From contig NZ_JARIEF010000115.1 of NCBI RefSeq assembly GCF_029266915.1, forward strand, positions 1 through 44,315: DNA of 44,315 nt, in the 5' to 3' direction. Below the pieces are notes generated by a model. The model searched no databases and was not told where the DNA came from. It saw only the letters and a list, made by a program, of their open reading frames with translations. This document shows positions 1 through 44,315 of the stretch, one piece after another. The first letter of the stretch is position 1. The number at the start of each line of letters is the position of its first letter. Made by a program: the position numbers and the translations under genes. The stretch is from Tissierella sp. (lineage in GTDB: Bacteria > Bacillota > Clostridia > Tissierellales > Tissierellaceae).

Positions 1-1283
1 CTTATGGTTACATCAAGGTCCGGGAATTCTTTTATTCCTATTTTTGAAGCTGAGTAGATAGAAGCTCCCGCTTCACTTACTATTATATAGGCTGTGTCTG
101 TATCTATTTCTTTGAGAGTTTCAGCAACAAAGCTTTCGGTCTCTCTTGAAGCTGTTCCGTTTCCAATAGCAACTATATCTATCTTATGGGTCTTTATAAA
201 TTTCTTCACTATTACCTTAGCTTCATCTACTTTTGCTTGTGAAAATGTAGGATAAATAACTGCCTGATCTATAAATTTACCAGTTCCATCTATTACCGCA
301 ACCTTGCATCCTGTTCTAAAACCTGGGTCAAGTGCTAAGATGTTTTTATCTTTCATAGGAGCCTGCATAAGAAGAGGTTTTAAGTTTTCTGAGAAGACCT
401 TTATAGCATCTTCTTCAGCTCTTTCCTTAAGATCATTTCTTATCTCTCTCTCTAGAGAAGGATAAAGAAGTCTTTTCCATCCATCAGCTCCTGCTCTTTT
501 AATGATTTCAGAAGTAGTTGAGCCTCTTTTTAATGTTTTTATATTTAAGAGCTCTAGAATTTGTCCATCATCTACAGAAAGACTTACCTTGAGTTTTTTA
601 TCCTTTTCTCCACGATTAAGGGCTAATATCCTGTGGTTTAAGATAGATCTTAAGGGCTCTTTATAGTCATAGTACATTCTATAAACTGAGTCTTCCTCAT
701 CTACGCCTTTAGAGATAATCATTCCCTTTTGAAGCATTATTCTCTTAATATCTCCTCTATAATCAGGATCATCAGAAATAGCTTCAGCTATAATATCCTC
801 AGCTCCTGCCATTGCATCTTCAATGCTTTCGACGCCTTTTTCTTCATCGATATATGTAGCCATAAGAGTTTCTAGTTCTTCTTTTGAAATCTCCTGCTGC
901 ATAATAATATCAGCTAGGGGCTCTAGACCTTTTTCCTTTGCAACGCTTCCTCTAGTTCTTCTCTTTTGTCTAAATGGTCTATAAAGGTCATCTAATCTTT
1001 GAAGAGTTTCTGCAGCTTTTATATCTCTTTCTAATTCTTCTGTAAGTTTTTCTTGTTCATCTATAAGTCTTTTAACTTCTTCTTTTCTAGCTTCTAAGTT
1101 TCTTAAATAGGTAAGTCTTTCAGCCAGTTCTCTGATTGTTTCGTCCTTCATCTCACCTGTATTTTCTTTTCTATATCTTGCAATAAAAGGAACCGTGTTT
1201 CCCTCATCCAGCATTTCTACCAGATTGTCTACAAATTTCTTTTTTACTCCAAATTCTTTTACTAATAGTTCTATAATATTCAA
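1..1283 (-). CDS. tex: Tex, S1-type RNA-binding transcription accessory protein (3' end outside window)
   Basis: This is the N-terminal 427 codons of Tex, a nucleic-acid-binding protein of roughly 720 residues that acts with the transcription machinery. The reading frame is open from a TTG at 1283 to the left edge. It contains the Tex-typical TVPFIARYRKE segment near residue 30 and, close to the window edge, the YqgF-like region ending in KEFPDLDVTI. The C-terminal helix-hairpin-helix and S1 RNA-binding domains lie outside the window, so their integrity cannot be judged. TTG is chosen as the start because a GGGAGAGG ribosome binding site sits just upstream and the family N terminus begins there. 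A terminator (1366-1400) separates it from prfB, so it probably has its own promoter. Confidence 0.93.
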   Translation of the reverse strand, partial: MNIIELLVKEFGVKKKFVDNLVEMLDEGNTVPFIARYRKENTGEMKDETIRELAERLTYLRNLEARKEEVKRLIDEQEKLTEELERDIKAAETLQRLDDLYRPFRQKRRTRGSVAKEKGLEPLADIIMQQEISKEELETLMATYIDEEKGVESIEDAMAGAEDIIAEAISDDPDYRGDIKRIMLQKGMIISKGVDEEDSVYRMYYDYKEPLRSILNHRILALNRGEKDKKLKVSLSVDDGQILELLNIKTLKRGSTTSEIIKRAGADGWKRLLYPSLEREIRNDLKERAEEDAIKVFSENLKPLLMQAPMKDKNILALDPGFRTGCKVAVIDGTGKFIDQAVIYPTFSQAKVDEAKVIVKKFIKTHKIDIVAIGNGTASRETESFVAETLKEIDTDTAYIIVSEAGASIYSASKIGIKEFPDLDVTI

Positions 1284-1365
1284 AAAAACCTCTCCCTTTA
1301 TCTTCTTATGCTTCTAGTATACTACAAAACTTCCACTAATTTAAACTTTGCTTAAAAAAACCCAT

Positions 1366-1400
1366 AAAAAAAGCAAAGTTTAAGAAGTAACTTTGCTTTT
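1366..1400 (-). terminator. Rho-independent terminator of prfB, overlapping its 3' end
   Basis: On the minus strand a 12-bp stem (arms 1389-1400 and 1369-1380) is followed by a T run. The upstream arm lies in the last codons of prfB (the KSKV region) and the stop codon is in the loop. An alternative perfect 13-bp inverted repeat (1341-1353 with 1371-1383) shares one arm, so the two hairpins are mutually exclusive. Confidence 0.85.
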
Positions 1401-2487
1401 TAGACATTCATTTATAAAATAATCAATAGATCCATCCATAACCTTATCTACATCGCCCATTTCAGCATTGGTTCTGTGGTCTTTTACCATGCTATAGGGA
1501 TGGAAAACATAAGATCTGATTTGAGATCCCCAGCCTATCTGGGAATAGTTTCCCTGCAGGTCTTCAATCTTTTCCTTGTTTTCTTCTTCCTTAAGTGCAA
1601 TCAGTTTTGATTTTAGCATATTCATAGCTGTCTCTCTATTAGTATGTTGACTTCTCTCTGACTGGCACTGGACAACTATACCAGTTGGTATATGGGTTAT
1701 TCTTATAGCAGAGTCCGTAGTGTTTACATGTTGCCCGCCTGCTCCCGAAGCTCTGTAGGTATCTACATTTATATCTTTTTCATTTATCTCTACCTCATCT
1801 CCATCTTTGATCTCGGGAAATATATCAACACTTGCAAAAGAAGTATGTCTTTTTCCCGCACTGTCAAAGGGAGAGATTCTAACCAATCTGTGAACACCTT
1901 TTTCGCATTTTAAATATCCATAGGCATTCATACCCTTTACCAAAAGTGTAACCGCCTTTATGCCTCCCTCAGTATCGGATATAAGGTCAAGGGTTTCTAC
2001 TCCATATTCTCTGTTATCAGCCCATCTTCTATACATTCTAAGAAGCATCTCAGCCCAGTCCTGGGCCTCTAGTCCTCCGGCTCCAGAGTGAATAGAAAGT
2101 ATGGCATTGTTTCGATCATACTCTCCCCGAAGTAGAGCCTTTAGTTTATAGTCTCCTGCCCTTGCTTCAATCTCTTGCATCTCTCTTGGAATTTCATTGT
2201 CATCTTTATAGTCGGCAGATTCCAGTACTAGTTCTATCAAGACTTCTAGATCTTCTATTTTAGCTATTAGATCGTCAAAAGCTTTTATTTCACCGCTCAT
2301 CTCTTTTGTTTCTATCATAATCTCTTGAGCTCTTTCTACATCATTCCAAAAGTCTATTTCAGAAGAGAGTTTTTCATTGGTACTGATTTTTTCTCTAAGA
2401 GATTCTAAGTCAAAGAGACACCGCTAATTCTTCTATCATCTCTTTTATTTCATCAAGTCTAGTTCTTTCTCTATAAATGTCTTGCAT
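1380..2487 (-). CDS. prfB: Peptide chain release factor 2, expressed by +1 programmed frameshift
   Basis: RF2 recognises UGA and UAA stop codons and triggers hydrolysis of peptidyl-tRNA. Translation starts at ATG 2487 behind an AGGGGG ribosome binding site and runs 25 codons to an in-frame TGA (2412-2410) in the context CTT-TGA-C. A +1 shift there continues into the long frame ending at 1380, giving 368 residues, the normal RF2 length. The long frame holds the SPF stop-codon recognition motif and the catalytic GGQ motif ([11 protein letters not shown]). It follows secA by 9 bp, the conserved Firmicute hpf-secA-prfB order. The Shine-Dalgarno element that normally stimulates the shift is weak here (GCGGTG). 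Calling only the downstream open frame from 2318 would truncate the protein. Confidence 0.97.
2409..2415 (-). other. prfB: prfB programmed +1 frameshift site (CTTTGAC)
   Basis: Codon 25 is CTT and codon 26 is TGA followed by C, the classic autoregulatory RF2 site: when RF2 is scarce, slow UGA decoding favours the shift to GAC. The internal Shine-Dalgarno-like GCGGTG lies three bases before CTT, one base different from GAGGTG. Confidence 0.95.
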
Positions 2488-2496
2488 AGTTTCCCC

Positions 2497-5232
2497 CTAT
2501 TGACCGCAACATTTTTTATATTTTTTACCGCTTCCGCATGGACAAGGATCATTTCTTCCTATTTTTTCACCTTTTACTATAGGTTTGTTCACTGTTCCTT
2601 CTCCGCCTCTGTTGGAAGTTGTAACCTTTGCTACTCTTTTTCTTTCGATATTTTCTGGATTTTCAACATGGAAAAGAAGTCCCACTGTCTCTTCCCAAAT
2701 AGAAGCTGTCATCTCTTCAAACATATCAAAACCTTCCATCTGATAAGAACGAACCGGATCTTCCTGACCGTAAGCACGAAGGCCTATACCTTGTCTTAAC
2801 TGATCCATTGCATCTATATGATCCATCCACTTGCTGTCTACTACCTGAAGAAGTATTATTCTTTCTATTTCTCTGAATTTCTCTTCTCCAAAGTCTTCTT
2901 CTTTTTTAGCATAAAGCTCTCTTGTTTCTTGAATTATCTCTTCTACAAGTTCCGCCTTTGTAATAGTTTTTACATCTATCTCATTTAAGAATCCTTTTTC
3001 TAAATTAAATATCTTCACAATATAGTTTTCAAGGCCTTCCAGATCCCACTCTTCTGGATACTCTGATCCATTGGTATAAAGTTCTATATTGCTTTCTACA
3101 AGACTCTTAGCCATATTTGCTATATCTTCTTTTAAGCTTTCACCTTCTAGAACTTTTCTTCTTTCACCATAGATAATTTCTCTTTGCTTGTTCATAACGT
3201 CGTCATATTGAAGCACATGCTTTCTTATTCCAAAGTTATTTCCCTCTACCTTCTTTTGAGCTCCTTCTATAGTTCTAGTTAAAAGTCCGTGTTCAAGAGG
3301 CTCATCATCTGGCATATTCATAGTTTCTACAAGCTTTGTAAGTCTATCTCCTCCAAAGAGTCTCATAAGATCGTCTTCAAGGGATATAAAGAATCTTGAA
3401 CTACCAATGTCTCCCTGTCTACCTGCACGACCACGAAGCTGATTATCAATTCTACGCGACTCATGTCTTTCAGTTCCTATTATATGAAGTCCGCCGGCGT
3501 CTATTACTTTTTTCGCTTCTATATCTGCATCATCTTTATATTTTTTATAAATATCTCCATAAAGTCCTCTAGCTTCTAGAACTCTTTCATCTTCTGTTTC
3601 AAAGAACCCATCTATAAGGTCTATTACTTCATCTTCATAACCCATTTTTTTAAGTTCAATTTTTGCCTTGTTTTCTGGATTTCCTCCAAGGACAATATCA
3701 GTTCCACGTCCTGCCATGTTAGTTGCTATAGTTACCGAGTTAAATCTTCCGGCATCTGCTACAATTTCAGCTTCTCTTTCATGGTGCTTAGCGTTTAGGA
3801 CTTCGTGCTTTATTCTTTCTTTCTTAAGCATCTTGCTCAGCATCTCTGATCTTTCTATAGTGATCGTACCAACTAGAATAGGCTGGCCAGTAGCATGTTT
3901 TTCTTTTATTTCTTCTACTACTGATGCAAATTTACCTATCTCATTTTTATATACACTATCAGCTAGGTCTTGTCTTTGTATAGGTTGATTTGTAGGTATT
4001 TCTACAACGTCTATATTATAAATTTCTCTAAACTCATCTTCTTCAGTCTTTGCAGTACCAGTCATACCAGATAGTTTGTTATACATTCTAAAGTAGTTTT
4101 GGAAGGTAATGGTTGCAAGAGTTTTAGACTCTGAACGAACATTAAGTTCTTCTTTTGCCTCTATAGCCTGGTGAAGACCATTGCTATATCTTCTTCCCTG
4201 CATAAGTCTTCCTGTAAACTCATCTACTATAAGTACTTCACCATCATTTACCACATAATCTGTATCCCTTTTCATAATACTTCTAGCCTTTAAAGCTTGG
4301 TTTATATGGTGAGCTATCTCCATATTATTTGGATCTGACAGGTTTTCAAGTCCGAAGTGCTTCTCCGCCTTTTCTGTACCTATTTCAGTAAGACTACAAC
4401 CCTTAGCTTTTTCATCTATTAAAAAATCCACTGTCTCTTCTTTAATTTCTCTGTCAAAAAAGTCACTCTTTTGTTCATCTTGAGTTATAACTCTACTAGA
4501 GAGTCCCTTAACAAAATAGTCAGCTAGCTTATATAGATCAGTTGACTTGTCTCCCGCTCCAGAAATTATTAAAGGAGTTCTAGCCTCATCTATAAGTATA
4601 CTGTCTACCTCATCTATTATGGCAAAGGAAAGTTTTCTCTGAGTCATCTCTTCCTTGTAGATAACCATATTGTCTCTTAGATAATCAAATCCAAACTCAT
4701 TGTTGGTACCATAAGTAATATCAGCTCTGTAGGCTGCTTTTCTTTCTTCATTTGTAATTCCGTGGATTATACATCCCACAGTCAAGCCTAGAAACTCATA
4801 AAGTTTGCCCATCCACTGTCTATCTCTATTTGCAAGATAGTCGTTAACTGTTATTATATGAACTCCATTTCCAGATAAACCATTTAAATAAGCCGCAAGC
4901 GTTGCAACTAAAGTTTTACCTTCCCCAGTTTTCATCTCGGCAATTCTACCTTGATGAAGAATAATACCTCCTTGAATCTGAACCTTGAAGTGCTTCATTC
5001 CAAGTACTCTCCAGGAAGCTTCTCTTACAACTGCAAAAGCCTCAACCATTAAATCGTCCAGTGTTTCTCCATTTTCTAATCTATTTCTAAATTCCTGTGT
5101 TTTATTCTTTAATTCCTTATCTGTCAGTTTTTCTATTGTCGGTTCCAAATTTAAAATCGCTTCTACCATCGGTTCTATCTTTTTAAGCTCTTTTGTACTA
5201 TAATCACCAAAAAGCTTACTAAAAATCCCCAT
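2497..5232 (-). CDS. secA: Preprotein translocase ATPase SecA
   Basis: SecA is the cytoplasmic and membrane-associated motor that drives proteins through the SecYEG channel by ATP hydrolysis. From ATG 5232 it is 911 residues. It has a Walker A motif GEGKT near residues 103-107, the [16 protein letters not shown] segment of the DEAD motor, and helicase motifs including MAGRGTDI and RGRAGRQGD. The C-terminal zinc-binding tail is [13 protein letters not shown], so this is the full canonical SecA1. The start is set by AAAGGTGG eight bases upstream. A frame open further to 5295 has no ribosome binding site and does not match the family. The stop is 9 bp from the prfB start, so the two are co-transcribed. 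A promoter (5267-5295) and a perfect 17-bp inverted repeat lie upstream. Confidence 0.98.
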
Positions 5233-5266
5233 ATTCTTACCACCTTTCAATATATACATATCTCTC

Positions 5267-5295
5267 ATTTTAACACTTATATTGTTGATATACAA
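5267..5295 (-). promoter_or_regulatory. Putative sigma-A promoter of secA-prfB
   Basis: On the minus strand, TTGTAT (5295-5290) and TAAAAT (5272-5267) are separated by exactly 17 bp, about 35-60 bp upstream of the secA start. It lies between the hpf terminator and secA, where a promoter is expected. Confidence 0.6.
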
Positions 5296-5298
5296 CTT

Positions 5299-5356
5299 TT
5301 ATGGAGATAATATTTACAACTTATAGATTGGTCCTTTTTAAATATTATCTCCATAA
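5299..5356. repeat. Perfect 17-bp inverted repeat upstream of the secA promoter
   Basis: Arms 5299-5315 and 5340-5356 are exact reverse complements separated by 24 bp. The inner edge is only a few bases from the -35 box of the putative secA promoter. No T run follows on either strand, so it is not an ordinary terminator; it may be an operator or a structural RNA element. Confidence 0.8.
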
Positions 5357-5380
5357 CCTGTTAATGAAAATTTAAACATA

Positions 5381-5411
5381 AAAAAAGTTGTAACCCTAAG
5401 GCTACAACTTT
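5381..5411 (-). terminator. Rho-independent terminator after hpf
   Basis: The arms 5403-5411 and 5384-5392 form a 9-bp stem with a 10-base loop, followed on the minus strand by seven T. It lies about 30 bp past the hpf stop and separates hpf from secA. Confidence 0.85.
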
Positions 5412-5440
5412 GTATTTATTTGATTTATATTTATTTGATT

Positions 5441-5974
5441 TTACTCTTGTGGTTCTATAAGTCCGTAATTTCCGTCTTTTCTCTTATATATAACTCCTAT
5501 ATCGTTTGTCTCACCATCTCTGTATACAAAGAAGTTATGGCCTAATAATTCCATTTGAAGAATAGCTTCTTCAGAGTTCATAGGTTTTACGCTGAATTTC
5601 TTTGTTCTTACTATATTCGGCTTGTCATCTTCTTCATCTTCTTGAAGCGGAAGTACATTTTCAAATCTAATTGTTTGATTTTCTTTATATTTCTTTTGAA
5701 GCTTTGTTTTATATTTCCTTATTTGTCTCTCTAAAACATCAACTGACTTATCTATACTAGCATACATATCATCGCTTGTTTCTTCAGCTCTTATTATAGT
5801 TCCTGGTATATTGATTGTAACTTCAATTGTCTTGTTATTCTTTTGAGTACTAAAAGTTACATTTCCCTCTATTGATTCTTGGAAATATTTTTCTAGCTTG
5901 TTTAATTTCTTTTCAGTTACCTCTCTGAGTGCATCTGTTACTTCGACATTTTTGCCTACGAATTGTATATTCAT
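5441..5974 (-). CDS. hpf: Long-form ribosome hibernation promoting factor
   Basis: HPF binds the decoding region of the 30S subunit and dimerises ribosomes into inactive 100S particles in slow growth. At 177 residues it is the long form: an N-terminal S30AE/RaiA-like domain (about 1-105, starting MNIQFVGKNVEVTDALREV), an acidic linker (EDEEDDKPNIVRTK), and a C-terminal dimerisation domain (about 120-175) with MNSEEAILQMELLGHNFFVYRD and a NVIYKRKDGNYGLI-like end. ATG 5974 follows an AAAGGGG ribosome binding site. It is upstream of secA and prfB on the same strand but has its own terminator. Its upstream region holds a tandem repeat and DnaA-box-like sites that could affect its expression. Confidence 0.96.
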   Translation of the reverse strand: MNIQFVGKNVEVTDALREVTEKKLNKLEKYFQESIEGNVTFSTQKNNKTIEVTINIPGTIIRAEETSDDMYASIDKSVDVLERQIRKYKTKLQKKYKENQTIRFENVLPLQEDEEDDKPNIVRTKKFSVKPMNSEEAILQMELLGHNFFVYRDGETNDIGVIYKRKDGNYGLIEPQE

Positions 5975-5994
5975 AAATACAGCCCCTTTCTATT

Positions 5995-6046
5995 TATAAG
6001 TATTGTTAAACTTATAAGCTTATAAGTATTGTTAAACTTATAAGCT
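5995..6046. repeat. 26-bp perfect tandem repeat upstream of hpf
   Basis: Two identical 26-bp units (5995-6020 and 6021-6046) lie head to tail, 20 bp upstream of the hpf start codon. Each unit contains the palindrome CTTATAAG, so the array can also fold into hairpins in the hpf leader. Confidence 0.85.
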
Positions 6047-6144
6047 TGTTTAATATTATACCCAATATTCTCAAATTATACCACCCTATTAATCTTAGCT
6101 TGTATTTCCATGTTCATAGCTTGTTAATAATAAAATTAATAACC

Positions 6145-6205
6145 TGTGGATATTGTTAATAACTTTGTGGATTAATGCATTTATCACCCTATTTAGTGTG
6201 TATAA
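6145..6205 (+). promoter_or_regulatory. Cluster of three DnaA-box-like 9-mers in the hpf/CorC divergent region
   Basis: Three 9-mers in one orientation are each one base from the DnaA box TGTGGATAA: TGTGGATAT (6145), TGTGGATTA (6166) and TGTGTATAA (6197). Start-to-start spacings of 21 and 31 bp are close to two and three helical turns. Two copies of TGTTAATAA (6122, 6154) are interspersed. The 358-bp region from 5975 to 6332 otherwise shows only AT-rich DNA, the tandem repeat, and a TATAAT near 6282 that could be the -10 box of the plus-strand gene. No origin is claimed. Confidence 0.35.
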
Positions 6206-6332
6206 CTTTGTTAATTGTTCTTAACTTTAAATAAAAACTATTATTTATCTTATTTTTGTTTCATAATGCTGATAATTTAGGTATAATATAAACAAACATC
6301 TAAAATGTATTTAAAAAAATGGGAGTGATGAA

Positions 6333-7577
6333 GTGCCGCCGAATTTGACACTGGAATTTGCGATTCTTTTTGTATTGATCCTTTTATCAGGTTTTTTCTC
6401 TTCTTCAGAAACTGCTTTAGTTTCTTTAAGCAAGATAAGACTTAGACAAATGGTTGATGCAGGAGTTAAAAATTCCGAACTTGTAAGCAAACTAGTTGAT
6501 AAACCAAACAAATTACTTGGTGCGATTCTTATAGGAAACAATATAGTAAATATTGCAGCATCCGCATTAGCAACATCTATAGCAATAGACATATGGCAGC
6601 AAAAGGGAATCCTAATATCAACAATTGGTATGACTCTTTTAGTTCTTATTTTTGGAGAGGTAACGCCAAAATCATTAGCTGCTCAAAATTCAGAAAAAAC
6701 AGCACTTAAAGTGGCAAAGCCGATTTATTTTATAACTATAATTTTGGCTCCATTTATATATGTAATTACGTCTATTACAAATGTACTTATAAAACTTATG
6801 GGAGGAAGCATATCTAAAACTCAGCCTCTTATAACTGAAGATGAATTAAAAACTATAGTAAATGTAAGCCATGAAGAAGGTGTACTGGAAGTTGGAGAAA
6901 CCAAGATGATAACCAATGTATTTGAGTTTGGTGACTCTCAAGCAAAGGATGTAATGACTCCAAGAACAAATATGGTCGCGCTGAGCGTAGACTCTTCCTA
7001 CAAGGATCTAGTGGAACTCTTTAAAGAAGAAACTTTTTCAAGACTTCCAATTTATGAAGATGATATAGATGATATTATCGGAGTCCTCCATGTAAAGGAT
7101 CTTATATTTTCTATAGAAGATCGAGAAAACTTTAATGTACGAGATTATCTAAGACCGGCTTTTTTTACCTATGAATTTAAATCTACACAGGAACTTTTTC
7201 AGCAGATGAGGGATAATAACTATCCTACCGCTATAATCCTTGATGAGTATGGAGGAACTGCTGGTATGATCACTACAGAAGACCTAGTAGAAGAAATCGT
7301 CGGAGAAATAACCGATGAGTACGATGAAGGCAATGAAGAAATAATAGTTATAAAAGAAGATGAATATATCGTTGATGGAAGCATGAAGATAGATCTTTTA
7401 AACGATCTTATAGGAACAAATATAGAATCAGAAGACTTTGACTCTATAGGAGGTTTTGTAATAGGAATAGTTGGAAGATTTCCAGATGAAGATGAAGTAA
7501 TAGAATATGAAAACTTGAAATTTATAATAGAAAAATCAGAAAAAAATAGAATAGAAAAGATGAGAATACTTACCTAA
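6333..7577 (+). CDS. CorC/HlyC-family CBS-domain membrane protein (UPF0053)
   Basis: This 414-residue membrane protein belongs to the CNNM/CorC family, linked to Mg2+ and related cation efflux or homeostasis. An N-terminal DUF21 domain with three to four membrane segments (about 1-190) contains LSGFFSSSETALVSLSKIRLR and GEVTPKSLAAQN. A paired CBS domain follows (about 200-330) with VMTPRTNMVALS and DEYGGTAGMITTEDLVEEIVGEI. A C-terminal CorC_HlyC domain (about 340-410) completes it. The start is GTG 6333 after GGGAGTGAT. It is divergent from hpf and ends in its own strong terminator, so it is probably monocistronic. The transported ion cannot be read from the sequence. Confidence 0.9.
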   Translation: MPPNLTLEFAILFVLILLSGFFSSSETALVSLSKIRLRQMVDAGVKNSELVSKLVDKPNKLLGAILIGNNIVNIAASALATSIAIDIWQQKGILISTIGMTLLVLIFGEVTPKSLAAQNSEKTALKVAKPIYFITIILAPFIYVITSITNVLIKLMGGSISKTQPLITEDELKTIVNVSHEEGVLEVGETKMITNVFEFGDSQAKDVMTPRTNMVALSVDSSYKDLVELFKEETFSRLPIYEDDIDDIIGVLHVKDLIFSIEDRENFNVRDYLRPAFFTYEFKSTQELFQQMRDNNYPTAIILDEYGGTAGMITTEDLVEEIVGEITDEYDEGNEEIIVIKEDEYIVDGSMKIDLLNDLIGTNIESEDFDSIGGFVIGIVGRFPDEDEVIEYENLKFIIEKSEKNRIEKMRILT

Positions 7578-7592
7578 GTATTCTCATCTTTT
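7555..7592 (+). terminator. Terminator overlapping the end of the CorC-family gene
   Basis: Perfect 18-bp arms (7555-7572 and 7575-7592) are followed by T residues. The left arm is made of the last six codons of the gene and the stop codon opens the right arm. Confidence 0.92.
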
Positions 7593-7597
7593 TTATA

Positions 7598-7619
7598 GAG
7601 ACTTATAGCGCTAAGTCTC
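7598..7619. repeat. Short inverted repeat between the CorC-family gene and the 568-residue ORF
   Basis: The 8-bp arms GAGACTTA (7598-7605) and TAAGTCTC (7612-7619) flank TAGCGC. No T run follows. It lies in the 184-bp spacer that must hold the promoter of the next operon, which also contains two TATAAT-like boxes near 7685-7700. Confidence 0.6.
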
Positions 7620-7761
7620 CTTTAGTGTGTTAAAGAGAGCTTTTTATAGTATATAAAAAAATTATTCCTATTAGTACTTATAAGTATAATAGTGTATAAT
7701 TATAATTGTTATGGGATGATAATCTATCATCAGTAAAGATATTTAATTTTAGGGGGCAATT

Positions 7762-9468
7762 ATGAACACTGCAAATAATAAGGGCTTAAAAAAAATAGAA
7801 CTTGATGTTACAAAAAAGCTTTTTAAATATATATATAACAATGTAAATTTAAATAAAGTTATAGAAGATTTAGACAAGGAATATTCCTATTTTTATGATA
7901 AGGAAAACAATATAGCTTTTAATATATGGCTTAGTTTGGACTATATACATAAAAACGGAAAAACTTTTACAGAACAATTTCTTGAAGAACAATCTACTGG
8001 TTTGACTAAAAAAGAAAGAAAAATACTTGAAGAGAGAAAAGACTCTTATGTATCCTTATTTGAAATAATAAAATATGACAAGGAAAATGTACTTGTAAGA
8101 GATCTTTTAACTGAACAAAACTTTTCTCTGGTAGAACCCGATCTTCCAAACATTATAAAAGAAGGTGAATATGTTTTCTCCAGAATAGGAAAGAGTTTTG
8201 ATAATTATAATTTTATAGGAGATATAAACTACCTCCCCCTTTCAAGCAAGAGCGAATTTGTAAAAAATGTACTTAAAAACTTCAATCTTACCAGACGAGA
8301 TTACCGAGGTCTTACTATGAAGGATTATCTAAAAAGATTTGGAATAAACCTTTATAAAATATATGATGAAATAATATTTTACCTTATAGACTCCGAAAGT
8401 GAATTCGACTTTTATGCTTTAGATGAGCTTGAGGAATTTAATGAATTTGAAAACTACCTAAATTCAAAGATGAGTGAAAATGAAACGATCTCTCATATCA
8501 ATAATCTATCCAATATAGTTGAATACTATCTTGTAGATAATGATAAGACCATTGAAGATCTACCTATTCTCAATTTAAATAATTTCTTTAATGATTCTAT
8601 AGAAGATGGATTTATAGGGGTCAGACGTGAACTTATGGCCTATATTAAAACTTTAAAGCTCTACTTCCATTTTCTCAGCAGGAGAGATGAAAAGTATATA
8701 AAACAATATAAGAAAATATTAAAGATAAGCGATAATCCATTTGTTCTTATTAAAAAACTTAACTCTTATGAACAGAGTTTTAAAATTGATAAAAATCTTT
8801 CTTATTATATAAAAGATCTGCTAAACTCAGATGCCTTAAAGCTTATTAATGACTTTGATGTTTTTCTAATCTATATAGAAGGAAAAGTATTAGACTTAAC
8901 AGCTAAAAAATCTTTTATAAAAAGAGAAGATCTTCTGCAGATAAATGAGCATTTAGAAAGCAGCAGCAATATATCATCCAAAGCTCCGAATCAAAGAGAC
9001 TTTATAAATATTAACTTCTTCTACTATCTAGCTCTGGAACTTAATATTTTAACTATACTTAAAAATAAGATGTATTTTAATAAAAAGGCTATGGACTATC
9101 TTCTACTTGAAGATGATGAAAAATATCTACTTCACTTTGAATTTATCCAAAGTGAAAGCTTTGTTTTAAATGTTTTAAACTATGAAAATGACTTCAGCCG
9201 AAAAGAAAAGGATGATTTTTTAGATAGATTGTCTCTTATGAATCCTTCAAAGAAATATTCTTATGACTATTTTTCTTTAGATTCCAAAAATCACTTCTTC
9301 TCTTTTGGAAGGTATTTTAAACTTATAGGTTTAATGGACTATAACTTATATGAAGAAAACTCTATAAAAATCACAAGACTAGGCAAAAAGCTTACTAACT
9401 ACGTGCTTCATAATAAAGATTCTAAAGATAAGATAAACATTATAGATATAATGCAATTTAAAAGATAA
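7762..9468 (+). CDS. Uncharacterised 568-residue protein with a SEC-C-protein-like middle region
   Basis: I do not recognise this protein as a named family. It is soluble, Lys/Glu/Asn/Asp-rich, and has no signal peptide or membrane segment. Residues about 70-170 (LSKKERK-like start, SYVSLFEIIKYDKENVLVRDLL, then EGEYVFSRIG) resemble the small beta domain found next to SEC-C zinc motifs in uncharacterised proteins, but no SEC-C cysteines are present. The C terminus (about 520-565, FGRYFKLIGLMDY then KITRLGKKLTNYVL) could be a winged helix. A good ribosome binding site (AGGGGG) precedes ATG 7762. The S9 peptidase starts 12 bp after its stop, so the two are co-transcribed. No function is assigned. 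Confidence 0.85.
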   Translation: MNTANNKGLKKIELDVTKKLFKYIYNNVNLNKVIEDLDKEYSYFYDKENNIAFNIWLSLDYIHKNGKTFTEQFLEEQSTGLTKKERKILEERKDSYVSLFEIIKYDKENVLVRDLLTEQNFSLVEPDLPNIIKEGEYVFSRIGKSFDNYNFIGDINYLPLSSKSEFVKNVLKNFNLTRRDYRGLTMKDYLKRFGINLYKIYDEIIFYLIDSESEFDFYALDELEEFNEFENYLNSKMSENETISHINNLSNIVEYYLVDNDKTIEDLPILNLNNFFNDSIEDGFIGVRRELMAYIKTLKLYFHFLSRRDEKYIKQYKKILKISDNPFVLIKKLNSYEQSFKIDKNLSYYIKDLLNSDALKLINDFDVFLIYIEGKVLDLTAKKSFIKREDLLQINEHLESSSNISSKAPNQRDFININFFYYLALELNILTILKNKMYFNKKAMDYLLLEDDEKYLLHFEFIQSESFVLNVLNYENDFSRKEKDDFLDRLSLMNPSKKYSYDYFSLDSKNHFFSFGRYFKLIGLMDYNLYEENSIKITRLGKKLTNYVLHNKDSKDKINIIDIMQFKR

Positions 9469-9480
9469 GAGGAGGAAATT

Positions 9481-11478
9481 ATGGACAAATTACTTTTAGA
9501 GGACTTCACAAATTATAAATATCTATCTGCTCTTAAGTTTTCACCCACTTCATCTCACAGTGCTTTTATCAATACAGAAATAGACCTGGATAATAATGAG
9601 TATACTAACAAGATAAATATACTCAACAACAGCGATAACTCTGTAGATGAAATTGATTATTCTAAGCGTCATTCAAATCTTATATGGAAGGATAATGAAA
9701 CTATTATCTTTTCAGCTGATGGAAAAGAAGATAAGGAAAGGCGAGAAAAAGGTGAGCCTTTTACCTCTTTTTATGCAATGAATATAAGGGATAAGGAAGC
9801 TGAGCTTTTATTTGAAATAGCGCTGAATATATCTTCTATTAAGATATTGGATGAAGAAAGATTTATATTCTCCGCCAGCTTTGATCCTAGATTCTCAAAC
9901 TTCCGCAATCTTGATAAAGAAGGAAAAGAGGAGTTTTTAGAGAGTTTAAAAGAAGAAAAAGACTATGAAATATTAGATGAAATACCATTTTGGTTAAATG
10001 GCGAAGGTTTTACCAATAAAAAACGAAAAAAACTATACATCTATAACTTTATAGAAGATTCTCTAACTGAAGTAACTGATGATTTTACCAATGTTTATTC
10101 ATTTGAGTTAGATGCAGATAAAGAAAACATCTTGCTTGTAAGCAACTCTTATATAGACAAGAGATATAGTTTTACAGATCTCCAGATGTATAACATAGCA
10201 TCTGATAGTCTTATCAAGATCTCTCCCTATGAAGATTTCAGCTATTCCTATGCTAATTTTCTAGAAGATAAAATTATATTTTCTGGCTCTGATCTAGTTG
10301 ACTATGGTATAAATCAAAATCCTAATTTCTATTTAACTGATTTAGATGGACTCTCAGCTAAGAGAATTTCTCCTGAAAGATTTAATTTCAGCTCCAACAA
10401 CTCAGTTGGAAGCGATTCAAGATATGGCAGTACTCCTACTACAAGGGTCGATGGACAGTACTTGTATTTTGTAACTACTGAAGGGGATTCTTCCTTTATA
10501 AATCGAATAGACAAGGAAGGAAAGATAAAAAAATTAACCAACAAAAAAGGTTCTATTGATGGATTTGACGTTTTTGAAGGATGTATAGAATTTATAGGGC
10601 TCAGAAGTTTAAGACTTCAGGAAATATATCTTCTTAAAGAAAAAAAAGAAATACAAATTACAAATTTAAATCAGTGGGTAATTGATATCAAAACCCTCTC
10701 TATTCCTGAGAAACTTACCTTTAGAACTGATAATGCAACCCTTATAGAAGGTTGGGTTATGAAGCCTACAAACTTTAAACTAGGCGAAGAATATCCTGCT
10801 ATTCTAAGTATTCACGGGGGCCCTAAAACAGTTTATGGAGAAGTTTTCTTTCATGAGATGCAGTTTTTAGCCAATCAAGGATATGTTGTTTTCTTCTGCA
10901 ACCCAAGGGGTAGCGATGGTAGAGGAGATAAGTTTGCTGATATAAGAGGAAAATATGGAACTATTGATTATGATGATATTATGGAATTTACAGATTTAGT
11001 CTTAGAAAAATACCATTTTATAGATAAGAAAAGATTGGGTGTTATGGGCGGCAGTTATGGTGGCTTTATGACAAATTGGATAATTGGTCACACTGATAGA
11101 TTTAAAGCAGCGATTTCTCAAAGAAGCATTTCTAATTGGATTTCTAAATTTGGAACTACAGATATCGGTTATTATTTCGTAGATGATCAGATAGCAGCGA
11201 CTCCTTGGAATGGTTCCGATAAGCTTTGGGACAGTTCTCCTATGAAGTATGCTGATAAGGTGTGTACTCCTACTCTCTTTATTCACTCTGAAGCAGACTA
11301 TAGATGCTGGCTTCCAGAGGGTATTCAAATGTTTACATCTTTAAAATATCACGGAGTTGAAACGAGACTTTGTATGTTCAGAGGAGAAAATCATGATCTA
11401 AGCAGAAGCGGCAAGCCTAAAAGCAGGATTAAAAGGTTGACTGAGATAAAAAATTGGTTTGAAATGTATTTAAAATAA
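9481..11478 (+). CDS. S9-family serine peptidase (acylaminoacyl-peptidase / oligopeptidase type)
   Basis: This 665-residue prolyl-oligopeptidase-fold enzyme probably trims peptides in the cytoplasm, as no signal peptide is visible. The N-terminal part (about 1-390) is a WD-like beta-propeller with repeated short beta motifs. The C-terminal alpha/beta-hydrolase domain (about 410-665) holds the triad: Ser525 in GGSYGG, Asp606 in HSEADYRCW, and His638 in GENHDLSRSG. The oxyanion segment ILSIHGGPKTVYGEVF is present. An AGAGGAGG ribosome binding site precedes ATG 9481. It sits between an unknown protein and a YihY membrane protein with short gaps, suggesting one operon. Exact substrate preference (acyl-aminoacyl, dipeptidyl or oligopeptide) cannot be decided. 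Confidence 0.93.
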   Translation: MDKLLLEDFTNYKYLSALKFSPTSSHSAFINTEIDLDNNEYTNKINILNNSDNSVDEIDYSKRHSNLIWKDNETIIFSADGKEDKERREKGEPFTSFYAMNIRDKEAELLFEIALNISSIKILDEERFIFSASFDPRFSNFRNLDKEGKEEFLESLKEEKDYEILDEIPFWLNGEGFTNKKRKKLYIYNFIEDSLTEVTDDFTNVYSFELDADKENILLVSNSYIDKRYSFTDLQMYNIASDSLIKISPYEDFSYSYANFLEDKIIFSGSDLVDYGINQNPNFYLTDLDGLSAKRISPERFNFSSNNSVGSDSRYGSTPTTRVDGQYLYFVTTEGDSSFINRIDKEGKIKKLTNKKGSIDGFDVFEGCIEFIGLRSLRLQEIYLLKEKKEIQITNLNQWVIDIKTLSIPEKLTFRTDNATLIEGWVMKPTNFKLGEEYPAILSIHGGPKTVYGEVFFHEMQFLANQGYVVFFCNPRGSDGRGDKFADIRGKYGTIDYDDIMEFTDLVLEKYHFIDKKRLGVMGGSYGGFMTNWIIGHTDRFKAAISQRSISNWISKFGTTDIGYYFVDDQIAATPWNGSDKLWDSSPMKYADKVCTPTLFIHSEADYRCWLPEGIQMFTSLKYHGVETRLCMFRGENHDLSRSGKPKSRIKRLTEIKNWFEMYLK

Positions 11479-11493
11479 AAAAGGGGTGCTCGC

Positions 11494-12405
11494 ATGGAGT
11501 CATTTTTACTGAGACTTATGAAAATAAAACCTATAGTCTTTTTAGACCAGCTGATTTTTAGAATTAAAGATGATGAGGTATTTGTAACGGGCACTCAGTT
11601 GACATTTTTTCTTATACTTTCAATATTTCCATTTATCATAATGCTGCTAAATATTATAAGTTATACACCTTTTATAAAACAAAATACATTAAATGATCTT
11701 ATATTTTATCTTCCAACAGCAACTCAGGAACTATTTAGAGGCTTTGTATCTGAAATAGCCAGAACCAGCAGCCAGGAACTACTTTCTGTTGCGGCGGTTC
11801 TTGGAATATGGTCTTCTTCATCAGGAATTAAATTCCTGATGAAAGCAATAAATAAGGCCTATGATTATAGGGAACACCGTGGGTATTTTAAGCTTAGATT
11901 TATGTCTATGATTTTCACTGTAGCTATATTACTGCTTATTGTACTGGTCTTTTTAACCCTTATTTTTGGAGAAGTTCTGACAAATAGATTGTTTAGTATT
12001 TTAGGTATCAGTTCATTCTTTTCAACGCTCTGGTCCTATATTAGAATACTAATCCCTCTGCTTTACATGATACTCATGTTTGCACTTCTTTATAAATACA
12101 GTCCTTCTAAAAAGGGAGGCCAACCTATAACATTTTTAAGCACCCTGCCAGGAGCTATATTCACAACCCTTGGCTGGATGATAACATCTATACTCTTTTC
12201 ATATTATGTAAACAACTTTGGAAGATATGCTATAACCTACGGAAGCTTGGTTGGAGTTATACTTCTTTTTATATGGCTTTATATAAGCAGTATAGTGATA
12301 GTTTTGGGTGGAGAAATTAATGCAACTCTAGAATTCTTCAAAATAAACGGATATAAAGTTCATGAAGATAAAAGTTTAATTATAAATTTAACTAATAAAT
12401 TTTAA
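11494..12405 (+). CDS. YihY/BrkB-family (UPF0761) integral membrane protein
   Basis: A 303-residue membrane protein of the YihY/BrkB family, whose molecular role is unsettled. About six membrane segments are visible. Family hallmarks are QLTFFLILSIFPFIIMLLNI in the first segment, AVLGIWSSSSGIKFLMKAINKAYD in the middle, and GSLVGVILLFIWLYISSIVIVLGGEINA near the end. ATG 11494 lies behind an AAGGGGTG ribosome binding site, 15 bp after the S9 peptidase stop, so it is the last gene of that operon. It converges with comF: the two stop codons overlap inside TTTAAA (12402-12405), and I see no separate terminator between them. Confidence 0.9.
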   Translation: MESFLLRLMKIKPIVFLDQLIFRIKDDEVFVTGTQLTFFLILSIFPFIIMLLNIISYTPFIKQNTLNDLIFYLPTATQELFRGFVSEIARTSSQELLSVAAVLGIWSSSSGIKFLMKAINKAYDYREHRGYFKLRFMSMIFTVAILLLIVLVFLTLIFGEVLTNRLFSILGISSFFSTLWSYIRILIPLLYMILMFALLYKYSPSKKGGQPITFLSTLPGAIFTTLGWMITSILFSYYVNNFGRYAITYGSLVGVILLFIWLYISSIVIVLGGEINATLEFFKINGYKVHEDKSLIINLTNKF

Positions 12406-13064
12406 AGTTTTCTACTAGAGGTAAGAGCTAGAGCAAAAATAGCTTTTGCCTCATTTTTTATTAATTCTTTTGCACACTCTTGCATTGTAGATCCGCTAGT
12501 TAAAATATCATCTATTAAAAGAATAGATTTATCCTTTACTTCTTCCTTATTTCTAACTCTAAAAGCATCTTTTAAATTATCTTGCCTATCCTTTTTATCT
12601 AGAAAATGCTGGTCAAAAGTGTGGTTTTTCTTTACTAAAGTTTTTGAAAGAGGAAGATCGAGCTCTTTAGATACAAACTCTGCTAAGAGTTGGGATTGAT
12701 TATAGCCTCTTATGGCTTCTTTCCTCCGGTGGGAAGGCACAAAGGCTATCATATCAACTTTTCCATCTAAGCCTTTGGAATAGATGGTGTCGATTAAGAT
12801 ATGTCCCAATGGTTTATATAGATAAGATTTATGGTTGAATTTGAATTTTTTTATTATTTCCTTCATAAACCTATCATATACAGTGCTGTAGTAACACTCC
12901 TTTATAAAGTCACTCCCCAGCTGAACTTCCTTATCTACCTGATCTATATTAGCCTTGCATCCCTTGCAAATTGAGTTTACTATTTTCTCCTCATCTTCCT
13001 TGCAGAGAAAGCATAGATTATCGCTTGGAAATATCAATTCAAAGATACTATTTATATAGTCCAT
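12402..13064 (-). CDS. comF: ComF-family phosphoribosyltransferase-like protein
   Basis: ComF proteins act with the ComFA helicase in DNA uptake in competent bacteria, but many non-competent Firmicutes retain the gene. From ATG 13064 this is 220 residues. The N-terminal zinc-finger-like part has paired cysteines (CFLC and CKGC) and the C-terminal part is a type I phosphoribosyltransferase fold with ILLIDDILTSGSTM. The start is moved 18 bp inside the longest frame because AAGGAGGA lies seven bases before this ATG and inside the longer reading. It follows recD2 by 26 bp and is probably co-transcribed. No comFA is present in the window. Its stop overlaps that of the convergent YihY gene. Confidence 0.93.
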   Translation of the reverse strand: MDYINSIFELIFPSDNLCFLCKEDEEKIVNSICKGCKANIDQVDKEVQLGSDFIKECYYSTVYDRFMKEIIKKFKFNHKSYLYKPLGHILIDTIYSKGLDGKVDMIAFVPSHRRKEAIRGYNQSQLLAEFVSKELDLPLSKTLVKKNHTFDQHFLDKKDRQDNLKDAFRVRNKEEVKDKSILLIDDILTSGSTMQECAKELIKNEAKAIFALALTSSRKL

Positions 13065-13090
13065 TTCCGATTCCTCCTTCATAGAGACTC

Positions 13091-15310
13091 TTAGCTATAA
13101 AACATTTCTACATACTCTCTTATCTTTCTATCAAGGCTTGAGTACCTTTTGGTTATACGATTGTTTCCTATCATCATCCTTAAAAATCTTTCTTCTCCAA
13201 CTAGTACTACAAGCTCTCTTGCCCGTGTTATACCGGTATAGATTAAGTTTCGTGTCAGCAGCATAGGAGGACCCCAGTGAACAGGCATTATAACTACTGG
13301 AAATTCACTTCCCTGCGATTTATGAACTGTTATAGCATAGGCAAGTTTCAGTTCATCTAAATTATTAAAGCTGTATTCTACTATTTTTTCTTCATCAAAG
13401 AGTACTTTTAAGTTGTTGGCTTCATGATCTATTGACTGGATTGATCCAAAATCTCCATTAAAAACTCCTTCTCCCTTTTCACCATTAAATCCACCGTTTA
13501 TCTTTTTCCATTCCAGCTTATAATTATTTTTTATCTGCATTACCTTATCACCTACTCTAAAGAGCTCGTCACCAAACTTTTTTTCAGCTTTAAATGTAGA
13601 TCTTGGATTTAAAGCTTCCTGAAGTTTTATATTTAAGGAGTTTATTCCTACATCACCTTTTTTCATGGGTGTTAAAACTTGAATGTCTCTGAGGGGATCA
13701 TAGTTATAAAACTTGGGAAGTCTTGTTTTATTAAGCTCTATTATAGTTTCTAAGCTTTCCAAGGGATTGGTTTTTGATAGAAAGAAAAAATCCTTATCTT
13801 TTACATTTAATATCGGTGACTCGCCTTTATTTATCTTATGGGCATTTACAACTATCATACTTTCTTCTGCCTGTCTGAATATCTTATCTAACATAACTAC
13901 TTTTATTCCTTCTGAAGATATAATATCCCTTAAAACATTTCCAGCTCCTACACTTGGGAGCTGATCTATATCTCCAACAAGTATAACTCTAGTTCCTTCA
14001 TTGACGGCTTTTAAAAGACTGTTCATAAGCAGTATATCTATCATAGAAGATTCATCTACAATTATAACATCAGCTTCTATAGGGCTGTCCTCATCCTTAT
14101 TAAAGGCCATATCACTCTCCATATAGGAATATTCTAGCAGTCTGTGGATTGTTTTACTTTCAATTCCGGTAGTTTCGGTCATTCTTTTAGCTGCTCTTCC
14201 AGTTGGTGCGGTTAGAAGAACAGTCATTTCCATATCTTGAAATATTTTTATGATTGCATTTATGGTAGTTGTTTTACCAGTTCCCGGGCCCCCTGTTATT
14301 ACAACTACTCCATTTTTAATTGATTCTTCTATAGCAAGAAGCTGCCTAGCATCAAACTCTATAGAATCCTCTTTTTCTATACTTTTGATTTTTTGCTCGA
14401 TATCTATTTCCAGGTTTTCAAAATCTGCTCTGGAGAGATCTACTATCTTTGCAGCTACATTGTTTTCAGCTTGGTGAAAAGGTGCATAGTAAACTAAAGT
14501 TATATCGTCTTCAACTACTATATGAAAGTTTTTCTTAAATATAAGATCTTTTATGGATTCTTCGATGGAAGAGGCATCTATAGATAAAAGTTCGCTCGTT
14601 TTTCTAATCAGCTCATCTTTAGGAAGATAGCAGTGACCGTCATTGGATGCCTGCATCATTGAATATTTTAAGCCTGCTTCTATTCTGTACTCAGAGTTTA
14701 AATCTATTCCCATGCTTTGAGCTAATGTATCTGCTGTTTTAAATCCTATTCCATATATATCTTCTGACAGTCTGTAGGGATTTTCATTTACCAATTTTAT
14801 GGTGTCGCTTCCATATTTTTTATAGATCTTTATACCGTTATTTACTGTAATATCAAATTGCTGAAGGTAAACCATTATATCTTTTATCTCTCTTTGTTCT
14901 TCATAGGCTTCTGCTATCTTTTCAATCTTTTTTTCACCTATTCCTGGTATTTTCTTTAACCGCTCTGGATTGTATTGTATAATGTCCAGTGAATCCTCTC
15001 CAAAAGCTTCTACTATATTCTTGGCAGTTTTAGGACCAATATAGGGAAGAAGTCCCGATGCCAGATAGTTTTCTATTCCCTTTAGCGTAGAAGGTATGGT
15101 AGTTTTAATAGTTTCAAACCTTAGCTGCTCACCAAAGTTATCATGGTAGATCCACTCTCCTTCTACTTCTACCATCTCATCTATATTCATAAAAGCTGCA
15201 TTGCCTACTATAGTAACTAAACCATCAGATGTCTTAAGTTTTGCAACAGTATATCCATTTACTTCATTTCTAAATATTATATCTTCTATTACTCCTTCTA
15301 TAGTTAACAA
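13091..15310 (-). CDS. recD2: ATP-dependent RecD2-type DNA helicase
   Basis: A 739-residue 5'-3' DNA helicase of the RecD2/YrrC type, which works in DNA repair and replication-fork maintenance independently of RecBC. An N-terminal OB-like region (about 1-70) is followed by helix-hairpin-helix motifs (IGPKTAKNIV near 91-100, IPGIGEKKIEKI near 121). The motor has Walker A GGPGTGKTTT (340-349), Walker B VDESSMID, GDIDQLPSVGAGNVL, and the late SF1 motif VHKSQGSEF. The start is TTG 15310, preceded by AGGAGGG; translation from there gives the expected MLTIEGVIEDI start. A promoter and an inverted repeat lie in the 150-base leader. The gene is directly upstream of comF, a common clostridial arrangement. 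Confidence 0.96.
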   Translation of the reverse strand: MLTIEGVIEDIIFRNEVNGYTVAKLKTSDGLVTIVGNAAFMNIDEMVEVEGEWIYHDNFGEQLRFETIKTTIPSTLKGIENYLASGLLPYIGPKTAKNIVEAFGEDSLDIIQYNPERLKKIPGIGEKKIEKIAEAYEEQREIKDIMVYLQQFDITVNNGIKIYKKYGSDTIKLVNENPYRLSEDIYGIGFKTADTLAQSMGIDLNSEYRIEAGLKYSMMQASNDGHCYLPKDELIRKTSELLSIDASSIEESIKDLIFKKNFHIVVEDDITLVYYAPFHQAENNVAAKIVDLSRADFENLEIDIEQKIKSIEKEDSIEFDARQLLAIEESIKNGVVVITGGPGTGKTTTINAIIKIFQDMEMTVLLTAPTGRAAKRMTETTGIESKTIHRLLEYSYMESDMAFNKDEDSPIEADVIIVDESSMIDILLMNSLLKAVNEGTRVILVGDIDQLPSVGAGNVLRDIISSEGIKVVMLDKIFRQAEESMIVVNAHKINKGESPILNVKDKDFFFLSKTNPLESLETIIELNKTRLPKFYNYDPLRDIQVLTPMKKGDVGINSLNIKLQEALNPRSTFKAEKKFGDELFRVGDKVMQIKNNYKLEWKKINGGFNGEKGEGVFNGDFGSIQSIDHEANNLKVLFDEEKIVEYSFNNLDELKLAYAITVHKSQGSEFPVVIMPVHWGPPMLLTRNLIYTGITRARELVVLVGEERFLRMMIGNNRITKRYSSLDRKIREYVEMFYS

Positions 15311-15370
15311 AAAAGCCCTCCTACTCCTAAATGATTTATATTCTGGATTGCGAAAATATATTATGTAAGT

Positions 15371-15405
15371 TCTCCCTATATTTAAAATTTATCTGTATAG
15401 GGAGA
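15371..15405. repeat. Inverted repeat in the recD2 leader
   Basis: Perfect 10-bp arms TCTCCCTATA (15371-15380) and TATAGGGAGA (15396-15405) are 15 bp apart, downstream of the putative recD2 promoter and 60 bp upstream of its start. There is no T tail, so it is an operator or leader hairpin candidate. Confidence 0.65.
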
Positions 15406-15468
15406 AAACAGATTTAATTTCATATTTAAAGTGTCTATTAAGCACATTAAAATTACTTTTCTATGTAA

Positions 15469-15498
15469 ATTATAACATATGTTTGCTTTAAATGTAAA
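15469..15498 (-). promoter_or_regulatory. Putative promoter of recD2-comF
   Basis: On the minus strand TTTACA (15498-15493) and a perfect TATAAT (15474-15469) are 18 bp apart, just beyond the terminator of the upstream small-gene operon. The predicted leader is about 150 bases. Confidence 0.55.
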
Positions 15499-15526
15499 AA
15501 AAGATGACTGATAAACAGTCATCTTT
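15496..15526 (-). terminator. Terminator of the YvrJ-DUF2922-DUF1659 operon
   Basis: Perfect 11-bp arms (15516-15526 and 15500-15510) with a five-base loop are followed by T residues on the minus strand. The stem begins inside the stop codon of the YvrJ gene. Confidence 0.9.
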
Positions 15527-15668
15527 AAAGTACCTTAGCTATTGTTTTTGTAAGTTCATTTATACTTTCACTCAGCTGATTTAGCTTTCCTTCAATCCTA
15601 ACCAAGAGATAGATGGAGATGACTATTGGAAAACCTAAATTTGCTACATGAGTATATATCTCTTCCAT
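15525..15668 (-). CDS. YvrJ-family small membrane protein
   Basis: A 47-residue protein starting MEEIYTHVANLGFPIVISIY and continuing LLVRIEGKLNQLSESINELT. It has one hydrophobic segment (about 8-23) followed by an amphipathic, probably coiled-coil helix. This matches the YvrJ family of small Firmicute proteins, whose function is unknown. An AAAGGAG ribosome binding site lies seven bases before ATG 15668, strong support for a real gene despite its size. It follows the DUF2922 gene by 22 bp and is the last gene of a three-gene operon. The same trio recurs in related clostridia. The N terminus is probably outside and the helix cytoplasmic, but that is inference. Confidence 0.88.
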   Translation of the reverse strand: MEEIYTHVANLGFPIVISIYLLVRIEGKLNQLSESINELTKTIAKVL

Positions 15669-15690
15669 CTTTAGTCTCCTTTAAGCATCC

Positions 15691-15909
15691 TTAAAACTCC
15701 ATATTAGCTACTGTTGTAGTTATAACTCTAGCTCCAACTGGCTTTACTAAATGAGTATTGTTAGATATAAATATATTTTTCTCAAGTATAGCCTCCATAG
15801 TAGCCTGCACCTGAACTTCTTCCAAGTCTTCTTTTGGATCTGGAACTGAAATCTTAAATTTTTTATCAGCTGCATCTAGAAAATCCAATTCTAAAACTGT
15901 CTTTATCAT
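15691..15909 (-). CDS. DUF2922-family small protein
   Basis: A 72-residue soluble protein of the DUF2922 family, function unknown. It is mostly beta-predicted with a short central helix (MIKTVLELDFLDAADKKFKI, then EVQVQATMEAILEKNIF, ending GARVITTTVANMEF). The start ATG 15909 is preceded by AGGAGGTGAG, close to a perfect ribosome binding site. It lies 31 bp after the DUF1659 gene and 22 bp before the YvrJ gene. The strong translation signals on all three genes suggest abundant small proteins, possibly made in defined ratio. Confidence 0.88.
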   Translation of the reverse strand: MIKTVLELDFLDAADKKFKISVPDPKEDLEEVQVQATMEAILEKNIFISNNTHLVKPVGARVITTTVANMEF

Positions 15910-15940
15910 CTTCTCACCTCCTTATTTTCTTCTTTTTAGT

Positions 15941-16162
15941 TTATTCTTGGATAAGTTTTACCTCTTCAACCCTCTTAACGTTTAGCATATTTTTACTTTG
16001 AAGAGTTTGAAGGGCTGCCGCTGTTGCGTAAAGATCTTCATCTAAAACATCAGTTTTTATCTTGCTGTATGATTTAGCGATGATCTTTTGTTTATCGTCT
16101 ACTATCCCTCCATCTAATTCTAATTTTAAATTCACTTTTTCTACTACAGTTCTAATAGCCAT
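15941..16162 (-). CDS. DUF1659-family small protein
   Basis: A 73-residue soluble protein of the DUF1659 family, function unknown, starting MAIRTVVEKVNLKLELDGG and containing a central helix (LYATAAALQTLQSKNMLNV). It shares the overall beta-helix-beta plan of the DUF2922 neighbour, and the two could be distant relatives or partners. Start ATG 16162 is chosen over a frame open to 16189 because a perfect AAGGAGGTG lies just upstream and the extra residues would encode that site. It is the first gene of the trio. Its promoter was not clearly recognised in the 146 bp between it and the metK terminator. Confidence 0.88.
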   Translation of the reverse strand: MAIRTVVEKVNLKLELDGGIVDDKQKIIAKSYSKIKTDVLDEDLYATAAALQTLQSKNMLNVKRVEEVKLIQE

Positions 16163-16221
16163 TTTTTTCACCTCCTTCTTCTTGTTCAATATATAGCAGC
16201 AGGAGGGGAAAATTACTATTG

Positions 16222-16281
16222 CTATTTCTTCTTATTAAATATATTACTAAGTCCCATACAAATACTAGTAATTTTAGCCAT
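16222..16281 (-). CDS. Possible 19-residue peptide (low confidence)
   Basis: A short frame in the leader of the DUF1659 operon would encode MAKITSICMGLSNIFNKKK, a hydrophobic stretch with a basic tail. The nearest AGGA lies about 14 bases upstream of ATG, which is too far for a convincing ribosome binding site. Its neighbours are metK and the small-protein trio. It may be chance. Confidence 0.15.
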   Translation of the reverse strand: MAKITSICMGLSNIFNKKK

Positions 16282-16308
16282 AAATATTCATTGATGGTCC
16301 TGTTAGAT

Positions 16309-16362
16309 AAAAAACTCCCTATAAAGAGATAGGTGTTGGCCCATTTCTTTATAAGGAGTTTT
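16309..16362 (-). terminator. Terminator of metK
   Basis: A long hairpin (arms 16343-16362 and 16311-16330, one G-U pair and one mismatch) is followed by a T run on the minus strand, about 30 bp past the metK stop. Confidence 0.85.
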
Positions 16363-16393
16363 ATTCTTCTACTATTATCTTGTTATTTCAATA

Positions 16394-17551
16394 TTACTTT
16401 ATTTTTAAAGCTTCTGTTTTATCTAGCTTCTCCCAAGGAAGGTCAAGATCATCCCTGCCAAAGTGACCATAGCTTGCAGTTTGTTTATAGATTGGTCTTT
16501 TTAAATCTAAATCTCTGATAATTGCTGCCGGTCTTAGATCAAAGTTTTCATTGATCTTATCTATAATTTCTTCATTAGAAAGTTTACCGGTTCCAAATGT
16601 GTCTACATATATAGAAAGAGGATGGGATACGCCAATTGCATAGGCAAGTCCTACCTCACATCTGCCGGCTAGGCCCGCTGCTACTATGTTTTTAGCAATA
16701 TATCTTGCCATATAGGAAGCTGATCGGTCTACCTTTGTTGGGTCCTTACCTGAGAAAGCTCCACCTCCATGCTTGCTAAAACCTCCATAGGTATCTACTA
16801 TAATCTTTCTGCCTGTAAGGCCTGCATCTCCCATAGGTCCTCCAACTACAAATCTTCCTGTTGGATTTATAAAGAACTGAGTTTGCTCATCTATAAGTTC
16901 ATTTGGAACTACTGGCTTTATTACATATTCCATTATATCTCTTTTTATAGTCTCCAGCTTAGTTTGTTCACTGTGCTGGGCTGATACTACTATATTTTCT
17001 ATTCTTACTGGTTTGTCGTCTTGATATTCAACTGTAACTTGAGTTTTGCCGTCTGGTCTTAGATAGTCAAGAGTTCCGTTTTTTCTTACCTCTGCCAGCT
17101 TTTTAGCCAGCTTATGAGATAGAGAAATAGGCAGGGGCATATACTCTTTGGTTTCATTACATGCGTAACCAAACATCATCCCCTGATCTCCTGCACCGGT
17201 TTGATCGAGTTCATCTTCATCTTTTTTATCAACACCCATGGCAATATCAGGTGATTGTTCATTTATAGAAGTTACTACTGCACATGTTTCAGCATCAAAA
17301 CCATACTTGGCTCTAGTGTAGCCTATTTCGTCTACAGTGCTTCTTACTATCTTTGCTATGTCAACATAGCAGGAAGTAGTTATCTCTCCAACTACAAGAA
17401 CCATACCAGTTGTAGCCACTGCTTCGCATGCAACTCTTGCATCCTTGTCCTGTTCTAATATTGCATCCAATATCGCATCTGATATTTGGTCACAAACTTT
17501 ATCAGGATGACCTTCTGTAACTGATTCAGAAGTAAATAAATCTTTTTTCAT
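16394..17551 (-). CDS. metK: S-adenosylmethionine synthetase
   Basis: MetK makes S-adenosylmethionine from methionine and ATP in the cytoplasm; SAM is the main methyl donor. At 385 residues it has normal length. Hallmarks are [17 protein letters not shown] at the N terminus, the flexible-loop region [10 protein letters not shown] with [12 protein letters not shown], and the phosphate-binding [19 protein letters not shown] 17551 follows AGAGGAGG. The gene is preceded by a SAM-I riboswitch with a terminator, so excess SAM should stop its own synthesis at the level of transcription. It is monocistronic, with its own promoter and terminator. Confidence 0.98.
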
Positions 17552-17574
17552 TTTAAAGCCTCCTCTTTAAATAT

Positions 17575-17603
17575 AAAAAAACCTCTTCACAAAGAAAAGG
17601 TTT
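17575..17603 (-). terminator. Riboswitch-controlled terminator upstream of metK
   Basis: A 10-bp stem (17594-17603 with 17578-17587, one G-U pair) followed by seven T lies between the SAM aptamer and the metK ribosome binding site. It is the expected expression platform. Confidence 0.85.
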
Positions 17604-17622
17604 AAACATTTTATGCTTACAC

Positions 17623-17725
17623 CCTTATCTTTCAGAAAAAATATTTCTGCGGGATTTAGCACCTTGTATTATATACTGGTTGCCGGATTTCATAGGGCCC
17701 ATACCCTCCATCACTCTTGATAAGG
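17623..17725 (-). ncRNA. SAM-I (S-box) riboswitch aptamer
   Basis: On the minus strand the element opens with CCTTATCAAGAG, continues through GGAGGGTATGGGCCC and ATGAAATCCGGCAACC, then GGTGCTAAATCC, and closes with GATAAGG. CCTTATC (17725-17719) pairs with GATAAGG (17629-17623) to form P1. These are the conserved S-box blocks in the right order, upstream of metK and before an intrinsic terminator. It should act as an OFF switch when SAM is abundant. Confidence 0.95.
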
Positions 17726-17747
17726 AACTATTTAGTTTTACTGCTCT

Positions 17748-17776
17748 AGTTTATCATAAGAAAAAACAATAGTCAA
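17748..17776 (-). promoter_or_regulatory. Sigma-A promoter of the metK riboswitch transcript
   Basis: TTGACT (17776-17771) and TAAACT (17753-17748) are 17 bp apart on the minus strand, about 23 bp upstream of the aptamer. The -35 box overlaps the stop codon of the COG2426 gene. Confidence 0.75.
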
Positions 17777-18249
17777 TTCCATAATACTGAAAAAATTCCA
17801 TGGCTCACTGCAAGGGTTATTATGCCTGATATTACAAGCCCCAGAGACATGGCTATAAAAGATTTTCTTATATCCAGTTTTAGAATAGATGAAATCAGAG
17901 CTCCCGTCCAGGCTCCTGTTGTAGGTAATGGAATACTTACAAATATTAAAAGACCTAGCAAGCTATATTTTTTTATAATTTTAGCCTTTTTCATCGATCT
18001 CTCTTTTATCCTTCCCAAAGTAGCTGAGAAAAACTTTGTCCTTTCAAAATGAAGCATAAGAGGATTTAGTATATTAAGCAAAAGCGATACAACAATGATG
18101 TTTCCAGCTATACTTATAATTGCGCTGCTAAGAGGATCAAGTCCTAAAGATATTCCCAGAGGAATTGCACCTCTTAATTCTACTAAAGGAAGCATGGCAA
18201 AAAACATAACTATGATTTCAATTTTTAATTCTTCAAATATCTCTATCAT
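17773..18249 (-). CDS. COG2426-family small multidrug-export-type membrane protein
   Basis: A 158-residue integral membrane protein of the family annotated as putative small multi-drug export (COG2426). About four membrane segments are visible. The conserved blocks are PLVELRGAIPLGISLGLDPL near residue 25 and VSIPLPTTGAWTGALISSIL near residue 105. The export function is an annotation tradition; the substrate is unknown. The start ATG 18249 has GGAG close upstream and a GGGGGA further away. It lies upstream of metK on the same strand, but the metK promoter is inside its 3' end and no terminator is visible between, so some read-through into the riboswitch is possible. Confidence 0.85.
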   Translation of the reverse strand: MIEIFEELKIEIIVMFFAMLPLVELRGAIPLGISLGLDPLSSAIISIAGNIIVVSLLLNILNPLMLHFERTKFFSATLGRIKERSMKKAKIIKKYSLLGLLIFVSIPLPTTGAWTGALISSILKLDIRKSFIAMSLGLVISGIITLAVSHGIFSVLWN

Positions 18250-18460
18250 AAAACTCCATTCCCCCTCTTCTTCCTTATTATAGACTGCTTAAAACTATAA
18301 TTCAATGAAAATAAATATCAAAATAAGCGTCTTTTTAGTCTTTATTAAGGAAAGGTTTGATTAATAGAGATATTATGAGCTTTTTTTATATAATGCTAGG
18401 TTTGTTGCTTTTAAACCTCTTTATACCTTTTCTATTCCACTCTATCATCTTTATATGCTA

Positions 18461-18489
18461 TTGCATTATCCTCGGATTTATCTTATACT
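18461..18489 (+). promoter_or_regulatory. Putative promoter of tRNA-Pro
   Basis: TTGCAT (18461-18466) and TATACT (18484-18489) are 17 bp apart, about 24 bp before the mature tRNA. An overlapping TATAAT lies at 18489-18494. The rest of the 263-bp gap from 18250 shows only AT-rich DNA. Confidence 0.6.
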
Positions 18490-18512
18490 ATAATAGTTGG
18501 CTGAGAGAGCGA

Positions 18513-18589
18513 CGGGGTGTAGCGCAGTTTGGTAGCGCACGTGGTTTGGGACCATGGGGCCGGGGGTTCAAATCCTCTCACCCCGACCA
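18513..18589 (+). tRNA. tRNA-Pro(UGG)
   Basis: A 77-base cloverleaf with CCA encoded. The acceptor stem pairs CGGGGTG with CACCCCG. The anticodon loop TTTGGGA (18545-18551) carries anticodon TGG. The T loop is GGTTCAAAT. It decodes CCN proline codons, mainly CCA. It stands alone on the plus strand with its own promoter and terminator. Confidence 0.98.
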
Positions 18590-18601
18590 TAATAAGTCGG
18601 C

Positions 18602-18638
18602 AAAAGAAACTATTGAATATTCAATAGTTTCTTTTTTT
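18602..18638 (+). terminator. Terminator of tRNA-Pro
   Basis: A perfect palindromic hairpin centred on GAATATTC with a 15-bp stem, followed by seven T, 13 bp past the tRNA. Confidence 0.92.
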
Positions 18639-19057
18639 ATATTTTTTTATATCCCTGATATTATATGCTATTAATTCAGATATAACAAAGGCTATTTGTA
18701 TTAATATTGATTATCTTGAAAATAATATTTATACAATATAAACTCACAGATAATAATTTATTTTTATTTAGTCTTGCTAGTGAATGCTTTTAATAATAGC
18801 CATAATTCCGCCTCTAGTAAAAGCCTTATTTACATCTTTTAAGAGATTGTATCTGTCTATCAATGATCTAGTCATTATAATAGAATGAATTGAAATTAGA
18901 GCTAGTAGGGAAGCTTACATCGGGTTACTCAGGCAACAGAAGCACTTTATAAACTCCCAGCTTATAAAACTTAATAACTTTTATATAATTTGCTTTTATA
19001 TAGAAAATAGGGATAGGATAGTTTAAACTTTTATTTTTAGAACTTAATTTTAGACAT
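18639..19057. other. AT-rich intergenic region with one weak reading-frame remnant
   Basis: No convincing gene is seen in this stretch between the tRNA-Pro and murA terminators. On the minus strand a 32-codon frame (18777-18875) has protein-like composition (MTRSLIDRYNLLKDVNKAF, then TRGGIMAIIKSIH), and the frame extends upstream without a start codon. It has no ribosome binding site and may be the remnant of a decayed gene. Confidence 0.3.
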
Positions 19058-19092
19058 AAAAAAAGAATGTATTATTTAAATATACATTCTTT
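19058..19092 (-). terminator. Terminator of murA
   Basis: Perfect 11-bp arms (19082-19092 and 19062-19072) with a nine-base loop, followed by a T run on the minus strand, 12 bp past the murA stop. Confidence 0.9.
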
Positions 19093-19103
19093 CATTTCTT
19101 AAT

Positions 19104-20360
19104 TTAAATTGTCTTTCTGTAAATAATAGCTCCAAGATTTGTAAATTTCTCCTCTATATCATCATATCCTCTTTCAATATGATAGATATCTTCAATCTCA
19201 GTTGTTCCTTCTGCTACAAGTCCTGCAAGAACAAGCGCTGCTCCAGCTCTTAAGTCAGTAGCCCTTACTCTGGCTCCAGTAAGACTCTCTACCCCTTGAA
19301 TAATTGCAGATTTACCGTCTATCTTTATATTTGCTCCCATTCTCTTAAGTTCATCAACATGCATAAATCTATTTTCAAACACAGTTTCTACAACTACACT
19401 TGTACCCTTGCAAAGAGTCAACATAGCCATAAACTGCGCCTGCATATCTGTTGGAAAACCAGGATACGGAAGAGTTTTTACATCTATTGGCTGGAGATTT
19501 TTATTTCCTATTACTCTGATATTTTCTCCATCTTCAATTACTTCAGCTCCAGCTTCTCTAAGCTTCGCAATTACCGGCTTGATATGACTTGCTATAACAT
19601 TCTCAACTAATACATCTCCGCCAGTTATAGCTGCTGCAACTAAAAAAGTTCCCGCTTCTATTCTGTCTGGAATGATTTGATGAGTACATCCGCCTAGTTT
19701 TTCAACACCTTTTATTCTTATAGTACTAGTTCCAGCTCCCTTTATGTTAGCTCCTAGTTTGTTTAAGAAGTTTTGAAGATCTATGATTTCTGGCTCCATA
19801 GCAGCGTTATCAAGTACAGTTTCTCCCTCTGCCATAGAAGCTATCATCATTATGTTTTCAGTAGCTCCAACTGACGGGAAGTCTAAATATATCTTTCCGC
19901 CTAAAAGATGCTCTACTTCTGCATCAATGCTTCCGTGGTCAGTGCTTACGTCTACCCCAAGTGCTCTAAATCCTTTTAGATGAAGGTCTACTGGACGTGT
20001 TCCAATAGCGCACCCTCCTGGAAGTGATGTTTTGCTCTTTCCAAGTCTTGCTAAAAGTGGTCCCATTACTAGAAAAGATGCTCTCATCTTGTTTACAAGA
20101 TCATATCTAGTTATGTGGTTATTTAAGTTATTTGAGTTTATCTTTATTGTGTGTCTGTCCAAGAATTCTACTTCTGAACCTAAGGATCTTAAAACCTCAC
20201 AAATTATACCAACATCTCTAAGATCTGGTACATCTTCTAATATTATATCTTCAGTTCCCAATAATGATGCAGCTATTATAGGAAGTGCAGAGTTTTTTGC
20301 TCCATTTATTCTTACTTTTCCTTTTAATGGAGGGCTCTTCTCTACTACTATTATTTCCAA
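19104..20360 (-). CDS. murA: UDP-N-acetylglucosamine 1-carboxyvinyltransferase
   Basis: MurA transfers enolpyruvate from PEP to UDP-GlcNAc, the first committed step of peptidoglycan synthesis, in the cytoplasm. The protein is 418 residues, typical for the family. The active-site cysteine is Cys117 in LPGGCAIGTRPVDLH, so it should be of the fosfomycin-sensitive type. Other conserved parts are INGAKNSALP near the N terminus and the C-terminal DLRAGAALVLAGL. The start is TTG 20360 with GGGGGAGAT upstream. It lies downstream of the atp operon, as in many Firmicutes, but has its own promoter and terminator. Firmicutes often have a second murA copy elsewhere; none is in this window. Confidence 0.97.
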   Translation of the reverse strand: MEIIVVEKSPPLKGKVRINGAKNSALPIIAASLLGTEDIILEDVPDLRDVGIICEVLRSLGSEVEFLDRHTIKINSNNLNNHITRYDLVNKMRASFLVMGPLLARLGKSKTSLPGGCAIGTRPVDLHLKGFRALGVDVSTDHGSIDAEVEHLLGGKIYLDFPSVGATENIMMIASMAEGETVLDNAAMEPEIIDLQNFLNKLGANIKGAGTSTIRIKGVEKLGGCTHQIIPDRIEAGTFLVAAAITGGDVLVENVIASHIKPVIAKLREAGAEVIEDGENIRVIGNKNLQPIDVKTLPYPGFPTDMQAQFMAMLTLCKGTSVVVETVFENRFMHVDELKRMGANIKIDGKSAIIQGVESLTGARVRATDLRAGAALVLAGLVAEGTTEIEDIYHIERGYDDIEEKFTNLGAIIYRKTI

Positions 20361-20436
20361 ATTATCTCCCCCTACTTTGTTTTCATGTTTTAATTATAGA
20401 CGCGCCTATAAACGAGTATGTATAGTCTTACACTAT

Positions 20437-20465
20437 ATTATACCTTATTGATAGGATAATGTTAA
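20437..20465 (-). promoter_or_regulatory. Sigma-A promoter of murA
   Basis: TTAACA (20465-20460) and a perfect TATAAT (20442-20437) are exactly 17 bp apart on the minus strand, about 80 bp upstream of the murA start. Confidence 0.75.
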
Positions 20466-20857
20466 TCTTTTTTACTCTTTATTAATCTTTTATATCTTAA
20501 AACTTCTATATCCTTAAGATATTTTATAAAATGACTTAATTAAGAGGTTTTATCTGCTCTTATAAAAATCTCTAAAGTTTTTATAAGAAATCATCATTAT
20601 AATATTTACCCTCAGCCTCTCCTACCAAACAGGAAGTTTAACCTATTTACAGGCAAAAGCTTTAATCTATTTCTATCCTTTCCATTATATCATTAATCTA
20701 TAAAAAGTCACTCTTTTTATAGATTATATAGATTTCTATAAATTATAGGTTTAATTGTCGCACTTTTATCACTTTTTAAATTCGTATATTATAGCAATTC
20801 TCAACCTAATATTTATAACAAGAGTTTTTTTAGCTTATAGATCTCTTATCTAGCATA
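20466..20857. other. AT-rich intergenic region with two perfect hairpins
   Basis: No coding sequence is recognised between the murA promoter and the atp terminator. Two perfect inverted repeats stand out: CTTATAAAAA arms at 20559-20568 and 20578-20587, and 14-bp arms at 20694-20707 and 20713-20726 with a five-base loop. Neither has a clear external T run, and they may be structured RNA, terminator relics or protein sites. Confidence 0.6.
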
Positions 20858-20900
20858 AAAAATAAGCAACCCCTTTATTTAATTAAATAAAGAGGTGCTT
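20858..20900 (-). terminator. Terminator of the atp operon
   Basis: A 16-bp stem with one bulged base (20885-20900 with 20864-20880) and an AATT loop is followed by a T run on the minus strand, 16 bp past the atpC stop. Confidence 0.9.
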
Positions 20901-20915
20901 ATAATATGAATCTTC

Positions 20916-21317
20916 TTATTTTCTATGCTTTGATACGTCAAGTCTGTTGATAGATCTTTTTAAAGCAGCTTCAGCACGAACTAGATCTGTATCACTTGCC
21001 TTAGCAAGCCTTTTCTCTGCTCTTTTTAAAGCTTCCTCGGCTCTGTTGATATCTATCTCATCAGGCCACTCTGCAGCATCTGTAACTATAGTTACATTAT
21101 CATCTACCGCACTTACGTATCCGTCTGTTACTGATGCAATTCTTTCGCTGCCAGATTGAAATATTCTTACTTTACCAATTCTTAGCGGTGTAACTATTGG
21201 CGTTCTACCTTTTAAAATAGCCAAATCTCCCTCTAGTCCTCTAACTATTATGCTATCAACATCTTCGTTAAAAAAAGATCTGTCTGGAGTTACTATCTCT
21301 AGATGAATTCCAGCCAT
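20916..21317 (-). CDS. atpC: F1 ATP synthase epsilon subunit
   Basis: Epsilon is part of the F1 central stalk and links gamma to the c-ring; its C-terminal helices can inhibit ATP hydrolysis. At 133 residues it has both parts: an N-terminal beta sandwich (about 1-85, with LEIVTPDRSFFNEDVDSIIV and GDLAILKGRTPIVTPL) and a C-terminal helical hairpin (about 90-133). ATG 21317 lies one base after the atpD stop, with its ribosome binding site (AGGTGG) inside atpD, so the two are translationally coupled. It is the last gene of the atp operon. Confidence 0.97.
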   Translation of the reverse strand: MAGIHLEIVTPDRSFFNEDVDSIIVRGLEGDLAILKGRTPIVTPLRIGKVRIFQSGSERIASVTDGYVSAVDDNVTIVTDAAEWPDEIDINRAEEALKRAEKRLAKASDTDLVRAEAALKRSINRLDVSKHRK

Positions 21318-21318
21318 A

Positions 21319-23590
<2,272 letters not shown>

Positions 23591-23613
23591 ACTCTCACCT
23601 CCATTTTCTTAAA

Positions 23614-25134
<1,521 letters not shown>

Positions 25135-25677
25135 CTATAATGATATACCATTTATCATACTTTCCATTTCTTTAAGTTCATGCTTTAATGTTGAGTCAAT
25201 TAATTTTTCATCCAGTTTAAGAAGTACTCCTCCTATAATGGACGGATCAACTCGATTCGAAAGGTTTATTTCTTTATGGAACTTGCCTTTTAATACAAGT
25301 TTTAATCTTTGTTGTTTTTCCTCTTCCATAGGAACTGCCGTAACAGCTTCCACGTCAAGAATACCTTTGTATTCTTTAAAAAAATTATTGTATTCTTTTA
25401 TTATGTCCATGAGGCTATCTTCACGTCTTTTATCTATAATTATAAATAAGAAATTTAGGATCTCTTGAGAGATATTTTTCTTAAATATATCTTCTACTAA
25501 GGTTTTCTTCTCACCTCTAGAAATTCTAGGGTGCTCAAGAATAGTTATAAGTTTTGATTCTGAATTAAAGATGTTTTTTATAAATTCTAATTGGCTATGA
25601 AAATCATCTATCTTTTTAAGATCAACAGCTACATCAAACAGAGAGGAGGCATATCTTTTACCTACTAATTCTGCCAT
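25135..25677 (-). CDS. atpH: F1 ATP synthase delta subunit (OSCP-type)
   Basis: Delta sits on top of F1 and ties it to the b-subunit stator. The 180-residue protein has the N-terminal helical domain (KRYASSLFDVAVDLKKIDDF) and the conserved C-terminal segment DPSIIGGVLLKLDEKLIDST. ATG 25677 is inside the end of atpF (13-bp overlap), pointing to translational coupling. Divergence is typical for this subunit. Confidence 0.95.
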   Translation of the reverse strand: MAELVGKRYASSLFDVAVDLKKIDDFHSQLEFIKNIFNSESKLITILEHPRISRGEKKTLVEDIFKKNISQEILNFLFIIIDKRREDSLMDIIKEYNNFFKEYKGILDVEAVTAVPMEEEKQQRLKLVLKGKFHKEINLSNRVDPSIIGGVLLKLDEKLIDSTLKHELKEMESMINGISL

Positions 25678-26177
25678 TGAGACGTACCTACCTCATCTAT
25701 AAATTTGTCTATCAATATATTCTGATTTTCTAAGTCTAAATCTTTTTCCATAATTTTTGATGCAATTAAAATTGCCATCTCTCCTGCAGATTTTTTAACA
25801 TCTTCATACGCCTTTTCTTTTTCACGCATTATTTCTTTTCTAGCTCTATCCATTGCTTTATCAGCTTCTATTTTAGCCTCTGCAAGCATTATCTTTTCAA
25901 GTTCACTAGCACGAACTCTAGAACTTTCAACTATTTCTTGCCCTTCTAGTTTTGCCTTTTCTATTCTACCTTCATAATCAGCTCTAATATCTATTGCTTC
26001 TTGTTTTAAAGCTTTCGCCTCACTTATCTCAGTTGCAATATCATCTTGTCTTTTTTGAATAAAATCTGTAACTGGTTTATGCAGATATTTCTTTAAGATT
26101 AAAAACAAAATAAAAGTAGAAACTAGAGTAATTATCATTGGTATAAGTTGAGGCAAGGCTAATACTTGTATTTCCAT
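25665..26177 (-). CDS. atpF: F0 ATP synthase b subunit
   Basis: Subunit b is the peripheral stalk. The 170-residue protein has one N-terminal membrane segment (about 8-28, PQLIPMIITLVSTFILFLIL) and then a long charged helix rich in Glu, Lys and Ala, the usual right-handed coiled coil. ATG 26177 follows AAGGAGGTTAG. One b gene is present, so b is expected to be a homodimer. It overlaps atpH by 13 bp. Confidence 0.96.
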   Translation of the reverse strand: MEIQVLALPQLIPMIITLVSTFILFLILKKYLHKPVTDFIQKRQDDIATEISEAKALKQEAIDIRADYEGRIEKAKLEGQEIVESSRVRASELEKIMLAEAKIEADKAMDRARKEIMREKEKAYEDVKKSAGEMAILIASKIMEKDLDLENQNILIDKFIDEVGTSQWQN

Positions 26178-26216
26178 TCGCTAACCTCCTTAAAATAAGG
26201 AAAAATAATCCTTAAA

Positions 26217-26501
<285 letters not shown>

Positions 26502-26528
26502 TTACTCCTCCTTAAAATTGTTGTTTTA

Positions 26529-27197
26529 TTATTCTGTTGCTCCACTGATAAATATCATACTTAACATTCCAAATATGAACGTTTGCAGAAGTCCTGAAAA
26601 CACATCAAAATATCCGTGTAGTACAGGTGTAACTATTGGAGCAAAGTATCCTAATGCACTGTATAACAATGTCATTATAATACCACCACTCATTATATTA
26701 CCGAATAGACGGAAAGATAATGATACTGGATTTGCAAGCTCTCCTATTACATTTAAAGGAGTCAAAAGGATAAATGGCTCTGTGAAACTCTTTAAATATC
26801 CTAAAATTCCTTTTTGTGTTTTAAATAACATAATCTGAGTTATAAAAAACGTAATAAGAGCTAATGTAAATGTTACACTATAGTCGGAAGTAGGCGGTAC
26901 AAGTCCTATAAGTCCTAGTAAGTTTGCAACTCCTATAAAACATATAATTGTAAATATAAATGGTGCAAACCAAAAGTTTTTCTCTCCCATAGTAGTTTTC
27001 ACTAGATTGTTAATAGCGTCTACAAATATCTCTACTATGTTTTGAAATCCTACTGGCTTTTTCTTAGTATCTGTATTTTTAAACTTGTTATTTGTATATA
27101 GTGCAAATAACGATAATACAATAACAACTAAGACTACATTTATTATACTTGCATGAATCGGAATCTCTTTTCCACCTATTGTTATTAATAGCTCCAA
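26529..27197 (-). CDS. atpB: F0 ATP synthase a subunit
   Basis: Subunit a is the stator channel that delivers ions to the c-ring. The 222-residue membrane protein has five to six segments. The essential stator arginine is Arg163 in ELANPVSLSFRLFGN, and the last helix has QTFIFGMLSMIFISGA. The N terminus resembles the short clostridial form. The start is TTG 27197 with AAGGAGGAATATT upstream. It is 30 bp before atpE. Confidence 0.96.
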   Translation of the reverse strand: MELLITIGGKEIPIHASIINVVLVVIVLSLFALYTNNKFKNTDTKKKPVGFQNIVEIFVDAINNLVKTTMGEKNFWFAPFIFTIICFIGVANLLGLIGLVPPTSDYSVTFTLALITFFITQIMLFKTQKGILGYLKSFTEPFILLTPLNVIGELANPVSLSFRLFGNIMSGGIIMTLLYSALGYFAPIVTPVLHGYFDVFSGLLQTFIFGMLSMIFISGATE

Positions 27198-27253
27198 AAT
27201 ATTCCTCCTTCCAAAATAATATTATACTTTTAACATATGTCCTTAAGAATAAA

Positions 27254-27625
27254 CTACTTTGTAAATTCCTTATCTAAAGCCGTAGAAACTATTATGGTAA
27301 TCTTTATCATAAGAATTCCGAGTACTGTAGCTGGGAAATTTAAATAGTCAGCTAAAACAGCCACAGATAAAACTATAAAGTATATAAGATACCTAAACAT
27401 ATAATGAACTGTGCTATAAGCACTTGCTCTTCCAGGTGTCATCTTTACAGATCTATTTATAGTACTCTCTAATAGCTTAAAGGATAATATGCTAATAATG
27501 AGTCCAAACAAGAACCCTAAAACTATAGGTTTTGGGTTTTTAAACACAAAAAATGAAAATCCCATAATAATAAAACTAAAGATCAATGTTCTTTTGTAAA
27601 CTTTTGTTATTGCATCATCTTTCAT
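27254..27625 (-). CDS. atpI: ATP synthase subunit I (AtpI-like)
   Basis: A 123-residue membrane protein with four predicted segments at the AtpI position, just upstream of atpB. AtpI-type proteins assist c-ring assembly and possibly Mg2+ supply, but are not always required. The sequence matches the loosely conserved ATP-synthase-I family (NPKPIVLGFLFGLIISILSF, then RYLIYFIVLSVAV). ATG 27625 has only a weak ribosome binding site (AGGAAGTGAG at some distance), suggesting coupling to the upstream gene. Sequence divergence makes the call rest partly on context. Confidence 0.85.
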   Translation of the reverse strand: MKDDAITKVYKRTLIFSFIIMGFSFFVFKNPKPIVLGFLFGLIISILSFKLLESTINRSVKMTPGRASAYSTVHYMFRYLIYFIVLSVAVLADYLNFPATVLGILMIKITIIVSTALDKEFTK

Positions 27626-27636
27626 CTATCTCAGTC

Positions 27637-27867
27637 TCACTTCCTCTTATCCTTGAATGCGCCCGTAATTTTAAAAAGGTTAACGAAGCCTGCTCCTGCA
27701 CCTAATATTACAAGTATAAGCATAAAAATTCCGCTTGTTCCTGCCTTCTTATCTAACCACCCACCAATGAAAACACCAAGAAGTATAGGAGTTATCATCG
27801 ATATCCCAAGCTGAGAGATAAGCGCTAAGTTTTTAAGAGCACCCCTGTCATTATTATCTTTTTTCAT
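27637..27867 (-). CDS. AtpZ/AtpI-family membrane protein, first gene of the atp operon
   Basis: A 76-residue protein with two membrane segments (LALISQLGISMITPILLGVF, then GIFMLILVILGAGAGFVNLF) joined by a GGWLDKKAGTS loop, the pattern of the AtpZ family that heads many Na+ and clostridial atp operons. The start is set to ATG 27867 because AAGGAG lies ten bases upstream; a GTG at 27876 would be too close to it. The gene is 11 bp before atpI and follows the operon promoter. Role is probably assembly of the c-ring or cation supply. Confidence 0.88.
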   Translation of the reverse strand: MKKDNNDRGALKNLALISQLGISMITPILLGVFIGGWLDKKAGTSGIFMLILVILGAGAGFVNLFKITGAFKDKRK

Positions 27868-27925
27868 ATAGAGCACGCTCCTTAAAGGATTTATTTTCTA
27901 TTATGGAATGATTTACATCTTATTC

Positions 27926-27954
27926 ATTTTATCAAAAGATTTCGAATTTTACAA
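27926..27954 (-). promoter_or_regulatory. Putative sigma-A promoter of the atp operon
   Basis: TTGTAA (27954-27949) and TAAAAT (27931-27926) are 17 bp apart on the minus strand, about 60 bp upstream of the first atp gene and downstream of the AEC gene stop. Confidence 0.6.
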
Positions 27955-27994
27955 GAAAAAACAATCTTTACTTGTATTTATATTTAAATTTAAT

Positions 27995-28933
27995 TTATAT
28001 TCCACTTACTAAATATACCATTATAGGAATTGTTATTAGTGACAATAAAGAACTAACAAATACTATCTGAGATGCAAGCTTTGTATTATTGTGTGCATTT
28101 CCAGCAAAAATCGCAACGTATGCTGCCGTTGGTGTACTAAGCATCATTACTGGTATTACTATTTTCATTCCAGTAAATCCAAGTACTTTTAACACAAGAA
28201 AGAGAATCATTGGATAAACTAATAATCTTGTTAGCGATATAAAGTATAATTTCTTAGTGGTAAGACATTCCTTTATATTAGATCTTGATAGAAGTATACC
28301 TACTACTATCATAGCTAGTGGCGAAGTTGCACCGCTTAAGAGTCTCATTGTCGTGCTTATTGGTTCTGGAATTTTAATTGAAAGGACAAAGAGTGAGAAT
28401 CCAATTATAATTGAAAGTATTCCCGGGCTTAAAATTATATTTCTTATAATATTTTTTTTAAACTCTCCTCCTTTACTTCTGTTTATCATATGAGCACCGT
28501 ATGTCCATGCTACTATTTCAAATATTAAGCCAGTTCCAAGTACTGCGTAAAAAAGTGCTTCTTCCCCAAGAAGAGAAAGTACTATCGGGTAGCCCATAAA
28601 AGATGTATTTGGAAGTACCATAGCTGTTTCTATTACGTCTCTTTCTCCTTCACTTGAGTCATAGATTCTTTTCATAAGTTTAGATATTAATATCATACCT
28701 AAGTATGCAGCCATTGCTATAATAATAATATCTTTTGCTATACTAAATCGCTCTTTTGTAAATTCAAACTGAAGTGCCAATATAATGGTCGCTGGCATAG
28801 TTACTTTCAGTACAAAATTTGAAAGTTCTTTCTGCCCGCTTAATGAAATTATATCTACCTTTCCAACTATGTAACCTACTACTATCAATAAAAATAAAAC
28901 TGATACACTTTGTAATGTCACTAAAAAATCCAT
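27995..28933 (-). CDS. AEC (auxin efflux carrier) family transporter
   Basis: A 312-residue membrane protein with about ten segments of the AEC family, whose bacterial members move dicarboxylates and other organic anions. Family features include LPNTSFMGYPIVLSLLGEEA, GATSPLAMIVVGILLS and a C-terminal PTAAYVAIFAGNAHN. The start is ATG 28933, with GGAGG five bases upstream; a TTG at 28945 would include that site. It is the last gene after the permease of the fdrA cluster, on the same strand, but a weak terminator-like hairpin separates them. A role in exporting or importing oxamate, oxalurate or another anion of that pathway is inference from position. Confidence 0.88.
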   Translation of the reverse strand: MDFLVTLQSVSVLFLLIVVGYIVGKVDIISLSGQKELSNFVLKVTMPATIILALQFEFTKERFSIAKDIIIIAMAAYLGMILISKLMKRIYDSSEGERDVIETAMVLPNTSFMGYPIVLSLLGEEALFYAVLGTGLIFEIVAWTYGAHMINRSKGGEFKKNIIRNIILSPGILSIIIGFSLFVLSIKIPEPISTTMRLLSGATSPLAMIVVGILLSRSNIKECLTTKKLYFISLTRLLVYPMILFLVLKVLGFTGMKIVIPVMMLSTPTAAYVAIFAGNAHNNTKLASQIVFVSSLLSLITIPIMVYLVSGI

Positions 28934-28963
28934 AGCATCCTCCAAACATATTATTTTAAAAGA

Positions 28964-28995
28964 TTAAATGAGACAATATAAACTCTCTCATTTAA
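28964..28995 (-). terminator. Probable terminator or attenuator between the NRAMP-fold permease and AEC genes
   Basis: Perfect 10-bp arms TCTCATTTAA/TTAAATGAGA (28986-28995 and 28964-28973) with a 12-base loop are followed on the minus strand by a short, broken T run. Termination may be partial. Confidence 0.5.
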
Positions 28996-29024
28996 GCTTT
29001 TCTTTATTATAATATTATATTTTT

Positions 29025-30263
29025 TTATAAAAAGTTCACATATATAAATCTAATTGCTGTTAAACTACTTATAACTAAAGCTAATATAATTCCTAAGTTA
29101 GCAAGAATACTTGTCTTATATTTACCCATAAGGTCTTTATTATTATTTAATATAAACCACGCTAAAATTCCAAATGGCATAAATAATGAGTTAAATGCTC
29201 CACCCCAGCTTGCTACTGAATATGCATTCCATCCGAAGATTGGAATTGTGAAACCTACTAATAGCATTATTAACTGTATCATTTTAAATTTCTTAGTTCT
29301 GGGATCTACTTCCCACTGAAGAAGATCTGTCATTATATAGGCTTGAATAGAAGTGTTAGCAATCATAGTACTAAGAGCCGCTCCTCCCATTCCAAGAGCA
29401 AATAAAATAGTACTTAATTTCCCTGCAAATGGTTCTAGTGCTGCTCCTGCTTCGATAGCACTTGTAGGTTGAATCCCTCTTATATAAAGAGTAGATGTTA
29501 CTACTATAAGAACTGCAATTTGTACAAATAACAAGAACAAGCTTGTAATTATAGTTTCAAATTTAAACAGCTTTAAGTCACTTGCATCATATTTACTACT
29601 TTTAGTAGCATAAGCCTGCATAAATGGTGCATTTATTGGAAGAGCTGAACCAAGTACTGCAGTAAATAGAAGTACTTCTGCTTTATTTTTAGGAAGTGAG
29701 AATTTTGTTATTCCTCTAAACAAATCTCCCCAATTAATATCTACTATAAATAACGATATTATATAACTTGCAGTTAGGAAATATATCATCAGTTGAATAG
29801 ATTTTTGTATTACATCATTTGCTGATTTTCCTGGTATAGATATTATAATTCCAGCTACTATTATCGCAATTACCATTCCTATTTTAAAAGATACGCCAGG
29901 AATAATAGATTCAAATACATCTCCTAGAAGAGAAATTTGAATTGTAAAGAATATTACGTTTGAAATTAATACTGCCATTGCTACGATCCATGCAAATGCT
30001 GGATTTATTTTTTCACGAATAAGTGCTACGGGATTTTTATCTGTTACTATTGTAAGCCTAACACATGCAAATATAGCAAAATATGATGCTAGTACAGCAA
30101 ATGCAAATACCCATCCATACATATATCCTGTTGCCGCAGCTAAAATAACTGAGTTTGTAACCGTTGCCCCACCTACGTTTAGTCCCGCAGACATCCAAGC
30201 TGGTCCTGTCGCTTTAAGTTTCTCTATAAAGTTCATATCATCAAAACTTTTTTTGTTCTCCAT
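29025..30263 (-). CDS. NRAMP-fold permease lacking the canonical metal motifs
   Basis: A 412-residue protein with about eleven membrane segments. The first segment (GPAWMSAGLNVGGATVTNSV, residues 20-39) and the overall layout resemble NRAMP divalent-metal transporters. However, the metal-ligand DPGN motif is replaced by NVGG/VGGA, and the MPH motif of segment six is replaced by ALPINAPFM. The metal ligands are therefore missing. I infer that it carries a non-metal substrate, possibly a ureide such as oxalurate or allantoin, or an organic anion, given its place after arcC. An alternative is an NCS1- or other APC-superfamily permease; I do not see the hallmark motifs of those. ATG 30263 follows AGGAGG. 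Confidence 0.7.
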   Translation of the reverse strand: MENKKSFDDMNFIEKLKATGPAWMSAGLNVGGATVTNSVILAAATGYMYGWVFAFAVLASYFAIFACVRLTIVTDKNPVALIREKINPAFAWIVAMAVLISNVIFFTIQISLLGDVFESIIPGVSFKIGMVIAIIVAGIIISIPGKSANDVIQKSIQLMIYFLTASYIISLFIVDINWGDLFRGITKFSLPKNKAEVLLFTAVLGSALPINAPFMQAYATKSSKYDASDLKLFKFETIITSLFLLFVQIAVLIVVTSTLYIRGIQPTSAIEAGAALEPFAGKLSTILFALGMGGAALSTMIANTSIQAYIMTDLLQWEVDPRTKKFKMIQLIMLLVGFTIPIFGWNAYSVASWGGAFNSLFMPFGILAWFILNNNKDLMGKYKTSILANLGIILALVISSLTAIRFIYVNFL

Positions 30264-30295
30264 TTTATACCTCCTTGTATTTTTTTAAATCTTTT

Positions 30296-30466
30296 AAGTA
30301 AATATTCTAATAAAATTTTTAATGCATTCTATTGAATATTTACTTTCATTTTTTGTGTTTAGACTTATTTTAATTTAAGATAAGTCATTTTAAATAAAAT
30401 ATTCATTTTTAAAAATCTTTAATTCTACATTTCATCTAGGTAGGAACTGTATAAAATGTAGAATTA
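30296..30466. repeat. Three successive inverted repeats between arcC and the permease
   Basis: Within the 209-bp gap there are perfect arms at 30296-30307/30334-30345 (12 bp), 30362-30368/30380-30386 (7 bp) and 30420-30432/30454-30466 (13 bp). The last, nearest arcC, is followed on the minus strand by AAAGATTTTT and could be a weak terminator or an mRNA-stabilising 3' end. Confidence 0.7.
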
Positions 30467-30472
30467 TTAAAT

Positions 30473-31405
30473 TTAGTTGCCTTCGATTAGTGTTCCAGTT
30501 TCTCCTTTTATCCCTTCTGCTGCTTTTTCAAGAGAAGTTATAAGAGCGCGTCTTCCTGGTTTTGAAACTGCAAATCCTTTAGCTGCTTCAATCTTTGGAA
30601 GCATAGAACCTGGAGCAAAATGTCCTTCTTCTATATATCTATCAAGTGTTTCAATATCTAAATGGCTTAACCATTCTTCGTTTTCTTTTCCGTAATTTAT
30701 AGCAACTTGGTCTACTCCTGTAAGGATAATTAAATAATCTGCATCTAAAAGTTCTGCAAGTTTTGCTGATGCAAAGTCTTTATCTATTACGGCGTCTATT
30801 CCTATAAGAGAGTTTCCTTCTTTATAAACAGGAATTCCTCCACCACCAACAGTTATAACTATATTACCATTTTCTACCAGTGTAGATACACTCTCAAGTT
30901 CTACTACATCTACCGGTCTTGGAGAAGCTATAACTCTTCTATATCCTCGTCCTGCGTCTTCTACAAAAGTGTTTCCAGTTTCTTTAGCTAGTCTTTGGGA
31001 TTCTTCTTTGCTATAAAAACCACCTATTGGCTTAGTAGGATTATCAAAAGCTGGATCATCCTTTTCTACTATTACTTGAGTCACAAGAGTTGCAACTGGA
31101 TTTTTAATCTTTCTTTTTACCAGTTCTTCTCTAAGAGCATTTTGCAGATGAAAACCAATATATCCTTGACTCATAGCATTACACTCTGGAAATGGGACAT
31201 CCGGAATACTTGAATTAACTTTTTTAGCCTCTTCAAAAGCAAGATTTATCATACCGACTTGAGGACCATTGCCGTGTGCTATAACTACCTTGTGCCCTTC
31301 TTCTATAAGATTTACTATAGGAACTGCACTCTCTTTTACAAGTTCTAATTGTTCTTTTGGATTATTTCCTAAAGCATTTCCACCTAGTGCTATAACTATT
31401 TTCAT
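30473..31405 (-). CDS. arcC: Carbamate kinase
   Basis: Carbamate kinase converts carbamoyl phosphate and ADP to carbamate (then NH3 and CO2) and ATP, a fermentative ATP source. The 310-residue protein starts MKIVIALGGNALG, has HGNGPQVGMI, GGFYSKEESQRL and VIDKDFASAKLAELLDADYL, the family's amino-acid-kinase signature. ATG 31405 follows TAGGAGG. No arginine deiminase or ornithine carbamoyltransferase is nearby, so the arginine pathway is not indicated. Its neighbours fdrA and DUF1116 instead point to carbamoyl phosphate made by an oxamate-type carbamoyltransferase, making this the functional counterpart of E. coli AllK (YbcF). Confidence 0.96.
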   Translation of the reverse strand: MKIVIALGGNALGNNPKEQLELVKESAVPIVNLIEEGHKVVIAHGNGPQVGMINLAFEEAKKVNSSIPDVPFPECNAMSQGYIGFHLQNALREELVKRKIKNPVATLVTQVIVEKDDPAFDNPTKPIGGFYSKEESQRLAKETGNTFVEDAGRGYRRVIASPRPVDVVELESVSTLVENGNIVITVGGGGIPVYKEGNSLIGIDAVIDKDFASAKLAELLDADYLIILTGVDQVAINYGKENEEWLSHLDIETLDRYIEEGHFAPGSMLPKIEAAKGFAVSKPGRRALITSLEKAAEGIKGETGTLIEGN

Positions 31406-31422
31406 ATTTTGCCTCCTATAAT

Positions 31423-31455
31423 TTTAGGGATATCATATAAGCAGATATCCCTAAA
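31423..31455. repeat. Inverted repeat between the DUF1116 gene and arcC
   Basis: Perfect 12-bp arms TTTAGGGATATC (31423-31434) and GATATCCCTAAA (31444-31455) with a nine-base loop, directly before the arcC ribosome binding site. No T run on the minus strand. It may set relative expression by mRNA processing or stability. Confidence 0.7.
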
Positions 31456-31522
31456 TGTTTTTATTAATCTAAAACTTTTATATAAAAAGTCTATATTTTT
31501 AGCTATTTAATTATATTTTGTT

Positions 31523-32785
31523 TTATTTGTCCATACCAAGTTTTTTTGCATAAGCAAGTACTGCTTTTTCAAAACACTCTACTGGTGGATGAACAGTTCC
31601 TGCTCCAATTTGACCAAGTCCTGCTACTTTGTTTGCAATACCTGTATTTATTACAGGAGTTATTCCAGTTTCTACAACTTTTCTAGCATCTATTCCAAGA
31701 CAAATTCCTTGGAAATCCCAAGTTGGAACTATAAAGTTAGGGTTTTGATCAATACATATTTCAAGCATTTCATTACTCGTATTAAGGGCATCTGCAAATC
31801 CTCCAGTACCAACAAATCTTGTTACAGCTGGTGCTGCTATCATAGCCATTCCACCTACTCCAAAGGTTTCAGTTATAGAGCTATCACCAATATCTGGATT
31901 TGCATCCTCTCCTGAGAATCCTGTAAAGTAAAGTCCTTGAGGAGTATTTACTGGAGCTGTAAACCATTCATCTCCCATACCCGCAATCTTAATACCAAAG
32001 TTTTCACCATTTCTTGCCATAGCCGTTACAACAGTTCCATATTCTATAGTCCTTGCACTATCCATAACTGCTTTTGAAGCTGCCATCATTATATTTAAAA
32101 AGAATTGGTCTGTATCTGCTAAGAACTTTATAACTTCTTCCTTTTCCTTTTGGTCTATATCAAGACCAACTATAGTAGGGCTTATTTCTTTTAAGAATGC
32201 TAGAGAAGCTGCTATATTTCTTTGATGGAATTCATCTCCCATAGCTATAGCTTTTGCTATCATAGGATTTACTGAAAGTCCATCTTCCATAGTTCTAAGA
32301 GCTTTTCCAAGTACCGGTCCAAGAACATCTGTTATCCAATGAAGTCTATCAATTACTTCTTGTGAATAAGCACCAAATCTTAAAACTTTTCCAATACCTT
32401 CGTTTAGGATACAATATGCTCTATTTCCTTCATTCGTCTCCTCAACAACAAACACAGGCATATTACCAGAAGTAATCCCGCCCATAGGTCCTACCGCATT
32501 TACACTGTGGCAAGGCATAAATGCTACCTCTCCACTGTCTAAAAGTTCTCTAGCTTCTTCTTCAGTTTCAGCCCATCCTTCAAACAATGCTGCTCCTATG
32601 CAAGAACCTTTAACTGGATCTGTCATATTTTCCCATTTAATTGGTGGTCCAGCGTGAAGAAGTGCCTTTGCATTTAGTTCTTTTATAACACTCTTTGCAG
32701 GGACTACATCGAGTAATACTGGTGCAGAAGCTACAATTTTTTCTATTACCGCTCTATTTGCTTCATCTATAGTATTATAAATCAT
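31523..32785 (-). CDS. DUF1116 (YlbE/AllG-like) protein, probable oxamate carbamoyltransferase subunit
   Basis: A 420-residue soluble protein of the DUF1116 family, which includes E. coli YlbE, now AllG, a subunit of anaerobic oxamate carbamoyltransferase. Conserved-looking segments are GPPIKWENMTDPVKGSC near residue 55, GPMGGITSGNMPVFVVE near 101, and GGMAMIAAPAVTRFVG near 315. It probably works with the FdrA protein 20 bp upstream to phosphorolyse oxalurate to oxamate and carbamoyl phosphate. ATG 32785 follows AAGGAGAG. The exact substrate is inferred from homologues and context. It is followed by arcC. Confidence 0.9.
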   Translation of the reverse strand: MIYNTIDEANRAVIEKIVASAPVLLDVVPAKSVIKELNAKALLHAGPPIKWENMTDPVKGSCIGAALFEGWAETEEEARELLDSGEVAFMPCHSVNAVGPMGGITSGNMPVFVVEETNEGNRAYCILNEGIGKVLRFGAYSQEVIDRLHWITDVLGPVLGKALRTMEDGLSVNPMIAKAIAMGDEFHQRNIAASLAFLKEISPTIVGLDIDQKEKEEVIKFLADTDQFFLNIMMAASKAVMDSARTIEYGTVVTAMARNGENFGIKIAGMGDEWFTAPVNTPQGLYFTGFSGEDANPDIGDSSITETFGVGGMAMIAAPAVTRFVGTGGFADALNTSNEMLEICIDQNPNFIVPTWDFQGICLGIDARKVVETGITPVINTGIANKVAGLGQIGAGTVHPPVECFEKAVLAYAKKLGMDK

Positions 32786-32805
32786 CTTTATCTCTCCTTA
32801 TTTTT

Positions 32806-34557
32806 CTATTTAAATTTATATCCTCTTAAAAAGTCTAGTGCTTTAACTAACTCTTCATTTCCTCCAGCCACTGGTTTCCAATCATATTGAACTACATCTA
32901 CTCCAAAAGTTTTTAAAGTATCATAAAAACTCTCAAGACCAATATTTATAATTCTAGGTTTTTGAGTTATTAATTCTTTCATAGCTTCACTTGATTCTAT
33001 ATATATATTTTCTGTGATTTCGTGTCTAGGAACTACATCCTTTTTAGGATATTTTACTTCTTTTCCTATAAGAGCTAAAGCCTTTTCAACTGCTTGATTG
33101 TTGGTCTCGCAAACTATGACCCCTATATCTTCCATTATTTTCTTTTGTTCTCCATAATTTTGTGGATCCTTATCAGTACCACAAATTGTAGTTACAAAGT
33201 GAATCTCTCTGCCTTCTTCTTTAGCTGCATTTTGTATATCAACTATCCCTTTAGATAATTGATCTGCCATATTTTCATGGGAGCCGTATCCCAGTACTAT
33301 ATCAAAAAGAATAACACGAGTTGATTTATCTTTCATAGCATTTTTCATATATTCACGTCTTGCAGTAGGATCCATCATAGGATGAGGTTTTCCTTGAGTA
33401 TACTTATCATCTCCAAGGTCAATTACTTCAAAACCATTTGTCCTTAACATATATCCTTCTTCATGACTCATTTCTTTATCTCCATGAAGAGCATCTTTTA
33501 TAAGCATAGCTGCTTCTCCTCCAAGTGTTCCTCCAGAGTAGTACGCCTTTATAGTAAGACCATCTTCAACATCTTCTGCTTTAGAAGTGTTTCCATCAAA
33601 CTGTCTTACCTCTTCTCCCTTAAGAAGGCTAACTGAAATTCTAGCTGCCTCTTCAAGAGTATATGCATGGTATAGTTTTTCTTCATGTTCTTCCGGCTTT
33701 TCACCTAAAAATATAGTAACTATTGGTTTATCTACAGTTCTAAGATAATTCATTATTTTTTTACGTACGCTTTGTGCTGGTGGCTTTGAAATTATGGTTA
33801 TAACTTCAGTGTCTGGATCTTTTGCAAGAGTCGCTATAGCGCTTAGCATAGTAATTCCTCCAACTTCTTCAGAGAGGTCACGTCCTCCAGTACCTATAGC
33901 ATTTGTAACTCCGCCGCCCAATTTATCTATTATAGTTGTTACCTCTTGTATTCCAGTTCCAGAAGCTCCTACTATTCCAATCTTTCCAGAGGATATATTG
34001 TTTGTAAAAGCAATTGGTACTCCCTTTATAACTCCGGTACCACAATCAGGTCCCATACATAATAATCCTTTTTCTCTAGCTTTTTGTTTTAGCTTTACTT
34101 CATCTTCTAGACTAACGTTATCACTAAACATAAACACATGTAAGCCTTCATCTAATGCTCTATTTCCAACTGACGCTGCATATGTTCCAGGAACTGATAT
34201 AACCGCAAGGTTTGCATCATCCATTTCTTTTAAAGCACCTTCCCAGGATTTAACTGATCTTTGTTCTTTAGAACCACTTGATTTTGCTTGACTTGCAAGA
34301 AACTCATCTATCTTTTCAAGTATCGGCCCTACTATCTCTTCATCTTCTGTGTCTATTACAATAGCCATATCATTCGAAGTAGCTGCTGCAAGTTCATCAG
34401 TTTTAAGCCCACTGTTTTCAAATATATCTTTGTTTGCCGGAGTACCCATCATAATGGACACTTTATTAACTCCCTCAACTTCAGAAATTTCATTTGTAAG
34501 AAGCATAAGAGTAACTGAATCTTTGTATAAATTTTCTTTTATAATTGTTTTTAACAT
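32806..34557 (-). CDS. fdrA: FdrA (AllF-like), probable oxamate carbamoyltransferase subunit
   Basis: A 583-residue acyl-CoA-synthetase-like protein of the FdrA family, with nucleotide/CoA-binding-type Rossmann domains. The N-terminal region starts MLKTIIKENLYKDSVTLMLL; GKIGIVGASGTGIQEV is at 191-206, followed by the GTGGRDLSEEVGG segment, and a second domain contains AYYSGGTLGGEAAML. In E. coli the homologue is AllF, a subunit of the oxamate carbamoyltransferase in anaerobic allantoin use. ATG 34557 is preceded by GGGAG at eight bases. It is the first gene of the minus-strand cluster, divergent from the hydrolase-pucR pair across a 282-bp region. DUF2877 (AllH), the third known subunit, is not encoded in the window. 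Confidence 0.92.
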   Translation of the reverse strand: MLKTIIKENLYKDSVTLMLLTNEISEVEGVNKVSIMMGTPANKDIFENSGLKTDELAAATSNDMAIVIDTEDEEIVGPILEKIDEFLASQAKSSGSKEQRSVKSWEGALKEMDDANLAVISVPGTYAASVGNRALDEGLHVFMFSDNVSLEDEVKLKQKAREKGLLCMGPDCGTGVIKGVPIAFTNNISSGKIGIVGASGTGIQEVTTIIDKLGGGVTNAIGTGGRDLSEEVGGITMLSAIATLAKDPDTEVITIISKPPAQSVRKKIMNYLRTVDKPIVTIFLGEKPEEHEEKLYHAYTLEEAARISVSLLKGEEVRQFDGNTSKAEDVEDGLTIKAYYSGGTLGGEAAMLIKDALHGDKEMSHEEGYMLRTNGFEVIDLGDDKYTQGKPHPMMDPTARREYMKNAMKDKSTRVILFDIVLGYGSHENMADQLSKGIVDIQNAAKEEGREIHFVTTICGTDKDPQNYGEQKKIMEDIGVIVCETNNQAVEKALALIGKEVKYPKKDVVPRHEITENIYIESSEAMKELITQKPRIINIGLESFYDTLKTFGVDVVQYDWKPVAGGNEELVKALDFLRGYKFK

Positions 34558-34703
34558 CTCTCCATCTCCCTCACTTTTTTAATCTTCTCTTGTTTTAACA
34601 TTTTACTATTGGTGCTTTTATTACTTTTTATTTAATTTTACAAAACACATATAACATGGTTTTAACTCTCTTAAAAGTTCCTACTATATATGTTACCCTT
34701 TAA

Positions 34704-34764
34704 TTGTATAAACCTCTTTGTATGAGTCTACATATTTACACTTTTTTTTAGTGTTTTTATACAA
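34704..34764. repeat. 9-bp inverted repeat in the divergent fdrA/hydrolase regulatory region
   Basis: TTGTATAAA (34704-34712) and TTTATACAA (34756-34764) are perfect inverted copies, 52 bp apart centre to centre, about five helical turns. The right arm is seven bases upstream of the hydrolase -35 box. It is a candidate operator for the PucR-type regulator encoded downstream. Apart from this and the promoter, the region 34558-34839 is plain AT-rich DNA, and I did not find a convincing promoter for fdrA. Confidence 0.45.
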
Positions 34765-34770
34765 AATAGT

Positions 34771-34799
34771 TTGAATTATGCTATTTATAATGATAAAAT
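34771..34799 (+). promoter_or_regulatory. Sigma-A promoter of the hydrolase-pucR pair
   Basis: TTGAAT (34771-34776) and TAAAAT (34794-34799) are 17 bp apart, about 40 bp upstream of the hydrolase start. Confidence 0.65.
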
Positions 34800-34839
34800 T
34801 TAGAGATATCTTGATTATTATAATATTGGAGGAAAAGTA

Positions 34840-35694
34840 ATGGAAAGTTATAGTTATAAAAAAATAAAATATAAAGAAAAACAATTTGATATAAAACTTA
34901 ATATATATAGAGCTTTAAGTGAAGAAAAAGGAATAATTTTATATTTTCACGGTGGAGGCTTGATCTATGGAAGTCGTTTGGATCTTCCTAGACTTCATAA
35001 AGAAAAACTTCGATCTAAGGGATACACTATTATATCCTTTGACTACAGATTAGCTCCAGAATCAAACCTCGATGAAATCTTAAGCGATGTAAAAGATGCC
35101 GTAAATTTCTTTTTAGATAATAGAAAAGAATTAAAACTTTCCAACAGCCCCTACTTCCTTTGGGGAAGATCAGCTGGAGCTTATTTAGCATTAATGTTAT
35201 CTAATATGAAATTTCAAGAACAAGCTAATGGTGTAATTTCTTTTTATGGGTACGCTTTTACAGTAGAAAATTGGTTTAATAACCCAAGTCCATTTTATCT
35301 AAAATATCCTAATATAAAAGAGGATCTCATCGAAAATAAAATAGGTGAGCATCCTATATCAGTGGGAGACATAAACAAGAGGTTTCTGATTTATCTCTAT
35401 GCCAGGCAATCGGGAAAATGGTTATCTATTCTTACAAATCAAAGTTTAGATGATTTTTTAAATAAGTATTCTTTGAAATATTTAGAAGTAAATTTTACTC
35501 CAGCATTTTTTGCATATAGTTTCAAAGACACTGATGTACCATTTAGGGAATCTATAGAGCTGGCAAAACGATTTCATGACTCCTCTACTTATACAAATTC
35601 ACTAGATGCTCATGATTTTGATAGAGATGAAAAAAGTTCCCAGACTAAACATCTTTTAAATAAAATGGTAGAGTTTTTAGATTCAAGTATTTAA
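34840..35694 (+). CDS. Alpha/beta hydrolase of the hormone-sensitive-lipase type
   Basis: A 284-residue cytoplasmic esterase/amidase-like hydrolase. HGGG (37-40) forms the oxyanion hole, the nucleophile is Ser111 in GRSAG, the acid is probably the Asp in FKDTDVP, and the base is the His in LDAHDFDRDE. FDYRLAPE near residue 68 is also typical of the HSL family. ATG 34840 follows GGAGG. It is the first gene of a plus-strand pair with pucR (22-bp gap), divergent from fdrA. A role in the same ureide or purine pathway, for example hydrolysing an ester or amide intermediate, is only inferred from position; the substrate cannot be predicted. Confidence 0.88.
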   Translation: MESYSYKKIKYKEKQFDIKLNIYRALSEEKGIILYFHGGGLIYGSRLDLPRLHKEKLRSKGYTIISFDYRLAPESNLDEILSDVKDAVNFFLDNRKELKLSNSPYFLWGRSAGAYLALMLSNMKFQEQANGVISFYGYAFTVENWFNNPSPFYLKYPNIKEDLIENKIGEHPISVGDINKRFLIYLYARQSGKWLSILTNQSLDDFLNKYSLKYLEVNFTPAFFAYSFKDTDVPFRESIELAKRFHDSSTYTNSLDAHDFDRDEKSSQTKHLLNKMVEFLDSSI

Positions 35695-35716
35695 ATTATT
35701 AAATAGGAGGTAAGAT

Positions 35717-37339
35717 ATGATAAAGTTATTCAACATCTTAGAGCAAGAAAGATTTTCTTATTTTAAAATATTAAATAATAAAGTAAATTTAGATAGAGGC
35801 GTATCAACTGTAGACTCCGCAGAGACTCCTGATGTATACAATTATATACCTCCAAACACATTTTTAGTTACTACGGGAATGATATATAAAGATAATCAAA
35901 AAAGTCTGTCCCTTCTAATTGAAAAGTTAGATCAGATTGGAACTTCAGCTCTTGCTATAAAGCTCGGAAGGTTTATAACTGAGGTAGATCCTGAAGTAAT
36001 AGCCACTTGTGATAGACTTGGATTCCCTCTTCTATTAATACCTGAAAATATGACTCTTGGAGATATACTTCTTCAAATTCTCTCATATGTCTGGGATAAT
36101 AAAAACGACGAACTTTCATACGCCTTTAATATTCAGAAAAAATTCTATGATTTAGCACTAAAAGATTCATCTGTAAATGTACTGGTGAAAAGTTTATCTC
36201 ATACATTAAAAAAAGATATAGCTCTTATAGATCCATTTGGAAATATTAGCTGTTTATCTAATGAAGAAAATAAAAAATATTATAAAAGATCTATTAGAAA
36301 TATAATAGAAAAGATATCAGAAAATCCAAGGTCTACAACAAATTTTGATAGAACTATTAAAGACTATGAAGATAAGGATATGAACATTTCAATATATCCA
36401 ATAAACATATCTCATTATTATCCCTATTATTTAATAGTATTTCATTCTGAAGACTTAGCATTTCCAATCTCTAAAATGGTTATAGAACAAGCTACATTAG
36501 TACTTGCATTTAAACTATATAAAGATTTAAGAGCATCTTATAATACAATAATAGACCGCGAGAGTTTTGTTAAAGATCTCCTGTCACTAGACACATTTAA
36601 AGGCCTTTCAAATCCACAGATTGTTGCTATCGGATATAAGTATGGATTAATACTAGCAAGCAGCTACAAGGCTATCCTGATGAGTATAAGAGACTTAGAT
36701 GAACTATCATCAAGGTTTTCTTATAGGGATGAATTATATACTCTTATTTATGAATGGTTAAACAGAAAAATAAATAAAGACTTAAATAATGTAGCCTTAT
36801 TTCCTAATAGAGAAGATTATAGATTTATATTGGTGGTTCAAAATGATAGTAAGGACATTGAAGAGTATTTAAAATCTTTTAGAACTATACTTAAAAAAAC
36901 ACTTAGACTGGATACTGTATTTTCAATGGGCGAAAACACATCACTTCTTGAAGACTTGAAATATTCTTATAGAGAAGCTAGAGAGGCAGTTTTAAATGGA
37001 GAAACTAGAAATAATATAGATTATATAAAGTACTATACACCTATTGAAACTGGAGATTTATTTAGATTTATTCCCAAAACTCAAGGAGAGATTTTCTCTA
37101 AATCAATACTAAAAACACTAGCAAGCCCCGAAACTCAATCTCAAAAAGACCTTAGAGAAACACTTAAAGTATATTTAGATTTAAGTTACGATATAACTAA
37201 AACTGCAGAGAAGCTATTTATTCATAGAAACACAGTTTCTTATAGAATTAAAAAATGTGAAGAAATTCTAGGAAAACCCTTAGATGATCCGGAGTTCAAT
37301 CTCGGACTTAGGCTCAGCTTAGTTCTTACCGAAAAGTAA
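35717..37339 (+). CDS. PucR-family transcriptional regulator
   Basis: A 540-residue regulator of the PucR/CdaR type. The N-terminal PucR domain (about 6-125) contains FLVTTGMIYKDNQKSLSLLI and ATCDRLGFPLLLIPENM. A central region contains the CdaR GGDEF-like domain (about 285-410). The C-terminal helix-turn-helix (about 475-535) reads LRETLKVYLDLSYDITKTAE, then LFIHRNTVSYRIKKCEEILG, a PucR/CdaR-type DNA-binding domain. In bacilli PucR controls purine catabolism, which agrees with the divergent fdrA cluster. It probably senses a pathway intermediate and activates transcription. AGGAGG precedes ATG 35717. It ends in a bidirectional terminator shared with upp. Confidence 0.92.
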   Translation: MIKLFNILEQERFSYFKILNNKVNLDRGVSTVDSAETPDVYNYIPPNTFLVTTGMIYKDNQKSLSLLIEKLDQIGTSALAIKLGRFITEVDPEVIATCDRLGFPLLLIPENMTLGDILLQILSYVWDNKNDELSYAFNIQKKFYDLALKDSSVNVLVKSLSHTLKKDIALIDPFGNISCLSNEENKKYYKRSIRNIIEKISENPRSTTNFDRTIKDYEDKDMNISIYPINISHYYPYYLIVFHSEDLAFPISKMVIEQATLVLAFKLYKDLRASYNTIIDRESFVKDLLSLDTFKGLSNPQIVAIGYKYGLILASSYKAILMSIRDLDELSSRFSYRDELYTLIYEWLNRKINKDLNNVALFPNREDYRFILVVQNDSKDIEEYLKSFRTILKKTLRLDTVFSMGENTSLLEDLKYSYREAREAVLNGETRNNIDYIKYYTPIETGDLFRFIPKTQGEIFSKSILKTLASPETQSQKDLRETLKVYLDLSYDITKTAEKLFIHRNTVSYRIKKCEEILGKPLDDPEFNLGLRLSLVLTEK

Positions 37340-37373
37340 GTTTAATAGATATTTATCTCTTCGCCACAAATAA

Positions 37374-37407
37374 AAAAGATAGAACAGAAAAATCTGTTCT
37401 ATCTTTT
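37374..37407. terminator. Bidirectional terminator between pucR and upp
   Basis: Perfect 15-bp arms (37374-37388 and 37393-37407) with a four-base loop, A-rich on the left and T-rich on the right, so it can terminate the convergent genes on both strands. Confidence 0.92.
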
Positions 37408-37412
37408 ACTAT

Positions 37413-38042
37413 CTATTTAGTTCCAAAAAGTCTATCTCCTGCATCTCCAAGACCTGGCACTATATATGCGTGATCATTAAGTTTCTCATCTATACTTGCC
37501 ACATAAATGTCTACATCGGGATGAGCTTCATGTACTGCGTCTATTCCTTCTTGAACAGATACTAAACATACAAGTTTTATATTAGTTGCTCCTCTTTGTT
37601 TTACAGAGTTTAGAGCAGCTATTGCTGATCCTCCGGTTGCAAGCATTGGGTCTACTACTATTAATTTCCTCTCATTTACGTCTTGAGGAAGTTTACAGTA
37701 ATATTCTATAGGCTGTAGAGTTTCAGGGTCTCTATAAAGTCCAACGTGACCTACTTTTGCCGCTGGAAGAAGTGTTAAAAGTCCCTCTACCATTCCAAGA
37801 CCTGCTCTTAATATAGGTACAATTGCAAGTTTTTTTCCAGCTAATGCTGGTGACATCATCTTTGTAATAGGAGTTTCTATCTCTATGTCTTCAAGCTCTA
37901 AGTCTCTTGTTACTTCATATCCCATAAGCATTGCAACTTCAGAAACAAGTTCTCTAAATTCTTTTGAACCAGTGTTTTTATCTCTAATATAAGTTAATTT
38001 ATGCCTTATTAAAGGATGGTCTAATACTATTACTTTTCCCAT
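37413..38042 (-). CDS. upp: Uracil phosphoribosyltransferase
   Basis: Upp salvages uracil to UMP with PRPP. The 209-residue protein has normal length. Hallmarks are [28 protein letters not shown], the PRPP-binding [16 protein letters not shown] and the uracil-binding [16 protein letters not shown] at the C terminus. ATG 38042 follows AAGGAGG. It lies 46 bp after rpiB and ends the run that starts at sua5. As in bacilli, upp is near the ywlC-ywlE-rpiB genes. Confidence 0.98.
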
Positions 38043-38088
38043 TCAAATTCCTCCTTAGTTTTCATTTAATATTATAACATAGTTTTAC

Positions 38089-38517
38089 TTAAATTTGATT
38101 TATTTTTTCAACCCTTTTAGCATGTCTTCCGCCTTCAAATTCTTCTTTTAAAAATACTTTTACAATCTCTATAGCAAGAACATCTCCTATAACTCTTCCG
38201 CCTAAGGCTAATACATTTGCATCATTATGAGCTCTAGCCATTTTTGCAGCATATAAACCATTACAAAGAGCACATCTTACTCCGTCTACTTTGTTTGCTG
38301 CTATAGAAATCCCAATTCCAGTTCCGCAGATAACTATTCCTCTGTCTACTTCACCTTTTATTACTGCTTCTCCTACTGCTCTACCATAGTCTGGATAATC
38401 AACTGAATCTGCAGAATTAGTACCATAGTCTATAAATTCTACTTCATCTTGAAACTCTCTCTTTAGGATTTCCTTTAAATCAAGTCCGCCGTGGTCGCTT
38501 CCTATTCCTATCTTCAT
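38089..38517 (-). CDS. rpiB: Ribose-5-phosphate isomerase B
   Basis: RpiB interconverts ribose 5-phosphate and ribulose 5-phosphate in the pentose phosphate pathway. From ATG 38517 the protein is 142 residues: MKIGIGSDHGGLDLKE at the start, VDYPDYGRAVGEAV, and the active-site region CGTGIGISIAANK followed by RAHNDANVLALGGRV. The start is five codons inside the longest frame because GGAGGAG lies just before this ATG. It could act on allose 6-phosphate in some species, but context fits the housekeeping role. Just upstream is a direct-repeat segment with its promoter candidate. Confidence 0.97.
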   Translation of the reverse strand: MKIGIGSDHGGLDLKEILKREFQDEVEFIDYGTNSADSVDYPDYGRAVGEAVIKGEVDRGIVICGTGIGISIAANKVDGVRCALCNGLYAAKMARAHNDANVLALGGRVIGDVLAIEIVKVFLKEEFEGGRHAKRVEKINQI

Positions 38518-38543
38518 CTTTATCTCCTCCATTAATTTTATAT

Positions 38544-38669
38544 ATGCTAGTCTTCTATTCCCAAAATCTTATAAGTGCAATATTTTATATAAACAATAAA
38601 ATATGCCTTATATAGCCTTTGGATAAGTGCGACTAAGCATCAGAGATGCATCTGATGCTAGTCTTCTAT
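38544..38669. repeat. 15-bp direct repeat flanking a 96-bp hairpin-rich segment
   Basis: ATGCTAGTCTTCTAT occurs at 38544-38558 and again at 38655-38669, the second copy overlapping the ywlE stop codon. The 96 bp between contain a perfect 9-bp hairpin (38636-38644/38651-38659), an ATATTTTAT/ATAAAATAT hairpin, and ATAAGTGC twice. The layout suggests insertion or duplication of a small element. Confidence 0.6.
38568..38596 (-). promoter_or_regulatory. Possible promoter of rpiB-upp
   Basis: TTGTTT (38596-38591) and TATAAG (38573-38568) are 17 bp apart on the minus strand, inside the segment flanked by the direct repeat. Only moderately good. Confidence 0.35.
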
Positions 38670-39106
38670 ATGTGCTTGTATATCTTTTCTATGGCATAGA
38701 TTATTTCATCTCTTGCCTTATCATAAATCATTTTATTTCCGCCAAAAGGATCTTGTATATCTTGATTTTTACCAAATGCATATTCATTTAATAAAAAGAT
38801 CTTATACTTCTTATCTGGATAGTTAGATACTAACATATTTTTATGAGAGTTTGTCATAGTTAAAATGAGATCACTTGAATCTATAAGGTCCTCTGTTACA
38901 AGCTGTGATCTATGTGTCTTTATATTTATGCCTATATCGACTAAAGAATTTATAGCATTACTTGCTGCAGGACTTCCAGAATCTGCAAATATCCCTGCGG
39001 AACTTGATACTATATCTAAGCCTTTTTCTTTGGCTATTTTTCTTAGTATTCCTTCTGCCATAGGACTTCTACAAGTATTTCCAGTGCATATAAATAGTAC
39101 CTTCAA
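38666..39106 (-). CDS. ywlE: Low-molecular-weight protein phosphatase, YwlE-like (probable protein-arginine phosphatase)
   Basis: A 146-residue low-molecular-weight phosphatase. The active-site loop at residues 7-13 is CTGNTCR: nucleophile Cys7, Arg13, with Asp of the DPFGG segment as probable general acid. Threonine at position 11 is the residue that favours phosphoarginine in B. subtilis YwlE, whereas tyrosine phosphatases usually have Ile or Leu there, so arginine phosphatase activity is inferred. The start is TTG 39106, with GGAG seven bases upstream; the longer frame would overlap sua5 and does not match. It is 10 bp after sua5. The ywlC(sua5)-ywlE-ywlF(rpiB) order is conserved in Firmicutes. 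Confidence 0.92.
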   Translation of the reverse strand: MKVLFICTGNTCRSPMAEGILRKIAKEKGLDIVSSSAGIFADSGSPAASNAINSLVDIGINIKTHRSQLVTEDLIDSSDLILTMTNSHKNMLVSNYPDKKYKIFLLNEYAFGKNQDIQDPFGGNKMIYDKARDEIIYAIEKIYKHI

Positions 39107-39116
39107 AATACCACTC

Positions 39117-40166
39117 CTAACATTTGATAATCTTTCCACCAGATGCCTTCATCATTCTATTCATAATTGCCAGTCCTATATCATCAAGCTCTACACCTTC
39201 AGCCAGGATTATATCTACATCCAAGGCATCAAACTCACGAAGTATATTAAAAAGACTTGTTGCTATAGTTCTTTTATCACTCCGAGTACCTAATGTTTTT
39301 ATAATTATATTTGTATTTTTATACTTATCTTTAGTTTCATCAGTTGCCATTATTCCTACTTTTTTATCATTCAATATTTCTCTATCGATATTCTCTTGTA
39401 TCTGTACTACTACACTATCCACCTCTCCTGTAAATACTATCATCTCTGCTTTGGGTGCGTAGTGACGATACTTTTGTCCAGGAGATTTAGGTATTATATC
39501 GCTTTTTAAATTAGCTCGATCTTCAACCACTTCCGGTATAATCTTTCTTAAGTCTTCAAAAGTTACAGCTCCCGGTCTTAATATTGTGGGAATGCTCGTT
39601 GATAAGTCCAACACAGTCGACTCCAGACCAATTCCAGTGCTTCCGCCATCTATTATCATCTCTATCTTACCTAACATGTCTTCAACTACATGAGCTCCGC
39701 TAGTTGGACTTGGTCTGCCCGATAGATTTGCAGAAGGGGCTGCTATTGGAAGCTTTGCTAAATTTATAAGAGCTCTTGCAATAGAATTCTCCGGCATTCT
39801 TATTGCAACGGTTTCAAGGCCTGCGGTTATTATATCTGGAACTAACTTTTTTCTTTTAAGTATTATGGTAAGAGGACCCGGCCAAAAGTTTTCTATACAT
39901 TTTAAAGCAGTTTTGGTCACCTCTTCTACAAGACTTTCAAGCTGGTCTACTTCTCCTATATGAAGAATCAAAGGATTATCCGAGGGCCTTCCTTTAGCTC
40001 GATAGATATTTCTAACTGCTTCTTCGTCGAGTCCATTTGCTCCCAGACCATAAACTGTTTCAGTAGGAAAGGCTACAATACCACCACGCTTTATAATATT
40101 AGCGGCTTCTCTTAGCTCTTCTTCTTTGAAGTTTTCTTTATCTATATTTATTATTTTAGTTTTCAT
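39117..40166 (-). CDS. L-threonylcarbamoyladenylate synthase, long Sua5/YwlC type
   Basis: This enzyme makes threonylcarbamoyl-AMP from threonine, bicarbonate and ATP for the t6A modification of tRNAs reading ANN codons. The 349-residue protein is the two-domain Sua5 form: an N-terminal YrdC domain (about 1-205, GGIVAFPTETVYGLGANGLDE-like block, RAKGRPSDNPL, LPIAAPSANLSGRPSPT) and a C-terminal Sua5 domain (about 240-345). The linker region has SPGQKYRHYAPKAEM, conserved in Sua5. ATG 40166 follows AAGAGGTAA. It is downstream of prfA beyond a terminator and followed closely by ywlE. Confidence 0.96.
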   Translation of the reverse strand: MKTKIINIDKENFKEEELREAANIIKRGGIVAFPTETVYGLGANGLDEEAVRNIYRAKGRPSDNPLILHIGEVDQLESLVEEVTKTALKCIENFWPGPLTIILKRKKLVPDIITAGLETVAIRMPENSIARALINLAKLPIAAPSANLSGRPSPTSGAHVVEDMLGKIEMIIDGGSTGIGLESTVLDLSTSIPTILRPGAVTFEDLRKIIPEVVEDRANLKSDIIPKSPGQKYRHYAPKAEMIVFTGEVDSVVVQIQENIDREILNDKKVGIMATDETKDKYKNTNIIIKTLGTRSDKRTIATSLFNILREFDALDVDIILAEGVELDDIGLAIMNRMMKASGGKIIKC

Positions 40167-40194
40167 AAATATTACCTCTTTATGGATTTATATT

Positions 40195-40225
40195 AAAAAA
40201 AGAAGAGAAGATCTCTTCTTTTTTT
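40195..40225 (-). terminator. Terminator of prfA
   Basis: Perfect 14-bp arms (40212-40225 and 40195-40208) with a three-base loop, with A and T tails on the two sides. The stem starts in the prfA stop codon. Confidence 0.9.
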
Positions 40226-41288
40226 AATCTTGCATAAGTTTCTCTGCTTCATCTGTAGTTACTAAAGCATCTATAAGTTCATCTAATTCTCCATCTAAAA
40301 AATCAGTAAACTTATGAACTGTATAATTTATTCTATGATCTGTTATTCTTCCTTGAGGATAGTTGTAAGTTCTTATTCTCTCAGATCTATCTCCCGTACC
40401 TACTTGACCTTTTCTGTCTTGCGCAATTTCTGCTTGCTGGTCACTTAAAACTTGATCATATATTCTAGCTTTAATTACTTTCATAGCTTTTTCTTTATTC
40501 TTCGTTTGGCTCTTTTCATCTTGGCAAGATACTACTATTCCAGTTGGAATATGAGTTATTCTAATGGCAGAGTCAGTTGTATTTACGTGCTGACCACCTG
40601 CTCCTGAAGCTCTATAGTTATCTACCTTTAAATCTTTGTTTTCTATATGAACGTCTACATCTTCTGCCTCTGGAAGTACTGCAACAGTAGCTGTTGATGT
40701 ATGAATTCTACCACTTGATTCAGTCTCTGGTACTCTTTGAACTCTATGAACTCCTGATTCGTATTTAAGTCTACTAAAAGCACCTTTACCTTTTATCATA
40801 AATATAATTTCTTTAAATCCACCAATTCCTATTTCATTAGAATCCATAATATCAACTTTCCAATTGTTTCTCTCAGCATATCTTGAATACATTCTAAAGA
40901 GAACTCCTGCAAATAGAGCAGCTTCGTCTCCTCCAGCTCCTCCTCTGATCTCAACTATTACGTTTTTATGATCATTTGGATCCTTTGGTATAAGAAGCAC
41001 TCTTATATCTTCTTCTACGTTCGCTTTATCTTCTTCAAGTCCTTTTATTTCTTCTTTAACCATATCTTTCATATCATCATCTAATTTTTCATGAATAAGC
41101 TCATTAGCACCTTCTAATTCTTCAAGTATATTTACATATTCTCTATACTTAAAAACTATCGGTTCAATGTCGGAATGCTCCTTCATAACACTTTGGTATT
41201 CATTAAGATCTTGAACAAGTTCAGGATCCATCATTCTTTGATTCAATTCTTCATACTTCTCTTCAATAGAACCTAATTTATCTAACAT
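40224..41288 (-). CDS. prfA: Peptide chain release factor 1
   Basis: RF1 reads UAA and UAG stop codons and releases the peptide. The 354-residue protein has the PxT recognition tripeptide as PET ([14 protein letters not shown]) and the GGQ motif ([13 protein letters not shown]), so it differs from prfB, which has SPF. Length and domain order are normal. ATG 41288 is preceded by GGGGG. It lies 50 bp after the chromate-family pair, which is inserted between prmC and prfA. PrmC methylates the glutamine of the GGQ motif of both RFs, explaining the conserved neighbourhood. Confidence 0.98.
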
Positions 41289-41338
41289 AAAAAACCCCCG
41301 CGATTTACTCTTTATTTTTATCTTTATATTTATCTTTT

Positions 41339-41869
41339 TTAAAATTCATCATCTTTTTTTATAAATTTGTTATAAACTACTCTTCCTAAAACACCTACAA
41401 TTATTATATATATAGGTGTTATACCTAATAATACTATGATAGATGCTGCTACTACAGCTATTGCTAAGTCTTTATACCCTAAATGTGCCTTTGTAATAAG
41501 CTGATATACTGCCGAAAATATAAGTGCTACCACTACTGGTCTAATACCCATAAACACTTTTTCAAATATAGGATTATTATTAAACTGTGTAAAAAAAACA
41601 GCCACAAGCAGTATGATTACAAATGAAGGTAACACAGTTCCAAATGTGCATATAAGAGCTCCCTTTAATCCCTCAATTTTGTATCCTACAAATATACTTG
41701 AATTTACAGCAATAGGTCCCGGTGAGGACTGTGCGATTGAGATAGTGTCTATAAATTCTTCATCTTTTATCCATTTTTTATTTTCGACTACTTCCTTTTG
41801 AATAATAGGAATCATTGCAAAACCTCCACCAAAGGTAAATGCTCCTATCTTTAAAAAGGTTAAAAACAT
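41339..41869 (-). CDS. Chromate-transporter-family (CHR) membrane protein, second of a pair
   Basis: A short-chain CHR protein with about five to six membrane segments, forming a pair with the next upstream gene. The sequence starts [20 protein letters not shown] and includes [18 protein letters not shown]; pairs of half-size CHR proteins are thought to form heterodimers. True substrate is uncertain; many CHR proteins transport anions such as sulfate or chromate. ATG 41869 has no ribosome binding site and gives a protein about eight residues shorter at the N terminus than its partner. The upstream TAATG and A AAA AAG slippery heptamer may fix this (see the next entry). Confidence is high for the family and low for the start. 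Confidence 0.88.
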
Positions 41870-41871
41870 AT

Positions 41872-41910
41872 CTATATATTTTCTAATTTTATTAACTTTT
41901 TTAATTTCAT
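41872..41910 (-). other. 12-codon minicistron / possible -1 frameshift leader of the second CHR gene
   Basis: ATG 41910 overlaps the first CHR gene's stop in TAATG and has GGGGTGAT upstream. Its frame reads MKLKKLIKLENI and stops at TAG (41874-41872), two bases before ATG 41869. It contains A AAA AAG (41902-41896) in the correct phase; a -1 shift there enters the CHR frame with no stop, giving [17 protein letters not shown], a normal CHR N terminus. Termination-reinitiation at TAG-AT-ATG is the alternative. No downstream RNA structure was seen. Confidence 0.5.
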
Positions 41911-42431
41911 TAATAGAGCATCACCCCTAACACTCCTCCAATAATTATTGCGATTATTGGATTCAGCCGTTTAAATGTTACTACATAAAAAAGGCTTATA
42001 GCTATTAAGACTGATTTTATATCTACAAAGCTGCTCTTTGAAACAGTAATTCCAGCTGCAATTATAAGTCCAATTACAATTGGTCTTATACCTTCAAATA
42101 TCCATGCTACATATATTGAACTTTTAAATTTAGCAAGGGATGCGTATATTAAGCTTATAACTATAAATGACGGTAGTATTACGGCAAGAGTAGCAACAGC
42201 AGCTCCTAAAATCCCACTCACTCGGAAGCCTAAAAAGGTAGCTGCATTTACAGCAATAGGTCCTGGAGTCATCTCAGAAATTGCAAATATATCTATAAAC
42301 TCACTGCTTGTCATCCACCCGTGATTTCTAATAACTTCTTCTTCAAGAAGCGGAAGCATAGCATATCCGCCACCAAAGCTAAAAGCTCCTATTTTGAAAA
42401 AAGTCATAAAAAGCTTTATTAAAAGCGACAT
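41910..42431 (-). CDS. Chromate-transporter-family (CHR) membrane protein, first of a pair
   Basis: A 173-residue short CHR protein with about five to six membrane segments. MSLLIKLFMTFFKIGAFSFG at the N terminus, followed by GGYAMLPLLEEEV, and EMTPGPIAVNAATFLGF are the family's FGGG- and PGP-type motifs. The start is moved to ATG 42431, two codons inside the longest frame, because AAGGAG lies seven bases upstream. It follows prmC by 11 bp and its stop overlaps the minicistron start of the second CHR gene. The pair is an unusual passenger between prmC and prfA. Confidence 0.92.
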   Translation of the reverse strand: MSLLIKLFMTFFKIGAFSFGGGYAMLPLLEEEVIRNHGWMTSSEFIDIFAISEMTPGPIAVNAATFLGFRVSGILGAAVATLAVILPSFIVISLIYASLAKFKSSIYVAWIFEGIRPIVIGLIIAAGITVSKSSFVDIKSVLIAISLFYVVTFKRLNPIIAIIIGGVLGVMLY

Positions 42432-42442
42432 ATACATTCTCC

Positions 42443-43294
42443 TTATTTAAATCCAAGTACTATTCTATCAAGATTATTTAGATCTTTTATTATCTCAATT
42501 TTTTTAAAGCCTTCTTTTTGCATTATATCTTTAACTCTTTGCGCTTGATCATATCCTATCTCGTATATTAGCATTCCCTTATCAAGAAGGAAATCTCCTG
42601 ATGCTCCACTTATCCTTCTATAGAAATCTAATCCATCAACTCCGCCATCAAGTGCTAAACTAGGCTCAAAATCTTTTACATCTACCTGTAATTCTTTTAT
42701 AACCTCAGTTTCAATGTAGGGTGGATTTGAAACTATAATAGAAAACTTCTCATCTATTTTTATATTTTGAAATAAATTACTTTCTCTAAAGGCTACACTT
42801 GTAAGTTTTAGCATATCCAAGTTTTTTTGAGCTACGCTTATAGCGGTTTTGGATATGTCCACTCCTAGAATCTCTGCAGTTTTACAATTTTTGGCAATGC
42901 TTAGTGATATTGCACCGCTTCCTATACCTATATCTAAAATATGAAGTTTTTCTTCTTTAAAATTATTCCTTATATAGTCTATAATAAACTCTACTAGGAT
43001 TTCAGTTTCAGGTCTTGGTATTAAAACACCCTTTTCTACCCAGAAGTCTATTCCCATAAATTCTTTGGTAGAAAATATATAACTAATAGGTTCGCCTAAG
43101 GCTCTTCTATTTATTATCTCTAAATATTTAACTTCTTCTTGGCTATCTATATACTTATCAAGGTTTATATATACAAAACTTTTATCTTTCTTTAAAACCT
43201 TTGACAGTATATATATAGATTCTTTTAAAGGATCTCCATATTCCATACTATTAAGCTTGTCTTTTCCAATTTCTAAAAGTTCTCGTATTACCAA
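42443..43294 (-). CDS. prmC: Release factor glutamine methyltransferase
   Basis: PrmC methylates the glutamine of the GGQ motif of RF1 and RF2 using SAM. The 283-residue protein has an N-terminal helical domain (about 1-90), a SAM-binding Rossmann domain with LDIGIGSGAISLSIA near residue 120, and the substrate motif NPPY in VSNPPYIETEV. The start is TTG 43294, with AGGAA upstream, overlapping the last codons of the DUF1385 gene by 7 bp. The alternative of a later start is not supported by the family N terminus. It precedes prfA with the CHR pair between. Confidence 0.95.
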   Translation of the reverse strand: MVIRELLEIGKDKLNSMEYGDPLKESIYILSKVLKKDKSFVYINLDKYIDSQEEVKYLEIINRRALGEPISYIFSTKEFMGIDFWVEKGVLIPRPETEILVEFIIDYIRNNFKEEKLHILDIGIGSGAISLSIAKNCKTAEILGVDISKTAISVAQKNLDMLKLTSVAFRESNLFQNIKIDEKFSIIVSNPPYIETEVIKELQVDVKDFEPSLALDGGVDGLDFYRRISGASGDFLLDKGMLIYEIGYDQAQRVKDIMQKEGFKKIEIIKDLNNLDRIVLGFK

Positions 43295-44226
43295 AGGTCA
43301 TCATTCCTATTGGCTGGAATTACTGATACTAAAGCTTCTATAGCTACTTCTATTTGAGAATCATCTGGTTCTCTAACAGTTGCATACTTTTGAATCATAA
43401 GACCAGGGTATGAAAGTATATATGATAGCTTGCTATCACTCTTTCCTATCAATCTATTTACTTCATAAGAAATTCCTGCTATTACAGGAAACATAAGAAT
43501 TCTAATTAAGATTCTTTGAAGCGGGCTTGGCCAACCAAAGAATGATAATACAAATATACTTATTATCATTACCATAAATAAAAAGCTAGTTCCACACCTC
43601 GGATGAAGTATTGGTTGCTTTCTAACATTTTCAACTGTAAGTTCTTCCATCTTTTCATAGCAGTGAATTGATTTATGCTCAGCGCCATGATATTCAAATA
43701 CTCTTTTTATATCTTCAAGTTTTGAAATCCAAATAACATATATAAAAAATATAGAAACTCTTATAACTCCTTCTATCATGTTTAAATAAATAGGATTATC
43801 TACCCATTTTTTGAATACACTTGTTAAAACATTTGGAATTATCATAAAGACCAGTATTGAAATCATAATAGAAAAAGCAACTGTAAAAAACATAGATACA
43901 TCTTTTGCTCGATCTTTAAATATTTTTTCAAATAAACTCTCTTTAGGTTCAACTTCTTCATCTTCTTCAAAAAAATCCGCAGAGTACATTAAAGCATTTG
44001 TACCTACTATCATTGCTTCAACAAGTCCTACTACTCCCCTAATAAAAGGAAGGGATAGGATCTTATACTTTTTACCTATACTGCTTATATTATCAACCTT
44101 TAACTCTATAACACTATCAGGTTTTCTAACTGCCATTGAAATCTTATTTGGACCTTTCATCATAACGCCTTCAATAAGCGCTTGGCCCCCAATAGTTGTT
44201 TTATGTTTTAAGGAGTTTTCTTTCAA
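43288..44226 (-). CDS. DUF1385 (YqhQ-like) membrane protein
   Basis: A DUF1385 protein of about 312 residues, function unknown, common before prmC-prfA in clostridia. The N terminus is soluble (TTIGGQALIEGVMMKGPNKI), and about four membrane segments follow; HPRCGTSFLFMVMIISIFVL and an EHKSIHCYE block suggest possible metal ligands (His, Cys, Glu). The start is uncertain: a GTG at 44235 is too close to AAGGA, whereas TTG 44226 has it ten bases away, so I chose 44226. It overlaps prmC by 7 bp and is the first gene of this operon, with a promoter upstream. Confidence 0.9.
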   Translation of the reverse strand: MKENSLKHKTTIGGQALIEGVMMKGPNKISMAVRKPDSVIELKVDNISSIGKKYKILSLPFIRGVVGLVEAMIVGTNALMYSADFFEEDEEVEPKESLFEKIFKDRAKDVSMFFTVAFSIMISILVFMIIPNVLTSVFKKWVDNPIYLNMIEGVIRVSIFFIYVIWISKLEDIKRVFEYHGAEHKSIHCYEKMEELTVENVRKQPILHPRCGTSFLFMVMIISIFVLSFFGWPSPLQRILIRILMFPVIAGISYEVNRLIGKSDSKLSYILSYPGLMIQKYATVREPDDSQIEVAIEALVSVIPANRNDDLW

Positions 44227-44244
44227 ATCAATCACTATCCTTTT

Positions 44245-44273
44245 ATTTTACAAAAGTTTACAAAAATATTCAA
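44245..44273 (-). promoter_or_regulatory. Sigma-A promoter of the DUF1385-prmC-CHR-prfA operon
   Basis: TTGAAT (44273-44268) and TAAAAT (44250-44245) are 17 bp apart on the minus strand. The -35 box touches the T run of the preceding terminator. Confidence 0.65.
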
Positions 44274-44303
44274 AAAAAGGTTAGATGCCCTTGCAACTAA
44301 CCT
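44272..44303 (-). terminator. Terminator of a gene outside the window
   Basis: 7-bp arms AGGTTAG/CTAACCT (44297-44303 and 44278-44284) with a 12-base loop are followed by seven T on the minus strand. It ends a transcript that enters from beyond the right edge, often rpmE at this position in related genomes, though that gene is not visible here. Confidence 0.8.
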
Positions 44304-44315
44304 AGATTTTAGAAG

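Follow-up and report, generated by a model that had tools for sequence, protein, structure and literature searches.

The window analyzed here, 44,315 bp in length, is the whole of contig C8 of the Tissierella sp. assembly. It carries genes for FdrA, a DUF1116 protein and a carbamate kinase (Table 1), which the initial annotation had equated with AllF, AllG and AllK. The exact coordinates, the family scores and the placement in the AllF/AllG clade all bear this out. FdrA scored 732 bits with NCBIfam PRK06091 'FdrA' (cut-off 433) and matched PDB 3DMY 'Protein fdrA' at E 4.7e-112. AllG matched PF06545 at 325.7 bits and PDB 3CLQ at E 5e-115, and the carbamate kinase, at 381.3 bits, exceeded the TIGR00746 equivalog cut-off of 358.25. 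In trees that included E. coli AllF/AllG and YahF/YahG, FdrA and AllG of the window fell into the clade of E. coli AllF/AllG (100/100), separate from the Yah type and from a third type. A Yah-type cluster (YahE-YahF-YahG-YahI) was rejected because the window proteins lie outside the YahF/YahG clade, with the FdrA split at 100/100.

Table 1. Features of the allF-allG-allK cluster and its surroundings in the window.
Feature	Position	Strand	Support
Auxin-efflux-carrier (Mem_trans) family transporter, co-oriented	27995..28945	-	PF03547 126.8 bits; kept in C56 copy
Nramp-family-like transporter, co-oriented, downstream	29025..30263	-	PF01566 155 bits; kept in C56 copy
allK / arcC, catabolic carbamate kinase, 310 aa	30473..31405	-	TIGR00746
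allG-arcC gap, 117 bp, ORF-free	31406..31522	-	Hairpin before arcC
allG (DUF1116), oxamate carbamoyltransferase subunit AllG, 420 aa	31523..32785	-	PF06545, PDB 3CLQ, E. coli AllG clade
allF / fdrA, oxamate carbamoyltransferase subunit AllF, 583 aa	32806..34557	-	NCBIfam PRK06091, PDB 3DMY, E. coli AllF clade
Alpha/beta hydrolase, divergent from allF	34840..35694	+	PF20434/PF07859
PucR-family purine catabolism regulator	35717..37339	+	PF07905 90.8 bits, PF13556

The right half of the window has a second syntenic copy on contig C56 (window 25140-44315; L007 1-19066). The two copies share 83% DNA identity, and their FdrA proteins are 89% identical. Neither copy has AllH between AllG and ArcC. 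In the window, nothing but the short gap separates arcC from the DUF1116 gene, as had been noted before, and in our gene-order survey this gap was the site of allH in E. coli and most relatives. The reported lack of a DUF2877 gene around the cluster was also confirmed, as a profile search with PF11392 (AllH) gave zero matches in the window. An AllH concealed in the window or the gap, or fused to another protein there, was rejected, as the profile search gave no match. A hairpin lies at about 31455-31423, immediately before the ribosome site of arcC. The C56 copy retains its stem with paired changes (GGG/CCC versus GAG/CTC).

Flanking genes and candidate regulation

The Nramp-like protein scored under the metal-transporter equivalog cut-offs. 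Read by eye, it does not have the DPGN and MPH motifs typical of the metal site. Its gene is found downstream of allFGK in both strains, and another Nramp-like gene occurs near an FdrA-DUF1116 pair in L071. It is probably a transporter of the pathway rather than a metal pump, and it may carry an organic pathway compound instead of metal. On the other side of the cluster, homologues of the alpha/beta hydrolase adjoined all-gene clusters in many relatives in our neighbourhood survey.

The PucR-family protein likely regulates the window cluster. Another PucR, beside allC on contig C17, is 46% identical to it. We compared the promoters of C8, C17 and C18 and did not find an operator common to them. 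A palindrome upstream of allF, TTGTATG-N2-CATACAA, is perfect in the C56 copy and has three mismatches in the window. It was rejected as a common operator, being imperfect in the window and no better than chance in C17 or C18.

AllH and the upstream enzymes in the assembly

The initial annotation had offered an unlinked AllH as one way out, and had asked for a search of the whole genome with the DUF2877 profile. We ran this search and found exactly one gene, on contig C18 (3080-3997, forward strand; 84.5 bits, cut-off 25), which was the sole DUF2877 match in the assembly even at E 10. Thus, the apparent oddity disappears. The initial annotation had asked for such a gene to be co-regulated with the cluster; the gene exists, but the promoter comparison gave no common operator. 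The C18 AllH gene adjoins that of an allantoinase, which is convergent with it at a distance of 67 bases and scored 734 bits with PRK08044 (cut-off 688). The allantoinase gene is preceded by one for an allantoin permease, which is truncated by the contig end.

Searching with AllC, AllE and AllD of a relative, we found an AllC-AllE-AllD operon on C17 (23585-26684), with the divergent PucR alongside. AllC scored 666 bits (cut-off 598), AllE 348 (cut-off 200) and AllD 590 (cut-off 496). Behind the operon lies a gene for a dicarboxylate-type symporter, further trailed by putative purine nucleoside phosphorylase, sugar kinase and nucleoside hydrolase genes, named from sequence. As AllB, AllC, AllE and AllD all pass the NCBIfam equivalog cut-offs, the route from allantoin to oxalurate is complete in the assembly up to AllFGH. 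The earlier statement that no allantoinase or ureidoglycolate enzyme is present therefore holds for the window, where our gene survey of the whole contig found no allantoinase, AllC, AllD or AllE, and fails for the assembly. With the upstream enzymes encoded on C17 and C18, the idea that the substrate is imported at a late step falls. A plasmid search found nothing.

Completeness of the assembly is 88.9%, and contamination is 6.8%. The syntenic second copy on C56 shows that it mixes two congeners, so it is not certain that C17 and C18 belong to the strain of the window. It is conceivable that C18, and perhaps C17, came from a congeneric contaminant and that the AllH of the window's strain is unassembled or absent. 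The level of contamination and the second copy on C56 would agree with such an origin, as would the finding of AllH, AllB and AllCED only once each. However, the contaminating share is small, and most single-copy contigs should thus be those of the main genome. In addition, the AllH-less cluster is common to both strains, which implies the same answer for AllH in both, unless one of them lost the pathway. We consider a contaminant origin unlikely.

The possibility that the cluster acts on another carbamoyl compound than oxalurate had also been raised. The F-G-K operon lies apart from AllB and AllCED and travels with the Nramp-like and AEC transporters. Besides, some FGHK loci of Bacillaceae and Erysipelothrix have no AllCDE within 10 kb. 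These observations would suit a different substrate. Nevertheless, the proteins are of the AllF/AllG type by phylogeny, and the closest cluster from the same family (G010) is joined to AllC, AllE and AllD. The complete AllB-AllC-AllE-AllD set in the assembly further disfavors another substrate, which we regard as quite improbable.

Dependence of AllFG on AllH

In the window and in its C56 copy, allH stands outside the allFG operon; inclusion is the usual arrangement, and one that the enzyme does not require. We surveyed 80 related loci from named genomes, counting AllH as adjacent when it lay within 600 bases of AllG. AllH was adjacent in 62 loci and not in the other 18, and all 18 genomes with a locus of the latter kind encoded AllH elsewhere. 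When two further genomes from the sample of relatives were included, AllH was found elsewhere for 20 out of 20 AllH-less FdrA/DUF1116 loci. Across 292 other genomes sampled from the class, 13 had both DUF1116 and DUF2877, one had DUF1116 only, none had DUF2877 only and 278 had neither (p about 1e-21). The sole DUF1116-only genome had a diverged DUF1116 of 208 bits. Among 59 relatives, the corresponding counts were 18, 1, 2 and 38 (p about 5e-12). This near one-to-one co-occurrence is a strong argument for a joint function of DUF1116 and DUF2877.

Diverged DUF1116 genes were seen in L072 (G059, about 9960-11213), where FdrA was not found nearby, and in G316. Neither genome had a DUF2877 match.

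In E. coli, AllFGH is the enzyme, and loss of any one of its genes strongly lowers the formation of oxamate (PMC11326118). With allH left out, allFG of E. coli still restored about 7% of the oxamate (PMC11326118), so AllH may not be absolutely required. This residual activity would agree with a two-subunit AllFG carbamoyltransferase that has no need of AllH, which the initial annotation had considered; the C18 AllH would then serve something else or another strain. The absence of AllH from the cluster in both C8 and C56 points the same way, as do five genomes (G035, G057, G093, G186 and G229) with two DUF1116 genes but one AllH. However, this reading is disfavored by the co-occurrence of the families and by the AllH found elsewhere in all 20 genomes, and the assembly does have an AllH, beside the allantoinase. 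It appears very improbable to us.

In L065 (G035) and L071 (G057), a second FdrA-DUF1116 pair was observed that has no AllH beside it, with one AllH elsewhere in the genome. A shared AllH or a two-subunit enzyme is better sought at these loci. Genomes that combine two AllFG pairs with a single AllH are naturally suited to testing whether it serves both.

We conclude, with a probability of roughly 85%, that the window encodes AllF and AllG of an ordinary oxamate carbamoyltransferase together with the carbamate kinase AllK, and that their AllH is encoded unlinked in the same genome. This conclusion is based on gene content, family membership, phylogenetic placement and the co-occurrence of DUF1116 and DUF2877. 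We infer the substrate, a complex that includes the C18 AllH, and a regulatory role of PucR. Allantoin would enter via the permease and be converted to oxalurate by AllB, AllC, AllE and AllD. By its predicted activity, AllFGH would carry out the phosphorolysis of oxalurate to oxamate and carbamoyl phosphate, and from the latter AllK would produce ATP, CO2 and ammonia. Counted against the unlinked AllH were the mixed assembly, in which C18 could belong to the other strain, the lack of a common operator, and the position of the C18 AllH off the branch to which AllH of the closest AllFG relatives belongs. As a pathway this is an ordinary one; the gene arrangement alone is a little unusual. With the apparent gap removed, the window is no evidence for a two-subunit carbamoyltransferase.

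AllH history and comparison with known systems

In a tree of 52 AllH proteins, the C18 AllH grouped with AllH of Lachnospiraceae and Clostridium sp. E02 (96/88), whose loci likewise have AllFG without an adjacent AllH. A placement with the in-situ AllH proteins of those relatives that are nearest by AllFG was rejected (p-AU 0.0002), in a test for which the AllH groups were named once a first tree had been seen. The C18 AllH would thus belong to a 'detached' AllH branch that is discordant with the FdrA tree. This is a modest new point, for which the evidence is moderate because AllH evolves fast and its branches are long. AllH and AllFG thus differ in their history, as would be expected if AllH was replaced or transferred, or if its in-situ copy was lost several times. 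It is possible, although we are doubtful, that the third subunit was swapped in this lineage as well as in Lachnospiraceae. The AllH encoded between AllG and AllK would then have been lost and replaced by a distinct AllH subfamily encoded apart from AllFG, at or near the allantoinase gene. If true, AllH would be an exchangeable subunit, possibly regulatory or shared. The finding also offers a way into the role of AllH, which is nearly always found with DUF1116, yet is mobile in the genome, fast-evolving, sometimes fused to the kinase and off the AllF tree.

Gene fusions were observed among the surveyed loci. A fusion of FdrA and AllG, about 1000 aa long and encoded by one ORF, occurs chiefly in Lachnospiraceae (L101, L103, L104, L109, L119, L140, L144, L148, L150, L159 and others). 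In several Listeria species (L082, L083, L085) and in one Paenibacillus (L108), a single ORF of about 590-660 aa encodes AllH together with carbamate kinase. Both fusions would fit one complex that hands carbamoyl phosphate to the kinase.

The detached-AllH loci of Lachnospiraceae and Clostridium sp. E02 (e.g. L103, L111, L119, L141, G061, G063) resemble the window in having AllFG by ArcC without AllH between them. Their AllH is on the same branch as that of C18 and is placed elsewhere, adjoining AllB in L103, L119 and L141. They differ in that AllF is usually fused to AllG and in that AllH is about 6 to 14 kb off. Moreover, a sister relationship to the window's proteins was rejected both for their FdrA (p-AU 0.0003) and for their AllG (p-AU 0.019).

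The E. coli yahEFG-I system (DUF2877, FdrA-like, DUF1116 and carbamate-kinase-like proteins) brings together the same four protein families. In contrast to the window, its FdrA is shorter (515 aa), its DUF1116 protein is longer (472 aa) and its DUF2877 gene lies upstream, and its FdrA forms a separate clade (100/100).

The E. coli allFGHK genes (fdrA-ylbE-ylbF-ybcF) encode homologous AllF, AllG and AllK in the same order as the window. The window proteins belong to the same clade, and AllB, AllC, AllE and AllD are present in the window's assembly. Unlike in E. coli, AllH is beside the allantoinase on another contig and not between AllG and AllK, and the cluster is flanked by a PucR-type regulator and an alpha/beta hydrolase, then by the Nramp-like and AEC transporters. 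The nearest cluster from the same family, that of G010 (L056), whose AllG is 78% identical to the window's, has Est / AllC-MFS-AllE-AllD-AllF-AllG-AllH-transporter-ArcC-PucR in one run. Of such a G010-like cluster, the window carries the F-G-K part, and the C-E-D part is on C17, which has a separate transporter and PucR.
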